From positions 62,001-126,000 of the forward strand of contig CANJLL010000002.1 in the NCBI GenBank assembly GCA_947475545.1: a stretch of DNA of 64,000 nucleotides, given 5' to 3'. Origin of the DNA: Chloroflexota bacterium (GTDB taxonomy: Bacteria; Chloroflexota; Limnocylindria; Limnocylindrales; CSP1-4). The stretch's first letter is position 1. Every line of letters starts with the position of its first letter. The notes beneath the pieces are model-generated. The model was not told the DNA's origin and did no database searches. It saw nothing but the letters and a program-made list of their open reading frames with translations. Below are positions 1 to 64,000 of the stretch, piece by piece. The position numbers and the translations under genes were made by a program.

Positions 1-1114
1 GCGCGATGGGGGCGTGATCCGTGGCGACCGCGTCAACGGTGCCATCCAGCAGGCCGACCAGGCAGGCGGCCGCGTCCGCGGCGGAGCGGAGCGGCGGCTC
101 CACCCGGAGCGAGCTGGCGTACGGGGCCGCCGCCAACGGGCCATCGGCCCAGGGATTGTCGCTCCCGTCCCAGGCCCAGCGCCGCGACCCCGCGAGCCAG
201 CCGTCGGTCAGCGCCAGGTGATGCGGCGTCACGTCGCAGGTGACAGGCAGCCCGGCGGCCTTCGCCCGACGCACCAGCGCGATCGAGCCGGCCGTGGAGA
301 GATGCGCCAGGTGGAGCCGCACGCCCGGCACGTCCCGGACGACGTCGGCAAGGATGGCCAGGTCGCGGCCGACCGCCGCCTCCTCGGCTGCCGCGGGCGA
401 GCCCCGCAGGCCCAGCACGGTCGCGACCAGCCCGTCGTTCGCCTCCGCCCCGTGGCTCAGCCCCGGGTCCACGGCATGCTCCACGACCGGCACGCCCAGC
501 ATCCCGGCGTAGGCGAGGGCGCTCCGCAGGATCGAGGCGGAGCGAACGGGCGCGGGGTCGTCGCTGAACGCCGCCGCCCCGGCGTCGGCCAGCTCGCCCA
601 GGGCCGCCAGTCGCTCTCCCGCTCGTCCCGCGGTCAGCGCGCCAACGCCCAGCACGCGGACCGGCGACCCGGATGCGGCCGCCAGCGCCCGGACCCGGAT
701 CAGGACACCCGGCTCGTCGGCGGCCGGGGTCGTGTCGGCCATCGCGCAGACGGTGGTGAAGCCACCATGGGCGGCGGCCGCCAGGCCACTCGCGATCGTC
801 TCGGCGGCTTCGTCGCCGGGCTCGCGCAGGTGGGCGTGCAGGTCCGTGAAACCCGGCACGACGATGACGCCATCCGGCCCGACGCCCGCGGCATCGGCCC
901 CGCGCAGCCAGGTCACCGCGCGCAGGACCCCGTCGCGGACCACCAGTTCGCCGGGCCCCTCACGCCCGGTCGCTGGATCCACCAGCCAGGCCCGGCTGAT
1001 CTCCAGCTCCGCGGACGCCGCGGCCGCCCGTCCCCGCGCCAGCGCGCCGCCCGGCCCCGTCGCGCCGTTCTGCCCCGACCCGACGTTGGACCCCGACCCG
1101 CTCGCCGCGTTCAT
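1..1114 (-). CDS. pyrC: Dihydroorotase, class I (3' end cut by window edge)
   Basis: Cyclises carbamoyl aspartate to dihydroorotate in cytosolic pyrimidine synthesis. About 371 residues are visible; the C-terminus lies beyond base 1. The amidohydrolase signature DLHAHLREPG (HxH metal ligands) is followed by a GGFTTV segment, then FSDD, the Asp that serves class I enzymes as a metal ligand, a VEH histidine, HLAHLST and CDVTPHH. The last visible residues, DAVATDHAPI, contain the metal-binding Asp. The ATG start overlaps the pyrB stop as ATGA, so translation is probably coupled. A Gly/Ala-rich N-terminal extension of about 30 residues precedes the barrel. Family assignment is secure from motifs and operon context. 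Confidence 0.93.
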   Translation of the reverse strand, partial: MNAASGSGSNVGSGQNGATGPGGALARGRAAAASAELEISRAWLVDPATGREGPGELVVRDGVLRAVTWLRGADAAGVGPDGVIVVPGFTDLHAHLREPGDEAAETIASGLAAAAHGGFTTVCAMADTTPAADEPGVLIRVRALAAASGSPVRVLGVGALTAGRAGERLAALGELADAGAAAFSDDPAPVRSASILRSALAYAGMLGVPVVEHAVDPGLSHGAEANDGLVATVLGLRGSPAAAEEAAVGRDLAILADVVRDVPGVRLHLAHLSTAGSIALVRRAKAAGLPVTCDVTPHHLALTDGWLAGSRRWAWDGSDNPWADGPLAAAPYASSLRVEPPLRSAADAAACLVGLLDGTVDAVATDHAPIA

Positions 1115-2178
1115 CGCGGCCCCCGCACGCCGGCCAGCAGGTAGAGGAGCGCCATGCGGACCGCCACGCCGTTCGCTACCTGTTCCGTGATCACCGACTG
1201 GATCCCCTCGGCCACGTCCGGCGCGATCTCCACGCCCTCGTTGATGGGCCCGGGGTGCATCACCAGCGCGCCGGGTCGCGCCAGCGCGAGCCGCTCCCGC
1301 GTCAGGCCAAAGCGTGCCGAGTACTCGCGCAAGGACGGGAGCAGGCCGCCGCTCATCCGCTCCTGCTGGAGCCGCAGGGCCATGACCACGTCAGCGTCGC
1401 GCAGCGCGGCGTTGACGTCCGATGTGACCGTGAAGCGCCGCGAGGCCGGCCCAACCCCGGAGCCTGCCCACGCCTCCAGCCCACGCACCAGCGTGGCCGG
1501 CCCGCAGACCCACAGGTCCGCACCGGCCGCCGTCAGCGACCAGATGTTGGAGCGGGCCACGCGCGAGTGAAGCGCGTCGCCAAGGATCACGACCTTGCGC
1601 CCCGCGACCGTCCCACCGGGGAGCCGGCGACGCATCGTGTACAGGTCCAGGAGTGCCTGGGTGGGATGCGCGTGCCAGCCGTCCCCGCCGTTGAGGACGC
1701 TCCCGCCGAAGTGCTCCGCGGCGAGCTGGGCCGCCCCCGAGTGGGAGTGGCGCAGGACCAGCATCCCGGCGCCCAGGGCCTCGATGGTCCGGAGCGTGTC
1801 CAGAAACGATTCGCCCTTGACCACGGACGAGGTGGCGGTGGCGATGTTCACGACATCCGCCGACAGGTTCTTGGCCGCGACCTCGAACGAGACTCGGGTC
1901 CGGGTGGAGGCCTCGTAGAAGAGGATGGTGACGTTGGTGCCGCGCAGCGCGGGGACCTTGGCGATGGGCCGGCCCAGGACCTCCCGCATGGCGTCCGTCG
2001 TGCGCATGACCAGCTCGGTCTCGTCCGCGGACAGGATGTCGACGTCCAGCAGGTGGCGGTGGCGCCAGGCCACGGGTTGGCTGTGTGGCGCGGCGTCCAC
2101 CGACGGCACCACGACGGGAATGCCAACCCCCTCATCCTCCGGCGAAGCCGGCGATCCGGGCGGTCGGCTGGGGCTCAC
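1111..2178 (-). CDS. pyrB: Aspartate carbamoyltransferase catalytic subunit
   Basis: Condenses carbamoyl phosphate with aspartate, the committed step of pyrimidine synthesis. The 355-residue product carries the carbamoyl phosphate loop STRTR in [13 protein letters not shown], the GESFLDT segment, the HPTQ motif in [14 protein letters not shown] and [11 protein letters not shown] near the C-terminus, all typical of ATCase rather than ornithine carbamoyltransferase. It is slightly longer than the usual 305-320 residues because of about 40 unconserved N-terminal residues; an internal start is therefore possible. The GTG start overlaps the pyrR stop as GTGA and its own stop overlaps pyrC, so pyrR, pyrB and pyrC form one translationally coupled operon. 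No pyrI regulatory gene is adjacent. Confidence 0.95.
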
Positions 2179-2738
2179 GCCGCCGGCGCTCCGCCTGGCA
2201 GGTCCGCCATCCGTTCGATCTCGACGCTGTCCTCGCCGTCAACCTCCGCCAGGTGGACGCGGACGGTCTCCTCGCGCGAGGTGGGGACGTTCTTGCCGAC
2301 GTGGTCCGCGCGGATGGGCAGCTCGCGATGGCCGCGGTCCACCAGGACCGCCAGGCGCACCACGGACGGGCGACCAAAGTCCATCAGCGCGTCGAGCGCG
2401 GCACGGATGGTCCGGCCGGTGTACAGGACGTCGTCCACGAGCACGACCGTCATGCCGTTGATGTCGAACGGCAGGCTGGTGCCCTTCACGACGGGCTGCT
2501 GGGCGACCAGCGACAGGTCGTCGCGATAGAAGGTGATGTCGAGCGCGCCGACGGGGATCTGGGCGGACTCATGCTCGGCGATTGCCGCGGCGATCCGGTG
2601 GGCGAGCGGGACGCCCCGACGCTGGATGCCGACGAGCAGCAGGCCACTGGTTCCCGCCTGCTTCTCCACGATCTCGTGGCTGATCCGAACCGTGGCTCGG
2701 CGGAGCTCATCGGCGGACATGATCTGCCGACCGCTCAC
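2175..2738 (-). CDS. pyrR: PyrR bifunctional pyrimidine regulator / uracil phosphoribosyltransferase
   Basis: RNA-binding attenuator or translational repressor of pyr genes, often with uracil phosphoribosyltransferase activity. The 187-residue product matches the Bacillus family closely: [21 protein letters not shown], the PRPP-binding loop [30 protein letters not shown] and GKNVPTS. I choose the GTG at 2738 because it gives the usual family length and follows GGGGAG at good spacing; a longer open frame upstream is not conserved. The start overlaps the stop of a 17-codon leader ORF as GTGA. A hairpin resembling a PyrR binding loop lies upstream at 2822-2838, so autoregulation is likely. Confidence 0.95.
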
Positions 2739-2788
2739 GCGCGGACTCCCCGTTCGCTGTGCTTCAGTTCCGCACGACGTCGCGTCAT
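2735..2788 (-). CDS. Putative 17-aa leader peptide coupled to pyrR
   Basis: Starts with ATG 2788 directly after a strong AAGGAGAGG Shine-Dalgarno and encodes [17 protein letters not shown]. Its TGA overlaps the GTG of pyrR by the GTGA pattern used throughout this operon. The strong ribosome site belongs to this small frame, so pyrR translation may depend on it by termination-reinitiation. The Arg-rich sequence has no homologue I recognise. Whether the peptide has a function of its own or is only a translational switch cannot be told from sequence. Confidence 0.6.
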
Positions 2789-2821
2789 GCGCCTCTCCTT
2801 CCCGGCTTCGCAGAGCCCATC

Positions 2822-2838
2822 CCGGCTCACTGGGCCGG
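2822..2838 (-). promoter_or_regulatory. Candidate PyrR-binding-loop hairpin in the pyr 5' UTR
   Basis: On the minus strand a 5-bp stem CCGGC/GCCGG encloses the loop CCAGTGA. The apical CAGTGA fits the CNGNGA hexaloop of the PyrR binding-loop consensus. It lies about 35 nt upstream of the leader ORF start and downstream of a possible TATGCT -10 box (2857-2862). No U-tract terminator follows, so control at translation start, as proposed for some high-GC bacteria, is more likely than classical attenuation. Confidence 0.5.
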
Positions 2839-2908
2839 TCGCCGAAGGGTGTCCCAAGCATAGCGGCTTCAGGGTCCGGTGCGCGACGACACGGCCAGGT
2901 GGCCGGCC

Positions 2909-3463
2909 CTAGGTGTAGACCCTGACCGTCACCGGGACGACGCCCACGTACCATGCACATCCGCAGACCGTGAAGAAGTCCGGCTTGTACAGGTCCACGA
3001 CGCGCGCCGGGTCCTGGGGGCCGTAGTCGGTCACCGTCCGCTCGATGCAGGCGGCCTGGCCGCAGATCACCACGATCGTGCCACGCGGCAGGCGCATCGC
3101 GGTGAATCCAGCCGAGTAGTACGTGGCGTCCCCCGTCAGCGAGTAGAGCGGATCCTTCCAGGCACTGCTCGACTTGCTGGACGGGACCGAGACCGCGGCC
3201 TTGGCCGGGGTGGTGCCACCCTGACCCGGCTCCTCAAAGGTGCCGTCGACATCGACGAAGCCCGTGGATCTGCGGGCAGGGTCAAGCGGGCCGCCGGGGG
3301 CCGTGGACCGGCCTTGCCAGGAGCCAACGATGACCGACTGGTAGGCCGCCGCGTCGAGAGCCTGTTCTGGGTGCAGGGTTCGAGACCCTGCCAGGCCCGG
3401 CAGCGCCGCCAGCGCGAGCACAGCGCTGAGCAGTGCGCTCGCGACCATCTTGCTGGGTCGCAC
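2909..3463 (-). CDS. Secreted RlpA-like double-psi beta-barrel protein
   Basis: Predicted exported protein of 184 residues. The N-terminus [22 protein letters not shown] is a classical signal peptide. The C-terminal part ([19 protein letters not shown], then [18 protein letters not shown]) follows the RlpA/DPBB pattern G-A-(S/T)-x-Y ... L-P-x-G-T ... D-x-GP ... DL, with the conserved Asp in TDYGP. Four Cys (ICGQAACI and TVCGCAW) may form disulphides. I prefer the GTG at 3463 because a TATGGT -10 box ends 6 nt upstream; ATG codons at 3481 and 3448 are alternatives. Cell-wall action (peptidoglycan binding or cleavage) is inferred from the fold only. Confidence 0.7.
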
Positions 3464-3475
3464 GCGTTCACCATA
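3463..3475 (-). promoter_or_regulatory. Leaderless promoter -10 and start of the DPBB gene
   Basis: TATGGT (3470-3475) precedes the GTG by exactly GAACGC. A TTGGCT lies 18 nt further upstream. The block GTA(T/C)GGTGAACGC followed by an (A/G)TG and CCCAGCAAGATG recurs at the start of the unrelated nuclease gene at 21398, supporting this start choice. Confidence 0.45.
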
Positions 3476-3519
3476 CGACATCAACCCGGCCGGAGCCAAG
3501 CCAGCGACCGCGACCGGGG

Positions 3520-5784
3520 TCAGCGAATGACGATCAGGCGCCCGCCCGGGACCGACCGGACGCTCCCAAAGCCGTCCTTGGTCCAGCCAACCACCTCGAT
3601 GCGACTCCCCTGCCCCGCGGCGTCGGCCGGGGTGACCCAGACCAGCTCGCTCGCGCCGATCGCGAAGCCGCGGAGGGCCGGGACACCCACCAGCTGGTGC
3701 AGCGGGTCCAGCTGCCAGGCGCCATCCGCCAGCATGTAGAGCGTCAGGCTTCCGATCGAAGGCTCAACCGGGTTGGCGATCCAGACCGCCAGGTGCGTCC
3801 CGCTGGGGTCGAAGGCGGCATCGAAGTCGACAAGGGGGCCGTCAACCAGGCCCTGCGGGCCCGCCGGGGCGGGCGCCTTCGATGGCGCCGCGGAGCCTGT
3901 TGGGTCGAGGCTGGCTGCAGGAGCCGAGCCGAACCCGTCGGCCGGGCGTGTGGGTGCCGCGGAACTCAGCGCAACCGCCGAGTGGATCGGGGACGGGGCC
4001 GCCGTTGGGCGGGCGGTGCTGGCCGGTGCGGCGCTGGCTGCGGGCAGCCGGCCGCTGCCGACGGGGCCAGCGGACGTCCCGGGGCCCGCCGACGGGCCCG
4101 GCGAGGGCGACGCGCCCGGCGAGGCCGACGCGCCCGGCAGCGTCACGATTGGCAGGGCCGATGCCCACGGCGCCACGATCAGCCGACCGGTGCCGGGCAT
4201 CCAGTCGACACCCTGCGCATCCGCGACCACGGTGCCGTCCCAGTAGAGCACCCAGGCGCCGGTGGGATCCACGATCGGCCGAAGGAAGCGGCCATCCGGG
4301 AGATCCTGCGCCTGGCTGGTCTCGGGATCCAGGAGGAACGAGGTCACGCCGACCTCCCTCGCGATGACGAACCCGGGCCGGACCGACGGCGCGCTCGAGG
4401 CCGCGGCGGATGGTGCCGGGCTCCCGGACGCCTTCGCCGAAGCGATCGGGCTGGCGGGCGGCCCGGCGAGACCCGTGGGAGTCGAGGTGACGAGGGGGCT
4501 GGGCGTCGGCACGGGCCTGGCGGTCGGTGACACGGTGCCGGCCGCGGTCGGCGAAGCGCCCGGTGCCGGGGTGCCGGGCGGCTGAGCCATGGCCGGCGAC
4601 GAGCCCGGCGCGCGGGAAGCGCCCGGGGCCGGAGACGCACCCGCGGTCGCCGGGACCGCGTCGATCCGGCTGCCCAGGATTCGACTCCCCAGCCAACCGG
4701 AGAAGATGGAGCGGTGGTCGGTCGTGATGGGGCGCGCCTTCGCGTCCCCGACGCGCCAGACGTAGATGTCGGGACCCGTGGAGCCGTCCGACGGCCGAGC
4801 GGCGAACGCGAACCAGGCGCCATCCGGCGAGTGGGCCGCGGTCCCGCCGACCACGATCACGGCTTCGGCGATGGTGGTGGCCGTGCCCCCGGGCGCCGGG
4901 CTGGCATCGGTTGGGCGGCCGGAGGCGGACGCGCCAGGCACGAACGAGGCACCCGGCAGGAAGGATGCGCCGACGACCGGCGTGGCCACCGTCCCGGGAG
5001 CCACGCTGGCCAGGGACGGGGAGGCCGACGGCCGACTTGCCGCCGGGACCGACACTACGAAGACGGACCCGCCGGTGCCGCCGTTCGAGGCGACCACGAC
5101 CAGCTGGGCCGAGTCGGGCGACAGGGAGATACTGCGCGGCGCGGCACCCAGCGCGATGGACGTCCTGGCCACGCCATGGAGCGGCCCACACGCCGTCGAA
5201 TCACCCGCCGGGCAGACCTCGTCCACCTGCGTCAGGTACACATCAAACGAGCCGTCCGTTCCCGACTGGATCCAGCGCACGTCGGCGAGCACGGCGATCG
5301 CCGACGCGGCGGGGCCGGAGGCTCCCCCGCTGGGCACCGGGAAGAGTGCGCGGCCGAGGCCGCCCAGGAGCGACGAGCCGGCGATCAGCGCAACCACCAG
5401 CATTCCGGACACGATCGCCGGCGACCAGGCGTGACGTCGCGCCGGCGATGCCGGCCGGGACGGCGGGGACGCGCGCCGGTCGCGTGCACTCCGCTCTCGC
5501 TCACGATCCAGCGCGGCGGCCGTCCGGGCCCACAAGTCCCGCGGCGGGCTGGGCGCCCGGTCGCGCAGGGCGCGCAGGAGTGCCCGGTCGGCCTCGTAGG
5601 CGGCGGTGGTGGCGCTGCATGCGGCGCAGGCCGCCAGGTGGCCCGTCAACCACGCCTCGTCGATGGGACCAGGCGGCTCGGTGGGGCGCTGCGCCGCCAG
5701 CGCGAGGGCTCGGGCATGGTCGTCGCCCAGGGCAAGCAGGTCTCGCTGCGGATCCGGCACGGGCGGGTGGGCGGCGGTGTTCAC
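3520..5784 (-). CDS. Transmembrane zinc-finger anti-sigma factor with extracytoplasmic beta-propeller-like region
   Basis: Likely membrane anchor that sequesters the ECF sigma factor encoded just upstream. The 754-residue protein begins with a cytosolic anti-sigma zinc finger, WLTGHLAACAACS (H49, C53, C56), then one membrane segment around residues 121-145. The large outer part contains WD40/TolB-like strands (SLSPDSAQLVVVAS, HSPDGAWFAFAARP, DPTGAWVLYWDG, FDPSGTHLAVWIA) separated by long Pro/Ala/Ser/Gly tracts. The GTG start overlaps the sigma stop as GTGA, which fixes both the start and the pairing. The propeller may sense an external ligand; the Ser/Pro tracts could be cell-wall spanning or glycosylated. 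The low-complexity linkers are unlike the rest of the protein. Confidence 0.85.
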   Translation of the reverse strand: MNTAAHPPVPDPQRDLLALGDDHARALALAAQRPTEPPGPIDEAWLTGHLAACAACSATTAAYEADRALLRALRDRAPSPPRDLWARTAAALDRERERSARDRRASPPSRPASPARRHAWSPAIVSGMLVVALIAGSSLLGGLGRALFPVPSGGASGPAASAIAVLADVRWIQSGTDGSFDVYLTQVDEVCPAGDSTACGPLHGVARTSIALGAAPRSISLSPDSAQLVVVASNGGTGGSVFVVSVPAASRPSASPSLASVAPGTVATPVVGASFLPGASFVPGASASGRPTDASPAPGGTATTIAEAVIVVGGTAAHSPDGAWFAFAARPSDGSTGPDIYVWRVGDAKARPITTDHRSIFSGWLGSRILGSRIDAVPATAGASPAPGASRAPGSSPAMAQPPGTPAPGASPTAAGTVSPTARPVPTPSPLVTSTPTGLAGPPASPIASAKASGSPAPSAAASSAPSVRPGFVIAREVGVTSFLLDPETSQAQDLPDGRFLRPIVDPTGAWVLYWDGTVVADAQGVDWMPGTGRLIVAPWASALPIVTLPGASASPGASPSPGPSAGPGTSAGPVGSGRLPAASAAPASTARPTAAPSPIHSAVALSSAAPTRPADGFGSAPAASLDPTGSAAPSKAPAPAGPQGLVDGPLVDFDAAFDPSGTHLAVWIANPVEPSIGSLTLYMLADGAWQLDPLHQLVGVPALRGFAIGASELVWVTPADAAGQGSRIEVVGWTKDGFGSVRSVPGGRLIVIR

Positions 5785-6419
5785 TGGCCGCGCTCCTTGC
5801 CGCGATCCACGGCCGGGGGAGCGGCCTGCGCCGCCCGGGTCCCGGGTCCGCCGAGTGCGCCGCCGGCGGCCAGGAACGCGTCCTCGGTGGCCTGCTCCTC
5901 GGCGAGCGCACGGCGAAGGCTGTCGCGGGCCCGCGTCAGCAGTGCCCGCACGGCCACGTGGCTCACGTCGAGCGCGGCGGCCAGCTCCAGGCCAGTGAGG
6001 TCGTGAAGCTCCGCGAGAAGGAGGGCGGCCCGCTGTCGCTCGGGGATGCGCTCCAGCGCCCGGGCCAGTGGGCCGGAGAGACGGGTGTCCATCGCCACGC
6101 GCTCGGCCGACGGCGCGGCCCCGTTGGATTCCCCCGTCCACGGCAGGAACCGGATGATCTTGCGCCGCCGCAACTCGTCGAGGGCGACCCGGTGGGCGAT
6201 CTGGTACAGCCAGGCGCGGGCGTTGTCCGGCGGGCCGAGGCGATCGTAGGCCCGGTAGGCCTTCAGGAAGGTGTCCTGGGCCAGGTCCGCGGCGAGCTCC
6301 TCGTCGCGCAGCATGCGGAAGAGGAACGCGAAGATCTCGGTCTGGTGGCGGGCGAAGAGGTCTTCGACGAATGACGCCGCGGTTTCGGCCGGGTCCCGGG
6401 CCGGACGCGCGTCGGTCAT
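5781..6419 (-). CDS. ECF RNA polymerase sigma factor
   Basis: Alternative sigma factor of 212 residues. Region 2 is seen in FAFLFRMLRDEELAADLAQD followed by TFLKAYRAYDRL and ARAWLYQIAHRVALDELRRRK, and region 4 in LERIPERQRAALLLAELHDLTG with the HTH AAALDVSHVAVRALLTRAR. A 40-residue Ala/Gly-rich tail follows. It overlaps the anti-sigma gene by 4 nt, the usual sigma/anti-sigma cotranscription. The ATG at 6419 is the first in frame near the conserved region; no clear Shine-Dalgarno is present, so the exact start is uncertain. Probable autoregulation through its own promoter is expected for the family but I could not identify the site. Confidence 0.92.
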   Translation of the reverse strand: MTDARPARDPAETAASFVEDLFARHQTEIFAFLFRMLRDEELAADLAQDTFLKAYRAYDRLGPPDNARAWLYQIAHRVALDELRRRKIIRFLPWTGESNGAAPSAERVAMDTRLSGPLARALERIPERQRAALLLAELHDLTGLELAAALDVSHVAVRALLTRARDSLRRALAEEQATEDAFLAAGGALGGPGTRAAQAAPPAVDRGKERGQ

Positions 6420-6633
6420 GGGGTGGGCCAGCGGGAAGGAACGGCCGGGCGCGCCGGTGCCGGCGAGAGCGCCCCCGGGCCCGGACAGGGCGCCGGACCG
6501 AACGACGCGATCGAGACCGGGGTTGCTGGCGAGTTGGTCCACGGGCGAATGACGGGGCGCCCGGCCCGGTTGTGACGAATCCCGTCCGTGGAGCCCGCGG
6601 GGTCGGCCGCGAGTCGGCTCGCAGCAGCCCCTG

Positions 6634-7626
6634 TCACCGCGACCGCCCGGATGCCTCACTGGCGCGGTCCAGCAGTTCCTCGACGGCGTCTTCGGGTGAG
6701 ACCGGGTTGACCGGCAGACCCGTGCCCAGCTCCAGGCCCGCGATCTCGCGGAGGCGCGGGTGGATCTCCCAGTGCCAGTGAAAGGTGGCGTCGACGCGCT
6801 CGCGCAGGGGCGCGGTGTGCAGGACCAGGTTGTAGGGCGGGCCGTCGAGCGCGGCGGAGAGGCTGGCCAGCACGTTGCGGATGGCCTCGGCGGTCTGGCG
6901 GACATCGTGGTCGGTAGCCTTGGCAAAGTCCGCCTCGTGCTGGCGCGGCACGATCCAGACCTCGAACGGGGAGCGCGAGGCCCACGGCGCAAACGCGACG
7001 CTGGCGTCGTCAACCCAGATGAGTCGCTCCCGGCGCATGACCTCGTCGCGGACGAGGCGGCACCACGGGCACTCCCCCTCCCGGATGACGAACCGGGCGG
7101 CGCCACCCAGCTCCTCGGCGACGCGGTGCGGGACCTGCGGCAGGTCGTACAGGTCGAGGCAGAGATGGTTGGTGCGCGCGCCGGCCTCGATGCCCCAGTT
7201 CTGGACCACCTGGAGGTAGTCCGTCTGGCCGGCCTTGGCGGCGGCGGCCACGGCATCCCGGGCGCTCATGATCAGCCCGGCGATGACCTGGTTGCCCACG
7301 GCGTGGAGCGGCCGGTGCTCCCCCGGCGGCGCGATGATGGTTCGCCAGCTGCCCGCGGCCCGCGCCTGGCCCAGGGTCACCTGGCCCAGGGCGCCACGCA
7401 GCTCACGCGCCTCCGCCTCCGTGCCAACGACGTGGAAGGCGAAGTCCTTCAGGATCCTGACACGGACACCGTCGCCGGGCTGGGCGCAGTTCTGGCACTT
7501 CCCGTCGTCCTCGACGTGGCCCGCCCGCCGCGCGAACCGGTCGCGATGGAAGGCGCGATCCACGACGGTGGCAACCCACCAGCCCGTGATGGGGTCCTTG
7601 CGCAGCTCGAACAGGCCGGCGCTCAC
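6634..7626 (-). CDS. GalT-like (HIT superfamily) nucleotidylyltransferase homologue with altered active site
   Basis: The 330-residue product has the layout of galactose-1-phosphate uridylyltransferase: a zinc-like CQNC pair, the segment VVQNWGIEAGA, a second CPWC pair, and the C-terminal FHWHWEIHPRL repeat with GTGLPVNPVSPEDA. In true GalT the first domain has HPHSQ after this N-W-G-x-E-A-G segment, with the second His as nucleophile. Here the corresponding residues read NHLCLD, so the nucleophile position is Cys. The reading was checked at the DNA level (7141-7200). Start GTG overlaps the lipB stop as GTGA. It could be a phosphorylase or hydrolase of the HIT superfamily rather than a classical GalT; no other Leloir genes are adjacent. 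Confidence 0.75.
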   Translation of the reverse strand: MSAGLFELRKDPITGWWVATVVDRAFHRDRFARRAGHVEDDGKCQNCAQPGDGVRVRILKDFAFHVVGTEAEARELRGALGQVTLGQARAAGSWRTIIAPPGEHRPLHAVGNQVIAGLIMSARDAVAAAAKAGQTDYLQVVQNWGIEAGARTNHLCLDLYDLPQVPHRVAEELGGAARFVIREGECPWCRLVRDEVMRRERLIWVDDASVAFAPWASRSPFEVWIVPRQHEADFAKATDHDVRQTAEAIRNVLASLSAALDGPPYNLVLHTAPLRERVDATFHWHWEIHPRLREIAGLELGTGLPVNPVSPEDAVEELLDRASEASGRSR

Positions 7627-8468
7627 GAGGCCACCCCGGCCGCGGCTTCCAGGGCGGGCCCCGCATCGGCCGCCCGCTCGGCATCGGCCGCCCGCCCGGC
7701 TTCGGCGGCTCGCTCGGCATCGGCCAGGCCCGCTTCGAGCATGGCGGGCGAGATCCAGTCCAGCGGCGCCTCCAGCCCCGCCGCGAAGGCGGCGCCGAAC
7801 ACCTGGCCGGCCCGTTCCACCCGGGCCGTGGTGGGCGGCTCGGCGGAGAGGCCCAGCTCCTGCGCGACGGACGTGGAGACCACGCCGGGCATGCCGCACG
7901 GGTCGATCAGGTTGAAGGCATGCAGATCCGGATCCACGTTCAGCGCGATCCCGTGATAGCTCACCCCGCGCTCGATCCGGAGGCCCAGCGCCCCGATCTT
8001 GCGGGGAGCCGGGCTGCCGACAGCGCACCAGCTGCCGGGGTGTCCGTCGCGCCGATCCGCCGTCACCCCGAAGTCCGCGCACGTGGCGGCCAGCGCGGCC
8101 TCCAGCGCCCGGACCAGGGGCCGGACCAGGAGCCGGCGATCCGCCAGCCGGAGGATGGGATAGGCGACCAGCTGGCCGGGGCCGTGGTAGGTGACCTCCC
8201 CGCCGCGCTCCACCGGGATCACCTCGATGTGGCGGGCGCGCAGCTGGCGCGGCGTTGCGAGGACGTGGGCCGGGTCCGCGCCGCGGCCCAGCGTGAGAAC
8301 CGCGTCATGCTCCAGCAAGAGGAGCGTGTCCGGGACGGCCCCCGCGGCCCGCGCGGCCACCAGCCGCTTCTGGAGATCCCAGGCGTCGCGGTAGGCGATC
8401 CGCCCCAGCCAACACGCCCGGAGCGGCTGGGCAGGCTGCGCGGGAAGCGGCGCGGGCTGGGCGTCCAT
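7623..8468 (-). CDS. lipB: Lipoyl(octanoyl) transferase
   Basis: Transfers octanoate from ACP to lipoyl domains, the first step of protein lipoylation. Characteristic motifs are RGGEVTYHGPGQLVAYPI, the catalytic Lys in RKIGALGLRIERGVSYHG and the catalytic Cys in LIDPCGMPGV. The ATG at 8468 is chosen because TATCGT ends 6 nt before it (leaderless pattern); a TTG 9 codons upstream is less likely. The C-terminal 40 residues are a degenerate repeat of AERAAEAG/AADAERAADAG type, beyond the normal end of the family. The downstream overlap with the GalT-like gene implies cotranslation, which has no obvious metabolic reason. Confidence 0.94.
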   Translation of the reverse strand: MDAQPAPLPAQPAQPLRACWLGRIAYRDAWDLQKRLVAARAAGAVPDTLLLLEHDAVLTLGRGADPAHVLATPRQLRARHIEVIPVERGGEVTYHGPGQLVAYPILRLADRRLLVRPLVRALEAALAATCADFGVTADRRDGHPGSWCAVGSPAPRKIGALGLRIERGVSYHGIALNVDPDLHAFNLIDPCGMPGVVSTSVAQELGLSAEPPTTARVERAGQVFGAAFAAGLEAPLDWISPAMLEAGLADAERAAEAGRAADAERAADAGPALEAAAGVAS

Positions 8469-8549
8469 GGGTGGACGATAGCAGGGCGTGCTCAACTGGC
8501 CGTTGACCGGCTAGCATTGAGCGACCACCCTATCGGAGACTTGACACCC
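8469..8549. promoter_or_regulatory. Divergent promoter region lipB / ARH-phosphatase
   Basis: Eighty bases separate two divergent genes. On the minus strand TATCGT followed by CCACCC and the ATG gives a leaderless lipB start. On the plus strand GGAGA lies about 11 nt before the ATG at 8550. No convincing -35 box was seen for either direction. Confidence 0.4.
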
Positions 8550-10067
8550 ATGCTGGCTACCAACGAGCCGCGCGGCGAGCGCGAAGCACCCGGACCCGCC
8601 TCCCGCATCGCCGGCGCCATCTGGGGCCACCTGGTCGGCGACGCGCTCGGCGTCCCGTACGAGTTCATGGAGCCGGACCAGATCGGCGAGGTGGAGTTCG
8701 GCGCACGCGGGACGCACGACCAGCCGCCCGGCACGTGGAGCGATGACGGGGCGCTGATGCTGGCCACGCTGGATGCGCTGCTCCAGCCGGGCAAGCTCAA
8801 CCCGGACGCCATGGGCCAGCGCTACGTGGCCTGGTACCGCGACGGCGCCTACACGCCCAACGGCGATGGCCTGTTCGACATCGGCAACACCACGCGGGCG
8901 GCGATGGAGAACCTGGCACGCGGCATCCCGGCCACCGATGCCGGCCCGTCGGGCGACCGGGACTGCGGCAACGGGTCCCTGATGCGGGTGCTCCCCATCG
9001 CCCTGGCCAGCCGCATGGCCGACGAGGGCGTCCTCGCCGCGCGCGCCCACCAGGTCAGCAAGATCACGCACGGACACCCGCGCGCCCAGGTCAGTTGCGC
9101 GCTCTACACGCTCCTGGCACAGCGGCTCACCAACTGGAGCCGGCCGTCCAACGCCATCTTCGCGAACAAGAGCACGCTCAAGCTGATCTACATGACCAGC
9201 CAGGCGTACGCGCCGCAACTGACGGCGTTCACCGAGCTGCTGGCCTGGAAGGAGCGCTCCGGGCGCGGCTACGTGCTGGATTCGCTCTGGTCGGCGTGGG
9301 ACGCGGTGGCCGAGGCGACCAGCTTCGAGGACGCGATCCGGCGAGCCATCGCGTACGGCCACGACACGGACACCACCGCGGCGCTGGCAGGCGGGCTGGC
9401 GGGAGCGCGCTTCGGCTGGGAATCGATCCCGCGCGAGTGGCTGCGCGGGATGCGCGGCAAGGAGATCGTGACGCCGATGGTCGATCGGCTGATCGCGCGA
9501 GAGGTGGGGGTCAGCACGTCCACCACCAGCCCGCTCCGGGTCGACGCCGTGGACCTCACGGGCGCCGAGGGCGCTGGCGGAGGTGCCGCAGGGTCGGTCT
9601 TCATCACGTTCCTGCCCGGCAAGAAGCTGGTGGGGTTCACGGGCCCGCACTGGCGCGACATGGACGCGGATGTCGCCACCCTCAAGGCGACGGGCGTGGA
9701 CACGATGGTGCTGCTGGTCGAGGACCAGGAGATCGAGGACGCCATGGTCCAGGACCTCCCGGCGGCGCTGGGCGACGCCGGCATCGACCTGGTCCGCTTC
9801 CCCATCCCGGACCCGCGGGTCCCGGCGGACGGGGCCGCATTCCGCTCGCTGATCCGAAAGGCACTGGGGCAGGTGCGCTCCGGGCGCAACGTGGCATTCG
9901 TGTGCCGCGGCGGGGTTGACCGCTCGCCGATGGCGGCTGCGTGCCTCCTGCGCGAGGCGGGACTGGACGCGACCACGACGATCGACCGGATCCATTCGGC
10001 CCGAGAGCACACGCTGACGCGCGAGGAGCAGCTGGCGTACGTCCGCGACTGGGTCGCCGGGGCCTGA
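8550..10067 (+). CDS. ADP-ribosylglycohydrolase fused to CDKN3-like dual-specificity phosphatase
   Basis: A 505-residue two-domain protein. Residues 1 to about 315 are an ADP-ribosylglycohydrolase (DraG/ARH) domain: GAIWGHLVGDALGVPYEF, the metal pair in WSDDGALMLATLDALL, and YGHDTDTTAALAGGLAGA with the second Asp pair. After a Gly-rich linker, residues about 345-505 resemble CDKN3-type phosphatases: LPGKKLVGF, PIPDPRVP (candidate general acid Asp) and the P-loop VCRGGVDRSPMAAA (C-x5-R). Such ADP-ribosylhydrolase-phosphatase combinations are the namesake partners of ARPP-1 proteins, one of which is present in damaged form at 18.8 kb. The substrate is unknown; removal of ADP-ribose plus a phosphate or cyclic phosphate is an inference. 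Confidence 0.88.
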   Translation: MLATNEPRGEREAPGPASRIAGAIWGHLVGDALGVPYEFMEPDQIGEVEFGARGTHDQPPGTWSDDGALMLATLDALLQPGKLNPDAMGQRYVAWYRDGAYTPNGDGLFDIGNTTRAAMENLARGIPATDAGPSGDRDCGNGSLMRVLPIALASRMADEGVLAARAHQVSKITHGHPRAQVSCALYTLLAQRLTNWSRPSNAIFANKSTLKLIYMTSQAYAPQLTAFTELLAWKERSGRGYVLDSLWSAWDAVAEATSFEDAIRRAIAYGHDTDTTAALAGGLAGARFGWESIPREWLRGMRGKEIVTPMVDRLIAREVGVSTSTTSPLRVDAVDLTGAEGAGGGAAGSVFITFLPGKKLVGFTGPHWRDMDADVATLKATGVDTMVLLVEDQEIEDAMVQDLPAALGDAGIDLVRFPIPDPRVPADGAAFRSLIRKALGQVRSGRNVAFVCRGGVDRSPMAAACLLREAGLDATTTIDRIHSAREHTLTREEQLAYVRDWVAGA

Positions 10068-10070
10068 CCG

Positions 10071-10085
10071 CGGCGGCGACCGCCG
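10071..10085. terminator. Possible bidirectional hairpin between convergent genes
   Basis: CGGCGG-CGA-CCGCCG forms a short perfect stem between the convergent ends of the ARH gene and the channel gene. It lacks a T-tract on either strand, so an intrinsic terminator role is uncertain. Confidence 0.25.
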
Positions 10086-10112
10086 GGTCGTCGGATTGCG
10101 CCGGCACGACGG

Positions 10113-10688
10113 TCAGCCCTTGAGGGCGCGCTCCATCCGGCGGTCGGGCACGATCCAGACGGCGAGCATCCCGATGAAGATGGCCATCGAGACCAACGGG
10201 GCGACGAGGGCGATCGGGATCGCGGCGACGGCCGCCGCCGTCGAGAGCACGCCCTTCATGTCCATGCCCAGGACCGCCTCGAGCGCCTTCGGCTGGTCCT
10301 TCACCCGGATCAGCGCCTGGCTGAGGATGAAGTAGGCCGACGCGGACGCCACCATGACGACGGCGTAGACCGCGGTCGGGACGGGGGCAAAGCCGTTCTC
10401 GCCCATCCAGGCCGTCGCAAACGGCAGCAGCGAGAGCCAGAAGAGCAGGTGGAGATTCGCCCACATCACGCGGGCGTCGACCACCTTGGCCACCTGGAAC
10501 AGGTGATGGTGTTTGTTCCAGTACGTCCCCAGGTACATGAAGCTCAGAACGTACGCCAACAACGTGGGGCCCAGGTGGGCGAACGATTCCCAGTCGGTCC
10601 CCTCGGGCACGTGGAGCTCCAGGACCGTGATCGTGATGAGGATCGCCACGACGCCGTCGGTGAACGTCTCAAGGCGCGCCTTGTGCAT
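10113..10688 (-). CDS. TMEM175/DUF1211 family membrane protein
   Basis: Predicted integral membrane protein of 191 residues, one TMEM175-like unit. The family hallmark is in helix 1, FTDGVVAILITITVLEL (FSDGVxAI pattern), after a short basic N-terminus MHKARLET. About six hydrophobic segments follow, including LLAYVLSFMYLGTYWNKHHH, which contains the conserved W-x3-H, and LHLLFWLSLLPFATAWMG. Bacterial members have been reported as potassium-permeable channels; activity here is inferred. ATG 10688 overlaps the upstream oxidoreductase stop as TGATG, so the two are cotranscribed. Confidence 0.85.
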   Translation of the reverse strand: MHKARLETFTDGVVAILITITVLELHVPEGTDWESFAHLGPTLLAYVLSFMYLGTYWNKHHHLFQVAKVVDARVMWANLHLLFWLSLLPFATAWMGENGFAPVPTAVYAVVMVASASAYFILSQALIRVKDQPKALEAVLGMDMKGVLSTAAAVAAIPIALVAPLVSMAIFIGMLAVWIVPDRRMERALKG

Positions 10689-11614
10689 CAGCGCAACCCT
10701 CCCAGTGCCGCGAACAGCTCGCCGTAGGCGCCGACCGCAAGATCCGCGGCGTCCGGGCTGCGGAGTTGGACACACACGTGATCCGCGCCCGCGTCGAGGT
10801 GGGCCTGGACGCGGGCGATGACGGCCTCCAGGGATCCCTGCGCCACGATGGCGTCGATCAGCCGGTCCGAGCCCCCGTTCGCGATGTCCTCGGGGGTGAA
10901 GCCCTGGCGCAGGAGCGTGTTGGCGTAGTTGGGGAGCTGCAGGTAGCGGCTGCAGAAGGCGCGCGCCGTGGCCCGGGCCCGGGCCGGGTCGGTGTCGATG
11001 ACGGCGGCCTGCTCGACGGCGAGGAAGGCGGCCTCGCCCAGGTGCCGGCGGGCGGTCACGGTGTGGCTCACGGGGACGAAGTAGGGGTGGGCGCCATCCG
11101 TCCGTTCTGCGGCCAGCTCCAGCATCCGGGGGCCCAGGGCGGCCAGCAGGATGGGCGCGGGCTGGGCGGGGGCTGGCCCGGCGTACGACGCCGCGTCCAT
11201 GGCATCGAGGTAGGCACGCATCGTCGCGACGGGCTGCCCGTATGTGCCACCACGGGCGGCCACGGACGGGGCGTGGCTGACCCCGATGCCCAGCACGAAC
11301 CTGCCGGGCCAGGCCTCGGCCAGGGCACGGGCGCCGTTGGCCATGGCCATGGGGTCGCGCGCGTAGATGTTGGCAATGCCGGTGGCGATCACCATCCGCG
11401 GGCTGGCGGCCAGCAGGATCGCCGCGTGGGCGAAGGCCTCCTTGCTGCCGACACTCTCCGGGAACCAGGTGGCTCGCGCGCCCATCCCCTCGTACGCGAC
11501 GACCGCGGCGCGGGCATCGGCAGCGGTGTTGGCCTGGAGACCAAAGCTCCAGACGCCGACGCGGCCGAGATCGGCGGTCAGCTGTGCGCGGCGGTCTCCG
11601 TGGGGGGCGGTCAT
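10688..11614 (-). CDS. LLM-class (F420-dependent type) oxidoreductase
   Basis: Luciferase-like TIM-barrel protein of 308 residues. Sequence features of the family are GRVGVWSFGLQANT near the N-terminus, IATGIANIYARDP (bacterial luciferase-like F420 binders have this T-G-I-x-x-I-x-R-D), GRFVLGIGVSHAP, ILLAALGPRMLELAAERTDG and a C-terminal DAGADHVCVQL. Family members use F420 or FMN; the pattern is closest to F420-dependent TIGR03620-like enzymes, so I favour F420. The substrate cannot be inferred. It precedes the TMEM175 gene in a two-gene operon and diverges from the GH25 lysozyme. The ATG at 11614 has only a weak ribosome site. Confidence 0.85.
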   Translation of the reverse strand: MTAPHGDRRAQLTADLGRVGVWSFGLQANTAADARAAVVAYEGMGARATWFPESVGSKEAFAHAAILLAASPRMVIATGIANIYARDPMAMANGARALAEAWPGRFVLGIGVSHAPSVAARGGTYGQPVATMRAYLDAMDAASYAGPAPAQPAPILLAALGPRMLELAAERTDGAHPYFVPVSHTVTARRHLGEAAFLAVEQAAVIDTDPARARATARAFCSRYLQLPNYANTLLRQGFTPEDIANGGSDRLIDAIVAQGSLEAVIARVQAHLDAGADHVCVQLRSPDAADLAVGAYGELFAALGGLR

Positions 11615-11851
11615 GGCGGCTCGCTTGTTCGTTGCGTGGTGGGCGTCGCGCAACCGGCGACTCGGCCGAAGGGTACAGGAATGGGTTTCGCCACCGGGAA
11701 GCAGGTGCGGCGGCTGGCCAGCCGATTCTGCCCCGGCCGGGAGAGCGATTAGACTCAGTGCACGGGCACGCACCGCGGCATGGGTGCCACCCGCGCGGCG
11801 CACGCGCCGCCGCCGTGCCCGCGTGGCTCCTGTATCGCCTGAGACCCGCCC

Positions 11852-13480
11852 GTGTTCGTTCGTCCATTCCAGCGTCGCCGCCCCGCCCGCCGCCTCATCC
11901 CGGTGGTGGCGGTGGTCCTGGCGTTGGCCGCGCTCTCTGGCCTGCCGATGGCCCGCGGGCAGTCCTTCATCCGGGCCGCCGATGCCGCCGCGGCGGCCGC
12001 CTGTGGTGACGACTTCTACCCGCAGGGCGTCGACGTCTCCACCCACCAGGGCGCGATCGATTGGAAGGCCGTCGCCGCGGCCGGGATCGACTTTGGCATG
12101 GCGCGGATCGCCGACGGCCTCACCTTCCCGGATGCCACCTTCCAGACCAACTACGCGGGAATGCGCGCCAACGGCATCACGCCGGGCAGCTACCTCTTCT
12201 TCGAGCCCGGCCAGGACGCCGTGGCGCAGGCGAACGCCGTCGTCGCGGCGCTGACCAAGGCCGGGTTCCGGATCGGCGATCTTCCGCCGGCGATCGACGT
12301 GGAGGTCACCGGCAACCAGTCGCCCGCGGTGATCGCCAGCGGCGTCCGGACGATGGCGAGCACGATCCAGGCCACCCTGGGCGTGACGCCGTTCATCTAC
12401 GCCTCGCCCGGCGCGTGGAACCGGATCGTGGCGAGCGCCGAGTTCGGGGACCTGCCGCTCTGGGTCGCACACTGGCTGGCGGTCTGCCCAGCCATGCCAA
12501 ACGGCTGGGACGAGTGGAGCCTGTGGCAGTTCTCCAGCACGGGCCGGGTCCCGGGGATCGCCAAGGTAGTCGACCTGGACTTCGCCGCCACTCCCACGCT
12601 CCCGGTCTACACCGGGCGGCCGGTCTTCCCCAGCCTCAGAGACATGACCGCCTATGCGCTGGGGCCCGACAAGGTCACCTACTCGGTCCGGGCCGTGGGC
12701 CCGCGCGGCGTCCCGGTCGCCTCCGCCTGCTCCCCCGCCTCCGGCTCGGTCTTCCCGCTGGGCCCGACCAACATCACCTGCACGGCGACCAACAGCAGCG
12801 GCACGTCAACCCAGACGGTGCGGCTGGCCGTCCGGTTCGCCCGGCCGCCGGCCTTCGACGAGGCAGTCCCGGCCGACGTCGCCGTCCTGGCCGGCGCACC
12901 GGCCGGCACGCCGGTGGCGTTCGGTCCGGTCACCGCGATCGACTACGCGGGCGGCAGGATCCCGGCGACATGCAGCCCGGCCTCCGGGGCCGCGTTCCTG
13001 CCGGGCCGGACGGTCGTGACGTGCACGGCGACCGATTCGTTCGGTCAGGCCGCGCAGCGGTCATTCGCCGTGTCAGTGAGCTATCGCTTCACGGGCCTGC
13101 TGGCCCCGATCACCGACCCGATCACGACGACGAACCCCGTCAGCGTCTTCGCCCCTGGGGCGCCGATACCGGTCCGCTTCGTGCTGAGCCAGGCCGACGG
13201 GTCGCCCATCAACGACGCCGCGGCATCGGCCGTGGCCGCGGCGTGCGGCGCGCTGGTGTGGCTGGTTCCGCTCGATCGCCAGGCACTCCCGGATGGAGGC
13301 TACAGCGTGGTCTCATCCAGGAGCCTGGTCTGCGCCCGCTACGACGCCACGGCCCACCAGCTGGCGGCTGATCTGCCCACGGCCGGCGCGCCGCCCGGCG
13401 ACTACACGGTGGTGGTGGCCGTGGCGGACCGCGAAGGAACACCCCTGGCCGGCCACGTGGCGGAGATCAGGCTTCGCTGA
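11852..13480 (+). CDS. Secreted GH25 lysozyme with two HYR/Ig-like domains
   Basis: Exported muramidase of 542 residues. A signal peptide covers LIPVVAVVLALAALSGLPMA. Residues about 50-250 are a GH25 barrel: GVDVSTHQGAIDWKAV, ANGITPGSYLFFEPG, PPAIDVEV with the catalytic acidic pair, and WSLWQFSSTGRVPGI plus VDLDF at the end. Two HYR-like modules follow, each with the C-x-P-x-S-G-x-x-F-x-x-G-x-T-x-V/I-x-C-T-A pattern (CSPASGSVFPLG, CSPASGAAFLPG). The rest is a C-terminal PxKF-like beta domain. The GTG at 11852 begins the signal peptide. It may remodel the host wall or attack other bacteria. The 3' end overlaps the convergent gene by 14 nt. Confidence 0.9.
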   Translation: MFVRPFQRRRPARRLIPVVAVVLALAALSGLPMARGQSFIRAADAAAAAACGDDFYPQGVDVSTHQGAIDWKAVAAAGIDFGMARIADGLTFPDATFQTNYAGMRANGITPGSYLFFEPGQDAVAQANAVVAALTKAGFRIGDLPPAIDVEVTGNQSPAVIASGVRTMASTIQATLGVTPFIYASPGAWNRIVASAEFGDLPLWVAHWLAVCPAMPNGWDEWSLWQFSSTGRVPGIAKVVDLDFAATPTLPVYTGRPVFPSLRDMTAYALGPDKVTYSVRAVGPRGVPVASACSPASGSVFPLGPTNITCTATNSSGTSTQTVRLAVRFARPPAFDEAVPADVAVLAGAPAGTPVAFGPVTAIDYAGGRIPATCSPASGAAFLPGRTVVTCTATDSFGQAAQRSFAVSVSYRFTGLLAPITDPITTTNPVSVFAPGAPIPVRFVLSQADGSPINDAAASAVAAACGALVWLVPLDRQALPDGGYSVVSSRSLVCARYDATAHQLAADLPTAGAPPGDYTVVVAVADREGTPLAGHVAEIRLR

Positions 13481-14288
13481 CGGCGAGCACCTCCGGGGCG
13501 GCCGGCGGAGCGGCAAACGAGACGGCCGCCGAGCCGGTCGCCGGGGTGGCCGCCGGAGCCTCGACCAGGACCAGGTCGTGCATCTCGGCCACCCCCAGGG
13601 TGAGCCACGGGGCATAGGTCTCGCCGCGGATTCCCAGCTTGATCGTGGTCTGGCTGGGGAACGTCAACCCGTCGACGGTCTGGTACGCGTCCACGAAGCG
13701 GGCGCCGCGCGCGACGTTGCGCATGATCCCCACCGCGTAGTCGTGGCGGCGCAGCAGCCCGTCCGGGCCGATGTACAGCACCTGGCGGGTGGAGTGCGTG
13801 GGGAAGCCGACCGGGAACGTGACCTCCACCTTGTCCCACGTCTCCCCACCCACCCTGGTGGTCCCGGCGTCGCGCAGCGTGATCCCGGGCTGCAGGAGCA
13901 GGAAGGGGAGCTGCGTGTAGTTCCACAGGACGTAGCCGGCGAAGTACAGCATCTCGAGCTCGGTCCACCAGGCGAGGGTGCGCAGCGAGTCGAACGCCCG
14001 GCGGGGCTCGTCGAGGCTGGAGGACGGCCCGGCCACCCGCTCGATCGTCACCCGGGCAGGCGTGAAGGTGGCCCGCGCTCCCGGCGCCGGGTAGTCGCCG
14101 ATCTCGACGCGGGGCTCGCCGGTGTGCAGCCGGGCGGTCAGGTCGTGGAGCTGGCCCTCCCGCCGTCGGAGCTTGAACATCAGGCCCCGGAAGGTCCAGG
14201 TCATGTCCAGCTCCGCCACGCGGCGAAAGTGCTCCTCGCCGCCATGGGCCTGGATCGAGCGATCGATGATCGCGTTGCCGGTGGGCAT
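13467..14288 (-). CDS. Conserved protein, LolA/outer-membrane-lipoprotein-sorting-like fold (tentative)
   Basis: A 273-residue protein without a signal peptide that I do not recognise precisely. The N-terminus IIDRSIQAHGGEEHFRRVAE resembles the helical start of LolA-like proteins, followed by alternating strands (DMTWTFRGLMFKLRR, RATFTPARVTIERV, DKVEVTFPVGFPTHS, QVLYIGPDGLLRRHDYAV, PSQTTIKLGIRG). Homologues I recall are annotated only as hypothetical. The ATG at 14288 follows GGAG. It is divergently transcribed from an HxlR regulator, with an elaborate palindromic region between, so it is a likely target of that regulator and probably acts in a redox or stress response. Confidence 0.55.
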   Translation of the reverse strand: MPTGNAIIDRSIQAHGGEEHFRRVAELDMTWTFRGLMFKLRRREGQLHDLTARLHTGEPRVEIGDYPAPGARATFTPARVTIERVAGPSSSLDEPRRAFDSLRTLAWWTELEMLYFAGYVLWNYTQLPFLLLQPGITLRDAGTTRVGGETWDKVEVTFPVGFPTHSTRQVLYIGPDGLLRRHDYAVGIMRNVARGARFVDAYQTVDGLTFPSQTTIKLGIRGETYAPWLTLGVAEMHDLVLVEAPAATPATGSAAVSFAAPPAAPEVLAVSEA

Positions 14289-14340
14289 GTGGACTCCGTC
14301 GCCAGTGGGTTGGGTGGTGCCGGAGCCGCGTGGGACGCAG

Positions 14341-14400
14341 TCCGTTGTCTGATGCAACGGACTCTAGCGCCATGCGTTGCATGACGCAACTGGCTAGAGT
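14341..14400. promoter_or_regulatory. Nested palindromic operator between HxlR gene and its divergent target
   Basis: Two inverted repeats lie in the 118-bp divergent region. TCCGTTG-n7-CAACGGA spans 14341-14361. A larger, nearly perfect palindrome spans 14361-14400 with outer arms ACTCTAGC/GCTAGAGT and inner arms GCGTTGC/GACGCAAC. The recurring GTTG/CAAC half sites suggest one dimeric HTH protein. The outer arm ends in TAGAGT, which sits 6 nt before the HxlR start and so doubles as its -10 box. Confidence 0.65.
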
Positions 14401-14406
14401 GCGGGC

Positions 14407-14856
14407 ATGCAGAGGACGAGCCTGGCCGGCATGCACTGCTCCGTGGCGCGGACGCTGGACATCATCGGCGAGTGGTGGACGCCCCTGATCATCCGGGACG
14501 CCTTCCTGGGTCACGTGCGCTTCGACGAGCTGCAGCGCAGCCTGGGGATCGCCCGCAACGTGCTCGCGGACCGGCTGACGACGCTGGTCGCGCACGGCAT
14601 CCTGGAGCGGCGGCGCTACGACGAGCGCCCGCCGCGCGACGAGTACGTCCTCACCCAGAAGGGTCGCGACCTGTTCCCGGTGATCGCCGCGATCACCGCC
14701 TGGGGCGACCGCTGGACCGCGGGTGAGGCCGGTCCCCCGCTCCTCCTGGTCCACGAGCCATGCGGCCAGGCGGCGACGGTCCGCACGACGTGCGACCAGT
14801 GCGGCGAGCTGGTCAGCCTGGATAACACCCGTCCGACGCCCGGCCCGGGGGCGTAG
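14407..14856 (+). CDS. HxlR-family transcriptional regulator
   Basis: Winged-helix regulator of 149 residues. The start CSVARTLDIIGEWWTPLIIRDAFLGHVRFDELQRSLG is the canonical HxlR signature (C-x3-x-L-x-I-I-G-x-W-W-x-x-L-I-I-R), followed by NVLADRLTTLVAHGILERR and a wing YDERPPRDEYVLTQKG. Beyond the usual 110 residues there is a tail CGQAATVRTTCDQCGEL that looks like a small metal-binding knuckle. C11 aligns with the redox Cys of some HxlR/HypR proteins. TAGAGT ends 6 nt before ATG 14407, so the mRNA is probably leaderless and the start overlaps its own operator region. It is followed by an MFS pump only 9 bp downstream. Confidence 0.9.
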   Translation: MQRTSLAGMHCSVARTLDIIGEWWTPLIIRDAFLGHVRFDELQRSLGIARNVLADRLTTLVAHGILERRRYDERPPRDEYVLTQKGRDLFPVIAAITAWGDRWTAGEAGPPLLLVHEPCGQAATVRTTCDQCGELVSLDNTRPTPGPGA

Positions 14857-14865
14857 ATTCGCCCG

Positions 14866-16134
14866 ATGGCTGACACGGGCGCTCCGCCGCAGGAGAGCGT
14901 CAGGGCGCGCAACTACCGGCTGGTCGCCATCGACTCCGCCTTCGTCGGCGTCGTGAGCGCGGCCGGCCCGTTCCTCCCCGTCTTCCTGGTTCGCCTGGGC
15001 GCGTCGGGGGGCGAGGTAGGGCTGCTCTCCTCGATCCCGGCCCTGACCGCGGTCCTGCTGGCCATCCCCGTCGGGCGGTGGCTGCAACGGCGTCGGAACA
15101 TCGTGCCGCTGTACAGCAAGGTGCGCGCCACGGGCTGGCTGGCATACGGGGCGATGGGGCTCATTGGAGCGCTGCTGCCGGCGGAGGCGGCGATCCCGCT
15201 GATGCTGGCCACGTGGGCGGCGGCATCCGTTGCCAGCACCGCCGGCGTCGTCGCGTTCCCGATCGTCATGGACGGCGCGGCCGGGCCCAACGGGCGATTC
15301 GACCTGCTGGGGCGCCGCTGGATGATCGCGGGCTTGAGCATGACGATCACCATCGCCCTCGCCGGCCAGTTCCTGCGGGTCGTGCCCTTCCCCGGCAACT
15401 TCGCGGGGCTGCTCGCCCTCTTCTCCGTGGCGGGCATCGGGAGCGCGCTCATCTCTCGCCAGCTCGTGATCCCCGACCAGGCCCAGCTGGCACCGCCGGC
15501 GGCGGCGAGGAGCCCGCGGCTGCGGGCGCTCGTGGACCTGGTTCGGGCGCAGCCGTCCTTCATCCGGTTCGAGCTGCGCTCGATCGCCTACACCGCCAGC
15601 ATCGGCCTTGTCATGCCGCTCCTGCCGCTCTTCTACGTGCGCGAGGTCCAGGCGCCCGATGCGTGGATCGGGATCATCGGGTCGGCCCAGGCGGCCGGCG
15701 CCGTCGTGGGCTACTTCTCCGCGTGGCGCATCGCCCGGCGGCGGAGCGGGAGCGCGATCCTCTTCCCCTCGATGCTGGCGGCGGCGGCGGTGCCCGCGAT
15801 GCTCTCGGTGGTGGATTGGCTCCCGGCCGTCGCCGCGCTGGCCTTCGTCGCCGGGGTCGCCGCGGCGGGGACGCAGCTGGCCCTCTTCGACCAGCTGGTG
15901 GCGCGAATCCCGCGCGATCACGGGGTGACGTTCAGCTCCGTGGACCAGACGATCCAGAACATCGCGCTGATCGCCGCGCCCAGCCTCGGCGGCCTTCTGG
16001 CCGTCACGGTCGGGGTCCGCCACGGGCTGCTGGTGGCCACAGCGGTCGGGCTCCTGGCCTTCGTGCTCTTCGCGCTGGAGCCGCGCGGCCGGCCTGCGCT
16101 GCCGGGGCGCTGGTCCGGCAGGACCGACGGGTAG
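14866..16134 (+). CDS. MFS transporter
   Basis: Predicted 12-helix major facilitator of 422 residues. Hydrophobic segments include FVGVVSAAGPFLPVFLVRLG, LLSSIPALTAVLLAIPVGRW, the loop QRRRNIVPLYSKVRATGW in the position of the family loop 2-3, and a second half starting about residue 215 with IRFELRSIAYTASIGLVMPLL. TAGATT, which contains the TAG stop of the HxlR gene, ends 6 nt before ATG 14866; the pump can therefore be read from its own leaderless start as well as from the regulator. Context (HxlR regulator) suggests efflux of a toxic or quinone-like compound, but this is inference. Confidence 0.85.
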   Translation: MADTGAPPQESVRARNYRLVAIDSAFVGVVSAAGPFLPVFLVRLGASGGEVGLLSSIPALTAVLLAIPVGRWLQRRRNIVPLYSKVRATGWLAYGAMGLIGALLPAEAAIPLMLATWAAASVASTAGVVAFPIVMDGAAGPNGRFDLLGRRWMIAGLSMTITIALAGQFLRVVPFPGNFAGLLALFSVAGIGSALISRQLVIPDQAQLAPPAAARSPRLRALVDLVRAQPSFIRFELRSIAYTASIGLVMPLLPLFYVREVQAPDAWIGIIGSAQAAGAVVGYFSAWRIARRRSGSAILFPSMLAAAAVPAMLSVVDWLPAVAALAFVAGVAAAGTQLALFDQLVARIPRDHGVTFSSVDQTIQNIALIAAPSLGGLLAVTVGVRHGLLVATAVGLLAFVLFALEPRGRPALPGRWSGRTDG

Positions 16135-16232
16135 GCCGACCCCCCGGGATGCGGGTGCGCCCGCGGTATCTTGAGCGCCGGGTCGAGGTGAGCGCTCCGC
16201 TCGCCAGGACCCACGGACGGAGGCTTCGCGTG

Positions 16233-16862
16233 ATGTCAGAGTCGAACTGGGCGCCGACACCCGGGTCGGACTATCCGATCAACGTTCGCTTCGACCGAAG
16301 CCAGCGGGTCAGCCGGTTCTGGGGCATCCCCATCCTGGGGATCACCATTCGCTACCTGCTCCTGATCCCGCACTTCATCGTGCTGTGGGCCTTTGGCATC
16401 GTCGCCGGGTTGGCCATCATGGTCAGCTGGATCCCGGTCCTGTTCACGGGACGGTACGCCGGCTGGGCGTACGACATCGTGGGCGGCTATCTCCGCTGGA
16501 CCACCCGGGTGATGGCCTACGCGCTGTGCATGGTGGGGCCGTACCCGCCGTTCTCCACCGGCCCGGGCTACCCCGTCGAGGTCGACTTCGACCGGGCGTC
16601 ACGGGTCAACCAGCTGTGGGGCTTCCCGTTCCTGGGGATCGCGATCCGATCGATCGTACTGATCCCCCAGATGATCCTGCTCTGGGTGGTGAGCATCGCG
16701 GCCGGGTTCATCCTGCTCTTCGCCTGGATTCCGGTCCTGCTGAACGGGCGATTCCCGCAGATCGGCTACGACCTCGTGGGGGGCTACCTGCGGGTGTCGA
16801 TCCGGGCCATGGGCTGGCTCCTGCTGATGGCCGGCCCATACCCGCCGTTCCGGTTGTCCTGA
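16233..16862 (+). CDS. Membrane protein with two DUF4389 repeats
   Basis: A 209-residue protein made of two tandem DUF4389 units. Each has the form YP(I/V)xVxFDR, a SRFWG or NQLWG turn, an IP(L/I)LGI(T/A)IR segment, two hydrophobic helices, IPVLF/LNGR(Y/F), then D(I/L)VGGYLR and a GPYPPF end. The repeats are at about residues 9-110 and 113-209. Such proteins are small membrane proteins of unknown function that are common in Chloroflexota and Actinomycetota. ATG 16233 is preceded by GGAGG; an in-frame GTG immediately upstream is an alternative. It stands alone, convergent with the lipoprotein gene. Confidence 0.85.
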   Translation: MSESNWAPTPGSDYPINVRFDRSQRVSRFWGIPILGITIRYLLLIPHFIVLWAFGIVAGLAIMVSWIPVLFTGRYAGWAYDIVGGYLRWTTRVMAYALCMVGPYPPFSTGPGYPVEVDFDRASRVNQLWGFPFLGIAIRSIVLIPQMILLWVVSIAAGFILLFAWIPVLLNGRFPQIGYDLVGGYLRVSIRAMGWLLLMAGPYPPFRLS

Positions 16863-16877
16863 GCGAGGGACGGAGGG

Positions 16878-17429
16878 CTAGTACGAGTAGGGGTCCTCGC
16901 TGGTCACCGGGGCGCTTGAACGGGCGGGTGCCCCGGCGCCGGCCGGCGCCCCCGTGGCCCTGGCGAGGGCAAACCCGTTGACGCCGTCGCCCGTCGCATC
17001 CCCGGCCTTGGCATCGCCCTGCCAGAGGTAGAGCGGCTGGCCGTTGTACGTGACCTGGCGCGCGCCATCGGCCCGGGTCAGCGTGCCCAGCGTCCCGGCC
17101 GCGCCGGTGCCGGCCGCCGGCAGCGCACCAGCCGCCACGGTGAGCGGCGGCCACGACGTCGCGCAGGTGCCGGTGCATGTCGAGGTCGTGGCCGTGTCGC
17201 CCGCGTGGACGTACAGGGTCATGCCGTTGGGTGCGGTCAGGAAGGTGCCGGCACTCGGCGTTGTGGCCGTGCCCACGACGACCGGGGCCTGGCTGGCGGG
17301 TGCGCTCCCCAGCGCCGACGTGGTGGCGGGTGCGCTCCCCAGCGCCGACGTGCTGCCGGCCGACGAACACCCGGTGGTGGCCAGGCCCAGCACCAGGGCG
17401 AGGGCGACGAGCGGGCGACGTCGGGCCAT
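16878..17429 (-). CDS. Lipoprotein with secreted-repeat (COG4315/PF03640-type) units
   Basis: A 183-residue predicted lipoprotein: MARRRPLVALALVLGLATTGC ends in a lipobox with Cys21. The mature part carries two repeats of the type GMTLYVHAGD...STCTGTCATSWPPL and VTYNGQPLYLWQGD...GDGVNGFA, typical of the secreted-repeat family found in actinobacteria and related groups. ATG 17429 follows GAGGA at good spacing. A 27-bp direct repeat (17308-17354) encodes the duplicated TSALGSAPA in the linker just after the lipid anchor and may vary in copy number. Function is unknown; it could be an extracytoplasmic redox or heme-related protein. Confidence 0.8.
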   Translation of the reverse strand: MARRRPLVALALVLGLATTGCSSAGSTSALGSAPATTSALGSAPASQAPVVVGTATTPSAGTFLTAPNGMTLYVHAGDTATTSTCTGTCATSWPPLTVAAGALPAAGTGAAGTLGTLTRADGARQVTYNGQPLYLWQGDAKAGDATGDGVNGFALARATGAPAGAGAPARSSAPVTSEDPYSY

Positions 17430-17513
17430 GGGGCGTTCCTCGATTCGGTCCGTCGGCACATCCGCCGGCTACCCCCAACTACGTCGCGAACGCCGTTCCG
17501 GTTCTCGAGACCC

Positions 17514-18736
17514 TCAGCCGACGACGCCGTCCGGCGCCAGCAGCATCGAGCGGAGGCGAATCCCGCTCGCGGCGAAGATGGCATTCGCGAGCGCCGGGGC
17601 GACCGCCACGATCGGCGTCTCACCGCACCCGGCCGACGGCATCTCCGGCCAGTCCAGGAGCACCACCTCGATCGGCGGCACGTCGCCGAGGCGCGCCAGC
17701 CGGTAGTCCTTGAAGGTGCCGTTGCGGATCACGCCGTCCCCAAAGTGGATGGCCTCGAACGTGGCGGCCCCAAGGCCCATCACCGTCGCGCCCTCGACCT
17801 GGTTGGCGAGGCCGTCGGGGTCCACGATCGCTCCGCACTCGACCGCGGTCACGATCCGGTCGATCGTCAGGCGCCCGTCGTCGCCGACGCGGAGCGCGGG
17901 ACCCGCAACTCGTCGGCAACCAGGAGCGACAGGGCCGTCCGGTTGTCCTGGCCCAGGTTCACCTTGCCCGTGAAGGCTGTCACGCGCCCATCGGCGGCAG
18001 CGTGGAGCCAGGCACCGCCGCCGGTGCCCCAGCCGCCTCCAGCCCCGTGGCCGCCGGCCCCAGCCGGCCCAGCGGTTCGGGGATCCCAGGCCACCACAAG
18101 GCCGTCGGGCAGGACGGCGAACCAGTCGCGCTCCTCCGGCTCGACCAGGTCCCAGGGGCGCTGGGGCCGCGGGTGCTCGCTGCCGGGTGCCGAATCGGCC
18201 GCCCGGCCGTCCGTCCAATCGGCTGCCTGTGCTTCGGCAGCCGTGCCCGGGGTGCCGCCCGGTGCGCCCTCCCGCGCCGTCAGCCGCGCCGCACGGTGAA
18301 CCGCTCGCCGGATCCGTGGGTACGTGCCGCAGCGACAGAGGTTGCCCGAGAGCGCGTCCGTGATCTCCGCGTCGTCCGGGTCCGCCACTCGCCCCAGGAG
18401 CGCGACCGCGCTCATGACCAGCCCCGGCGTGCGGTAGCCGCACTGGAAGGCGCCCTCCTCCACGAAGGCGCGCTGGACCGGGTGGGCGCCGCCTGGCGCC
18501 AGCCCCTCGATGGTGGTCACCGAACGGCCAATCGCCTCGGTCGCATACACGTGGCATGACTTGACGGGCTGGCCGTCGACCAGAACGGTGCACGCGCCGC
18601 ACTCGCCTTCGCCGCAACCCAGCTTGGCGCCCGTCAGGCCCAGCTCGTCGCACAGGATCGAGAGCAGGCTCCGCGGCGGCTCCGGGGAGACCGGGCGCAC
18701 CACGCCATCGACCGTGATCACCGACGCGTCAGCCAT
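17514..18736 (-). pseudogene. Molybdenum hydroxylase: 2Fe-2S domain fused to a molybdopterin subunit with a large internal deletion
   Basis: Residues 1-150 from ATG 18736 form an intact 2Fe-2S domain (CGEGECGACTVLVDGQ, FQCGYRTPG, LSGNLCRCGTYP). A Pro-rich linker leads into the N-terminus of an IorB-type molybdopterin subunit (WLHAAADGRVTAFTGKVNLG, then TALSLLVADEL). Near 17895-17905 the frame changes and sequence jumps to the C-terminal end of the same subunit (RIVTAVECGAIVDPDG, GCGETPIVAVAPALANAI), ending at 17514. Most of the catalytic subunit, several hundred residues, is missing. The join is clean, so either a genomic deletion or a mis-assembly could explain it. As it stands it cannot encode an active oxidoreductase. 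Confidence 0.75.
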
Positions 18737-18769
18737 CCGCCTGCCTCCCATGCCCCGGCGCGGTGCCGG

Positions 18770-19516
18770 ACCATCGTCGGCGGGAAGCAGAACCGGTTCA
18801 TCAACGTCACCATGTGGCTGCCGGCCGCCAAGGCCACCCAGATCCCCGTGACCTGCCTGGAGGCCGGACGCTGGGACGGGGGTGAGGCGATGCGCTTCGG
18901 CGCGGGCCGCAAGGCGGACTATGCGCTCCGGTCCATGGTCAACATCCAGGTCGGCCAGCAGTTGCGAAGCGCCATGGCCATGGATGGCGCGATGGATGGC
19001 GCGATGGGTGGCGCCGAGGCCTTTGCCGCCGACCAGGGCGCCATCTGGAACGAGATCGGCCAACGCGAGACGCGCGCCGGTCGATCGTCAGCCACGGCGT
19101 CCCTGCACGACCTGTACGAGGAGGAGCGGGGCGAAGCCCAGCCACTGGCCGTCGCGGCGAGGGCGCGGAACGGGCCCTGCGGGAGCGGCCGGATCGTGGC
19201 ACTGGAGCTGTTCGACAACCCGGCAACCCTGGCGGCATCCTGGCCGCGGCTGGTGGAGTCGGCGGTCTCCGCCCACCTCGACCACGCCCGGACCGCCGCC
19301 GCGGGACTGGCACAATCGCGCGCGCACCGCCACCCGGATCCCGAGGCGATCCAGCGGATGATCGATCGGGCGTCGGCGGCACTCGACGGGGCGGCTGTGG
19401 GCCGGTCGATCGGCGAGGGGCTGGACATCCGGCTGGCGAGCCACCAGATCGCGGGCAGCGCCCTGGTCCGCAAGGGGCACTTCATCCATGCCGAGCTGTT
19501 CCGGGTCGTGGCCTGA
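18770..19516 (+). pseudogene. ARPP-1 (DUF6569) family gene lacking its 5' end
   Basis: The frame reads TIVGGKQNRFINVTMWLPAA, then QIPVTCLEAGRWDGG, ADYALRSMVNIQ, SATASLHDLYEE, ARNGPCGSGRIVALELFDNP and KGHFIHAELFRV, which follows the ARPP-1 pattern (G-A-K-Q-N-R-x-x-N, P-V-S-C-V-E-x-G-R-W, first half of the domain). About 75 N-terminal residues of the family are absent and no start codon precedes GGKQNR; the first ATG (18812) lies inside the conserved core and has no ribosome site. The gene begins abruptly 33 bp from the divergent 2Fe-2S gene. A 12-bp repeat gives MDGAMDGAMGGAE. Probably a truncated, silent gene, or an assembly breakpoint. Confidence 0.65.
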
Positions 19517-19535
19517 GTCGCCGGGCTGACGGCCG

Positions 19536-21398
19536 TTACCGATTGGCCCGCAACCACCCCACGAGCTCGGCCATGGCCCGGCAGTCCACCTCGTTGTAGC
19601 GGGCGATATCGCCCATCAGCGACAGCTGCGGGAGCGTGGCGCCGGTCCGGGCAGCCTCCGCGTCGCACCACCAGGCCCCGACCATGGCACCCATCCCGTC
19701 GGTGGGACCCTCGCCCCACACGGTCTGGATCAGGCCGTGCTGGTGCATCGACTTGGCGAGCGGCTTGAGGCCGAACCCAAAGGCCCCGCGCACGGTGACG
19801 GGGACGGCGCGCATCACCTCGGTCAGGAAGTCGAAGAAGGGCAGCCTGGGCCAATCAGGCTGGCCGTGGCGCGTGCGTGCCGAGTTGTAGGCGGTGTCGA
19901 ATGAGGCCGACTCGGCCTTCCACCAGTGGACGATCCGGACGTCGCCCCACGCCAGGCCGCGGGCACCCCGCAGGGCGTCCATCTGCTTGATCCAGCGTCC
20001 GATGATCGCGCCCTCGTCGTCCTCCGTCAGGCGGTCCACGGTCCACTGGGCGAAGCGCCACTGGTCGCCTTCCCACCAGCCGCAGCCGATCTGGAAGATG
20101 AGCGCCTGGCCACCGGCCTGGGGCAGCCTGGAGAAGTCGTCGGCGAGGCTGGAGACCGTCTCGAAGTCCACGTACAGCTCGAGCGGGGCGGCCGTCCGCC
20201 AGGCGGCGTTCACGCCAGAGATCCGGGCGGGCAGGACCGGCGGGCCGGAATCCCGGTTGACCGCCAGGACCGCGTCACACTGGACGGCGAGCTTGTCGGA
20301 TACCTCGAGTGCCTCGGCGCTCACGCCTGGCTGGTCCCAGCGGCGCAGGCCCCGGGCATGGGCGGCCCGGCGACGCCCGGGGTTCATCCCTGGCAGCTTG
20401 GTCAGCTCACCCAGCTGGTCGGCGATCTGGGCCTTGGCCCGGTGCCAGGGCGCGTCGCTGGTGTTGCGGGCGTGGGGGTAGAGCTCGGGCACCGACGGCT
20501 GGGGGAGCACCCGCCAGGTATCGCCCTGGGCTCGCAGGCGACGGACCCAGTCGAGTGCCTGGATGGTCATGGCCGCGAGCGTCCGGCCGCCGCGCGGATC
20601 CCCGAGCGCGTCATGGTCCACCCGGGCCAGCCGCTCGAAGCAGCCGGTCCCGCGTACCCAACCCGCCTTCCAGCTCCGGCCCAGCAGGTAGGCCGACGGC
20701 GGGAGGTAGCCCTGCAGCCGGCCGAGCGCCTCGTTGTAGACCCAGACCTGGGCCATGGCCGCCAGGGAATCGGAGGGCTGCGCGGCGCGCTCGCGGTCAA
20801 GCGCCAGGGTGTGGAACTTCACGTCCACGACGCGGTAGTGCCAGGCGGCGGCGGGGCCCAGGGCCGGGGCGACGACGCGTGCCGCGGCATCATCCAGGGT
20901 GTCCGGCACGAGCTGGTTGAGCAGGTCCGAGCGGACCAGGAGGTCGGCAAGCCCGTAGGTACGGTTCTCCGGGTTGCGCAGGACGGCCTGGGCGATCACC
21001 GGCGCGCCGGCCAGCATGGCATCCACGGTGGCGCGGGCGGATGCCAGGCTCCGGCTGTCTTCCGGCCCGTGCGCGATGGTGGTCACCGGGAAGCGGTCCC
21101 CGATCAGCGCCATCACGCCCGCCTCGAAGCGGCTGCCCTGCCCGAAGATGAAGGCGAGGAAGTCGGTCCGCGCATCGAACCCCTCTCCGGCGTCGTCCCG
21201 TTGGAAGCCGTTGGCGGTGCCGTGCCGGTCCAGCCAGTCGAGGAGCGGGTCCTCCCGCAGGAAGTTGCGCGTGCGGCCGGCGGAGACCCACGCATCCCAC
21301 TCCTCCGGGCGCTGCGGGTCATCGCTGGTGCCGTCGTCGCGCGTGGTCAGCGCGGCAAGCGGGGTGAGTCCGTGGAGCGGCTGCATCTTGCTGGGCAT
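19536..21398 (-). CDS. TM0106-family RecB-like nuclease with RNase H-like (YprB-type) C-terminal domain
   Basis: A 620-residue cytosolic protein. The N-terminal half is the RecB/Cas4-related region of the TM0106 family (the AVLRNPENRTYGLADLLVR and YRVVDVKFHTLAL segments hold the candidate PD-(D/E)XK acidic residues and Lys). The C-terminal 220 residues are an RNase H-fold exonuclease domain: LELYVDFETVSS (first DxE), WWKAESASFD, and YNEVDCRAMAELV (final acidic motif). GFGLKPLAKSMHQHGL is typical of PF13482-like proteins. Together they suggest nucleic acid processing in repair or defence. ATG 21398 is supported by TACGGT ending 6 nt upstream. It precedes no cotranscribed gene, and shares a promoter motif with the next nuclease. 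Confidence 0.82.
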   Translation of the reverse strand: MPSKMQPLHGLTPLAALTTRDDGTSDDPQRPEEWDAWVSAGRTRNFLREDPLLDWLDRHGTANGFQRDDAGEGFDARTDFLAFIFGQGSRFEAGVMALIGDRFPVTTIAHGPEDSRSLASARATVDAMLAGAPVIAQAVLRNPENRTYGLADLLVRSDLLNQLVPDTLDDAAARVVAPALGPAAAWHYRVVDVKFHTLALDRERAAQPSDSLAAMAQVWVYNEALGRLQGYLPPSAYLLGRSWKAGWVRGTGCFERLARVDHDALGDPRGGRTLAAMTIQALDWVRRLRAQGDTWRVLPQPSVPELYPHARNTSDAPWHRAKAQIADQLGELTKLPGMNPGRRRAAHARGLRRWDQPGVSAEALEVSDKLAVQCDAVLAVNRDSGPPVLPARISGVNAAWRTAAPLELYVDFETVSSLADDFSRLPQAGGQALIFQIGCGWWEGDQWRFAQWTVDRLTEDDEGAIIGRWIKQMDALRGARGLAWGDVRIVHWWKAESASFDTAYNSARTRHGQPDWPRLPFFDFLTEVMRAVPVTVRGAFGFGLKPLAKSMHQHGLIQTVWGEGPTDGMGAMVGAWWCDAEAARTGATLPQLSLMGDIARYNEVDCRAMAELVGWLRANR

Positions 21399-21442
21399 GC
21401 GTTCACCGTACGAGGCCGTTCTGCCACCTTGGATGTCACGAC
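21396..21442 (-). promoter_or_regulatory. Promoter motif of the TM0106-type nuclease gene
   Basis: On the minus strand GTGACATCCAAGGTG is followed, 23 nt after its GTGACA, by TACGGT and then GAACGC and the ATG. The 15-mer matches the one before the nuclease at 22493 with one mismatch and identical spacing to the -10 box. It overlaps the expected -35 region. Confidence 0.5.
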
Positions 21443-21650
21443 GACTGGCCACCGGGGTGGGTCCGGATCATCGTAGGGCGACATTGCGATAGGTTGTCGG
21501 TAACAACCGGGCTCGCGCGAAGGCCGCTCGAAGGTTTGGAGCCCCTCCGCGGTGGCTTTCCGGAACCGGCACTGGGGTCGAACGGACCCTGGATGCTCCC
21601 GGACCCCTGGGGCAATTAGAGGCTGGGGTGCGACTCCAGGGGCAAGCTCC

Positions 21651-22493
21651 CTACCCCACCACGTCCGGGCAGGCAGCCCGGTAGTCACACCAGCGACACG
21701 CCCAGCCGGGGTTCGCCGCGAACTCGCGCCGGCGGATGGCGCCGACCGTGGCGCTCAACTGCTGGCCGAAGGCATCCAGCTGGTCGGGCGTGCGCGTGGT
21801 CCAGACCGTCATCCCGGGCTCCGCGAAGTGGAGCCCCAGGCGGGCCGGGACCGGCAGGATCTCGCGGGTGGCCGGGTCGCGGAGACCGCCGCGGGCGCCG
21901 GCGAAGGCGTACGCGCTCAACTGCTGGTCGCGGTCCACGTCTGCCTGGTCGCGGGGCTTGCCCGTCTTATGGTCCACCAGGTCGATGGCGCCGTCTGGCC
22001 GGCGGTCGATCCGGTCGATGTAGCCGACGAAGCGGACCGTGGGCTCATCCGGGGCGACGGCGACATCGATGCCAAAGCCCAGCTCGACGGCGATTGGCTG
22101 GGCGGTTGACGCCGCCTCGCGCTCCAGGAAGGCGCGCAGGACCGGCTCGCCGCGGACGCGGAGGCGGGCGATCTCGGCGGGCTCGCAGCCGGAGCGATCG
22201 ATGGCCTTCCCGAAGGCCGAATCCAGCACCTCGTAGTCGGGCGAGCCGGCACCACTGGCGCGCGCCGCGATCCGCGCCCGATCGAACGCCTCGAAGGCGG
22301 CATGGACGGCCGAGCCGAACGTGAACCAGCCCAGCGGGACCTCGCCGGGCAGCCGCTCCACGTAGCGGTAGGCGTACCGGCGCGGGCAGCCCTGGTAGGT
22401 GGAGATGGACGAGTAGCTCTCGCGCGCCGGCAGGGCCGCGACTGCCGCGGGCGGCGGCTCCGGGAGCGAGACGGGATCAGCGATGACGGTCAT
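21651..22493 (-). CDS. PD-(D/E)XK nuclease superfamily protein (Cas4/AddB C-terminal-like)
   Basis: A 280-residue exonuclease-like protein. Motifs are SYSSISTYQGCPRRYAYRYV (first Cys), FGSAVHAAFEAF with the core His, GYIDRIDRRPDGAIDLVDHKTGK with the catalytic D-(E/D)-x-K type residues, DQQLSAYAF with the Gln-Tyr motif, and a terminal WACRWCDYRAACPD Cys cluster. The four Cys suggest a 4Fe-4S cluster as in AddB and Cas4. No Cas genes are near, so DNA end processing in repair is more likely than CRISPR adaptation. ATG 22493 has GATGCT 6 nt upstream; a TTG further upstream is less likely. Confidence 0.85.
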   Translation of the reverse strand: MTVIADPVSLPEPPPAAVAALPARESYSSISTYQGCPRRYAYRYVERLPGEVPLGWFTFGSAVHAAFEAFDRARIAARASGAGSPDYEVLDSAFGKAIDRSGCEPAEIARLRVRGEPVLRAFLEREAASTAQPIAVELGFGIDVAVAPDEPTVRFVGYIDRIDRRPDGAIDLVDHKTGKPRDQADVDRDQQLSAYAFAGARGGLRDPATREILPVPARLGLHFAEPGMTVWTTRTPDQLDAFGQQLSATVGAIRRREFAANPGWACRWCDYRAACPDVVG

Positions 22494-22536
22494 GGGAGCA
22501 GCATCGGGGGCCGGTGCGACACCTTGGCTGTCACAG
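22491..22536 (-). promoter_or_regulatory. Promoter motif of the Cas4-like nuclease gene
   Basis: GTGACAGCCAAGGTG, then 23 nt after GTGACA the hexamer GATGCT, GCTCCC and ATG 22493. This is the same architecture as the neighbouring nuclease gene at 21398, suggesting co-regulation of the two nucleases from separate promoters. Confidence 0.45.
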
Positions 22537-22657
22537 GCGCTCGGCAACGCGCGTTGACGTGGTTATGGTCCTGAACAGGCGCTTGCGCGTTGGCTGGAGT
22601 CGCCAGGGGAAGGCGGCGACCATCACGGAGGCCAGGACGCAGGCGCGCGCGCCCATC

Positions 22658-22680
22658 AATCGCCTTCGGTGGAGGCGATT
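22658..22680. terminator. Hairpin downstream of nadR
   Basis: AATCGCCT-TCGGTGG-AGGCGATT is a perfect 8-bp stem, about 110 nt past the nadR stop on the minus strand. There is no T-tract after it, so it may be an RNA 3'-end stabiliser rather than an intrinsic terminator. Confidence 0.3.
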
Positions 22681-22791
22681 CGACCGACCCGACAACGCCG
22701 GATGTTGGGCGGCACCGACCTCGAGCTGGTGATCGTCATCGATGCCGCCCACGACCCCGGCGCGGTCAGGCCCGGAACCGCGCAGCACACC

Positions 22792-24087
22792 TCAGGCCCC
22801 GGGGTCAGCGTTGGCAGCCACCCGCTCGTCGTCAGACCGGGCCACCGCATAGGCAAGCTCGACGTGGCGGGTCGCGTACCAGTCGGCTTCGCGCACCGCC
22901 GCCGGCTCGAGGGCGAGCGCCGAACCCAGGGTCGCGTAGTCCGTCCGTCTGCGATCGAGGCTGGCCGCGACCTCGATCGCATCGGGGCCGCCGGGCCGAA
23001 CCCGGAGCCCGTACCGGCCGCCCGGCACCAGGTGACGCCAGCGGCCCTCCAGGCCCAGCTCCAGCCAGTTGAGCCCGCCGGCCGGCGCGGCGATCCCGGT
23101 CGCAGCCTCCACCGCCGCGCTGGCGGCAGCCACCCGCTCGCGCCGTGACCCCGTGATCACCTGCCACGGGGCGCCAAGCTCGTCGAGCCGGTCGGTCAGC
23201 TCCGCCTGCTGGAGCGCGCGCTCGTCGGCCGAGCGACGGTCGCCGTCCTGGACCCACGCGATGTCGGTGCCGGCGACCAGGGTCAGGGCGTACGGCCGCG
23301 TCGCGCCGATCGCGTCCACCCCGGCGTCGCGGGCCCCCAGGTAGACACGGTGCCAGATGCCGGTGGTCAGCGCGTCGGTGTCGGCGAAGAGCACCCGGTC
23401 CGCCCGGCGGGCAACGACGTCCTCCAGTTCGCCCTGGCGGGTGGCGATTGCGACGAAGTCGGCGGTGGTCCAGGTCTCGCCCCGGGCGTCCTTGGGATCG
23501 GAGTAGGCGCGCCCGAACTCCGGGACCCAGGCTGTCGCGAATCGGCGCGCCAGGAGGTCGGTCAGGGTGGTCTTGCCGGTGGACTCGCCGCCGATGATGC
23601 GCACCCGCCGCGCGTAGAACGCCCGGACCGGCGGGTCCAGGTGGGCCCACGCCGCCAGCGGGTCGCGCCGGATCTCCGTGCCCGAGATTGGGACGGCGGC
23701 GCGACCCGGGTCCACGCAGACGTGCCGGGCCCCGATGCCGGCCGCGGTGACGTCGCCGTAGGTGTCCCCTTCGCTGGTGAAGAGGACGTCGACCGACGGC
23801 CGACCCACCATCTCCAGGATCACGCGGTTCCAGAAGGCGATGATGGCCGGGTCGGTCCAGCTCATGGGGCCGTCGGTGATCCGGGCGCGGACGTGGACGC
23901 GGGGCGAGCCCACGAGTTCACGGACCCAGGCCTCACGCGTGGCCAGGGGGATGATGGCCTCCTCGGCGCTGCTGCCCATGACCAGCACGAACAGCTCGTC
24001 GCAGGCGGCCGCGGCCTGCTCGACCAGGAACCGGTGGCCACGGTGGAAGGGCAGGAACTTGCCCAGGACCACGCCGGTCGTGCCCAT
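22792..24087 (-). CDS. nadR: NadR-like NMN adenylyltransferase / nicotinamide riboside kinase
   Basis: Bifunctional NAD salvage enzyme of 431 residues. The adenylyltransferase domain shows GKFLPFHRGH (residues 10-18) and ISGTEIR (about 144-150). The kinase domain begins with Walker A GGESTGKTT (about 166-174) and contains FADTDALTTGIW and VQDGDRR. No N-terminal repressor HTH as in enterobacterial NadR is present; repression is taken over by the NrtR gene in the same operon. About 90 residues after the kinase (WLELGLEGRWRHLVPGG onward) are not part of the usual family and may be a small added domain. The start overlaps the pnuC stop as TGATG, so nicotinamide riboside uptake and phosphorylation are coupled. 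Confidence 0.93.
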   Translation of the reverse strand: MGTTGVVLGKFLPFHRGHRFLVEQAAAACDELFVLVMGSSAEEAIIPLATREAWVRELVGSPRVHVRARITDGPMSWTDPAIIAFWNRVILEMVGRPSVDVLFTSEGDTYGDVTAAGIGARHVCVDPGRAAVPISGTEIRRDPLAAWAHLDPPVRAFYARRVRIIGGESTGKTTLTDLLARRFATAWVPEFGRAYSDPKDARGETWTTADFVAIATRQGELEDVVARRADRVLFADTDALTTGIWHRVYLGARDAGVDAIGATRPYALTLVAGTDIAWVQDGDRRSADERALQQAELTDRLDELGAPWQVITGSRRERVAAASAAVEAATGIAAPAGGLNWLELGLEGRWRHLVPGGRYGLRVRPGGPDAIEVAASLDRRRTDYATLGSALALEPAAVREADWYATRHVELAYAVARSDDERVAANADPGA

Positions 24088-24815
24088 CAGGCGGCCCCCG
24101 TCTCTACCGACGCCGACGCCGTCGCCGCCGCCGGCGGGGTCGCCTCGAGCGTGGCACCCACTCGCCCAGCCGCACCCCGTGCGGCCATGATGCGACGCCA
24201 GGTCCGCCAGCCCCCGATCGACAGGGCGATGTAGACGAGCTGCAGCGACGCCGTCAGGGCGAGGCCCTTGGACAGGTAGAGCCCGATGTACGGCAGGTTG
24301 ACCCCCACGATCCAGACCGGCCAGCTCTCGATCAGCTTGCGGGCCAGCAGCCAGTTGGCCGCCAGCGACAGCACCGTGGTCGCGGCGTCCGCGAATGGCA
24401 CCGTGGAGTTGGTGAACGTCGCCAGCACCGCCGTCCAGGCGGCGATCCCGGCCAGGACGGCCAGCCCCGTCAGGCCCAGCTCGCGCCGGCTGGCGTGCTC
24501 GATCGGTCGTTGGGTCGCCGCCACCCCGCCGCGCAGCCAGTGCCACCAGCCGTAGAAGCCCATCGCCAGGTAGACGACCTGCAGGACGCTGTCGGCGTAC
24601 AGCCCGTTGCCCAGGAAGAGCACCAACCAGAAGGCCGAGTTCACGTTGCCGATCGGCCAGTTCCAGATCGACGCCCGGGCGGCCAGCCAGACCGTGCCGG
24701 CCCCGGCCACGAAGCCCAGGATCTCGGCCCAGCTGGTGGCGACACCGCCGAGGAGCGGGATGGGGGTGAGCAGGGCGCCGAACACCTGCCCAGGCAGCGC
24801 GACCAGGTCGTTCAT
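24087..24815 (-). CDS. pnuC: PnuC nicotinamide riboside transporter
   Basis: Integral membrane facilitator for nicotinamide riboside, 242 residues. It has about seven hydrophobic segments, the PnuC signature WNWPIGNVNSAFWLVLF, GFYGWWHWLRG, and NWLLARKLIESWPVWIVGVN near the end, where the W-x3-W and N residues line the ligand site in known structures. ATG 24815 overlaps the nrtR stop by ATGA, and its own stop overlaps nadR. The Ala/Thr-rich tail after residue 215 is unconserved. Uptake driven by intracellular phosphorylation by NadR is established for the family. Confidence 0.93.
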   Translation of the reverse strand: MNDLVALPGQVFGALLTPIPLLGGVATSWAEILGFVAGAGTVWLAARASIWNWPIGNVNSAFWLVLFLGNGLYADSVLQVVYLAMGFYGWWHWLRGGVAATQRPIEHASRRELGLTGLAVLAGIAAWTAVLATFTNSTVPFADAATTVLSLAANWLLARKLIESWPVWIVGVNLPYIGLYLSKGLALTASLQLVYIALSIGGWRTWRRIMAARGAAGRVGATLEATPPAAATASASVETGAA

Positions 24816-25573
24816 GCGCCGGCCCCTCTCGTGAACCGATAGAGCCCCGGCGCCCGGTAGGCCGCGGCGCGCGTGGTGCCGGTGGCAGTCGCCAGGCCGG
24901 AGCGCAGGATCCGCTTGCGGAACATGTCCCGGTCGAGCGGCGCGCCGGTGACGGCCTCGTAGACCTTCTGGAGGTCGAACAGGGTGAACTCGGGGGGCAG
25001 GAGCTCGAAGCCCACCGGGGCGTACCAGAGCTTGCCGCGAAGGCGCTTCACCGCCGCACCGATGATCTCGGCATGGTCGAAGGCCAACGGCTGGGGCGTC
25101 CCCTCGTGGTCCAGGACCTCGACGGCCCCACCGGTCTCGCCCGACCACGGGACGCGGACGCGGAAGGCGCCGCCGTCGATCACCACCTGGTCGCGCGCGA
25201 TGAGCGCGTAGTAGGCGATGGAGATGACCCGCGTGCGAGGGTCGCGGTCGATGGCGCCGAACGTGTACAGCTGCTCGGTGAAGACGTCGCGAAGGCCGGT
25301 CTTGGTGAGCAGGGCCCGCTGGGCCGCCTGTTCGGGCGTCTCGTGGAGGCCGACGAAGGCGCCGGGCAGGGTGAGTCGACCCTCGGCCGGCGGCTCGGCT
25401 CGCCGGGTGAGCACCACCCAGAGGTCGCGGTCGACGACGGTGAGCAGGACCACGTCCACGGCGACCGAGGGGTGCGGGTAGCGGGACGGGTCGTAGCCGG
25501 CGAGGAACTCGGCGTCGGGATCCTCTTCTCCGGGATCGGGACGAGTCGAGAAGGGTTCGCGGTCGGGGTCCAT
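24812..25573 (-). CDS. nrtR: NrtR-type Nudix-related transcriptional regulator of NAD metabolism
   Basis: A 253-residue regulator: Nudix domain (residues about 35-165) followed by a winged helix (FELLPPEFTLFDLQKVYEAV). The Nudix box reads GAFVGLHETPEQAAQRALLTKTG, so the catalytic REUXEE Glu pair is lost, as in NrtR proteins that bind ADP-ribose but do not hydrolyse it. The gene heads an operon with pnuC and nadR, the typical NrtR regulon. The promoter overlaps a perfect inverted repeat (25583-25599). The ATG lies 6 nt after the -10, so the mRNA is leaderless. Derepression by an NAD breakdown product is the known mode of the family. Confidence 0.9.
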   Translation of the reverse strand: MDPDREPFSTRPDPGEEDPDAEFLAGYDPSRYPHPSVAVDVVLLTVVDRDLWVVLTRRAEPPAEGRLTLPGAFVGLHETPEQAAQRALLTKTGLRDVFTEQLYTFGAIDRDPRTRVISIAYYALIARDQVVIDGGAFRVRVPWSGETGGAVEVLDHEGTPQPLAFDHAEIIGAAVKRLRGKLWYAPVGFELLPPEFTLFDLQKVYEAVTGAPLDRDMFRKRILRSGLATATGTTRAAAYRAPGLYRFTRGAGA

Positions 25574-25579
25574 CGCCCT

Positions 25580-25608
25580 ATGTTGGACGCCTTGTCCAAT
25601 ATTGTCAA
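25580..25608 (-). promoter_or_regulatory. nrtR-pnuC-nadR promoter with NrtR-like operator
   Basis: On the minus strand TTGACA (25603-25608), a 17-nt spacer and CAACAT (25580-25585) form a strong promoter for this GC-rich genome. The palindrome TTGGAC-n5-GTCCAA (25583-25599) lies across the spacer and -10, ideal for repression. Transcription would start at or next to the ATG at 25573. Binding by the NrtR encoded here is inferred. Confidence 0.75.
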
Positions 25609-25624
25609 GCCGTGAGCGCCTCGG

Positions 25625-25825
25625 CTAAGCCCCGTCCTCCTGAGGCCGGACGTCCAGGCCAAAGTGGCGGGTGAGCGCCGACCGGACCTCGCGATAGCGG
25701 CGCTCGATCGCCAGCTCCACGATGCCGTCCTGGCTGTCGGCCAGCCCGGTCTCGCCCACCAGGCGACGCACCTGCTCAACGGACTCCGGGCTCAAGTTAT
25801 AGGTCCGCTTGATCCTCGTGACCAT
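25625..25825 (-). CDS. Small ribbon-helix-helix-like protein
   Basis: A 66-residue protein, MVTRIKRTYNLSPESVEQVR followed by RLVGETGLADSQDGIVELAI and a charged tail. The short strand KRTYNL followed by two helices fits a ribbon-helix-helix or a short antitoxin-like DNA-binding fold. It is not preceded by a good ribosome site. The VapC-type PIN gene is 75 bp upstream on the same strand but already has its own VapB partner, so this gene is either an independent small regulator or an orphan antitoxin. No family assigned with certainty. Confidence 0.5.
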   Translation of the reverse strand: MVTRIKRTYNLSPESVEQVRRLVGETGLADSQDGIVELAIERRYREVRSALTRHFGLDVRPQEDGA

Positions 25826-25900
25826 GGACGCTCGATACGAGTCCGCTATCTACGTGTCCATCGAGGCGTCGCGCGCGAACGATCGTCGTGGCCGGGGCTG

Positions 25901-26317
25901 TCACGTCGCCACCATGAACGGGTTCTCCACCCGGATCCCGTCGTAGTCCGTGCCGGTGTCGAGGTCCTCGGAGATGACCACCGCACCGCCAAGGCTGCGG
26001 CAGGCCTCGATGATCGCCGCGTCCCAATACGAGATCCCGAACCGCCGGCTGGTCGCCAACGCCGCAACCATCACCTCGACGGTGGTCTCCTGGACCGGAA
26101 ACCGGCGCCACGCCTCAATGAGCCCAGCCGCCTGCTCGTGGCTGATGGGGTCGGGGCGGCTCACGCGCGTCGACTGGACGTAAAACTCCTGAAGGACCTG
26201 GACCGAGAGCCCGATGTCCCTGCCCGCCAGGATCTCGTTGGCCTGGGTCGCCTTGGCGGCCTCGCCGGGGTCCCGCGAGATGGCATACAGGAGGACGTTC
26301 GTGTCAACGAACCGCAC
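25901..26317 (-). CDS. vapC: VapC-family PIN-domain toxin
   Basis: Predicted RNase toxin of 138 residues with the complete set of PIN acidic residues: MRFVDTNVLLYAIS (first Asp), SVQVLQEFYV (Glu), ISYWDAAIIEAC (Asp) and VISEDLDTG (last Asp). GTG 26317 overlaps the 3' end of the antitoxin gene by 14 nt, the usual VapBC layout. It lacks visible damage, so the module is probably functional. Confidence 0.9.
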   Translation of the reverse strand: MRFVDTNVLLYAISRDPGEAAKATQANEILAGRDIGLSVQVLQEFYVQSTRVSRPDPISHEQAAGLIEAWRRFPVQETTVEVMVAALATSRRFGISYWDAAIIEACRSLGGAVVISEDLDTGTDYDGIRVENPFMVAT

Positions 26318-26543
26318 GATCGTGCACCTCGTCGCGACCCAGCCGATCGCTCCCCCGGAATCGAGTGACCTCGTCCTGGATCCGGTGCTGCTGCGCCTCC
26401 AGTCGGACGAACTCGGCGTCGCCGGCCGACAGCGACTGCAGGTACCCCGCGACCAGCGCGCTCACCGAGGTTCCGCGCTCGGCCGCCCGAATCCGGGCCG
26501 CACGGTAGACGTCGTCCGGGACGGCGACGGTGACATTCTTCAT
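26304..26543 (-). CDS. vapB: VapB-type ribbon-helix-helix antitoxin
   Basis: A 79-residue antitoxin with an N-terminal RHH domain (MKNVTVAVPDDVYRAARIRA, SVSALVAGYLQSL) and a C-terminal toxin-binding tail. TATGGT ends 7 nt before ATG 26543, suggesting a leaderless message, and a palindrome CACAG-TAA-CTGTG (26566-26578) lies in the -35 region as an autoregulatory operator. The gene overlaps vapC. Confidence 0.85.
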   Translation of the reverse strand: MKNVTVAVPDDVYRAARIRAAERGTSVSALVAGYLQSLSAGDAEFVRLEAQQHRIQDEVTRFRGSDRLGRDEVHDRAVR

Positions 26544-26550
26544 CCTGCGG

Positions 26551-26578
26551 ACCATACCACAGCATCACAGTAACTGTG
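26551..26578 (-). promoter_or_regulatory. vapBC promoter/operator
   Basis: Minus-strand -10 TATGGT (26551-26556) lies 7 nt before the vapB ATG. The inverted repeat CACAG-TAA-CTGTG (26566-26578) overlaps the -35 region; RHH antitoxins typically bind such sites. Confidence 0.5.
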
Positions 26579-26658
26579 CTTCACAGGCCTGCTGCCGCGG
26601 CCCACTCCATCCATGGCACGCCACCCTCCTCCAATTCGGTCCGCACCACCGCGAGCCT

Positions 26659-26937
26659 TCAGCAGTCCAGGCCGCGATAGGTGCTCTCGGACCGGCGCGC
26701 CACCCTCAGGACCACGGCCAGGCGGGGGTCCTCATCAACGAGGTAGACGACCCGGAGGTCGCCCGTTCGAATCCGCCAGACGTCAGTACCGGCCACCCTG
26801 GCCACGCCCGCCGGACGAGGGTCGATGCCGAGCGCCAGGATGGGGCCCCGCAGCCGCGCCGCGTCTCCCGGCGGCAGCCGGCGGAGCTGGCGTTGGGCCG
26901 CGGGCGCGAGCTCGATTCGATAGCGAGCCTCGCTCAC
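26659..26937 (-). CDS. RelE/ParE-family toxin, copy 1
   Basis: A 92-residue RelE-fold toxin: YRIELAPAAQRQLRRLPPGD, GTDVWRIRTGDLRVVYLVDED and VLRVARRSESTYRGL are the strands and basic residues of the family. It is nearly identical to the toxin at 39261, and the DNA similarity extends beyond the gene. The GTG start overlaps the end of an antitoxin gene that has lost its 5' half, so this toxin is formally an orphan. It may be silent for lack of a promoter, or be neutralised by the antitoxin of the second copy. Confidence 0.85.
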   Translation of the reverse strand: MSEARYRIELAPAAQRQLRRLPPGDAARLRGPILALGIDPRPAGVARVAGTDVWRIRTGDLRVVYLVDEDPRLAVVLRVARRSESTYRGLDC

Positions 26938-27062
26938 CCCCGATCGGCGCCATAGCTTGCCCGGGTCTCCGCGGCCAGCAGCCCGAAGAACTCGTCGGCG
27001 GCCGCGCCGCCGTCGCGGCGGTACTCGACCAGGGCCGCCTCCGCGGACGCGCGGTCCTCGCG
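26934..27062 (-). pseudogene. Antitoxin remnant (3' half only), copy 1
   Basis: Encodes the last 43 residues of the antitoxin seen intact at 39536 (REDRASAEAAL..., DEFFGLLAAETRASYGAD). Homology stops at about 27062, within sequence joining the M20 gene end. The DNA-binding N-terminus, start codon and promoter are missing. The part kept corresponds to the region that would contact the toxin. Confidence 0.75.
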
Positions 27063-27101
27063 GGCGGCGGGGAACTCGGGCTGCCCGGCCCCGCCCTCAG
27101 G

Positions 27102-28322
27102 TCAGGTCAGGTCGACGATCAGGCCCGCGTAGACCTTGATGGTCCGGATGTAGTCGTCGAGGTTCTGGCGCTCGTCGGCGTCGGCCGTCTCCGAACCGAA
27201 GCAGACCTTGGCCGTCGGGATCCCGGCCGGCCCCACCACCCAGCGCATGTCGCTGGGGGCCGTGCTGGCGCCAAACTCGAGGCGCTGCCCCGTGGCCTCC
27301 TCGACCGCGCGCTGGGCGGCCTGGGCGATGATGTGGTCCGGCGGCGTAGAGGCCTGCTCCCAGTGGCGGTCCAGCTCCCAGTCGATGTCGAGCTCCGGAT
27401 CGGCGGCCCGCAGCTCGTCGATCACCAGGCCGACCTCGGCCAGGATGCTCTCGAGCGTCTGCGGCGGGAAGTAGCTGATGGCCACGATGGCATCGCAGCG
27501 GTCGGGCGCCAGGACGTGCCCCCGCCAGGCGTGGATGTACGAGGTCGAGACGGTGGGGGGCACCTTGCCGATGGGGTCCGGCTGCCAGTCGGTGGGCTTC
27601 CAGTCGGAGAACTCCATCGACGCCAGGCGCAGGAGGACGCCGCCCATCTTCTCGATGGCGTTGACCCGGACCGCGCCAAAGACCGTGCCGTGGCCGCCGG
27701 TCCGGATCTTGATCTCGACCGTGCCGCGGACCGCGATCTCGATCCGGAGCGCGGGGAAGCGCGGATGCGCCTCGGTGTAGATCGCGTAGTCGGCCTTGAG
27801 CAGGTTCCGCTGGGTGAGCTCGCCCAGGCCGACCCAGCCGCCGTTCATCTCGTCGGCGGAGTGGACGCTGGCGACGTTGCCATCGAGCGGGATCCCCAGG
27901 TCGTGGACGACGCGCTGGGCGAACAGGGCGGCGGCCAGCCCCACCTTCATGTTGTTGGAACCCCGGCCGTAGAGCCAGCCGTCGACGATGGTGGCGCCCA
28001 GCGGCGGGTAGGTCCAGCCCTCCTCGGTGATGGGCGTCGTGTCGAGGTGGGAGACGAACATGAGCGTCCGCTCCCCGGTCCGCCCCGGGAGGAGCGCGAC
28101 GTTGTTGACCCGGCCCTCCTGGAACTCGTGCTGGTCGACGCGGGCGCCCAGCGCATCGAGGTAGCGCTTGCAGTAGGCGGCGACGTCCTTCTCGCCGCCC
28201 CCCGGCGGGTTGGGGCTGGGGATGCGCACGAGGTCCGCGAAGAGGCTGACGGCCTCATCGCGCCGGGCGTCGATCTCCGCCCAGGCCCGGGCCTTGGCCG
28301 CGGTTCGTGCGGTGTCGTCCAC
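27102..28322 (-). CDS. M20-family peptidase-like protein with degenerate metal site
   Basis: A 406-residue homologue of ArgE/DapE/CPG2-type peptidases with the full two-domain layout. The first metal motif SHLDTTP is intact, as is the later EAHP. The bridging Asp of the GRGxxDMKGG motif is Asn (GRGSNNMKVG), the second Glu of the EE pair is Met (HSADEMNGGW), and the C-terminal His motif is replaced by TADADERQNLDDY. I checked the first two at DNA level. GTG 28322 is chosen because of AGGGGG just upstream; a longer frame reaches 28385. It may bind one metal or none, and act as a non-catalytic or altered hydrolase. Confidence 0.8.
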   Translation of the reverse strand: MDDTARTAAKARAWAEIDARRDEAVSLFADLVRIPSPNPPGGGEKDVAAYCKRYLDALGARVDQHEFQEGRVNNVALLPGRTGERTLMFVSHLDTTPITEEGWTYPPLGATIVDGWLYGRGSNNMKVGLAAALFAQRVVHDLGIPLDGNVASVHSADEMNGGWVGLGELTQRNLLKADYAIYTEAHPRFPALRIEIAVRGTVEIKIRTGGHGTVFGAVRVNAIEKMGGVLLRLASMEFSDWKPTDWQPDPIGKVPPTVSTSYIHAWRGHVLAPDRCDAIVAISYFPPQTLESILAEVGLVIDELRAADPELDIDWELDRHWEQASTPPDHIIAQAAQRAVEEATGQRLEFGASTAPSDMRWVVGPAGIPTAKVCFGSETADADERQNLDDYIRTIKVYAGLIVDLT

Positions 28323-28498
28323 AGGATCCCCCTCGAGGCTGGGCCCGTGCCCGGCAGCGGAGCTGCGGCCGGCGAGCCCGCCCACGATCGGGCCGCGCCC
28401 GGTCGCGTGTCAAGTTCGATAGGCTGTCGGCGGGACGTGGCCAGGCGGCCGGCGGCCGTCGGTCGTGGTCGCCGCCTGCCGGGGCCGGGAGGGTGGAG

Positions 28499-29467
28499 AT
28501 GGGACGGATCCTGGTCACCGGTGGCATGGGCGCCATCGGCTCGGCGGCGGTTCGCTGGCTGGTGGAGGCCGGGCACCGCCCGGTGATCTTCGACCGCCAG
28601 GGCAGCAACGAGCTGGTGGCAGACCTCCTCGGCGAGATCGATATCGAGGTCGGCGACCTGCGCAGCTGGGGCCGGGTGGCAGAGGTGATCCGGCGGCACG
28701 ACGTCGACCGCATCATCCACCTCGCCGTGCTGCTCCCGGAGGAGGCCGCCCGCGAGCCCGACCAGGCGATCGAGGTCAACGTGGGCGCCACCACGGCCAT
28801 CTGCGAGCTGGCCCGGATCATGGGCGTGCGGCGGGTCGTCTTCGCCAGCTCCAAGGGCGTCTACCGCCGCTTTGCGCCGCCCTACTCGCACCCCGAGTAC
28901 CGGCCGGTCGACGAGACCCACCCGATCGAGCCCGACGACATGTACGACATCACCAAGTACGCGGCCGAGCGGATCGGGATCGACTACGCGCGCCGCCACG
29001 GCGTGGACTTCATCGCGCTGCGGTTCGCCGCCACCTACGGCCCCGGGCGCATGGTGCGGCACGGGTCCGTGGCGATCCGGAGCGCGATCATCGAGAACGC
29101 CTGGTTTGGCCGGCCCACGATCCTGGCCCGGGGCGCCGACCAGCAGGACGACTTTGTCTACACCAAGGACATCGCGCAGGCCCTGGGCAAGGCCGCCTTC
29201 GTCGAGAGCGTCACCGACCGGGTCTTCAACATCGGCACCGGGCAGGCGTCCACCCTGGCCGCGGCGGCCCAGATCCTCCGGCGGGAGGTGCCCGGGGCCC
29301 GCATCGAGATTGGGCCCGGTCCCGACTACGGGACCGGCTCCGGCCACTACTGCATCTTCGACATCAGCCGGGCTCGCCGCCAGCTGGGCTACGAGCCGGC
29401 CTTCGACCACGAGCGCGGCATCCTGGACTACCTGGCCTTCCTGGCCGCGACCGCGCCCCGCGGGTAG
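28499..29467 (+). CDS. NAD-dependent epimerase/dehydratase (extended SDR)
   Basis: A 322-residue Rossmann-fold enzyme. It has the cofactor loop GGMGAIGS (residues 8-15), DLRSWGRV with the adenine-site Asp, HLAVLLPE, the catalytic Ser region FASSKGVYR and the Tyr/Lys motif YDITKYAAE, then RFAATYGPG and VFNIGTGQ near the C-terminus. This is the GalE/RmlB-like extended SDR group; the substrate is likely a nucleotide sugar or related compound but cannot be defined. ATG 28499 has GGGAGGGTGGAG upstream. It diverges from the M20-like gene and converges on the lipid operon. Confidence 0.88.
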   Translation: MGRILVTGGMGAIGSAAVRWLVEAGHRPVIFDRQGSNELVADLLGEIDIEVGDLRSWGRVAEVIRRHDVDRIIHLAVLLPEEAAREPDQAIEVNVGATTAICELARIMGVRRVVFASSKGVYRRFAPPYSHPEYRPVDETHPIEPDDMYDITKYAAERIGIDYARRHGVDFIALRFAATYGPGRMVRHGSVAIRSAIIENAWFGRPTILARGADQQDDFVYTKDIAQALGKAAFVESVTDRVFNIGTGQASTLAAAAQILRREVPGARIEIGPGPDYGTGSGHYCIFDISRARRQLGYEPAFDHERGILDYLAFLAATAPRG

Positions 29468-29558
29468 TCGTCGACTGGAGCGCGTCCTCGACGGCTCGCG
29501 GAGGCCCTGGGCGGGCTCCCCCGCACAGCCTCGACAGGCGGCGTGGGCCGCGTGACCC

Positions 29559-30806
29559 CTAGCGCAGCGCGCGGGCCTTCTCGAGGGAGAGCTGGAAGTC
29601 CTGCACCCGGCCCGTGGCGAAGCCGGCTTCGCTGATCGACAGGTAGTAGTCCCACATCCGGACGAAACGCTCGTCAAAGCCCATCGCCCTGACCTCGTCG
29701 ATGTGCGCGAAGAAGCTGGAGCGCCAGGTCGCCAGGGTCCGGACGTAGTGCGGACCGATGTCGGTGGCCGAGCGGATCAGCAGATTGGTGCTGTGCAGCG
29801 AATGCTCGATGGCCGCCAGCGAGGGCAGGAAGCCACCCGGGAAGATGTACGTCTGGATCCAGTTGGCGCCCCGCCGCTGCGGTTCATAGGTCACGTCCGG
29901 GAAGGCGATCGTCTGGATGCTGGCCCGGCCGCCCGGCTTGAGCGACCGATCGCAGACCCGGAAGTAGGTCTCCAGGAACTCCGCGCCGACGGCCTCCAGC
30001 ATCTCGATCGAGACGATGGCGTCGTACGTCCCCTCGATCTCGCGGTAGTCGCGCAGCTGGACCTCGACCAGGCCGGACAGCCCGGCCTCGCGGACGCGCT
30101 GGGTGGCCAGCTGGCGCTGGGCCTCCGAGATGGTGACGGTGGTGACGCGGCAGCCCAGCTCCCCGGCCGCATACAGGGCGAACCCGCCCCAGCCAGAGCC
30201 AATCTCGAGGACGTGCTCGCCGCCGCGCAGGCCGGCTCCCTCTGCCAGGAGGCGGTACTTGTTGCGCTGGGCGTCGGCCAGGGATTGCCCGGGGGTCTCG
30301 AAGACGGCGCTCGAGTAGGTCAGCGTCTGGTCCAGGAAGAGCCGGTAGAAGTCGTTGCCCAGGTCGTAGTGGGCGGCGATGTTGCGCTTGCTCTGATGGA
30401 CCGTGTTCCGGCGGGCGCGGTGCCGGAGCGTCTTCTGGAGCCGGAGCGGGATGCGCCACCAGCCGCCGGACAGGCCAAGTGCCTCGCGGTTCAGCGAGGC
30501 GAGCTTGAGGAGGGCCGGGAGGTCGGGGCTGGACCACGTCCCATCCATGTAGGCCTCGCCGGCTCCCGTGTCGCCGCCGAGGACCATGCGGAGCATCGCC
30601 GCGGGATCGTGGAGCCGGACGGCGGCGGACACGTCGGAGGCTGGATCGCCGAAGACCTGCGACGTCCCGTCCGGCAGCTCGATGGTCAGCCGGCCGATGC
30701 GGACGCGGCGGACGGCGCCCAGCATGATCCGCATGGCAGCGCGATCCAGGACGGAGCCGGCAGCCGTGCGGGCCCGCGCCGGTTTGCTGACGGTTTGCTC
30801 GCTCAT
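29559..30806 (-). CDS. Cyclopropane-fatty-acyl-phospholipid synthase-type SAM methyltransferase
   Basis: A 415-residue CFA synthase family protein. The N-terminal lipid-binding region is followed by HYDLGNDFYRLFLD, TYSSAVFE, the SAM motif VLEIGSGWGGFALYA, VTTVTISEAQ, IVSIEMLEAVG and FPGGFLPSL, with the bicarbonate-site residues of the family preserved. It methylates or cyclopropanates unsaturated fatty acyl chains in the membrane. ATG overlaps the DUF1365 stop as ATGA. In other bacteria the same four-gene set makes cyclopropane, branched or furan fatty acids; which product applies here is unknown. Confidence 0.9.
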   Translation of the reverse strand: MSEQTVSKPARARTAAGSVLDRAAMRIMLGAVRRVRIGRLTIELPDGTSQVFGDPASDVSAAVRLHDPAAMLRMVLGGDTGAGEAYMDGTWSSPDLPALLKLASLNREALGLSGGWWRIPLRLQKTLRHRARRNTVHQSKRNIAAHYDLGNDFYRLFLDQTLTYSSAVFETPGQSLADAQRNKYRLLAEGAGLRGGEHVLEIGSGWGGFALYAAGELGCRVTTVTISEAQRQLATQRVREAGLSGLVEVQLRDYREIEGTYDAIVSIEMLEAVGAEFLETYFRVCDRSLKPGGRASIQTIAFPDVTYEPQRRGANWIQTYIFPGGFLPSLAAIEHSLHSTNLLIRSATDIGPHYVRTLATWRSSFFAHIDEVRAMGFDERFVRMWDYYLSISEAGFATGRVQDFQLSLEKARALR

Positions 30807-31636
30807 GCCCTGGCCTCGCCGGTGGGAGCCGGCCGCGCAGCGCCATGTCGGATGAAGCGTGCCCCGCGCAGCCAGAGCCGGAGCGCATGCCAGTGGATGA
30901 GGCCGATGGTCTTGTGGGACACCATCGGGTAGCGCAGGAGCATCCGCAGCAGCACGCGGTCGGTCAGCGGCCGGCGGCGGAGGAGGAGGCTGGTTGCCAG
31001 CAACAGCTCGCCGTCCTGGCGTTGGTTGATCGCGATCCGGAGGCCCGCTGCCTCCTCCCGGACATGCACGGAATAGCGGCCCTCCATCTCGATGAACGGC
31101 GAGACGTAGAAGTCCTTGTCCATCGAGGCGTCCAGCCGGCCGCCGGACTGCTGTGCCGCCCGTGGCGGCGCCGCGGTCTCCGTCGCGCGTGGCTCCGTCG
31201 CGGGCTCCGTCGCGGGCTCTGTCGCGCGGAGCGTGTACAGGTGCCGCTCCCCGTACGTGTTGTGGACCTCGACCACCACCACGCGGAGCGCCCCGGCGCG
31301 ATCGCGGCAGAGGAAGAAGCTGGCCGGGTTGAAGACGTAGCCGAGCACCCGCAGGTTCGTGATCAGCGTCACCTGCCAGCCATCCGGTTGCTCTCCCTCG
31401 GCCCGGAGGTGGGCCATCAGCTCGGCGGCGAGATCGGTCGCTGGCACAGGAAGGTGGTCGTCGTCGCGGAAGCCGAGGACGGCGCGCCGGTTCCGGCCGA
31501 CCAGGCGCAGCCGTCGATCCACTTCGTCCAGCTCGGACAGGTCGAGCGCCGCGTAGAAGACGCCGTGCTCGAAGGCGTAGGTGAAGGGCCGGACACGCCG
31601 GTGGCGGACCTTGCCCTCGAGGACGTGCGACCTCAT
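30803..31636 (-). CDS. DUF1365 protein
   Basis: A 277-residue protein of the DUF1365 family: [24 protein letters not shown], the hallmark [32 protein letters not shown], and [15 protein letters not shown]. It always accompanies the FAD oxidoreductase and CFA synthase in lipid clusters and is needed in some of them, but its biochemical role is not settled. An Arg/Thr/Glu/Pro insertion ([16 protein letters not shown]) between the conserved blocks arises from a 12-bp tandem repeat near 31185-31225 and looks like recent expansion. Both ends overlap neighbours by 4 nt. Confidence 0.88.
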
Positions 31637-32922
31637 GCGGCCCGACCCGCCGCCTGGGCGGCCAGCGCCCTCGCGTCCGTCGCGAGCATCTCCGCGACGT
31701 CGAACCCCGAGCGGCAGCCGTCCTCGTGGAACCCGTAGCCCAGGTGGGCGCCGGCGAACCACGTCGCCCGATGGCCCTGGAGGTCGCGCAGGCCGGCCTG
31801 CGACTGCAGCGTCTGGAAGGTGTACATGGGGTGGCTGAACGCGCGTTCCACGATGACCTGCTCCGGCCGCACCCGGTCGCCCGGGTTGACCGAGACACAG
31901 TACTGGACCGGCCCGGGCAGCGACTGCAAGCGGTTCATGTGGTACGTCATCGTCAGCGCGTCGCCCGGCCGGCGACAGTCAGGGGTATGGATGTTCCAGG
32001 ATCCCCAGGCCCGCGGATTGGCCGGGAGGATCCCGGCATCCGTATGGAGGACCACCTGGTTCGTGGAGTATTCGAACCCGCCCAGGACCCGCCGCTCCCG
32101 GTCGTCCGCATCGCCCAGCAGCCGGAGCGCGTCGTCCGCGTGGGTGGCCATCACCACGGCATCAAAGCCCGCCTGGGCGCCATCGGTCGTGTGAACCGTG
32201 ATGCCGGCGGCATCGCGAGCCACGTTCGCCACCGCGGTGGCCGTCCGGACCGTCCCGTCTGGCAGGGCGGCGATCAACCGCTTCACGTACTCCCGCGAGC
32301 CGCCCTGGACCACGCGCCAGCGGACCGCGTTCCGGAAGCCGATCAGGCCGTGGTTGTCCAGGAAGTGCAGCAGGTAGTCGGCGGGGAACGAGAAGACCCG
32401 GTCGGGCGCCGTGGACCAGACGGCCGCCACGATCGGCACCAGGAAGTGCGCCCGGAACCCGCGCCCGTATCGGCGCTCGGCCAGCCAGTCGCCCAGCGTG
32501 GCGGTGGTGGGCTGGGGTGCGTCCAGGGTCCGTCGAGCATCGCGGTAGAAGCGCGCGACGTCGGCGAACATCCGCAGGTGGACGAGCGAGATGGCCGACG
32601 CGTCCGGCAGGAATCCGACCCGGCCGCGCGAGCTGAACGCAATCCCGCACGCCGCGCAGTCCGACCCCAGTGACATGTCGCTGGCCTGCGTCGCCACGCC
32701 CAGCTCGTCCAGGAGGCGCACAAAGCGGGGATAGGTCCGTTCGTTGTAGACAATGAACCCGGTGTCGACCGGGACCTCGCCGCCGTCGGTCAAGACCGGC
32801 ACCGTCTTGACGTGCCCGCCGGCCTCTGTGTCCTGCTCGAAGACCGTCACGCGATGCCGGTCCCGCATGGCGTAGGCGGCGGTCAGGCCGCTCACACCGG
32901 CCCCGATGATGGCGATCTTCAT
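31633..32922 (-). CDS. FAD-dependent amine oxidase-like protein of the CFA cluster
   Basis: A 429-residue flavoprotein with the dinucleotide loop [17 protein letters not shown] at the very N-terminus, [47 protein letters not shown] and the C-terminal FAD segment [16 protein letters not shown]. This is the UfaO/COG2907-like group of predicted NAD/FAD-binding proteins paired with CFA-type methyltransferases, where it is thought to oxidise or reduce the modified acyl chain. ATGA overlaps at both ends place it in a tight four-gene operon. Confidence 0.88.
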
Positions 32923-33392
32923 CCGGCGATTCCCACGTCGGCCGCGGCGGCGGCGGCCGCGCGCGCCGCCAGAGCCTGCTGCATCCCGTCGAGGGCGGCG
33001 CGGCCGATCCTGGCAAGGGCTCTCCCGGCGAACGGCTCGGCCAGGCGAAGCAGGCCGCGCAACCGGATGTCGGCGACGTAGTCGATGCGCGTCCCGCCGG
33101 CGGTCGATTCGAAGCGGATGTCGTCCACGGCGGAGACGCTGGACCCGAGCCCGGCCAGGACCACGCGGCGGGGCGCATCGAACGTGGTGATCACGTACTC
33201 CATCGGCGCGACGCCGCCGCGCATGCGGACCTCGAGCAGGTAGCGGGCGCCCACGCCCAGCGGCCCGGCGTCGATCCGCTTCGAGCTGGCGACGCCTGGA
33301 TCCCAGTGCATCGAGTTGGCGAAGTCGGCGACGAACCCGAAGGCCTCGTCGATGGGCAGGCTGGTCGTGATCTGCTCGCGCAGGACGGTCAT
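32919..33392 (-). CDS. SRPBCC (START/Bet v1-like) lipid-pocket protein
   Basis: A 157-residue SRPBCC protein: [59 protein letters not shown] and [15 protein letters not shown] alternate as expected, with an Ala-rich C-terminal helix. It is first in the operon after the promoter at 33437-33466 and probably binds a hydrophobic substrate for the downstream enzymes. ATG 33392 has CGGAG 11 nt upstream. Confidence 0.82.
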
Positions 33393-33436
33393 GGGACGGT
33401 GGCTCCGATCTTCCCGTGTGGGGCTGGCGTGCGCCG

Positions 33437-33487
33437 ACTGTACCCCACGTGAGTAGTGTTTGTAAAGTGTTTGCACAATGTGCGACG
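33437..33487 (-). promoter_or_regulatory. Promoter with 11-bp direct-repeat operator (CarH/LitR-like arrangement)
   Basis: Read on the plus strand, AGTGTTTGTAA (33455-33465), AGTGTTTGCAC (33466-33476) and the weaker AATGTGCGACG (33477-33487) are consecutive 11-mers. On the minus strand a -35 TTTACA (33461-33466) and a -10 TACAGT (33437-33442) with an 18-nt spacer serve the SRPBCC operon, so the repeats cover the -35. Tandem 11-bp repeats are the known operator form of MerR-type B12 photoreceptors that control similar lipid/carotenoid genes. No such regulator is seen in this window. Confidence 0.55.
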
Positions 33488-33530
33488 GAGCCAGCCAGGG
33501 TTCCCCAGCCACGCCCTTCGGGGACCCGGC

Positions 33531-33777
33531 GGACCGCACCGCGTCCGGACAGGGCGCGGGGCCGGGCGAGCCGCCCTCGAGCCCGGCCCTGCCTTCGGCC
33601 CGGTATCGACAGCGCCACTTGTACGCGGTTGCCCAGCTGACGCCGAGCGTCTCGGCCGCGGCGGCTGGTCGCCAGCGCTCGACCGGGGTTCGCTCGACCA
33701 GGTGTCCTGGGCCAAACGGGGTCAGGTTGGCGCTTCGACGGAGCACGAGAGCCCTCCATCGGAATGGAGGTTCGACA
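33531..33777 (-). mobile_element. IS481-family transposase N-terminal fragment
   Basis: The minus-strand frame reads [39 protein letters not shown] and [11 protein letters not shown], the characteristic HTH start of IS481 transposases. Only about 75 residues remain; the DDE catalytic domain is absent. TGTCGAAC at 33777-33770 may be the original left end, followed by a CCTCCAT/ATGGAGG palindrome. The fragment lies between a DUF2442 gene and the lipid-operon promoter. Confidence 0.65.
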
Positions 33778-34189
33778 ACCCCAGACCGAGCGCGAGGGCT
33801 CTCACGTTGCCACCGACGTGAGCGGGAATGGCACCTGGGCCGAACAGCCTCCGACATCCCGGAGCGCCGGCGCGTGCCCTGGAGCGGCGATGAGTCAGGC
33901 GCTCCGGGATGTGCGGGCGAAGGGCTGGAGCGGGCCGGCGGTGCTCGGCCGGCCCCGGTTCCGGGCCGTCCCAGATCAACGTCTCGGGCGCGATGTCGAC
34001 GTCGCCGGGCCACACCAGTGTCCCCTGCTCCGCACGGACCCCCCGAAAGATGGTGTCATCCATGGCGATCGCCTGGAAGACGGGCCCGACAAGGAGATCG
34101 GTCAGGTCACGCTCTACCACTGATCCATCGGTCAGCGTCAGCCGAACGGATCGACCCAGGAGCGGCGTGACTGATCGAACGCGCAGCAT
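33722..34189 (-). CDS. DUF2442 protein with abnormal C-terminal extension
   Basis: Residues 1-75 ([25 protein letters not shown]..., [32 protein letters not shown]) are a complete DUF2442 domain, whose members are small proteins usually paired with DUF4160 and suspected of toxin-antitoxin function. The frame then continues for about 80 unconserved Arg/Ala/Gly-rich residues into the IS481 fragment, probably because the original stop was lost when the insertion arrived. The upstream DUF4160 partner is broken. A partial second copy of this domain occurs at 36108-36183. Confidence 0.65.
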
Positions 34190-34201
34190 GATGGCCGGAG
34201 T

Positions 34202-34364
34202 CTACCGAAGTGGGGCAATCGGCCTCAGCGGCTGCCGGCCTGCGGCAAGCTCCCAGTCGATCAGGAGCTCCTGGGCGTGCGTCGCGGCCCACTCCATGCG
34301 GCGGGCGGTGATCGGCGAAGTGCATCCGGACGATGATTCCGAGGAACCGGGAGATCTCTGGCAT
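34202..34364 (-). pseudogene. DUF4160 remnant with internal deletion and frameshift
   Basis: Starts well with MPEISRFLGIIVRMHFADH, the canonical DUF4160 N-terminus, but about 30 central residues are missing and the frame is shifted; the C-terminal part EWAATHAQELLIDWELAAGR is in another frame and ends at a TAG 12 nt before the DUF2442 start. TACGGT precedes the ATG by 6 nt, so the promoter persists and could now serve DUF2442. Confidence 0.7.
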
Positions 34365-34516
34365 CGCGGCACCGTACGCAACCGCGCTCACCCGGGACTC
34401 AACAGCGCTCGGGAGCCGGGTAGGCCGTCGCGCGCGCCCTCGCGCCCCCTCGCGCATACGGACGCCCACGCCCGGACGACCTGGGCAGCCACCGGCGCGG
34501 GCAGCGCTGCCCGACC

Positions 34517-35980
34517 TCAGTTCAGCCGGACCGACTCCCCGGCGAACATCGTCCGGCCGCCAAAGCGGCCGCGGAGCGCGTCGTCCAGCTTGTCCGCGAG
34601 ACTGCCCAGCTCCATGCAGGCCAGGGCAACCTGGTCGGCCGTGACATCGACCGCGGTCAGCTCCGTCGCCGCCATCACCGTGCCGTCCGTCCAGAAGACC
34701 CGCCCCAACCGGATCCGCGCGTTGAGGTCGTTCAGGGCAGCGTGCAGGGCGGGACTGGCGGGGACGTCGCGCAGGAACGGCGAGAAGAACGCCACCAGGG
34801 CCGAGGCACCCGCGATGATCCGGACGTACACCAGCGCGCCGCCGACGCGCACCGGGTAGTCGCCGTCCGCGTCCTTCTTGATCTCGGCCACCCCCATCCA
34901 CCGCCGCAGCGCGTCTTCGATGAGGCCGGCGAGCCTGGCCTGGTCCGGCTCGCCGCCGGGCCGGTGGTGGTGGTGCGTCAGCACGCGCGTCTGGAGTCCC
35001 AGGCCAAGGTCGGGTTGGACCGCGCCGCCTTCGAACGAGCGATGGTCGAACTGGAGGTGCCCGGGCGCGACGACGCCGAAGACATCCCGGAGGGTTCGGA
35101 CACCAAGGGCGGCGACGTCCGCGAAGGGGGCGGGAAGCTCCCACTCCCGACGGAAGTTGGAGCCCCTGTCGCCCTTGGGATCGGCGTCGGGCGCGAGCCA
35201 GCCGAGGCTGTCGAGCTCGTCCAGCTGGGCCGCGTCCAGGGCCTCCTGGGGCGGCAGGTGGCGGGCGCCGATGGCCTCCGCCCGGAAGGCCGACGTGGCG
35301 TGGGCGAACTGGAGGTAGAAGCTCCGGGGATCCCGGTCCTGATCCGGCGTGAGGATCAGGAAGGTCTCGGGCGCCATCAGCTCCAGGGCGTGGGCCAGGC
35401 GAGGCTGAAACTGGCCCCACGAGGTCTCGGCGATGTCGACCCTGCCGGCGCGCTCCTCCAGCAGTGACGGCTGGTGCTTGACCGCCAGCCGGCGCACCCG
35501 CGGGTCGGCGAGCTCGCCGTCCAACGCCGGCACCGTACCTGCCGCGAGCTCGTTGACCTGCCATCGATCCAGCTCAACCGCGAGCGCCGCCGTGCGCCGA
35601 TCGCGCTCCGCGAACAGCTGCCGTTTCGGGGTGTCCAGCCAGCGTCGATCGCCGGTGATCGCGGCTTCGGTCGCGGCGTCCCACCCGTGCAGGTCGACCT
35701 GGACGTGGACGCCGCCCGCGGGTCCCTGGTGGCGCCGAACCCAGATGCCGGACCGGTTCCGCAAGGCGCCGGGCCGCCCGTCCAGCCGGGATTCCTCTTC
35801 GGCGAGCAGCCCGGCCCCCAGCGGACCGGCCAGCCTGAACACGTTGATGCGGCCATCGATCCGGTCCGCCCCCTCGATGGTCAGGGGGCCCAGGAACCGT
35901 TCAAGCCAACCCCGGGCGCGCCGCGCCATGTCGGCCTCACTCCAGGCGAGCTGCGGGAGCTTCCGACTGGTTCGAGCCAT
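34517..35980 (-). CDS. TY-Chap (T3SS-chaperone/YbjN-like) domain protein
   Basis: A 487-residue cytosolic protein. The C-terminal region (about 345-480: LIEDALRRWMGVAEIKKDADGDYPVRVGG, VRIIAGASALVAFFSPFLRD, LNDLNARIRLGRVFWTDGTV) has the alternating pattern of TY-Chap/YbjN folds, proposed to act as chaperones in conflict systems. The N-terminal two thirds contain DIAETSWGQFQPRLAHALEL and further strands that I cannot assign. No signal peptide or membrane segment is visible. ATG 35980 has a poor ribosome site. A second, short TY-Chap-like gene is at 52.2 kb. It stands alone between remnants of small modules. Confidence 0.6.
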   Translation of the reverse strand: MARTSRKLPQLAWSEADMARRARGWLERFLGPLTIEGADRIDGRINVFRLAGPLGAGLLAEEESRLDGRPGALRNRSGIWVRRHQGPAGGVHVQVDLHGWDAATEAAITGDRRWLDTPKRQLFAERDRRTAALAVELDRWQVNELAAGTVPALDGELADPRVRRLAVKHQPSLLEERAGRVDIAETSWGQFQPRLAHALELMAPETFLILTPDQDRDPRSFYLQFAHATSAFRAEAIGARHLPPQEALDAAQLDELDSLGWLAPDADPKGDRGSNFRREWELPAPFADVAALGVRTLRDVFGVVAPGHLQFDHRSFEGGAVQPDLGLGLQTRVLTHHHHRPGGEPDQARLAGLIEDALRRWMGVAEIKKDADGDYPVRVGGALVYVRIIAGASALVAFFSPFLRDVPASPALHAALNDLNARIRLGRVFWTDGTVMAATELTAVDVTADQVALACMELGSLADKLDDALRGRFGGRTMFAGESVRLN

Positions 35981-36107
35981 CAGTGGACCTGCCTCGGGTC
36001 AAGGGACCAGCCGTTGTACCGGCATTCTCGATGGCCCGGTCCGCGACCGCAACGGGCACCGCGAGATCCTATGCCCTCATCGGGGCCGTCGTCGGGCACT
36101 CACCCGG

Positions 36108-36183
36108 TTTGCCTCGAAGACAGGCCCGACAAGGAGGTCCGTCAGGTCACGCTCCACGACTGACCCGTCGGTCAGCGTCAGCC
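36108..36183 (-). pseudogene. DUF2442 fragment
   Basis: Seventy-six bases closely match 34068-34143. The minus-strand translation [20 protein letters not shown] plus PVFEA is the core of DUF2442. No start or end is present. It is a third copy of this domain in the window. Confidence 0.7.
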
Positions 36184-36195
36184 TTGCGCCCGGTG

Positions 36196-36440
36196 TTCTT
36201 GAGGCGTACGTCCCAGCCCAGCACCTGGCGCAGCTCGAGCGGCGCTACCGACTAAGGCCCAGTGCAGACGCCAACGTCATCCTGCGCGTCGTCGATGGCC
36301 CGTGGCCATTCCGTGCCGGCCGACGGGTCGCCCCCAGGTTGGCCGCCGTCCTGGACCTGCTCGATCACGACGACGAGCGAAGCCGCCGGGCCGGCCAACA
36401 TGCACTCGGCAGCTATCAGCCAGCCAGGACTTCGCCAACA
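36196..36440 (+). pseudogene. 3' fragment of an unidentified regulator-like gene
   Basis: The frame reads VLEAYVPAQHLAQLERRYRL, then ANVILRVVDGPWPF and APRLAAVLDLLDHDDERSRR. The pattern (LRV...WPF...VAP...LDLL...DERS.RA) recalls the C-terminal part of AbiEi-like/winged-helix proteins that accompany nucleotidyltransferases, but I am not certain. It has no start codon in context and joins directly to the DUF2442 fragment. Confidence 0.4.
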
Positions 36441-36509
36441 GCTACCTTGACATTGGTGCCGTGATTTATAGGATGACCCGGTCAGTCTTTAAGTCTTGTC
36501 GGTGAGTGC

Positions 36510-37682
36510 ATGCTGTCTTTCAATCCCACCAGGAGGTCGAATCCGGCCGGGAGGTGGGTTCGGGTTGGCCAGGGCGAGATGGCGTACGAGGCATTCGTGC
36601 CTGCGCCGCTGCCCCCGGAGCTCGCCCTGTCGAAGGAGGTCGTCCGACTGCTCTCGGACGCCGACCGGGCCCTGGGAGAGCTGAGCGGCCTCGCACGCAT
36701 GCTCCCGAACGCCGACCTCCTGATCAACCCGTTCACCCGAAAGGAAGCGGTCCTCTCCTCCAGGATCGAAGGCACCCAGGCGACGATCACGGACCTGTAC
36801 GACTTCGAGGCTGACGATGGACCGTCCAGACGCCGGCCCGAGAGCCCGGACCTCCGCGAGATCCGGAACTACATGGCCGCCCTGACCTACGGCTTGGGCC
36901 GCACCGAGACACTGCCACTGAGCGGCCGGTTCATCGGGGAGCTCCACGCGCGGCTCATGCAGGGAGTCCGCGGACAGGAGCGGAGCCCCGGCGAGTACCG
37001 CACATCGCAGAACTGGATCGGGGCGCCTGGGTGCCTGCTGCCAGAGGCGTCGTATGTCCCGCCGCCGCCGCCCGAGATGCGCGACGCGATGGCGTCGTTG
37101 GAGACGTACCTCCACGACGAGTCGGACCCGTACCCGCCCTTGGTCAAGCTGGGCCTCATCCACGCCCAGTTCGAGATGATCCACCCGTTCCTGGACGGCA
37201 ACGCGCGGATCGGGCGGCTCTTGATGACCCTCTTGCTGGTGCACTGGCAGGTGTTGCCGTTGCCGCTCCTCTACCTGAGTGCGTACTTCGAGGAGAACCG
37301 CGAGGCGTACTACGCGCGCCTCCGCGCCGTCGGCTCGGACGGCGACTGGGCCGGATGGCTGCGCTTCTTCCTGGCCGGCGTCGCGATCCAGTCTCGCGAC
37401 GCCACGGCACGGGCCACGCGGCTCCAGGATCTCCAGGGCGCCTGGCGCGAAGCCGTCATGGCTGCTCGATCGTCGGCGCTCCTGATCAGGCTTGTCGACT
37501 TCCTGTTCCTCTCTCCGGTCATCACGGTGCCGCGCGTCCGAGCACTGCTCGGGGTGACGTACCCGGCAGCCAGGGCGAACATCGACAAGCTGGTCCAGGC
37601 GGGCATCCTGGAGCCGTTCGGGCCGCAGACCTACGGGCGGAAGTACTGGGCGCCGGAGATTCTCCGCGCGATCGGGTCGTAG
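36510..37682 (+). CDS. Fic-family protein with variant catalytic loop
   Basis: A 390-residue Fic protein, predicted to transfer AMP or another nucleotide to proteins. The N-terminus NPAGRWVRV...AFVPAPLPPEL is typical. LSSRIEGTQAT carries the N-terminal inhibitory motif (S/T)xxxE(G/N), making it a class II, self-inhibited enzyme. The active loop reads HPFLDGNARIGR: the catalytic His and final Arg are present but the second Gly of GNGR is Ala. A C-terminal winged-helix (PRVRALLGVTYPAARANIDKLVQAGIL) follows. ATG 36510 keeps the conserved N-terminus; ATG 36579 is an alternative. No separate antitoxin is adjacent, as expected for class II. Confidence 0.88.
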   Translation: MLSFNPTRRSNPAGRWVRVGQGEMAYEAFVPAPLPPELALSKEVVRLLSDADRALGELSGLARMLPNADLLINPFTRKEAVLSSRIEGTQATITDLYDFEADDGPSRRRPESPDLREIRNYMAALTYGLGRTETLPLSGRFIGELHARLMQGVRGQERSPGEYRTSQNWIGAPGCLLPEASYVPPPPPEMRDAMASLETYLHDESDPYPPLVKLGLIHAQFEMIHPFLDGNARIGRLLMTLLLVHWQVLPLPLLYLSAYFEENREAYYARLRAVGSDGDWAGWLRFFLAGVAIQSRDATARATRLQDLQGAWREAVMAARSSALLIRLVDFLFLSPVITVPRVRALLGVTYPAARANIDKLVQAGILEPFGPQTYGRKYWAPEILRAIGS

Positions 37683-37708
37683 CGGCGTCGCACCTTCGCC
37701 GCCCTGCC

Positions 37709-38089
37709 TTGACCGCGCCAATCGGCGAGCTGTCAGCCTTCCACGAGACCTTCGGCTCCTACGCCCAGGGCGTCAGCGTCGCTACGACTGTCCTGCCGGC
37801 GGGCTGGCGAGACCGGCTGGTGACCCATGAGACGCCCGACACCGAACCGGGGCGCGGCCTCTGCCTGGAGCCGCACGATTGCGTCGCGTCCAAGCTTGTG
37901 GCCGGCCGGTCAAGAGACCTGACCTTCGCCCGAGCGCTGCTCCGGGAGCGGCTGATCGACAGCCAGCTCTTCGCCGAGCGGATCGATCTCCTCCCCGTGA
38001 CCGCCGTCTCGGTGGACCGGGCGGCTGTGGCGCGGACCTCCAAGGCCAGCTCAGGACTGGGATCCCGCCAGTCGGACCGCAGCGCGTAG
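37709..38089 (+). pseudogene. DUF6036 nucleotidyltransferase-like gene, C-terminal part only
   Basis: Reads SAFHETFGSYAQGVSVATTV, PAGWRDRLVTHETP, GLCLEPHDCVASKLVAGRSRD and RALLRERLIDSQLF, the second half of DUF6036 proteins. The first half, including the GSQA nucleotidyltransferase motif, is missing here, but a matching N-terminal piece lies at 39027. A TTG at 37709 is the only start in frame near the homology. It overlaps the convergent GNAT gene by 39 nt. Confidence 0.6.
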
Positions 38090-38581
38090 GTCCTTCATCA
38101 GGAGAATCAGTTGGAGCGGATCCCCAGGCGATGGTTCGAACGCCGGATCCAGGCGTCGATAGAACGCCGACGCCTCGGGCGTCTCCGCATGCACAAGGAG
38201 GGCGCGCGCGCCGATCCGATCCGCCACCGCCGCCGTCTGCAGGAAGGCATCGCGCACGAGCTCGAGGCCGAGATGGCGCCCTTGATCGCGACGGTCGACG
38301 CCGAGGCGGGCCAGGATGATCACCGGAACGGGGTGCCGGCCGACTCCCGCCGAGAGCCGGGCGGAGCCGAGGTCGGGTTCGACCGAGCCCGCAGCCAGGG
38401 CGTAGTAGCCAGCGACGCGGCGCTCGCCATGGGGTCTGATCACGTAGACGCGAGCCGTCTCCGCCTGCTGTGCGAGGAGCGCGAACCGACGCAGCCAGGT
38501 TGTCTGCGCGGCGGACCCGCAGTCGAAGGCAGAGCGGTCGTGATCGTCAGCGAGTGTTTCGACGGGGGCGTATCGCGTCAC
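38051..38581 (-). CDS. GNAT-family acetyltransferase toxin
   Basis: A 176-residue GNAT toxin of the AtaT/TacT type, which acetylates aminoacyl-tRNA to block translation. The start TRYAPVETLADDHDRSAFDCGS and NTWLRRFA-like segment, VAGYYALAAGSVE, the acetyl-CoA region PVIILARLGVDRRDQGRHLG and the C-terminal ASAFYRRLDPAFEPSP are characteristic (the catalytic-type Tyr is in AFYRR). GTG 38581 overlaps the antitoxin stop as GTGA. Confidence 0.9.
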   Translation of the reverse strand: MTRYAPVETLADDHDRSAFDCGSAAQTTWLRRFALLAQQAETARVYVIRPHGERRVAGYYALAAGSVEPDLGSARLSAGVGRHPVPVIILARLGVDRRDQGRHLGLELVRDAFLQTAAVADRIGARALLVHAETPEASAFYRRLDPAFEPSPGDPLQLILLMKDLRAAVRLAGSQS

Positions 38582-38868
38582 TCGGGTTCCAGGATCGTGG
38601 GCTCGGCGAGGAAAGCCGCGAGGCCTTCCACAGGCTGCACCGGTCGGTCGAGGAGCTTCACGAATGCGTCCCAATGTTCGGGCGGCAGCACGAATGTCGT
38701 GCGTTTGGCGAGGACTTCCTGCGCCGCCGCGGTCGCTCGTTCCAGCACGAAGGCGCTGGTGCTCATGCCGGATTCCTTCGCGGCCAGGTCGAGCAGCCGC
38801 CGCCGGTCAGGCTCCACGCGAAGCTCCAGCCGGTCGTCCTTGCGCGAGGCCGATCGTGCGACCGCCAT
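38578..38868 (-). CDS. DUF1778 (TacA/AtaR-type) antitoxin
   Basis: A 96-residue antitoxin with an N-terminal RHH (DDRLELRVEPDRRRLLDLAA, MSTSAFVLERATAAA) and a C-terminal segment with VLPPEHWDAFVKLLDRP that covers the toxin. ATG 38868 follows a perfect AAGGAG. The promoter carries a 7-bp palindrome, as expected for conditional cooperativity with the GNAT toxin. Confidence 0.9.
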   Translation of the reverse strand: MAVARSASRKDDRLELRVEPDRRRLLDLAAKESGMSTSAFVLERATAAAQEVLAKRTTFVLPPEHWDAFVKLLDRPVQPVEGLAAFLAEPTILEPE

Positions 38869-38880
38869 CGAAGACTCCTT

Positions 38881-38926
38881 GTACGGATAGTGTCCGTACA
38901 TTCGGCCGATTCATCGGCGCTGTCAA
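38881..38926 (-). promoter_or_regulatory. Promoter and operator of the DUF1778-GNAT module
   Basis: Minus-strand TTGACA (38921-38926) and GAATGT (38898-38903) are separated by 17 nt. GTACGGA-TAGTG-TCCGTAC (38881-38899) is a perfect inverted repeat at the transcription start, before the AAGGAG. Confidence 0.65.
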
Positions 38927-39026
38927 CCGGCGTCCTGCGGTTCGCCACGGCCCCGCCCGGGTGATCCCGTGCACATCCGGAGCATACGATTCCGACCTTC
39001 CGCGACCACGATCGCCGGGCACACGC

Positions 39027-39143
39027 ATGAGGCGCGGGCAGCTTGAGCACGTCCTGCGAGCCGCCTCCACCATCGTCGGCGAGCACGACATCCTCGTCAT
39101 CGGCAGCCAGGCCGTCCTGGGATCCGTCCCGGACGAGCTGCTA
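39027..39143 (+). pseudogene. DUF6036 gene, N-terminal part only
   Basis: MRRGQLEHVLRAASTIVGEH and ILVIGSQAVLGSVPDELL match the first 39 residues of DUF6036 proteins, including the GSQA motif of the nucleotidyltransferase fold. After that the frame runs into unrelated Arg-rich sequence. The complementary C-terminal half lies 0.9 kb upstream at 37709, so the two pieces are in reversed order. Confidence 0.6.
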
Positions 39144-39258
39144 CGACCGAGGCCACTGGGCGGGTCTGCGTCCCGGCCTCCGACAACACGGCGTAGTCGC
39201 CGGCGGCCAGCCCACCGTCCAGCATCGGGCGATGGCCGACTCCATGCACGCCGCGGGG

Positions 39259-39665
39259 CGTCAGCGATCCAGGCCGCGATAGGTGCTCTCGGACCGGCGC
39301 GCCACCTTCAGGACCACGACCAGTCCGGCAGCCTCATCAACGAGGTAGACGACCCGGAGGTCGCCCATTCGAATCCTCCAGAAGTCAGTACCAGCCACCT
39401 TGACGACGCCCGCCGGGCGCGGGTCGATGCCCAGCGCCAGGATGGGGCCCCGCAGCCGCGCGGCGTCGCCGGGCGGCAGCCGGCGGAGCTGGCGTTGAGC
39501 TGCGGGCGCGAGCTCGATTCGAAAGCGAGCCTCGCTCACTCCCGGTCGGCGCCGTAGCTTGCCCGGGTCTCCGCGGCCAGCAGCCCGAAGAACTCGTCGG
39601 CGGTCGCCCCGCCGTCGCGGCGGTACTCGGCCAGGGCCGCCTCCGCCGACGCGCGGTCCTCCCGC
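39259..39665. repeat. Duplicated toxin-antitoxin segment, copy 2
   Basis: Same-orientation near copy of 26657-27062. Here the similarity ends inside the antitoxin gene, which continues intact, so this copy is the likely parent or retained the ancestral structure. Confidence 0.75.
39261..39539 (-). CDS. RelE/ParE-family toxin, copy 2
   Basis: A 92-residue RelE-like toxin (RIELAPAAQRQLRRLPPGDA, DFWRIRMGDLRVVYLVDEA). GTG 39539 overlaps the antitoxin stop as GTGA. Nearly the same protein is encoded at 26659. Here both partners and the promoter are complete, so this is the functional version. Confidence 0.88.
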   Translation of the reverse strand: MSEARFRIELAPAAQRQLRRLPPGDAARLRGPILALGIDPRPAGVVKVAGTDFWRIRMGDLRVVYLVDEAAGLVVVLKVARRSESTYRGLDR

Positions 39666-39793
39666 TCCTCCGCGGCCCGCAGCCACGCTTCGATCGCCTC
39701 GTCGACGACCTCGCGCACGCTTCGGTCAGCGCGCGCAGCCTCCACCTTCACGGCCCGGTAGAGCTCAGGATCCAGATCGATCGTGACCTTCAT
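39536..39793 (-). CDS. Ribbon-helix-helix antitoxin partner of RelE-like toxin, copy 2
   Basis: An 85-residue antitoxin: MKVTIDLDPELYRAVKVEAA and SVREVVDEAIEAWLRAA form an RHH domain; the C-terminal YRRDGGATADEFFGLLAAET binds the toxin. TATGCT ends 7 nt before ATG 39793, so the message is probably leaderless. The operator CATGCTGG-n8-CCAGCATG overlaps the -10 and the start codon. Confidence 0.88.
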   Translation of the reverse strand: MKVTIDLDPELYRAVKVEAARADRSVREVVDEAIEAWLRAAEEREDRASAEAALAEYRRDGGATADEFFGLLAAETRASYGADRE

Positions 39794-39814
39794 GCTGGAA
39801 AGCATACCAGCATG
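39791..39814 (-). promoter_or_regulatory. Operator and -10 of the RelE-like module
   Basis: CATGCTGG (39791-39798) and CCAGCATG (39807-39814) are perfect inverted arms around the minus-strand -10 TATGCT (39801-39806). The first arm contains the start codon, so a bound antitoxin would block both polymerase and ribosome. Confidence 0.65.
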
Positions 39815-39931
39815 CTGGGTTGCTGGGCCAGCGACCTCTCGGCCGGGTCTGCGGCGTCAACTCACCAATGACCTGAGCCGCGCCCACGAGGGGTTCCTGG
39901 ACGCTGATCGGCGCCCAGATGGTGTGCGGAC

Positions 39932-39963
39932 TTGACCCAGGCAGTTTGTCAGGCTACCCTGAC
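39932..39963 (+). promoter_or_regulatory. Leaderless promoter with operator of the HTH-PIN module
   Basis: TTGACC (39932-39937), a 17-nt spacer and TACCCT (39955-39960) are followed by 6 nt and ATG 39967. The inverted repeat GTCAGG-CTAC-CCTGAC (39948-39963) spans the -10. Confidence 0.65.
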
Positions 39964-39966
39964 GCC

Positions 39967-40263
39967 ATGAGTCGAACTGCCACCGACGACCTCGCCCGGC
40001 TCGGCGACCTTGAAGTCCAGATGCGGAAGCTCGCTCTCGAGAGGATCCGGCTGATCGCGGCGGCCCAGCAGCACGGCGCCTCATGGGAGGCCATCAGCTC
40101 GGTGCTCGGCGTCAGTCGCCAGGCGGCCTGGGAGACCTACCGCGATCGCGCCCGGGAAGTGCTCGAGGCCACCGCGGCCCGTGCGACAGCGTCGGAGGAG
40201 GAGATCCTCGAGAGCGCCGCCGGCGCGCTGAAGCACGTCCGTGCCCGCCGCCGACGAGCGTAA
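39967..40263 (+). CDS. HTH-domain protein, putative antitoxin of the PIN gene
   Basis: A 98-residue protein: LARLGDLEVQMRKLALERIR, then QQHGASWEAISSVLGVSRQAAWETYRDRAR, a clear helix-turn-helix, and a C-terminal helix EEEILESAAGALKHVRARRRR. This HTH-with-long-helix arrangement is common in small proteins that precede COG1569-type PIN toxins. The next frame starts 23 nt before its stop. The promoter palindrome fits autoregulation. Confidence 0.7.
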   Translation: MSRTATDDLARLGDLEVQMRKLALERIRLIAAAQQHGASWEAISSVLGVSRQAAWETYRDRAREVLEATAARATASEEEILESAAGALKHVRARRRRA

Positions 40264-40695
40264 GCCGAGGCTCGTCCTCGATGCGATGGTCCTGGCGGCG
40301 GGCTCACGTCCCGCCGCGAGCCCGCCTCCTTCAGCCGACGCCTGGTCCAGCTCGCACTCGACGGCAAGCTGGCGCTGGTCATGACGGAGACCCTGCTCGA
40401 TGAAGCGGCGGCGGTCCTCGTGGACCCGGGCTTCACGGCCCGGGTGAGCGACGAAGAGGCGGCGGTCTTGATGGCCGGTCTCGCTGCAAGTGCGTCGATC
40501 TTCCTGACCGATCGCGGCACGAGCGCGCCGCGACGCTGTGCGGACCCCGAGGACGACTACCTCGTCGATGCCGCCTTGTCGACGGACGCCTTCCTCGTGT
40601 CACGTGACGACCGGGCCGACTTCGCGAGCGTTGAACACCTCGCGAGCGGGAAGCCGGGCACAGCCCTCCGTCGGTTCGGCTTCTTCGACGAGTAG
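40241..40695 (+). pseudogene. PIN-domain toxin with a frameshift
   Basis: From GTG 40241 the frame gives PRLVLDAMVLAAGSRPAA with the first Asp of a COG1569-type PIN domain. Near 40305-40325 it must shift to the frame SFSRRLVQLALDGKLALV and MTETLLDEAAAVLV, DPEDDYLVDAALSTDAFLVSRDD, which holds the other acidic residues and ends at 40695. One base change in the C/G-rich patch would restore the gene, so a sequencing or assembly error is possible. Otherwise the toxin is dead while the antitoxin remains. Confidence 0.65.
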
Positions 40696-41015
40696 CCAAC
40701 GTCGCGCTGGTCCAGGAGGCCGTGCCGCCACGGAGGTCGGCCGCGACAGGGCCGTGTACGGGGAGATCGCGAGACAGCGGAACTGGCGCCCGGGTCATTC
40801 TGGGCGGCGATCTCAACGTCACGCGGTCGTCCGCCAACCCGAACTGGCTCTACCGCACGTTCGCCCGCGTGCCCCCTCGCGTACGTGCGCGCACAGGCCC
40901 GCGGGCAGCTTCGCTGCCGCCCCCTTGACGGCGTCCGGTAGACCCAAAGAAGCGACCCGCGGCGCCACCCGCCGGGCCAGGCCGATGGGTTCGGATCCGG
41001 GTTGGGAGCGACGCC
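40696..41015. other. Intergenic stretch without recognisable gene
   Basis: A short plus-strand stretch at about 40793-40835 reads RVILGGDLNVTRSSANPN, reminiscent of the GDLN motif of endonuclease/exonuclease/phosphatase proteins, but it is too short to call. GGGAG before 41016 is the ribosome site of the next gene. Confidence 0.4.
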
Positions 41016-41663
41016 ATGGCAGACCAGGCTAAAGCGTTCAAGCGGCTGACCGAGGCCGAGGCCCTGCGGGCGCTGTACATCGACTTCGAAGGCGAGAAGG
41101 ACCGCGAGCCCGTCCTCCTCGGCGTCCACCGGCGCGGTCGGGGCGCCAGGCCGTTCGTGCAGCAGGACGTGCTCGACGAGACCTTCGCGACCGTGGCCGG
41201 GTCCTCGCTGACCCTCCACGCGGTCATCGCGAAGGTCGTCATCCGGGCCGAGAGCCGCGACCGTCGAATCGTCGCCTGGAGTGAGCACGAGCTGGACGTC
41301 GTGCGGACGCTGGCCGACGACGACCCCGCGCTCGTCGCCCGGTTCGAGGCCCGCTTCGGCAACGCCCGGGGCATCGCCGAGCGCTGGCGCAACAAGTGCC
41401 ACGCGGGCGACAAGCCCGCGGATGGGCGCCTGGTGGAGTACCTGGCCCTGATCGGCTACGCGGTTCCCGACGAGGCCGCCGCCGGCCGCGTCGGCGAGAC
41501 GATCCGGATCCTGCGCGACCGGCTGGAGCGCGGCCTCCCGCTGACGGCCGTGCAGCAGCGTCGCTGGGACGACCTGCTGGAGCATAACCGCCACGACTGC
41601 GCGGGCATGCGGCGGGTCTGCCTGCGGGCGGCGCGGGAGATGGAGGCGGCGGAGGCGGGGTGA
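41016..41663 (+). CDS. Stand-alone RNase H-like (YprB/TM0106 C-terminal-type) domain protein
   Basis: A 215-residue protein resembling the C-terminal exonuclease domain of the nuclease at 19.5 kb: ALYIDFEGEKDREPVLLGV has the D-x-E pair, IVAWSEHELDVVRTL follows, and LLEHNRHDCAGMRRVCLRA provides the terminal Asp. In between AERWRNKCHAGDKP and LIGYAVPDEAAAGRVGE are distinctive. I infer a 3'-5' exonuclease-like fold; no nuclease partner domain is present. ATG 41016 follows GGGAG. Confidence 0.6.
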   Translation: MADQAKAFKRLTEAEALRALYIDFEGEKDREPVLLGVHRRGRGARPFVQQDVLDETFATVAGSSLTLHAVIAKVVIRAESRDRRIVAWSEHELDVVRTLADDDPALVARFEARFGNARGIAERWRNKCHAGDKPADGRLVEYLALIGYAVPDEAAAGRVGETIRILRDRLERGLPLTAVQQRRWDDLLEHNRHDCAGMRRVCLRAAREMEAAEAG

Positions 41664-41720
41664 CGTGAAGGTGGGATACCGGGTCGACACCGGGGAGTAC
41701 AGTCCGATTGCGGAGGACTC

Positions 41721-41825
41721 ATGGAGATACTCGACGGCATCGCCGCCTTCGCGCTCGAGTGGTTCCTGTGGTGGATGACCTGGCATGCGCGGGGTTGGTT
41801 CCTCGAGCGGCCCACCCGGAGATAG
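41721..41825 (+). CDS. Trp-rich 34-residue small protein
   Basis: ATG 41721 has GGAGG at ideal distance and a TACAGT further upstream. The product MEILDGIAAFALEWFLWWMT plus WHARGWFLERPTRR contains six Trp and a basic tail after a hydrophobic stretch, as in short membrane-seeking peptides. It lies 57 bp after the RNase H-like gene on the same strand. It could be a small membrane protein or a type I-like toxin; nothing known matches it to my knowledge. Confidence 0.45.
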   Translation: MEILDGIAAFALEWFLWWMTWHARGWFLERPTRR

Positions 41826-41890
41826 CCCAGGCCTGGACCGAGAACCGAAGGTCGTCTTCCGACGTTGCTGCCATGCACGGGCTTGCGTAT

Positions 41891-42613
41891 TCAGAGCACC
41901 GGTCGGGGGCCCCCTGACATCTCACGATCGTGTGCCCATCGATCCCAGTCCGACTCGATCTCGACGAATGGATGGGGACTGACGACAGCGCCGGATCGTG
42001 CAGCACCAGCGACCTTCGCCGCCGCCAGCACGAGTTCCTCCACCTGGTCCCAGGTTCCTGCTCTTGGCCCCGCCAGGTCGCGGTTCGTCGAGTTGGAAAA
42101 GACGATCACCCTGGCACCCGACGCCCGTAGCGCCCCGACGTTCGCCGGACTGTCCTCGACATAGATGTCGGCGCCGACCGCGCGCTTGTCACGCATGAAG
42201 CAGAGATCCCAATACGGGATGCCGTGCTTGTCGAGCCAGCTGGCGGTCTGGTAGATCGCCTCGGCGTGGAAGTACGGGATGTACAGGCGGTGCGTGATGA
42301 TCCGGATGCGGATGCCCTTGGCCGAGAGCCGACGGAGGGACGGGCCGGCACCCGAGATGGGCTTTGCATCACGGAAGAGTTCGCGCTGCGTCACCGCCCA
42401 GCGGTGGAGCCGATCGTAGTCGCCTTCTCCGAAGCCCCACTCCCTGAGATCGAAGCTGACCTCGTCGGTGAGCTCGGCTGGAGCCTTCCCCAGCCACTCG
42501 GCGGCCAGCTCCTTGATCGATCCGAAGAAGTCGGCGCACACGCCATCGAGATCGACGCCGAAGACGAAGCCGTCGTCGACTCCGCGCACCGCCGCCGGCT
42601 GTTCAGGGCTCAT
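41891..42613 (-). CDS. HAD-family 5'(3')-deoxyribonucleotidase-like phosphatase
   Basis: A 240-residue HAD protein. VFGVDLDGVCADFFGSIKEL is motif I with the cap typical of NT5C nucleotidases; IRIRIITHRL provides the Thr/His region of motif II, CFMRDKRAVGADIYVEDSPANV the Lys and acidic residues of motifs III/IV. Substrate is probably a deoxynucleoside monophosphate or similar. Its ATG overlaps the end of the DUF2075 gene by 11 nt, so the two are cotranscribed; nucleotide depletion as an effector activity is a possibility but not demonstrated. Confidence 0.8.
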   Translation of the reverse strand: MSPEQPAAVRGVDDGFVFGVDLDGVCADFFGSIKELAAEWLGKAPAELTDEVSFDLREWGFGEGDYDRLHRWAVTQRELFRDAKPISGAGPSLRRLSAKGIRIRIITHRLYIPYFHAEAIYQTASWLDKHGIPYWDLCFMRDKRAVGADIYVEDSPANVGALRASGARVIVFSNSTNRDLAGPRAGTWDQVEELVLAAAKVAGAARSGAVVSPHPFVEIESDWDRWAHDREMSGGPRPVL

Positions 42614-44534
42614 CCGTCGACTCGTAGGCGGCCGGCGTCTCCGCGGCCTTGCGGACCGCTGACCTCGGTCGCTCCGTCCGGCTGAGGAAGAAGTCGCGCG
42701 TCGGCGTGTCCATGAAGTACACGTAGCACCCGCGGAGCCCTCTCGTCAGGAGGACGCGGTACGTGCTCTTGACGAAGGCCATGAACTCATCGTCAGAGAC
42801 CCCGCGGCGCACGATGCGGTCGCGGGATTCATGAGGCTGGCCGACCCATCCTCCGCCCGCCGGTCGATAGACAAGGTCGGGGCCCACGATGACGCCGACG
42901 TAGTCGAATTCGAAGCCCTGGGCGGTGTAGACACAGCCCACTTGCTCGATGCCGCCCTTGTCACTCGCCCAGAAGTCCGACTTCGGGATGCCGGGCCCAA
43001 GCCGGCTCGCCTCGGCCTTGGCGTTCCAGGGCATCGACCAGTCCCCAACTTTGACGTCGCCGACGAGGTTGCCAGCCGGGTCCGGATCGGACCAGGGCCA
43101 GCAGAAGCCAGCCACCAGGCGTGCGGTTGCGCCTTCCGCGGCTCGCAGCCGGATCAGCCGATCGAGCTCCGGCGCGGCATCGACGATCCGGAAGTCAAAG
43201 TCGTCGTCCATCGGCCAGAGCACTTGGGGTGTCCGGGCAAGCTCCAGGGTGTTGTCGACCCACCGGATGAACGAATCCGAGCCGTTGGAGCGGAACTGCG
43301 CCTGGAGCTCGAACTCGCGGACCTCGAGGCCCCGCTTGGCTGCAGTCTCCCAAATGAGATCGGTGCTGCCGACCTCGCCGGGGCGCACGACCTGCAGGTC
43401 ATCGATGAAGAAGACCGAAACCCGGGTCGAATCGAGGATGTCGTCGATCTGCGACTTGCCCGTTCGCGCCTTCGCCGGCGTGAAGCGGCTCGTGCTGATC
43501 GTGCGAATGCGGTGTGCCTCGTCCAGGACGACGACGTCCAGGGGCTCGGTGACAGTAGCGGTGTCGCGGAAGTACTTGAAGAGCGCCCCGGCTCGCGTGC
43601 CAACGAGCTTGCGCAGGTTCTCGGTGAAGGCCTTCGAGCCCGTCACGTGGAGCGTCTGGACGCCCAGCGACGCAAGCTCCGCTATGAGGTTGACGGCCAT
43701 CACGGACTTCCCCGTGCCGGGTCCCCCCGCGACGATGAAGGCCACCGGGTGCTTGTTCTGGCCGGCGGCCTTGACCTCGTCCATGATCGCGTTGTATGCG
43801 ACCTGCTGTTCGTCGAGCAGCGTGAAGACCGGCTCGTTCCGGATGACCCGCGCGACGTGGTCCAAGAGACGCTTGTGCGGGCGGAAGGTCGAGTTCGCCA
43901 CCCGGTTCAGGATTGAGCCGTCATCCGGGCCGGCCACGCGCGCATCCAGGTAGGTGGCCAAGGCGTTCACCTGATCGCCCGTGAAGGATGGGTTGGTGGC
44001 GAGGAGGGGCGAGAAGCCCGCGCCGAAGAGCGGCGACGTGGGGTCGTGCTTGGCGAAATGGAGGTAGGCGCAAGCATCGAGGGCAATCGTGCCTTCGGAG
44101 AAGGCGACGTGGGTGTCCTGGAGATACCGCTGGTACTGGGCGACCTGGCGCGAGGGGTGGAGGTGGTCGATGTCGCGACCACCCATGTTCACGACGACGC
44201 AATCGGTGATGTTCGAGTGCTGGACGGCCGTCCACTGCTTCAGCTCAACGATGACCGCGGCATCGCCAACCTGCGGGTTTGACCCCGTGATCATCACGTC
44301 GAGCCGCTTGGAGGACAGGGGAAGCTTGAGCTCGACGAGAACGCCCTGGTCACGGAGGTCGGCGACCTGCAGGACGTTGGCCATGGCCGACAGCGAGTTG
44401 CGCCACGACTGGATCTCGGACAACCCGGGCTTGTAGCGGAACTCCTGGAAGAACCGGTCGGTCAGGAGCGTGGCCATGCGGTTCTGTGCCGCGTCGGCCA
44501 GGAACTGGTCGCTGGTGCCCTGGTAGAGGTGCAT
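42603..44534 (-). CDS. DUF2075 superfamily 1 helicase with N-terminal nuclease-like domain
   Basis: A 643-residue protein. The first 200 residues contain RLDVMITGSN...AAVIVELKQWTAVQ, a restriction-endonuclease-like D...E-x-K pattern. The ATPase part shows Walker A AGGPGTGKSVMA (about residue 265), VVVLDEAHRI, VFFIDDLQVV, the LQAQFRSNGSDSF motif and, at the end, GCVYTAQGFEFDYVGVI and YRVLLTRGLRGCYVYF, all DUF2075 motifs. Members occur in antiphage loci. The gene has a weak start context at ATG 44534 and is preceded by over 400 bp without genes. A combined defence role with the HAD gene is inferred from overlap. Confidence 0.82.
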   Translation of the reverse strand: MHLYQGTSDQFLADAAQNRMATLLTDRFFQEFRYKPGLSEIQSWRNSLSAMANVLQVADLRDQGVLVELKLPLSSKRLDVMITGSNPQVGDAAVIVELKQWTAVQHSNITDCVVVNMGGRDIDHLHPSRQVAQYQRYLQDTHVAFSEGTIALDACAYLHFAKHDPTSPLFGAGFSPLLATNPSFTGDQVNALATYLDARVAGPDDGSILNRVANSTFRPHKRLLDHVARVIRNEPVFTLLDEQQVAYNAIMDEVKAAGQNKHPVAFIVAGGPGTGKSVMAVNLIAELASLGVQTLHVTGSKAFTENLRKLVGTRAGALFKYFRDTATVTEPLDVVVLDEAHRIRTISTSRFTPAKARTGKSQIDDILDSTRVSVFFIDDLQVVRPGEVGSTDLIWETAAKRGLEVREFELQAQFRSNGSDSFIRWVDNTLELARTPQVLWPMDDDFDFRIVDAAPELDRLIRLRAAEGATARLVAGFCWPWSDPDPAGNLVGDVKVGDWSMPWNAKAEASRLGPGIPKSDFWASDKGGIEQVGCVYTAQGFEFDYVGVIVGPDLVYRPAGGGWVGQPHESRDRIVRRGVSDDEFMAFVKSTYRVLLTRGLRGCYVYFMDTPTRDFFLSRTERPRSAVRKAAETPAAYESTDEP

Positions 44535-44956
44535 CGGGTAGGTTCAACCAGCTTCGTGTAGCTGCGCTCACTGTCTTGGAGGCACCGAGGCAGCGCCTAA
44601 CCGACTATACGCGGGCAGTGTCCGCGCGCAGCACCGGCGGCTGCCGCATCACGTGGAGACAAGGGTCGAAGCCCAGCGCAGCCCAGAAGCCCCAAGGACC
44701 CTGGGTGTGCGTGTGGGTGGACAAGGTTGGCCAGGGCGATCCGCCGCTATTCCACCTACACGTGTTGGGCGGCGATGGACGGCGGAGCCTCCTGGAGTGA
44801 GCCTGTGAGAAGCGCTACTACGGAGGGATCGTTCCTGGTCGCGAGGTACCTCGAGGCGCCGGGGATCAGACGCTACTCGGAGACGAGGCGCTCGACAGGA
44901 GTTGAGAACTGGGCCGGCGTCACTAGAACGGCCCTGCCCTCGCGCCACCGAGGTGC
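44535..44956. other. Gene-free stretch upstream of the DUF2075 gene
   Basis: About 420 bp in which neither strand shows a recognisable product, Shine-Dalgarno-supported frame or RNA. Sequence is less GC-rich than neighbours in places. It should hold the promoter of the DUF2075-HAD operon, but I could not define a -10/-35 pair. Confidence 0.4.
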
Positions 44957-45970
44957 TCAATCGCGCCAGCGGAATCCGAGTCCGGCGAGGGCGCCGACCA
45001 GCTCGCCGCAGCGAATTCCTGGCTCCGGCACCAGCTCACCAAAGAGACGGCGGGCCTCCGTGACCGGCCCAGCGGACGGCTCGAAGCCCTCTGTGAAGCC
45101 CTCGTAGTAGACGAGTTGGTCCACCCCCGCGAGGGAGGCCGCGGCCAGCTGGAGGACAGCCATGAGCACGCGATCACCGCGGAAGGCTCCGCCGCCCCAG
45201 TGCCCGGTGTGGATGATGGTCGCAGCGGCCCCAACGGTCACTCTCGCCTCGACCACCGCCGCACGGAACCCGCTGTACGCCGAGGAGAGCGTCCATTCGA
45301 TCTGGTCACGCGTGTACGGCGCACCCCGATGGCTTTGGGCTGCGATCGCCAGGATGTTCGAGATGGTGGGCGGGACGAGCCGTGTGGCTGCCTTGGCCAC
45401 GACGTCGGGCGTCGCGGCGCGGAAGCTCCGGCTGTAGAGACCATCCGGGCGACCGGCAGCAGCGTCCGGCTGGGTGTCGAGGCGCACGCGACGTTCTGCC
45501 CCGCGGACGAGGCCGGGTGCCGGGCGCTCGTCGACGACCGTCCGCGCGATCGCGCCCTCGGCCAAGAGCGCCTCGCGGACCGATGCGAGCACGGGATGCT
45601 CAGCAACCTGGAGCTCATCCTGGGCTGCTGAGCCCCCGGCATACCAGCCGAACAAGGGCTGAGCGGCGAAGTTGAGGTGCCAGACGAATGCCCCCGGCAG
45701 GGCGGGCTCCGACGCGTAGTCGAAGAAGCCCGGGGCCTGGCTGAGGACTCCCGGCGCCAGCGCGAGAAGTCGTTCGGGGAGCAGCAGCTCCGGCCAGCGC
45801 GAGTACTGGATCTGGCCGGCGATCGTGGAGCCGGGCGGGCAGGCGATTTCGAACACGACCTGCTTGTTCGAGTTGGTCCAGCGAGGCGGGTGGGCGGCCA
45901 TCAGTCGCGCGGCATCCCAGGAGCGCCGCTCGACAGGAGCCTCCGCGGTCAGGTCGTCAGAACTCCGCAC
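44957..45970 (-). CDS. Poly(ADP-ribose) glycohydrolase-like (PARG-type macrodomain) protein
   Basis: A 337-residue protein with a PARG-like ending: THIIHTGHWGGGAFRGD is seen as IIHTGHWGGGAFRGDRVL, then MAVLQLAAASLAGVDQLVYY, matching the PARG pattern TG-x-WGCGAFGGD-x(2)-(L/M)-K-A-x-x-Q-x-x-A-A. Earlier, HLNFAAQPLFGWYAGGSAAQ followed by DELQVAEHPVL replaces the catalytic GGG...QEE block, keeping the Gln and the last Glu. It probably removes ADP-ribose or processes a related nucleotide. GTG 45970 follows GGGAG. It is separated from, but on the same strand as, the neighbouring defence-like genes. Confidence 0.7.
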   Translation of the reverse strand: MRSSDDLTAEAPVERRSWDAARLMAAHPPRWTNSNKQVVFEIACPPGSTIAGQIQYSRWPELLLPERLLALAPGVLSQAPGFFDYASEPALPGAFVWHLNFAAQPLFGWYAGGSAAQDELQVAEHPVLASVREALLAEGAIARTVVDERPAPGLVRGAERRVRLDTQPDAAAGRPDGLYSRSFRAATPDVVAKAATRLVPPTISNILAIAAQSHRGAPYTRDQIEWTLSSAYSGFRAAVVEARVTVGAAATIIHTGHWGGGAFRGDRVLMAVLQLAAASLAGVDQLVYYEGFTEGFEPSAGPVTEARRLFGELVPEPGIRCGELVGALAGLGFRWRD

Positions 45971-46049
45971 GACTTGCGCTCCCTGCTCAGCCAGCGACCA
46001 CGATTTGCAGCCGCAGAAACGCCCCGGATCACTCGGAGCCTCCGTAACC

Positions 46050-49000
46050 TCACCCCCCGCCCGCCGCCGCCAGCGCGTCCGCCACCGTCCGGAGGCGAGG
46101 CAGCTGCAGTTCCAGGTCCGGCGTCAGCGGGACCTCGGGGTGGCAGGTGAAGTACAGGACCTGGTGGCGGGCGGCCAGGTCCGCGATGGACTTGGCGGCC
46201 AGCGCGGCCCGTTCGTTGTCAAAGTTCACGAGGATGTCGTCCATGACGATGGGCAGCGGCTCGGCGTTCTGGGCAAAGTGCTCCAGCAGGCCAAAGCGGA
46301 TGGCCAGGTAGAGCTGCTGGGCGGTGCCGGTGGACAGGTCTTCGATCGCCACGATGGTCCCGTCGCCGTGCTCCACGGCCTGCACCTGGCTGCCAACCGG
46401 CGCCACGATCCGGCGATAGCGGCCCGCCGTCCACTCGCGGAAGTACGCCTCGGCCGTCTTGAACACCGCCGGCCGGTGCTCCGCTTCGTAGGCGCTCCGG
46501 GCGCTGCTCAGCACGTGGCGGGCCACGCTGTAGGTGGCCCACTCCACGGCCTTGGCATCCAGCCGGGCCTGCAGGTCCTCGCCGGCCTGGCGGTCGGTGG
46601 TGGCGGCCACGTCCTTCTCCATCCGATCCACGGCGTCCCGCAGCTCCCCTACCCGCTCGTTCAGGCCGGTCAGTCGCGCCTCCAGCTCCTCGCTGGTGAT
46701 CCGGCACTCGGCATACGCCGCCTCTGCGCGGCCGACGTCGTCCAGGGATTCCAGCTCCTCGCGAAGCCGCTCCAGCGCCTGCCCGGGACCGGACAGGGTC
46801 TGGAGGTTGGTGGTGCCCGCGTCAACCACCGCGTCAAGCTGCCGGGCCCGGTCGGAGATGGCGATGCGATCGCGCAGCGCAACGCTGTCCGGGACGCCCT
46901 GCTGCAGGAGCAGATCGGCGAGGGCCCCCTGGGCCGCATCGGCGTCGTCCTGGGCCCGGCGCCCCGCCTCCTCCAGCCGTCCTGCCGTCCGGAGCGCCTC
47001 GTCGCGCTGGCCGGCGGCGGCCACGGCGGTGTCACGAAGGCCCGCCAGCTGGGCCAGGATGCGCTCCAGCCCGGGCTGATCCTGCGGCGTGACGCCCCCG
47101 ATGGGCACGTCCAGCTCCCCGGCCTGGCCAACCACCAGCTCAAAGAACCGGGTGTGCTCGTCGCTGAGCTGGTCCGCCAGGACCCGGCTTGCCTCCCGAG
47201 TGCGCATGGGCTGCTTGGCGGCGGTGACGGCCGCCACGACGCGCGCGGCGGTCTCGCAGTCGATGCCGGGGTTCAGCCCATGGCCGGCAAGCCACTGGGC
47301 CCACTCCCCCTGCGCGGCGTCCTGCGCCGTGCGCATCTCCGCCACGCGCTCCGAGGCCTCTCCCAGCGCCTGCCGCCGGGCGGCGGCCTGGGTGCGGACG
47401 TCCGCGACCTGCACCGCGAGCCCCTGGGTCCGCGCGGCCCGAGCGCGGGCCTCGGCCAGCTGGCGTCCGAGCGCGTCGATCCCATCCGGGGTCGCACCGT
47501 CCGAGAGCCCCGCCGCTCGAGCGGCCTCCGCCACGCCGGCCTCGGCGGTGGCTGCGGCCACGTCCTGGCCTGCGGCGGCGACGAGGAGTGCCTCGGCCTC
47601 TTCGGCCAGGCGGACCGCTCGATCGCAGTGGGCAACCAGGTCGGCCAGCGCGGCGGCATCCGCGTCGGGCGCCAGCCCAACGGCCGCAGCCAACCCGGCC
47701 CGCTGCGCGCGGAGCCGGGCGATGGGCTCGGCCATCGCCACCGGTGATCCGGCGACCAACGGCTCCCCCTGGGGCCTGGTGCGCTGCCAGACCAGCACGG
47801 CACCCGCCAGGCCCAGGACCAGCGCACCCGCGGCCAGCAGTGGGCTCCCCAGCGCCGCCAGAACAACGGCAACCAGGATGCCGCCCAGCCCGATGACCAA
47901 CGGAACCCAGGAGGGGGCTGCCGGCAATGGTTGCAGGACCGTGGGCGCCGGCAACGACGCCAGCATCTCCTCGCGCGCCATGACGTCCTGGAGCGACCGG
48001 ACATCCCTGGCAACCTCGCGCCACGGACGCCCGGCCGGGCTGGCGGGAACCGTGGCCGCCTTCGCGTCGGCGGTCGCCCTGGCCTGGGCGGCGACGCCGA
48101 TCGCGTTGCTCCGGACCGCGACAGCCGTTCGCAGGTGCTCCAGGGCAGGCTGGAGGCGCTCGATGGGCGGCAGCGCGGCCGCCTCGTCCTTGATGGCCTG
48201 GATCTCGCCGTCGAGTCGCTCGGCGTCCCGCCCCAGCGTGGCGACGGCCCGTTCCAGCTCGGCGCGCGCTGCCTCCGCCCCGGCCAGTGCCTTGTCCGCC
48301 CGATCCAGCAGGAGGCGGAAGTGGCCGGTGATCGCCGTCTCCACCGCGACGGAGTCGTCGAACGACTCGACCCGCCCCTCGGTCCAGTCCGGACCCAGCC
48401 GGCGCAGCGCCTCGCTCAGCTCCCGCTTCTGGGTCTCCACGTCCCGCGTGACGGTCTCGAGCTGCTTGCTCCGCTCGCGATCCCGGATGGCGTCTCGGGC
48501 CAGCTCCTCCAGGGTCGCACGGTGATCCAGCACGACGGGATCCACGCGGATTCCCTCGATGGTCCGGCGCTGAACGGCGAGCTCCTCGGTGGCCTGGACC
48601 AGCCGATCCTGCGCTTCCTGGCTCCGGGCCTCGACCCTGACGAGGTCCGTGACGACGCCGGCATCCAGGATCGACACGGTGCCCAGCTGGGCCCGCTCCG
48701 CCATGGCGTCTCGCACCTGGATCCACGACGGCCAGGCCTTGATGTGGCGGTCATGCCGGCGCAGATCCTCGGCGCTGGCCCGCTGCTCGTCCATGGCCCG
48801 CTGGCGCCCCTGCTCGGCGTCCTTGAGGGACCGGACCGTCTCGGCGTACTCCTCCGGGAGATCGCGGCCCAGGCGCGCATTGACCTCCTCCAGCTTGCGG
48901 AGGAGGCCGTTGATGACGGGGGTGCTGCCGCCACTCTTGAACAGCTCCGCCGCCTTGGCGCCCAGGCGGTTTTCCGCGTCGATGGCCGACACCGACCCCA

Positions 49001-49451
49001 GGCCCAGGCCGGCGCCGTAGATCCGGGCGGAGACCTGGTCGTTCGTCAGGCTCCCGAAGGCCGCGAGCTCCGCCAGGCCAAAGGCGAAGACGTTCTGATA
49101 GAGCGTCAAGTCGACGCCCTGCAGCAGGCGGGAAAGCTCCTCCGAACCACGGTCGACGCCGTCCTCGCCCAGCACCTTGACCACACCCTGGCCGCCGCGC
49201 TCGCCGTGGCGCTCGATTCTCATGAGCCGGCCATCGGCCATGCGGACGGTCAGGCGCCCCCCGCGCCGGCCCCCTGCCATGGCGGCGTAGCGCCTGGTGT
49301 CGAAGCCAAACAGCATGGCGCGAACAAACGCCAGCAGCGATGTCTTGCCCGCCTCGTTCAGCCCACGCACGAGTGTGAGTCCGGGTGCCGGCACCAGCGT
49401 CTTCTGGCTGATGAGGCCAAACCCGTCGACATGGATCTCTTCGATGCGCAT
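46050..49451 (-). CDS. YhaN/SbcC-like SMC-family ATPase with central membrane hairpin
   Basis: A 1133-residue AAA/SMC-type protein. It begins with MRIEEIHVDGFGLISQKTLV and Walker A LVRGLNEAGKTSLLAFVRAMLFGF (GxNEAGKT as in YhaN), and ends with the signature EDLSTGTAQQLYLAIRFGLLE, Walker B PLPIVMDDILVNFD and the His switch CHPE. Long coiled-coil arms lie between. In the middle, SWVPLVIGLGGILVAVVLAALG and LLAAGALVLGLAGAVLVW are two membrane segments, as in YhaN. Only 5 bp separate it from the phosphoesterase gene. It probably works with that enzyme in DNA end processing near the membrane. Confidence 0.9.
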   Translation of the reverse strand: MRIEEIHVDGFGLISQKTLVPAPGLTLVRGLNEAGKTSLLAFVRAMLFGFDTRRYAAMAGGRRGGRLTVRMADGRLMRIERHGERGGQGVVKVLGEDGVDRGSEELSRLLQGVDLTLYQNVFAFGLAELAAFGSLTNDQVSARIYGAGLGLGSVSAIDAENRLGAKAAELFKSGGSTPVINGLLRKLEEVNARLGRDLPEEYAETVRSLKDAEQGRQRAMDEQRASAEDLRRHDRHIKAWPSWIQVRDAMAERAQLGTVSILDAGVVTDLVRVEARSQEAQDRLVQATEELAVQRRTIEGIRVDPVVLDHRATLEELARDAIRDRERSKQLETVTRDVETQKRELSEALRRLGPDWTEGRVESFDDSVAVETAITGHFRLLLDRADKALAGAEAARAELERAVATLGRDAERLDGEIQAIKDEAAALPPIERLQPALEHLRTAVAVRSNAIGVAAQARATADAKAATVPASPAGRPWREVARDVRSLQDVMAREEMLASLPAPTVLQPLPAAPSWVPLVIGLGGILVAVVLAALGSPLLAAGALVLGLAGAVLVWQRTRPQGEPLVAGSPVAMAEPIARLRAQRAGLAAAVGLAPDADAAALADLVAHCDRAVRLAEEAEALLVAAAGQDVAAATAEAGVAEAARAAGLSDGATPDGIDALGRQLAEARARAARTQGLAVQVADVRTQAAARRQALGEASERVAEMRTAQDAAQGEWAQWLAGHGLNPGIDCETAARVVAAVTAAKQPMRTREASRVLADQLSDEHTRFFELVVGQAGELDVPIGGVTPQDQPGLERILAQLAGLRDTAVAAAGQRDEALRTAGRLEEAGRRAQDDADAAQGALADLLLQQGVPDSVALRDRIAISDRARQLDAVVDAGTTNLQTLSGPGQALERLREELESLDDVGRAEAAYAECRITSEELEARLTGLNERVGELRDAVDRMEKDVAATTDRQAGEDLQARLDAKAVEWATYSVARHVLSSARSAYEAEHRPAVFKTAEAYFREWTAGRYRRIVAPVGSQVQAVEHGDGTIVAIEDLSTGTAQQLYLAIRFGLLEHFAQNAEPLPIVMDDILVNFDNERAALAAKSIADLAARHQVLYFTCHPEVPLTPDLELQLPRLRTVADALAAAGGG

Positions 49452-49456
49452 GGCCC

Positions 49457-50770
49457 CTACCCCTCGTCCGCCAGGCGGTCCACGACAAGCGCCTCGGCGG
49501 CGTCCAGCACCGCCACCAAGTCGGCCCCGTGCGGGCGGTGCGCCCTGAGGGGGGACCGCGCGCGGGTATTCGCGTACAGGTCGTCGAGCACCCTGTCCAG
49601 CCCGCCCGCCCGCCCCTCGGCCGCGTCGGCCGTCCCACCGCCGGCGCCACCGGCGTCGCTCGCGAGCAGATCCGCTCGGGTGGTCGCGAACAGTCGCAGC
49701 ACGCCCCCGAGGAAGTCATCCGCCTGCCGCCGGGCCTCGATGTCCATCTCGGGCCGCGTGGCGTTGCGCAGGGACTCCACCCAGGCAAAGGGGGAGGCCG
49801 ATCCCAGGTTCTCCCGGCTGACCTGGAGGATGCCGTTGAGCGTCCCCGGCTGCAGCAGCTCCCGGTGCATGGGCCCGCGGCCGGTGAGGGTGACGCGCGC
49901 GACCACCGACCGCTCGGCCGTGGAACGCGCCTGGTCCACCGCGCCGGTCACCGCGTCCGCGATCCCCTCCTCGGTGGTGATCCCGGCGATGGCGACGGAC
50001 AGGAGCTGCCAGCGAACCTCGTCGACGGCCTTGAACTCCGGCAGGATCTCGCCGGAGTCCTTGACGGTCACCAGGTAGCAGCCACGAGGCTCCGTCTCGC
50101 CGGGGTCGCGGCCCTGCGGGTTGCCGCAGTAGACGGCGGTGGGGCGCTCGGCCGAGAGGACCTGGTGTCGATGGATGTGGCCCAGCGCCCAGTAGTCCAT
50201 CCCGGACCGGCGCAGGTCGTCCAGCGTGCACGGGGCGTAGTTGCCTGCCGAGAGGTCCCCGCCGACGTTGGCGTGGAGCAGCCCCACGGCGAACGGGGCG
50301 TCGGCGTCCTTGCTGAACCTGGCGGCAAGGTTGTCCTTGACGTCCCGGACGCGGTAGCCGATGCCGTAGATGCGGGCGATCTCCTGGCCGTCGCGCACGA
50401 CCGGCATGGCCTCCACCCGGCTGGTGCTGAAGCGATGGGCGAGCTCCGGCCAGGTGACCGCCGGGATGCGACCGCTCTCGTGGTCGTGGTTGCCGGTGAC
50501 GACGAACGACGGGATCCCGGCATCGGCCAGGCGCCGGAGTCCGTCCCGGAAGTGCACCTGGCCCTGCAGCGTCCGGTTGGAGTTCTCGAACGCATCGCCG
50601 GCGACCAGGAAGAAGTCCACGCGCTCCTCCAGGGCCAGGTCGACGACGCGCCGCCACGCGGTCAGGGTTGAGTCGCGGAGGATGGCGCCGATGGCTGGCG
50701 GCACGTCGGTGCTGATGCCAACAAATGGGCTGTCCAGGTGCAGGTCGCCTGTGTGCAGAAACCGGAACAC
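49457..50770 (-). CDS. SbcD/YhaM-like metallophosphoesterase (DNA repair exonuclease)
   Basis: A 437-residue calcineurin-like phosphoesterase. All metal motifs are seen: FLHTGDLHLDSP, FFLVAGDAFENSNR, FVVTGNHDHE, VGLLHANVGG and WALGHIHRHQ. Together they match the Mre11/SbcD group. A C-terminal 120-residue region includes coiled-coil/capping parts and a Gly/Ala-rich stretch. GTG 50770 is the family start. It precedes the YhaN-like gene by 5 bp, forming a Mre11-Rad50-like pair. A gap of 173 bp separates it from the AAA+ gene upstream on the same strand. Confidence 0.9.
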   Translation of the reverse strand: MFRFLHTGDLHLDSPFVGISTDVPPAIGAILRDSTLTAWRRVVDLALEERVDFFLVAGDAFENSNRTLQGQVHFRDGLRRLADAGIPSFVVTGNHDHESGRIPAVTWPELAHRFSTSRVEAMPVVRDGQEIARIYGIGYRVRDVKDNLAARFSKDADAPFAVGLLHANVGGDLSAGNYAPCTLDDLRRSGMDYWALGHIHRHQVLSAERPTAVYCGNPQGRDPGETEPRGCYLVTVKDSGEILPEFKAVDEVRWQLLSVAIAGITTEEGIADAVTGAVDQARSTAERSVVARVTLTGRGPMHRELLQPGTLNGILQVSRENLGSASPFAWVESLRNATRPEMDIEARRQADDFLGGVLRLFATTRADLLASDAGGAGGGTADAAEGRAGGLDRVLDDLYANTRARSPLRAHRPHGADLVAVLDAAEALVVDRLADEG

Positions 50771-50943
50771 GTCAATCCCTCCCCGGGTGCGATACGACCT
50801 TCACGAGACCACCCGCGCCGGGCACATTGCCGATGACCGGCTCGCAGCCGCGCGGCCCGCAGGCGCGCGGCCCGGCCCAACGCTGGCCGCCACGCAACCC
50901 GAAGGCGCGTCCGGGCCCGCCCCCACGCTGGCCGCCGCGCCGC
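50771..50943. other. GC-repeat-rich spacer inside the four-gene run
   Basis: Contains imperfect repeats of CGCGGCCC/GCAGGCGCG and ACGCTGGCCGCC. No gene is seen. The spacer could carry an internal promoter for the phosphoesterase, but no box is convincing. Confidence 0.3.
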
Positions 50944-52185
50944 TCAGCTGCTTGGAGCACGAAACCCGATCCGGCGCTCCAGCGCCGAGCGCTCCCGGTC
51001 CACGGTGGGCAGGTCCGCCAACGTCATCTCCGCGAGCTCCGTGGTGTCGATCCGGTCGTCCTGCAGCGCCCGCTGCGCCATGTTGGCGAAGGCCTGCTCG
51101 AACGTGGAGCGGACGAAGCGGGCGTTGCCGAAGTTGGCGGTCTGGCGCGCCTCGCCGAACAGGGAGGCCAGCCGGTCCGTCGCGTCGGGCGTCACCTGGA
51201 TCTGCGCCTGCCCGGCCAGTGCCAGGAAGATCTGGACCAGCTCGGGGGTGTCGTAGTCGGGGAAGTCGATGTAATGGGTGAAGCGGCTCCGGAGGCCCGG
51301 GTTGGAGTCGATGAAGTCACGCATCAGCTCTGGATAGCCGGCAACGATGACGGTGAGGTCCTGGCGGTGGTCCTCCATCAGCTTGACCAGCTCGGCGATG
51401 GCCTCGCCGCCAAAGTCCACCCGGTCGGAGCCGGCGAGCGAATACGCCTCGTCGATGAACAGCACGCCGCCGAGGGAGCGCTTCACCACGTCCTGCACCT
51501 TCAGCGCGGTCTGGCCGACGTAGCCGGCGACCAGGTCGGCCCGGGAGGCCTCCACGAGATGGCCCCGACTGGCGATGCCGATGGTGTTGTACAGGCGCGC
51601 AATCAGCCGGGCCACGGTGGTCTTGCCGGTCCCGGGCTCCCCGGTGAAGACCACGTGACGGCTTGGGCTCACCTCCGGCAGGCCGTTGGCACGGCGTTCG
51701 GCGTTCATGCGCTGCACGGCGAGCAGGCGGTGCACGGCGACCTTGACGGGCCCAAGCCCAACCAGGGCGTCCAGCTCGGCCAGCACCTGAGCGGTGGTCT
51801 CGCCGGCGACCGACGTGTGGGGATCGATCCTGGGCTCGGCGACCGCCGCCTGGTCCGCGGCCGGGGCCGATTCGACGGCGACCGAACCGCCGCCCGTAGC
51901 CCCCAGCAGCCGGCGACCCAGGTCGGCGCACACGGCGATGGCCTCGTCGGTGGACGTCAGCTTGTCCAGCTCTTGCTGCGCCAGCGCGGAGACCGTGGGG
52001 GTGACGGCAGCCGTGCCGGCCGGCTCCAGCAGGTGCCGGACCGCGGCCTTGTCGATGCCCGGCGGCACGCGCCCGTCCAGCGCGACCACGAGCCCCCAGA
52101 GCACGTGGCGCAGCTCCACCTCCGCGTGCGAGTGCGACTTGGCGCCGGCGATAGCTTCGTCCTGGACCTGCTCCCGGATGCTCAT
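50944..52185 (-). CDS. CbxX/CfqX (EccA-like) AAA+ ATPase
   Basis: A 413-residue AAA+ protein. The N-terminal 100 residues (VQDEAIAGAKSHSHAEVELRHVLWGL) resemble a Clp-N-like helical domain. The ATPase has Walker A TGEPGTGKTT (about 182-190), Walker B VLFIDEAYSL (about 241-250), sensor GYPELMRDFIDSNPGLRSRF and GNARFVRSTFEQAF. Such EccA-like ATPases remodel protein complexes. Its start overlaps the TY-Chap gene stop as ATGA, so the chaperone-like protein and the ATPase are made together. The downstream SbcD/YhaN pair on the same strand suggests a joint system. Confidence 0.9.
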   Translation of the reverse strand: MSIREQVQDEAIAGAKSHSHAEVELRHVLWGLVVALDGRVPPGIDKAAVRHLLEPAGTAAVTPTVSALAQQELDKLTSTDEAIAVCADLGRRLLGATGGGSVAVESAPAADQAAVAEPRIDPHTSVAGETTAQVLAELDALVGLGPVKVAVHRLLAVQRMNAERRANGLPEVSPSRHVVFTGEPGTGKTTVARLIARLYNTIGIASRGHLVEASRADLVAGYVGQTALKVQDVVKRSLGGVLFIDEAYSLAGSDRVDFGGEAIAELVKLMEDHRQDLTVIVAGYPELMRDFIDSNPGLRSRFTHYIDFPDYDTPELVQIFLALAGQAQIQVTPDATDRLASLFGEARQTANFGNARFVRSTFEQAFANMAQRALQDDRIDTTELAEMTLADLPTVDRERSALERRIGFRAPSS

Positions 52186-52643
52186 GAAGCGGGATCGGGG
52201 TCGTGGTCCGTGTAGCGCTTGCCGCCGAAGCGGTCGTGCACGATCTCGTCGAACTCGTCGGCGGTGGACCCGATGGTGTAGACGGCGGTGATCATCTCGG
52301 CGGGATCGATGAAGTCGCCGAGCAGCGTGTGGTCGTACACCAGGAACAGCGTCCCGCCCTCTTCCTCGAACACGGTGACGCCGCCGAAGAGCCGGGCCCG
52401 GCCGTCGATGGCGGCCCAGCGGAACAGCTCCGGGGTTGGCGCCACCTTGCGCCCGAGCGGCGCCGACACGCGCACGATGGACCGCGGGTTCCCGTCGTTG
52501 TCGGGGGTCCACTCCTTGACGGTGATGAAGACCGCGGTGCTCCCGAGGTCCACCCTGAAGCCGCCGTCCTTGGTCAGGGTGACCTCGAACTCACCCACCA
52601 GGATCCGCTGGACCCGCTGGCTGGTGACATCAACTGTGGCCAT
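52182..52643 (-). CDS. TY-Chap/YbjN-like small protein
   Basis: A 153-residue protein: VQRILVGEFEVTLTKDGGFRVD, STAVFITVKEW, IVRVSAPLGRKV, TLFLVYDHTLLGDFIDPAEM and VYTIGSTADEFDEIVHDRFGG follow the T3SS-chaperone/YbjN strand-helix pattern, with the C-terminal DEFDEI...FGG seen in actinobacterial TY-Chap proteins. ATG 52643 has GGGGG about 7 nt upstream. It is the first gene of the run and may present substrates to the AAA+ protein. A similar domain is at the C-terminus of the protein at 34.5 kb. Confidence 0.65.
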   Translation of the reverse strand: MATVDVTSQRVQRILVGEFEVTLTKDGGFRVDLGSTAVFITVKEWTPDNDGNPRSIVRVSAPLGRKVAPTPELFRWAAIDGRARLFGGVTVFEEEGGTLFLVYDHTLLGDFIDPAEMITAVYTIGSTADEFDEIVHDRFGGKRYTDHDPDPAS

Positions 52644-52773
52644 CAGACAACCCCCGCTGACGATTTCCTGCCCTGCCGCGCTGCAGCCTGGAACGTATCG
52701 CAACGCCGCGGCCGGGTGAAGTCGGCAACCACCGTGTAAGCCCCGGGTAAGGGGCCGTGGCTACCGTTCGGAG

Positions 52774-53052
52774 GTGTGGAGACGATACAAATGGGAGGCG
52801 GAGAAGGAGCGGAACAACGTTGCCATCCATGGCGTGTCGTTTGGGGAGGCAGCGACCGTGCCCGACGGCCTCCTGTCTCGGTGGTTCAGCGACAAGGCCC
52901 ACTCCCGCGGCGACGACCGTTGGCTGGTCATCAGCCCTTCCTCCCTTGGGCGGCTCCTCCTCGTGGTAGTCTCCGAAGGCGGCCCAGAGCCGCGGATCAT
53001 CTCCGCATGGCGCGCCACGAAGCGCGAACGACGTGAATACGAAGGTCGTTGA
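52774..53052 (+). CDS. brnT: BrnT-family toxin
   Basis: A 92-residue RelE-fold RNase toxin of the BrnT family: YKWEAEKERNNVAIHGVSFGEAATV, then DDRWLVISPSSLGRLLLVVV and PRIISAWRATKRERREYE match the BrnT consensus, including the terminal R-A-T-x-R-E-R-x-x-Y-E. GTG 52774 lies 6 nt after TACCGT, so a leaderless message is likely. The following gene overlaps it by 20 nt but is not a recognisable BrnA. Confidence 0.88.
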   Translation: MWRRYKWEAEKERNNVAIHGVSFGEAATVPDGLLSRWFSDKAHSRGDDRWLVISPSSLGRLLLVVVSEGGPEPRIISAWRATKRERREYEGR

Positions 53053-53452
53053 ACGCAAGGTTCGGTCCGAGGTCGATGACGAACGCCCGGACACGAGCCA
53101 CCTCGACTGGAGCAAGGCCGAGATCGGCCGGCGCGCTCGCAGGCCTGGCGAGAAGACCGAGATCTTCGTCGATGGTGCGGTCGGGTACCAGCTACGCCTG
53201 ATCCCATCGAACAAGGTGCTCGCCGGGTTCGAGTCGACGCTTGAGGCTTGGCCGGTCATCATCGCCACGATCGAGCGCGGTCGTTCGGCGCGCACGCTCG
53301 CGTTCGATGTCATCCGGGCCGATGGCCGAGTCAGCCTGGTGTCGGCCGGCCCTCGTCTCGAGATGTGGGCACGACACAACGACGGTGCACCCAACCCGTA
53401 TGGCGACCTGTGGGCCGTGCCGGAGCGCCGGGTCGCCGAGAGCATCGGCTGA
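53033..53452 (+). CDS. Unrecognised 139-residue protein in antitoxin position after BrnT
   Basis: Starts with GTG 53033 inside the end of brnT. The sequence VERKVRSEVDDERPDTSHLD, WSKAEIGRRARRPGEK and TEIFVDGAVGYQLRLI is charged and unfamiliar; the C-terminal part (LVSAGPRLEMWARHNDG, NPYGDLWAVPERR) forms short strands. BrnA antitoxins are usually about 90 residues with an RHH at the end, which I do not see here. Its position and overlap make an antitoxin role likely, possibly a new partner type; or the BrnA-like start was fused to another protein. Confidence 0.45.
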   Translation: MNTKVVERKVRSEVDDERPDTSHLDWSKAEIGRRARRPGEKTEIFVDGAVGYQLRLIPSNKVLAGFESTLEAWPVIIATIERGRSARTLAFDVIRADGRVSLVSAGPRLEMWARHNDGAPNPYGDLWAVPERRVAESIG

Positions 53453-53519
53453 CCATCTCGGCACGGCGAGTTGAGTACCAGTCGCCGCTCATCCGCTCGA
53501 ACCGGGACGTCGCTCGGGC

Positions 53520-53547
53520 TTGACGCTTGCGTCCAATGCACTATCGT
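53520..53547 (+). promoter_or_regulatory. Promoter of the HTH/unknown pair
   Basis: TTGACG (53520-53525), a 16-nt spacer and TATCGT (53542-53547), about 33 nt upstream of GTG 53581, which has its own AGGAG. This is one of the few conventional promoters in the accessory region. Confidence 0.55.
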
Positions 53548-53580
53548 TCGTTTGTACGCACATGACGCAGGAGTGATCCC

Positions 53581-53847
53581 GTGACGGAGCCGCGCTGGTT
53601 CACCATCAAGGAGGCCGCCGAGCGGCTCCGCGTCAGCCACGACACGATCAGCCGGATGATCGCGCGGGACGAGTTGCCGGCCGTCCGCGTATCCGAACGG
53701 ATCGTCCGCATCCCGGCCCCAGCCCTGGCTCGCTACGAGAGCGGGGCGCCGCTCGAGGGAAGGTCCGTCGTGAGACGACGCGTCCGCACCGGTGTCGCCT
53801 TCGGTGCCGGCGAGAAGGTCCCCGTCCTCGACGCCGTCGAGCGCTGA
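53581..53847 (+). CDS. Excisionase-type helix-turn-helix protein
   Basis: An 88-residue DNA-binding protein: WFTIKEAAERLRVSHDTISRMI and ARDELPAVRVSERIVRIPAPALARY is the MerR/excisionase helix-turn-helix with the usual wing. The tail VRRRVRTGVAFGAGEKVPVLDAV is basic. GTG 53581 follows AGGAG. It is 3 nt from the next gene. It may be an antitoxin-like regulator rather than a phage excisionase, as no integrase is adjacent. Confidence 0.8.
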   Translation: MTEPRWFTIKEAAERLRVSHDTISRMIARDELPAVRVSERIVRIPAPALARYESGAPLEGRSVVRRRVRTGVAFGAGEKVPVLDAVER

Positions 53848-53850
53848 GTC

Positions 53851-54342
53851 ATGCGCCTGCGCGGCGCCGCTGTCGATGCATACGTGGGCCAGCTCGCGGA
53901 GCTGCTCGAACGCTTCGGCGTCGTGCTGCAGCGGCCTGCCCCCGGCGAGCCGATCGAGGTACTCGAGGCCGCTGACGGCTCGCTCAGCTTCGAGCTCGTC
54001 GGCGCACTGCCGGACGGGAGGCAGCCGGTCCTGGCCACGCTCGAGGTGCGCGAGGAGTTCCGCGCCCTGGACAGCGGGCTCTTCGAGCGGAGCCGCTACG
54101 AGTTCGAGATCGTCGATCGCGAACGCGACTTCCGGCGCGCATTTCACCTTCATTCCGCGGAGTGGTTCCAGGGACGCCACCTCGTCCTGGTGCACGAGCA
54201 CTGCGAGCGGCCGATTGGGCGCGCTCGATGCGATCACTTCGAGGGCCGACCGATCCGGGATGGCTTCGCCGGCATCGTCACACTGATGGACGCCTGGACC
54301 GGCGACCAGCCCGACTGCGACACATTGCGCTGCCTCGACTGA
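53851..54342 (+). CDS. Unrecognised 163-residue protein paired with HTH gene
   Basis: Starts 3 nt after the HTH gene. The sequence has regular strands: GSLSFELVGALPDGRQPVLAT, LEVREEFRALD, SGLFERSRYEFEIVDRERDF, FHLHSAEWFQGRHLVLVHEH, and DHFEGRPIRDGFAGIVTLMD. His/Asp-rich segments (FHLHS, VHEHCE) could form a metal or catalytic site. I recall similar two-gene pairs (HTH plus this type) in actinobacteria but cannot name the family with confidence. Candidate toxin-antitoxin or regulator-target pair. Confidence 0.45.
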   Translation: MRLRGAAVDAYVGQLAELLERFGVVLQRPAPGEPIEVLEAADGSLSFELVGALPDGRQPVLATLEVREEFRALDSGLFERSRYEFEIVDRERDFRRAFHLHSAEWFQGRHLVLVHEHCERPIGRARCDHFEGRPIRDGFAGIVTLMDAWTGDQPDCDTLRCLD

Positions 54343-54360
54343 AGGCCCACGAGCCGCAGA

Positions 54361-54504
54361 CTCACAGGGCTCCTGTCGCCGGTCAGCCTGCGGGATGCCG
54401 AGGGATATACTCCGCTCGAAATCGAGCGCATCCGACGGATCGTGACCGGCAGTCGGAACATGATGCTGAGGCGCTGGGATGAGTGCTTCGATCACGACGC
54501 CTGA
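54361..54504 (+). pseudogene. DUF4160 C-terminal remnant
   Basis: The frame GYTPLEIERIRRIVTGSRNM plus MLRRWDECFDH matches the last 40 residues of DUF4160 proteins (x-E-L-x-x-I-x-x-I-V-x-x-N-x-x-x-L-L-x-x-W-x-x-x-F-x-H). No N-terminus is present. It overlaps the start of DUF2442 by 26 nt, the normal gene order of this pair. Confidence 0.55.
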
Positions 54505-54733
54505 CACCCGCCCCCGCGCAACGGCGGCCAACATCGACGCTGGCCGCCTGCGCGTCACCCTGACCGACGGACGCGACGTCGGGGTCCCCACCACGTGGTA
54601 CCCATGGCTCCACGACGCCACCGGCGAGCAGCAGGCGGACATCACGATCATCGAGGGCGGCCTGGGGCTCTGGTGGGAGCGCCTGGACGACGGCCTCTCG
54701 GTGCCGGCCCTGCTCAGCCAGCCGCACGTCTGA
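54479..54733 (+). CDS. DUF2442 protein
   Basis: An 84-residue complete DUF2442 protein: GRLRVTLTDGRDVGVPTTWYPWL is the hallmark, followed by ADITIIEGGLGLWWERLDDGL and VPALL. DUF2442 proteins are found next to DUF4160 and may be part of toxin-antitoxin-like modules; the DUF4160 partner here is a remnant. This subtype (Y-P-W-L) differs from the one at 33.7 kb. Confidence 0.75.
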   Translation: MSASITTPDTRPRATAANIDAGRLRVTLTDGRDVGVPTTWYPWLHDATGEQQADITIIEGGLGLWWERLDDGLSVPALLSQPHV

Positions 54734-54815
54734 GGGGCGGCTTCGAGCGAGCGCACTGCCAAACGCGCGCCGCCGGGCGCCGCCACATCCCCCGGATCCC
54801 GGTACTGATCAGGAG

Positions 54816-56606
54816 TCACGACCCAATCTTGCCGAGGTGCTGTGCCACCTCTGGTGTCACGACCAGGACCACGTGCTGGCGCGCGCGGCTGATTCCCACG
54901 TACAGGAGCCGGTCCATGTACTTGTCGTCGGCGCGCAGCTCGGTCAGCACGATCACGGGCCGCTCCAGGCCCTTGAAGCGGCGGATGGAGTCGCACAGGA
55001 TAGCGTCGTCGGGCTGGGCCGGGACTTGGTCGGCGGCGAGCCCCGTGGGTCGGCCGGCGTCGTCCACCTGGCCGTTCCAGAGCACCTCGTTGCCGAACTG
55101 CCGGTGACGCCAGGCGTCGGACTTCTCGAGGGAGCCCCCGGTCAGGACGGCAATCTCCCACGGCCGGACGCCCTCATCGCGGCGCAGACGGTGGAGCACC
55201 ACCCGGAGGGCCTCGATCGTCTCGGCCCCCGGTGCCGCCGTGATGATCTCGGGCGCGCGCCCGTCCGTGCGCAGCGCGTCGGCCGCCAGCTCGCCGTTCG
55301 AGAACCGCTGCACCAGCGCGTGGATGGGCTGCGCATTTCGGCAGTTGAGGTCCAGGTCGGACGGGTTGAGGCCCAGCTGGTCCACGACGTCGGGGCGGTA
55401 CAGGGACTGGGCGGGGTCGTGGAAGACGTAGAAGGGGTCAACCTTGGAATCCACCAGCAGGAGGTCCAGCGCGGTCAGCCAGTCGGCTTCAAAGTCCTGG
55501 CCCTCGTCCACCACGATCGCCTGGTAGCGTCCGCCGACCTTCCCGATGGCCTCCAGCAGCGCGGCCGACAGGGTGTCGTTCCACCACGCCTGGGGCAGCG
55601 GCTCGGGGCGAGCAGGCAGGGTGCCCGCCTCGCGCGCGAGGTCCTCACAGAGCTGGTGGAAGGTGGAGACGTGGATCCTGGCCGCCGCGCCGCCGGCGAG
55701 CCCCGCCGCGCCGCCGCCCAGCGCGGGCGCCCCCGCGACCACCTCCTCGGCCAGCATCCGCGCCAGCGGCTGGTTGAAGCAGACCAGGAGCGTCTGGAAG
55801 CCTTCGGCCGCCAGGCGGCGCGCCTTCTCCAGCGCCAGCATCGTCTTTCCGGTCCCGGCCCCGCCGCGGATCTCGGCCCGCCGCTGCCGGCGCAGGTCGC
55901 GCAGCACGTGGTGTTGCTGCCGGGTCAGGTCCGCCACCTCACGCTCGCCCGACTCGATCTCCGAGCGCAGCAGCGAGCGCAGCCGAACCGGTTCGTCGAA
56001 GAAGGCCGCCAGGAGGTCCACGCCGTGCTGGCCCGGCGGCCGAAGGTGGGCACTCTCCCCCGCCCACAGGTCGAAGGCGCGATCGACCGCGCGCCGGGTC
56101 GCGGCCGGGTCGGCCTCGTCCAGCCGCGCGCCGTCGAAGATGAGGTCGGGGTTCACGTCGAGGCCCAGCAGCCGGAGGCGATTGCCGGCGCTGGCCAGGT
56201 CCACGTCGGGGAAGGCCACAGCGTGCCCCGTGATCGGGTTCCAGGCCGCGGGCGCGTCCGGGAGGTCGCGCAGCTTCCGGAGCAGCGCGTGCATGTTCAG
56301 GCTGGCCTGCTGGAAGGGCGAGGGATCCAGCTGGTGGTGGCCGGCCCACCAGCGGCCGTGCTCGTCGCGGGCGATCTCGCCGGCCTTGACCTCGATGACC
56401 AGGAAGCCCAGGTCGGGGTGGGCGATGACAACGTCGGCCTCGCCGTCGCGAATCCCCCGGTGGTCCGCGGTCCGGCCCAGCCAGTGGACGTTGGGGAAGA
56501 CGCGGTACTCGGGAGGCAGCGCGGCGCGCAGCCGCTTCCGGACCTCGCGCTCGGCGCGCTCGCCCTCGGTCTCGTCAGCCCCGTGGGCGCGGGACATCGA
56601 TGCCAT
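54816..56606 (-). CDS. NERD-domain nuclease fused to UvrD-like helicase
   Basis: A 596-residue protein. An N-terminal NERD domain (GEADVVIAHPDLGFLVIEVKAGE with the E-x-K nuclease residues) leads into a superfamily 1 helicase: QQHHVLRDLRRQRRAEIRGGAGTGKTMLALE is the Q motif and Walker A, TLLVCFNQPLARML, HVSTFHQLC, QAIVVDEGQDFEADW (motif II), FYVFHDPAQSLY, NCRNAQPI, and RRFKGLERPVIVLTEL with YVGISRARQHVVLV at the end. NERD-helicases occur in repair and defence loci. ATG 56606 follows GGGAGGGCAGGGGC. No partner is cotranscribed. Confidence 0.88.
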   Translation of the reverse strand: MASMSRAHGADETEGERAEREVRKRLRAALPPEYRVFPNVHWLGRTADHRGIRDGEADVVIAHPDLGFLVIEVKAGEIARDEHGRWWAGHHQLDPSPFQQASLNMHALLRKLRDLPDAPAAWNPITGHAVAFPDVDLASAGNRLRLLGLDVNPDLIFDGARLDEADPAATRRAVDRAFDLWAGESAHLRPPGQHGVDLLAAFFDEPVRLRSLLRSEIESGEREVADLTRQQHHVLRDLRRQRRAEIRGGAGTGKTMLALEKARRLAAEGFQTLLVCFNQPLARMLAEEVVAGAPALGGGAAGLAGGAAARIHVSTFHQLCEDLAREAGTLPARPEPLPQAWWNDTLSAALLEAIGKVGGRYQAIVVDEGQDFEADWLTALDLLLVDSKVDPFYVFHDPAQSLYRPDVVDQLGLNPSDLDLNCRNAQPIHALVQRFSNGELAADALRTDGRAPEIITAAPGAETIEALRVVLHRLRRDEGVRPWEIAVLTGGSLEKSDAWRHRQFGNEVLWNGQVDDAGRPTGLAADQVPAQPDDAILCDSIRRFKGLERPVIVLTELRADDKYMDRLLYVGISRARQHVVLVVTPEVAQHLGKIGS

Positions 56607-56703
56607 GCCCCTGCCCTCCCTCCAAGGCTGGGTTCGCGGACCTTGGCGGCGAGTGTAGGGCGGGAGGCGACTGGCGCCTAGGGGCAGGACCTCCGTCGAG
56701 CCG

Positions 56704-57603
56704 CTACCCGCCCCCACGCCTGGCCGACGCGCTGGATGGGAGCAACCGCAGCCAGCGCATGGCGACGAGGATCAAGGTGGTGAAGACCACCGTCACGATC
56801 GTGCCCACGGCGTACTGGATGCGCGACAGATCCTGGTCGGTGTCGTAGAAGATCGCCAGGGGCAGCGTGGTCTTGCCTGACTGGATCAGGAAGACCGTGG
56901 TTGGGACATTGTCGAACGAGACCAGGAAGGCGAAGAAGAGCCCTGACGCGACGGCCGGACTGATGATCGGCAGCGTGATGTCGAAGAACGTCCGGACAGG
57001 CCCGGCCCCCAACCCGTAGGCCGCCTCGTCCAGGCTGGCCGGGTAGCGCGCGAGGCGCGCCACGACCGCGGTCAGCAGGTAGGGGCTGACCACGATCGTG
57101 TGGGCGATCCAGAGCCCAACGAAGCTGTCCGTCACCGTCACGCCGGTGAGCGTCCGGATCAAGACGTAGAACTGGAGAAAGGCGACGCCGGAGATCAGGA
57201 GCGGAATCTGGACAGGGCTGCGCAGCAACGCGTCGATCGCCGCTCGCCCGGGCAGGCTGCCGCGGGCGATGGCCATTCCCGCCGGCACCGCGAAGACCGT
57301 CGCGGCGGCGACCGCCGCGACGGCGAGCCCGACACTCAGGATCGCGCCGTCGAGGTAGTACTTGGGGATGACCTGGTACCAGTGGAGGCTCCAGCCCCCG
57401 GGTGGGAAGACGACGTACTGCTCAACACCGATCGAGTCGATGAAGACGATGATCAATGGCGCAAGCAGGAACACGGCGACCAGCAGGGCCCACCCGGTCA
57501 GGACTGGCCGAACCATGTCGAGGCGGCGCCGGCGGCGGGCCGCAGGCACGTGGCCTGCCACCGACGCGGTTGGCGCCGATGCCGACGATGCCGGGATGGC
57601 CAT
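56704..57603 (-). CDS. PotC-like ABC transporter permease
   Basis: A 299-residue inner-membrane permease of the spermidine/putrescine (PotC) type with about six membrane segments; the EAA loop reads LDEAAYGLGAGPVRTFFDITLPIISPAV. An N-terminal Ala/Arg-rich cytosolic tail of 30 residues precedes helix 1 (WALLVAVFLLAPLIIVFIDS). ATG 57603 overlaps the upstream permease stop as TGATG. The cluster probably imports a polyamine-like or other cationic organic compound. Confidence 0.9.
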   Translation of the reverse strand: MAIPASSASAPTASVAGHVPAARRRRRLDMVRPVLTGWALLVAVFLLAPLIIVFIDSIGVEQYVVFPPGGWSLHWYQVIPKYYLDGAILSVGLAVAAVAAATVFAVPAGMAIARGSLPGRAAIDALLRSPVQIPLLISGVAFLQFYVLIRTLTGVTVTDSFVGLWIAHTIVVSPYLLTAVVARLARYPASLDEAAYGLGAGPVRTFFDITLPIISPAVASGLFFAFLVSFDNVPTTVFLIQSGKTTLPLAIFYDTDQDLSRIQYAVGTIVTVVFTTLILVAMRWLRLLPSSASARRGGG

Positions 57604-58448
57604 CAGCGCGCGACTCGACTGCGGCCGCCGACGACGCTGGCCATCACGACCACGACCGCGACCAGGAGGAGGAGCACGCTGGCCAGCGTCGAGCCGATGG
57701 CGTAGTTGTAGGTCGTGCGCATCTCCTGGTCGATCAGCAGCGCGGTGAGGCGGAGCGTCAGGCCACCCACCAGGCGAGGGATGACGAAGGCGGAGATCGT
57801 CATCGCAAAGACCAGCAGCGAGCCCGCCAGCACTCCCGGCATGGCCAGTGGCACGACCACGCGGCGGACGGTGGCCACGAACCCGGCGCCCATGCCGGAC
57901 GAGGCTTCCTCCAGGCCCGTCGGGATCGCGTGCATCACCGGCAGGAGGGTCAGGACCATGAACGGGAGGGTGTAGTGGATCATCGCGATGCTCAGGCCCA
58001 GGAGGTTGCCGTAGAAGATGACGGGTTCCTGGATCCAGCCCAGCATCTGCAGGATCCCGTTGATCGGGCCCGTGGTCCCGAGGAGGGTGATCCAGCCCAG
58101 GCCCCGGATCACGATGCTGGTGAGCGACGAGACATACAGCAGCGTGAACACCGCGATCGCGAAGCGTGAGGAATAGCGCGAGATGTAGTAGGCCAACGGG
58201 AAGCCCAGGATCAGCGACCCGGCCACCGTGATCGCGCCGAGCGCAACGGAACGCCAGAGGCCCGTCTGGTAGACCGCATCACCGAGGACCTTGGCGTAGT
58301 TTCCCAGCGTCCACTCGGGGCCAACGCTGCCGGGCCCCGTCGATGGGTGGAAGCTGATGAGCACGAATGACACGATGGCGGGCACGTAGATCGTCGCGAA
58401 CCCGACCAGCATCGGGATGACCAGCCAGTTCCAGCGCCGGTTGCGCAT
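57603..58448 (-). CDS. PotB-like ABC transporter permease
   Basis: A 281-residue permease: helix 1 WLVIPMLVGFATIYVPAIVSFVLISF, and the EAA loop LEEASSGMGAGFVATVRRVVVPLAMPGVL. It pairs with the PotC-like permease as a heterodimer. Both ends overlap neighbours by one base (TGATG), so the ATPase and permeases are translated together. Confidence 0.92.
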   Translation of the reverse strand: MRNRRWNWLVIPMLVGFATIYVPAIVSFVLISFHPSTGPGSVGPEWTLGNYAKVLGDAVYQTGLWRSVALGAITVAGSLILGFPLAYYISRYSSRFAIAVFTLLYVSSLTSIVIRGLGWITLLGTTGPINGILQMLGWIQEPVIFYGNLLGLSIAMIHYTLPFMVLTLLPVMHAIPTGLEEASSGMGAGFVATVRRVVVPLAMPGVLAGSLLVFAMTISAFVIPRLVGGLTLRLTALLIDQEMRTTYNYAIGSTLASVLLLLVAVVVVMASVVGGRSRVAR

Positions 58449-59530
58449 CAGTCGGCCGGGAGGACCAGCGCCTGATCGGGCGCCCAGTCGAGCAGGACGT
58501 TGCCCTGTGGCGGAGCATCGCCCGGCCGGCGCAGGAGATCCAGTGTCCGATCGGGCCCGATCGCGACGGTCACGTACTCGAGCGGGCCGCCGAAGCGGGC
58601 ACCGCTCACGACGCCGGCCAACACGCCGCCTCCCTCGACCAGGCGGACCGCCTCCGGCCGGATGCCCACCCTGACCCTGCTGCCAACCGCCTGATCGGGC
58701 GTCCGCCTCGCCCGAATCCGGGTCGCCGTTGCTGGCGGGAATGGGTCGTCCAGCTCCACGATGGTCACGTCCGCCGCGTGTTCGACCACACGGCCCCAGA
58801 GCAGGTTGATGCGGCCCACGAAGTCGGCGACATAGACGCTTGTCGGGTCCGTGTACAGGTCGCGCGGGGCCGCGACCTGGGCGATCTTCGCCTGGCGCAT
58901 GACCACGACACGGTCGGACATCCCGAGGGCTTCGTCCTGGTCGTGGGTAACGTGGATCGTGGTGATCTGCAGGAGGCGCTGGATCCGACGGATCTCGACC
59001 CGCATGTACTCGCGCAGCTTGGCATCTAGCGCGCCCAGGGCCTCGTCCATCAAGAGGAGACGCGGCGAGAACGAGAGCGCTCGCGCCAGGGCCACGCGCT
59101 GGCGCTGCCCGCCCGACAGCTCCCAGGGGTGACGCTTGTCCATCCCATCGAGGCGGACCAGGTCCAGCATCTCCGTCACCCTGGCAGCGACCCGGTCGCG
59201 TGCCCATTTCCGCATCCGGAGTGGGTAGGCGATGTTGTCGCTGACGGTCATGTGCGGAAACAGGGCGTAGTCCTGGAACACCATCCCGAAGTTGCGGTCT
59301 CGGGCCGGGACGTTGGTGATGTCCTGACCATCCACGATGATCTGGCCAGCCGTGGGCTCCTCGTAGCCGCCGATCATCCGGACCGTCGTCGTCTTGCCAC
59401 AACCGGATGGGCCCAGCAGGGTGATGAACTCACCCTTGTTGATGTCCAGGTCGATTCCATCCACCGCCACGACGCCACCGAAGTGCTTCGTCAGCTGGCG
59501 CAGCGAGAGTACGACTGTGCCCTGATCCAC
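58448..59530 (-). CDS. PotA-like ABC transporter ATP-binding protein
   Basis: A 360-residue ATPase of the spermidine/putrescine group. Walker A GPSGCGKTTTV, Q-loop VFQDYALFPHMTV, signature LSGGQRQRVALARAL, Walker B LLLMDEALGALD and the switch HVTHDQDEAL are all intact. The C-terminal 120 residues form a TOBE regulatory domain (RVGIRPEAVRLVEG). GTG 59530 begins the protein. A 14-bp hairpin lies between this gene and the binding-protein gene upstream. Confidence 0.95.
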   Translation of the reverse strand: MDQGTVVLSLRQLTKHFGGVVAVDGIDLDINKGEFITLLGPSGCGKTTTVRMIGGYEEPTAGQIIVDGQDITNVPARDRNFGMVFQDYALFPHMTVSDNIAYPLRMRKWARDRVAARVTEMLDLVRLDGMDKRHPWELSGGQRQRVALARALSFSPRLLLMDEALGALDAKLREYMRVEIRRIQRLLQITTIHVTHDQDEALGMSDRVVVMRQAKIAQVAAPRDLYTDPTSVYVADFVGRINLLWGRVVEHAADVTIVELDDPFPPATATRIRARRTPDQAVGSRVRVGIRPEAVRLVEGGGVLAGVVSGARFGGPLEYVTVAIGPDRTLDLLRRPGDAPPQGNVLLDWAPDQALVLPAD

Positions 59531-59556
59531 CTGGCCCTCCTGCCACGGTGATGGAT

Positions 59557-59587
59557 CTGGCCGGCCGGGCTTCGCCCGGCCGGCCAG
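59557..59587 (-). terminator. Stable hairpin between binding-protein gene and ATPase gene
   Basis: CTGGCCGGCCGGGC-TTC-GCCCGGCCGGCCAG is a perfect 14-bp stem with a 3-nt loop, 10 nt after the binding-protein stop. It has no U-tract. Such intercistronic hairpins protect the upstream mRNA and lower downstream expression, giving an excess of binding protein. Confidence 0.6.
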
Positions 59588-59597
59588 CAGAAACGAG

Positions 59598-60740
59598 CTA
59601 GTTGCTCATCTTCTGGTTCCAGAGGGCGTTCCATGCCTCGCGGTTCGAGTTGATGTAGTCCGGAGCGACCTGGTACATGGATGCCATCTCGTCCACCGTG
59701 ACCGAGATCGTCTTGAGCTTGGGGTCCTGGGCGAACTCGGCGGAGACGGCCTTGCATGTCGGCAGGACGCCGTTCCGGAGGCCGAACAGGCGCTGGGCGT
59801 CGCAGCCAAGGTTGATCTGGAGCCACTTGAGCGCCATGTCGGCGTTCCTGGTCCCATGGATGATCTCGATCGTGTTCCAGTAGACCATGCTCTTGAAGGT
59901 GCCGGCCTTGGGGTAGACCATGCTCAGGTCAAAGCCCTGGTTCTTCATCGCCTGGACGGTCGCGGTGTGGGTGACGGCCGCGTAGACCTCCTTGTTGCTC
60001 AGCCAGGTCGTCAGCTCAGGCGTGGCTGCGTAGATCCGCGGTGCGGCTGTCTTGAGCTTGTCCATGGCGTCGCCGACCTTGGCCTTGTCTCCAAACCACG
60101 TGTTCGCCAGCCCGGCGATGATCAGCGGAGAGAACCCGACGGCCATCCCCGGGTAGGCGATCTTGCCCTTGAGCGCCGGGCTGAGGAGGTCGTCAAAGCT
60201 GGTCGGATCCGGCAGGCCCAGCTCCTTGAACTTGGCGGGCAGCCAGGTGATGACGACGGGGACGAGGGTGAACGCGGGCCCGTAGTCCTTGGTGAACTCG
60301 GCCTGGGTGAACAGGTCTCCCAGGGGCAGCTTCGTGTGGTCGACCTTGTCGATCAGGCCCTTCTGGATCAGCGTCAGCTCGGTCAGGCTGTCGACCTGCA
60401 TGACGTCGAACGGCGGGTCGCCCGCCGGGGCGGCCAGCAGCTTGGTGATGTTGTCGGACGGGTTGCCCAGGGAGTACTCAACCTTGGCGCCGGTCTGGGC
60501 CTCGAAGAGCGTTCCGGAGGTGGCCTTGACGCCGGCACCCCAGTCGCCGCCGAAGCTGGCGACCTTCAGCGTGCGGCCGGTCCACGAGGCCGGGCCGATC
60601 GTCGGGGCCACCGTGGGTGCCGTGCTGGCACCGGTGATGGGGGCTGCCGTGGGTGCGGGCGTCGCTCCGCTGGTGCACGCTCCGACGAGCATGGCCAGCG
60701 CGACTGGACCCGCAATTCGCCATGAGCCACGTCGCTGCAT
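59598..60740 (-). CDS. PotD-like substrate-binding lipoprotein, copy 1
   Basis: A 380-residue lipoprotein: IAGPVALAMLVGACTSG contains the lipobox with Cys22, followed by a Thr/Pro/Ala linker. The mature part has the PotD/iron-sugar-type pattern LKVASFGGDWGAGVKATSG, FDVMQVDSLTELTLIQKG, PVVITWLPAKFKELGLPDPT and MVYWNTIEIIHGTRNADMAL. ATG 60740 follows GGGGGAGG. It is closely related to the copy at 62743. The N-terminal FGGDW ligand loop is one residue longer than in copy 2. The exact ligand is unknown. Confidence 0.9.
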   Translation of the reverse strand: MQRRGSWRIAGPVALAMLVGACTSGATPAPTAAPITGASTAPTVAPTIGPASWTGRTLKVASFGGDWGAGVKATSGTLFEAQTGAKVEYSLGNPSDNITKLLAAPAGDPPFDVMQVDSLTELTLIQKGLIDKVDHTKLPLGDLFTQAEFTKDYGPAFTLVPVVITWLPAKFKELGLPDPTSFDDLLSPALKGKIAYPGMAVGFSPLIIAGLANTWFGDKAKVGDAMDKLKTAAPRIYAATPELTTWLSNKEVYAAVTHTATVQAMKNQGFDLSMVYPKAGTFKSMVYWNTIEIIHGTRNADMALKWLQINLGCDAQRLFGLRNGVLPTCKAVSAEFAQDPKLKTISVTVDEMASMYQVAPDYINSNREAWNALWNQKMSN

Positions 60741-60833
60741 CGCTGCCTCCCCCTACGCCTGCGGGATCGCAGGGCTCGAGCCAGTCCGGCCAGATGTCGG
60801 ACCTGACGACTCGGTGTTCGTGGGACGCCCGCG

Positions 60834-60863
60834 AGTATGCGCGGCGCGTCGCGGCAAATGCAA
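60834..60863 (-). promoter_or_regulatory. Promoter of binding-protein gene copy 1
   Basis: Minus-strand TTGCAT (60858-60863), an 18-nt spacer and CATACT (60834-60839). The region up to 60885 is conserved upstream of copy 2 at 63952-64000, including CCGAGGGAGCATCCGGGTAT. The 5' UTR is about 90 nt. Confidence 0.5.
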
Positions 60864-61004
60864 TACCCGGATGCTCCCTCGGCGACCGAGCGGACCGCAC
60901 GGGCCGCGCCTGGGGCCACTTGGCGCGGTTGCGAGGGAATCAGCCGCCGGTCCCGCCAGGATCCGAGGTCGTAGCGTGCGGCTCCCCTGCGGTCGGTCCC
61001 GCAG

Positions 61005-62072
61005 TCAGGCCAAGCGGTCGGCAAGCCAGTCGGCCATGCCGGCGTAGGCCTCGGTCTCGCTCCCGTTGGCGCAATGGCCGGCGCCGGGGTAGATCCTGAT
61101 GGCCTTGTCGGTGGATCGCGCTTCGTCATGGAGGCGCTGAACCCCTTCGACCGTGAAGATCGGGTCCCGCTCGCCGTGCACGATCAGCAGCGGGCACTCA
61201 ATCTTCTCGGCGAGCCCCTCCAGCGTCATTCGCGGCATGAGCTCGCTCATCGTGTCGTCGTCGGTGCCGAACAGGATCGCGAACTTGCGCAGGTACCACG
61301 GCCTCACATTGAGAATCTCAGCGGGGTAGTACGAGCCGCCGTTGACTACGCACGCGGCGATCCGCGGGTCGGTGGCGGCGGCGCGAGCCACGTAGTAGCC
61401 GCCGGTGCTCCGGCCCGAGATGGCGATCTTCCCGAAGCGCGGGTCGGCCTCCAGGTAGTCGACCATCGCGCTGTAGGCATGCTCGATCTCGATCTCGAGG
61501 TAGCCGTGGTTGAAGTAGCAGGTCACGCCCTGGCCCGGCCCGTCGATGTTCAGGACCGCCAGGCCGCGGTCGACCATGAGCTGGGCCTCGGCGGCAGTCT
61601 CCTCCTTGAAGCCCGTCGCACCCGGGATCACGATCACGATGGGACACTCGGGTCGGATGCGGGCCGGCAGCTGGATCCAGCCGTGCATCTTGATGCCCTT
61701 GTACGCGATGTTAACCTCTTCCAGCGGCGGAGCGGCCAGCCGGGCGGCCTGGGCGAAGGATTCGGTCAGCTTCCGGTAGAGGCGCAGCTTCTCCTCGTTC
61801 AGCTCGGTGATCCCGTACTGCCCCACGCGATAGGCGGCCTCGGCGTTGCGGTAGAACCGCCAGGCGGTGAGGGCGTGCCCGTCGCGCAGGGCCTGGTCCG
61901 CGTTCGCCCGGGCGGTGTCACCCAGGTCTTCGCAGACGGTCACCCAGTCCTCGTCGTGGGCCTCGGTCCGGTCGATGAGCCGAAGGTAGTCGCAGAAGTC
62001 CACGCCGCCGGAGAGCAGCCGCGACGGGACCTGGGCGACCGGGCGCTCTCGGGATTCGGCGTGCGCGTCCAT
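61005..62072 (-). CDS. Alpha/beta hydrolase related to FrsA/2,6-dihydropseudooxynicotine hydrolase
   Basis: A 355-residue hydrolase with an N-terminal helical region (ARANADQALRDGHALTAWRFYRNAEAAYRVGQ) and an alpha/beta core: VIVIPGATGFKEE (oxyanion), the nucleophile elbow ISGRSTGGYYVA, the acid in LIVHGERDPIF and the His in YPGAGHCANGS. This layout is shared with C-C bond hydrolases such as dihydropseudooxynicotine hydrolase. The gene sits between the two binding-protein genes on the same strand, so it may act on the imported compound; this is an inference from position. ATG 62072 follows AGGAGC. Confidence 0.82.
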   Translation of the reverse strand: MDAHAESRERPVAQVPSRLLSGGVDFCDYLRLIDRTEAHDEDWVTVCEDLGDTARANADQALRDGHALTAWRFYRNAEAAYRVGQYGITELNEEKLRLYRKLTESFAQAARLAAPPLEEVNIAYKGIKMHGWIQLPARIRPECPIVIVIPGATGFKEETAAEAQLMVDRGLAVLNIDGPGQGVTCYFNHGYLEIEIEHAYSAMVDYLEADPRFGKIAISGRSTGGYYVARAAATDPRIAACVVNGGSYYPAEILNVRPWYLRKFAILFGTDDDTMSELMPRMTLEGLAEKIECPLLIVHGERDPIFTVEGVQRLHDEARSTDKAIRIYPGAGHCANGSETEAYAGMADWLADRLA

Positions 62073-62231
62073 GGCAAGAAGCTCCTGGTTGGCAAGCGAT
62101 CGTTCGCGCTGGACGCGGGCGGTCGCCCCGCGATGTTCAGCGCGGTGTCAGCACCACTCCCCGATGTAGGTATTGTGCCTCGTCAGGGGCGCTGCAATGG
62201 GCGCGCGGAGCGTCCGCGGGCTTGCCGCCCC

Positions 62232-62690
62232 TCAGCCCAGCCTGGCCAGGGCCTGCTCGGCCTCCTCGCGCAACGGGAAGTAGGTCTCCATGTGCTGCTC
62301 GGCCACATCCGGATCGGTGTACTCCGTCGAGGATGTGCTCCGCCTGGCCTGAAATAGATCGCTGCGGGCTACCTCGTGGAGCGCGGCGACCAGCCACTCG
62401 CTGACTTCCAGCCTGCCCATCAATCGCACGGCTTCGCGGCGCTTCAAGTGGTGCTCGCTCCGCAACGCCGGGGCGAGATACTCCCTGACCCGCGGGTCGT
62501 CCGCGTGTCGCCGCAACGCGGCCAGGCCCTGCTGGTGTTCGCGCTCCCAGTTGGCGTCAGTCGCCCGTCACGACGCGGGGGCCCGCCAGGTGCGGCCACA
62601 CGGTGCCCGCCCAGCGTCGCCCAGTCGTGCAATGACGCAGGCCTGTGCCTGCTCCCCCAGGCCGTCGATCCATGCCTTGGAGGCCTGCCA
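62232..62690 (-). pseudogene. Decayed HEAT-like gene fragment
   Basis: The last part is an open frame (AALRRHADDPRVREYLAPAL, HHLKRREAVRLMGRLEVSEW, PLREEAEQALARLG) with helical, HEAT-like character, ending at 62232. Upstream the same protein seems to continue as ANWEREHQQGL and, in other frames, WIDGLGEQAQACVIARLGDAG, separated by a stop and frameshifts. No ATG or ribosome site fits. It lies between binding-protein copy 2 and the hydrolase and may be a remnant of the duplication event. Confidence 0.5.
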
Positions 62691-62701
62691 CGATGATGGA
62701 T

Positions 62702-62732
62702 CTGGCCGGCCCGGCTGGGCCCGGCCGGCCAG
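62702..62732 (-). terminator. Hairpin after binding-protein copy 2
   Basis: CTGGCCGGCC and GGCCGGCCAG (62723-62732) form a 10-bp stem, 11 nt after the copy 2 stop. It is a degenerate copy of the hairpin at 59557 and shows that the duplication included the 3' flank. Confidence 0.5.
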
Positions 62733-62742
62733 CAACGATCAG

Positions 62743-63858
62743 CTAGTTGCTCATCTTCTGGTTCCAGAGGGCGTTCCATGCCTCGCGGTTGGTGTTGATG
62801 TAGTCCGGATCGACCTGGTACATGGATGCCATCTGGTCCACCGTGACGGAGATCGTCTGGAACTTTGGATCCGTGGCGAATTCCGCAGACACCGACTTGC
62901 AGGTTGGCAGGACGCCGTTCCGCAGGCCAAACAGGCGCTGCGCCTCGCAGCCAAGGTTGATCTGGAGCCACTTGAGCGCCATGTCGGCGTTCCGGGTCCC
63001 ATGGATGATCTCGATCGTGTTCCAGTAGACCATGCTCTTGTAGGTGCCGACCTTGGGATAGACCATCCCCAGGTCGAAGCCCTGGTTCTTCTGCGCCTGG
63101 ACGGCCGCGGCGTGCGTGACGGCCGCGTAGACCTCCTTGTTGGTCAGCCAGGTCGTCATCTCAGGCGTGGCCGCGTAGATCCGCGGGGCGGCTGTCTTGA
63201 GCTTGTCCATGGCATCGCCGACCTTGCTCTTGTCGCCGAACCACGCGTTGGCAAGGCCGGCGAGGATCAGCGGAGAGAAGCCCACCGCCATGCCCGGGTA
63301 GGCGATCTTGCCCTTGAGCACCGGGTTCAGGAGGTCATCGAAGCTGGTTGGATCCGGCAGGCCCAGCTCCTTGAACTTGGCGGGCAGCCAGGTGATGACG
63401 ACGGGGACGAGGGCGAACGCGGGCCCGTAGTCCTTGGTGAACTCGGCCTGGGCGAACAGGTCGCCCAAGGGCAGCTTGGTGTGGTCGACCTTGTCGATCA
63501 GGCCCTTCTGGATCAGCGTCAGCTCGGTCAGGCTGTCGACCTGCATGACGTCGAACGGCGGGTCGCCCGCGGGAGCGGCCAGCAGCTTGGTGACGTTGTC
63601 GGACGGGTTGCCCAGGGAGTACTCGACCTTGGCCCCGGTCTGCGCCTCGAAGAGCGTTCCGGAGGTGGCCTTGACGCCGGCACCGGTGTCCTGGAACGTG
63701 GCGACCTTGAGCGTACGGCCGGTCCACGAGGTGGGCCCGATTGTTGGCGCCCCGCCGGCCCCGGTGGTGGGGACCGGAGTGGCTGCACTGCTGCACGCCC
63801 CCACGAGCATGGCCAATGCGACCCAGCCCGCCATGATCGATGTTCCACGTCGCCGCAT
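62743..63858 (-). CDS. PotD-like substrate-binding lipoprotein, copy 2
   Basis: A 371-residue paralogue of the protein at 59598, with lipobox ALAMLVGACSS. The mature parts are nearly identical (LTELTLIQKGLIDKVDHTKL in both), but the N-terminal ligand loop reads ATFQDTGAG instead of ASFGGDWGAG, and the linker is shorter. It has its own conserved promoter (63952-63979) and GGGGAG ribosome site. Two binding proteins may feed one transporter with different ligands or affinity. Confidence 0.9.
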   Translation of the reverse strand: MRRRGTSIMAGWVALAMLVGACSSAATPVPTTGAGGAPTIGPTSWTGRTLKVATFQDTGAGVKATSGTLFEAQTGAKVEYSLGNPSDNVTKLLAAPAGDPPFDVMQVDSLTELTLIQKGLIDKVDHTKLPLGDLFAQAEFTKDYGPAFALVPVVITWLPAKFKELGLPDPTSFDDLLNPVLKGKIAYPGMAVGFSPLILAGLANAWFGDKSKVGDAMDKLKTAAPRIYAATPEMTTWLTNKEVYAAVTHAAAVQAQKNQGFDLGMVYPKVGTYKSMVYWNTIEIIHGTRNADMALKWLQINLGCEAQRLFGLRNGVLPTCKSVSAEFATDPKFQTISVTVDQMASMYQVDPDYINTNREAWNALWNQKMSN

Positions 63859-63951
63859 TGTTGTCTCCCCTACGCCTGCGACGCCGCCAGATTGTGACCC
63901 GTCAGCCCGGACCCGGCGGGTGGCTCAACGTGTTCGCGGGACGCCCAGGGA

Positions 63952-63979
63952 ATTATGCGCTGCGTTGAGGCAACTGTAA
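63952..63979 (-). promoter_or_regulatory. Promoter of binding-protein gene copy 2
   Basis: Minus-strand TTACAG (63974-63979), a 16-nt spacer and CATAAT (63952-63957). The upstream block matches that of copy 1 with small insertions and deletions, so regulation is probably shared. Confidence 0.5.
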
Positions 63980-64000
63980 TACCCGGATGCTCCCTCGGCG

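Follow-up and report, generated by a model that had tools for sequence, protein, structure and literature searches.

The locus considered here raises the question of whether four neighboring genes, two with the marks of DNA repair and two with those of protein remodeling, encode one machine or were simply brought together. The window, a stretch of 64,000 nucleotides from a Chloroflexota contig, carries them at positions 46050-52643. A first-pass annotation had proposed that they form an apparently undescribed DNA-surveillance machine. We consider it probable, at roughly 0.82, that the run consists of two independent two-gene modules, SbcF-SbcE and TY-Chap1 with a CbxX-type AAA+ ATPase, which are juxtaposed in one Chloroflexota genus. 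All four open reading frames are open on the minus strand, as first described. The TY-Chap1 gene (52182..52643; 153 aa; PF22551, the YbjN / type III secretion chaperone fold) overlaps the CbxX/SpoVK-type AAA+ ATPase gene (50944..52185; 413 aa; PF00004 and PF17866) by exactly the ATGA at 52182-52185. Beyond an intergenic gap at 50771..50943 lie SbcF (YhaO), a Mre11/SbcD-like phosphoesterase (49457..50770; 437 aa, GTG start; PF00149), and SbcE (YhaN), a Rad50/SMC-like ABC ATPase (46050..49451; 1133 aa; PF13514), which are exactly 5 bp apart (49452-49456). The gap was scanned for a terminator-like site, a sigma70-like site and an unusual RNA fold, none of which rose above chance, and Rfam and tRNA scans returned no matches. 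The surrounding stretch is rich in genes of the defence and repair types; searches of the four proteins against PADLOC-DB 2.0 gave weak generic AAA/SMC matches (best 3e-8) and no convincing anti-phage match.

Judged by its domains and motifs, the downstream pair is SbcF/SbcE (YhaO/YhaN), a described Mre11-Rad50-like pair and thus not the undescribed one it had been taken for. SbcF matches the Metallophos family (PF00149, E 1e-13) and retains five intact Mre11 motifs (DLHLD, GDAF, GNHD, H166 and GHIH), while SbcE matches AAA_27 (PF13514, E 6e-18) with Walker A, the LSxG signature and Walker B all intact. A CxxC zinc hook was sought in the SbcE sequence and not found; in its place a hydrophobic hairpin lies mid-sequence, made of two helices at about 516-554 with hydropathy peaks at 516 and 536. 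These features bear out the earlier proposal of a membrane-anchored Mre11-Rad50-like pair. The hairpin would be expected at the coiled-coil apex, where it would replace the zinc hook, and the substrates of the complex would be DNA ends or aberrant DNA close to the membrane. The adjacency, with the nuclease first, is found in the window, in all relatives and in two other phyla: SbcF adjoins SbcE in 17 of 17 genomes of the relatives set (101 genomes) that have a nuclease ortholog, in seven loci of more distant Chloroflexota, in Enterococcus (in the order yhaO-yhaN-HD protein) and on one Deinococcus plasmid. The window SbcF is 32% identical to the Enterococcus YhaO-type protein and 39% to the Deinococcus homolog; the former scores 145 bits against the window SbcF and 63 bits against the genome's own SbcD-like gene. 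In Bacillus, SbcE (YhaN) is described as having a role in double-strand-break repair, and yhaONM is listed in the SOS set (PMC3896406, PMC4205851). By analogy with Bacillus, the window pair may have such a repair role. No LexA-type box of the form GAAC-N4-GTTC occurs at or near 46-53 kb, the nearest on the contig being at window position 31837, but this clade may use a different box.

The upstream pair was correctly recognized as a chaperone-like protein joined to a remodeling ATPase, as the fold of the one, the class of the other and their recurrent adjacency indicate. TY-Chap1 matches PF22551 with an E value of 7e-11 (42.3 bits against a cut-off of 27). Its AF2 model has the topology a-b-b-b-a-b-b-a, for which Foldseek returns 2plg (2e-5) and also SicP, CesT, DR1245 and YbjN. 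The neighboring ATPase contains AAA (PF00004, 2e-17) and AAA_lid_6 (PF17866, 2e-13) domains; its best NCBIfam matches are SpoVK, CbbX and EccA, all far under their equivalog cut-offs. It also has a helical N-domain (residues 1-95) and, toward the C-terminal end, an IGFRA motif. The N-domain is modeled with pLDDT mostly of 79-94, and Foldseek aligns the ATPase to ClpC over about 470-509 columns; by sequence the match of the N-domain to the ClpC NTD is non-significant (PDB profile E 0.55), and a Pfam scan found no Clp_N in the N-terminus. From the fold comparison and this non-significant match, the N-domain is possibly Clp_N-like.

Whether the two pairs act together was addressed by a survey of the 101-genome set and of 300 other genomes of the phylum. 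The TY-Chap1 and AAA+ genes adjoin SbcEF only within the window genus, in two genomes (G000 and G001), which share the gene order at 95-99% identity. Outside the genus, the two pairs are separated in every relative, an arrangement that the first-pass annotation had itself named as counting against its proposal: SbcF-SbcE lacks TY-Chap1 and AAA+ next door in all 14 relatives with a visible upstream side, and the TY-Chap1 and AAA+ pair lacks adjacent SbcEF in all three other MAGs with close orthologs. One of these, G028, holds the two pairs on separate contigs with unrelated flanking genes, while L099 and L100 hold TY-Chap1 and AAA+ without SbcEF. A 16-kb locus with TY-Chap1 and AAA+ in the distant genome G435 contains no SbcEF. 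A single complex of four proteins, in which SbcEF would detect or cut DNA at the membrane while TY-Chap1 and the AAA+ ATPase remodel the protein-DNA complex, is strongly disfavored by this separation and appears very unlikely to us, even though the genes are contiguous on one strand in both congeners. Among the 300 further genomes the nuclease occurs in 19 and a TY-Chap1 ortholog in none, and the gap between the pairs, 173 bp in the window and 116 bp in the congener, carries an indel, with 57 bp missing from the congener in the alignment. In favor of the single complex, each of the three genomes of the 101-genome set with TY-Chap1 and AAA+ also has SbcEF at some location, an overlap with a hypergeometric p of 0.004 counted by genome and of 0.06 by genus, so that a loose link between the modules is possible; and on the Deinococcus plasmid a single WYL gene separates SbcEF from a TY-Chap-like gene upstream. 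A further TY-Chap gene at 34.5 kb (34517-35980), earlier suggested as a possible member of the machine, was rejected as a subunit: it has a different build (TY-Chap3 plus TY-Chap1), and other genera have proteins of the same build among unrelated neighbors. As the two pairs are separate units that sit next to each other in one genus, we see no support for a new DNA-surveillance machine of four parts, and a false lead is thereby removed.

The same-strand run extends further downstream than the first-pass annotation recorded, through a PARG-type ADP-ribose glycohydrolase (44957..45970; minus strand; 337 aa), an SLFN-g3 (Schlafen-type) helicase (42603-44534, minus strand) and an NT5C 5'-nucleotidase (41891-42589, minus strand). 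PARG (PF05028, 1e-12; motifs GGSAAQDE and TGHWGGGAF) lies 79 bp downstream of SbcE and may be no more than a neighbor. The four genes could belong to an extended ARG-centric conflict system, made up of PARG, TY-Chap1, phosphoesterase, helicase and 5'-nucleotidase, whose task would be to strip off ADP-ribose marks made by phage; SbcEF would be its nuclease effector. Section 3.8 of PMC9503650 describes anti-phage ARG systems that contain TY-Chap1, calcineurin-like phosphatases, HAD 5'-nucleotidases and helicases, and one relative, G054, has a PARG homolog less than 8 kb from SbcEF. We nevertheless regard this as distinctly unlikely. Eight further relatives have PARG, two of these by weak matches, without a constant linkage to TY-Chap1 or SbcEF; the linkage of PARG to TY-Chap1 is confined to the window genus, other relatives having PARG without a close TY-Chap1 ortholog, and G028 has TY-Chap1 without PARG. 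The SLFN-g3 helicase is likewise unlinked in relatives, and the two were thus rejected as fixed partners. A Nudix or WYL regulator, described in over 42% of ARG systems, is absent among the same-strand genes scanned, and the commonest partners of the published core are given as rhodanese-type phosphatases, not SbcEF (PMC9503650). That the AAA+ ATPase is a Rubisco activase (CbbX), which would make its pair with TY-Chap1 metabolic, has a probability close to nil: CbbX is its best solved-structure match (PDB, 3e-61), but it scores 226 against the CbbX equivalog cut-off of 459 bits, no Rubisco genes adjoin it, and the genes that probably encode true CbbX in this family lie in a different operon and are without the N-domain.

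Within the reading of two independent modules, TY-Chap1 is most likely a substrate adaptor for the adjacent AAA+ ATPase, with a mechanism and client that we infer, because stand-alone TY-Chap1 genes repeatedly adjoin AAA+ unfoldases of two unrelated kinds. In the family, all nine such genes adjoin an AAA+ gene, five of CbxX type and four of Clp/Hsp100 type; across the phylum, an AAA+ neighbor is found in six of the eight genera with above-cut-off stand-alone TY-Chap1 matches, while none was seen beside those of G289 and G371. In G435, a full-length homolog of the AAA+ ATPase (41%) lies beside TY-Chap1. A search of the window TY-Chap1 protein against plasmids gave no match. TY-Chap1 would bind partly unfolded or modified polypeptides as clients, in the manner of type III secretion chaperones, and pass them to the AAA+ ring, possibly via the helical N-domain, for unfolding or release. 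The recurrence beside two unrelated unfoldase kinds suggests that free-living bacteria also employ the type III secretion chaperone fold in adaptors for unfoldases, which is a testable lead. We found no earlier description of a YbjN/AAA+ adaptor link in the literature, which is weak evidence as coverage was partial. We speculate further, as an improbable extension, that TY-Chap1 is a dedicated adaptor class for CbxX- and Clp/Hsp100-type unfoldases outside secretion systems, and that the pair in this genus pulls out damaged or ADP-ribosylated proteins, among them stalled ones bound to DNA, and leaves the final processing to SbcEF and PARG.

Compared with known systems, the window TY-Chap1 has its fold and Pfam family in common with YbjN, DR1245 and the type III secretion chaperones; the latter, however, have the injectisome ATPase as their partner, in contrast to the CbxX-type AAA+ ATPase here. 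That ATPase shares the AAA and AAA_lid_6 core of the CbbX / SpoVK / EccA family, but has its own N-domain and C-tail, stays below every equivalog cut-off and is paired with TY-Chap1. The likeness to ARG-centric systems (PMC9503650, as described there) consists in TY-Chap1 and PARG genes that lie within 8 kb of the same strand, accompanied by genes for a nucleotidase and a helicase; the window differs by the missing Nudix/WYL regulator and a linkage that is not conserved. The YhaN/YhaO system of Bacillus (yhaONM) shares the adjacency of the nuclease and ATPase genes, the intact motifs of Mre11 and Rad50 type and a membrane hairpin instead of a hook, whereas the window locus lacks an adjacent gene for YhaM, the HD exoribonuclease, and has no GAAC-N4-GTTC box nearby, Bacillus yhaONM being listed as SOS-regulated. 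The Enterococcus YhaO/YhaN-type pair has the same order at 26-32% identity. SbcCD, the bacterial Mre11-Rad50, belongs to the same enzyme class but differs from the window pair, which has the hairpin and no CxxC hook, and an SbcCD-like pair is present separately in the same genome (G000:C2:276712-278003). The locus thus offers a clean example of a putatively membrane-anchored SbcEF outside Firmicutes.

The run comprises four minus-strand genes, encoding a TY-Chap1 protein of the YbjN/type III secretion chaperone fold (52182-52643), a CbxX-type AAA+ ATPase (50944-52185), an SbcD-like nuclease, SbcF (49457-50770), and a YhaN-like, SMC-like ATPase, SbcE (46050-49451). The Pfam-type family assignment of TY-Chap1 and those of the other three were upheld, and the layout matches the first-pass annotation exactly: one strand, an ATGA overlap between the TY-Chap1 and AAA+ genes, and 5 bp between the nuclease and YhaN genes. 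The two pairs lie 173 bp apart, and alignment of the two congeners reveals a 57-bp indel in this gap. That annotation had further proposed that all four proteins form one new DNA-surveillance machine; this is not supported, since the pairs adjoin only in one genus. Only two genomes, that of the window and its congener, have the TY-Chap1 ortholog and its AAA+ partner next to SbcEF. In G028, of the same family, the two pairs sit on separate contigs, and the flank of each pair that should hold the other carries unrelated genes instead. Among the matches listed from an 84,980-species collection, the only close TY-Chap1 orthologs are those of the congener and of three further MAGs; all three of these MAGs keep TY-Chap1 and AAA+ together, with SbcEF not adjoining. 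None of 300 other genomes of the phylum yielded a TY-Chap1 ortholog, and 19 of them yielded the nuclease. G012 carries an AAA+ ortholog (53%); neither a TY-Chap1 ortholog nor a close SbcEF was found there. SbcEF is present somewhere in all three genomes with TY-Chap1 and AAA+ (p 0.004 when counted by genome and 0.06 when counted by genus), a co-presence for which the shared descent of a few related genomes could suffice. With the pairs separated in most relatives and the four genes contiguous only within the one genus in the neighbourhood survey, the run is simply a known repair pair placed beside a chaperone/unfoldase pair. On the upstream side (52774-56597) there are small plus-strand ORFs, and a NERD-UvrD protein (54816-56597) there matches NERD-helicase defence proteins in PADLOC.

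The nuclease and its ATPase constitute SbcEF, a name already in established use (PMC6452273). All five Mre11 motifs of the nuclease are intact. In the ATPase, Walker A, signature and Walker B motifs are present together with two adjacent hydrophobic helices (about residues 516-554), and inspection of its sequence found no CxxC hook. In nearly all Chloroflexota SbcE examined, the hairpin was detected either whole or as one of its helices. Among 101 genomes (the window genome and 100 relatives), the ATPase gene directly follows the nuclease in all 17 with a nuclease ortholog; the adjacency also occurs in seven distant Chloroflexota loci, in one Deinococcus plasmid and in Enterococcus faecalis, where the order of exonuclease, AAA ATPase and HD-domain protein is that of yhaO-yhaN-yhaM. 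In the literature, Bacillus YhaN goes by SbcE and is tied to double-strand-break repair, and yhaONM is grouped with SOS genes (PMC3896406, PMC4205851). A motif search found no GAAC-N4-GTTC box near the run. Elsewhere in the window genome, a dinB-like gene is followed by two such boxes, 34 bp apart (L133:1603-1648; G000:C3:146602-146647). They recur in G001, the congener, and in G043, and are a possible LexA-regulated promoter of the clade. The window genome also carries a separate SbcCD-like pair. In other genomes SbcEF occurs in defence settings: G020 has it next to type I restriction genes, G054 next to type III restriction genes, and G128 within a BREX operon. That operon reads BrxA, BrxB, BrxC, PglX, SbcF, SbcE, PglZ, BrxL (L131:6270-11023, L093:1037-11480, L132:177-4527), the pair sitting between PglX and PglZ; no membrane hairpin is predicted in its SbcE. 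A 2026 BREX survey makes no mention of Mre11 or SbcC (PMC12839542).

It is the pairing of TY-Chap1 with an AAA+ protein that deserves follow-up. Within the family, stand-alone TY-Chap1 adjoins an AAA+ gene in 9 of 9 cases: five neighbours are of the window's CbxX type and four are Clp/Hsp100-type double-AAA proteins, joined by a one-base TGATG junction in three and separated by 29 bp in one. Phylum-wide, six of eight genera with above-cut-off stand-alone TY-Chap1 have an AAA+ neighbour, none being found in G289 and G371; the chance estimate of about 6e-13, computed for 6/7 genera (one too few) with a hand-chosen AAA+ frequency, gives only a rough order of magnitude. In G435, of a distant family, the window AAA+ has a homolog along its full length (41%, residues 1-392), which lies 100 bp from TY-Chap1 with the gene order reversed; the 16-kb locus yielded no SbcEF. 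Because the AAA+ partners are of two unrelated types and occur in either gene order, descent from a single ancestral arrangement is unlikely. In the predicted model, TY-Chap1 folds as a-b-b-b-a-b-b-a, the topology reported for DR1245, YbjN and T3SS chaperones, and PDB comparison matches it to these proteins; we infer that TY-Chap1 acts as a client-binding adaptor of the neighbouring AAA+. The AAA+ N-domain appears Clp_N-like in fold comparison, with a sequence match that is not significant. The family's CbxX-type orthologs share an invariant IGFRA near the C-terminus (window 50944-50975, alignment A4), absent from the G435 homolog; any likeness of this motif to the IGF loops that dock ClpP is speculative.

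Elsewhere in the window, a TY-Chap3-TY-Chap1 fusion with an extra N-terminal region (34517-35980) is divergent from a Fic gene (36579-37682), and similar fusions in other genera have unrelated neighbours. Two nearly identical 92-aa ORFs about 12.6 kb apart (26659-26937 and 39261-39539), starting VSEAR[YF]RIELAPAAQRQLRRLPPGDAARLRG, are possibly duplicated RelE/ParE-type toxins. Deinococcus plasmids (L125:1122-13889, L126, L127, L129, L130) carry a recurring cassette of PD-(D/E)XK nuclease, UvrD helicase, TY-Chap/YbjN-like protein and WYL regulator, followed each time by a different defence-type module: SbcEF, McrBC with BREX nearby, BREX, or DUF499/DUF1156. The annotation of D. deserti splits the helicase region into several ORFs, and there no WYL gene follows.

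Downstream, the run continues on the minus strand with PARG (44957-45970), an SLFN-g3 helicase (42603-44534) and an NT5C nucleotidase (41891-42589), an order (window 41891-45970) that the congener keeps at 91-97%. In published ARG-centric systems (PMC9503650), PARG-like domains occur together with TY-Chap proteins, phosphatases and helicases, and the window likewise has PARG, TY-Chap1 and a helicase on one strand. We do not assign the run to these systems, as no Nudix or WYL regulator was found among the same-strand genes scanned; moreover, relatives have PARG with neither TY-Chap1 nor SbcEF adjoining, and the same is true of the helicase.
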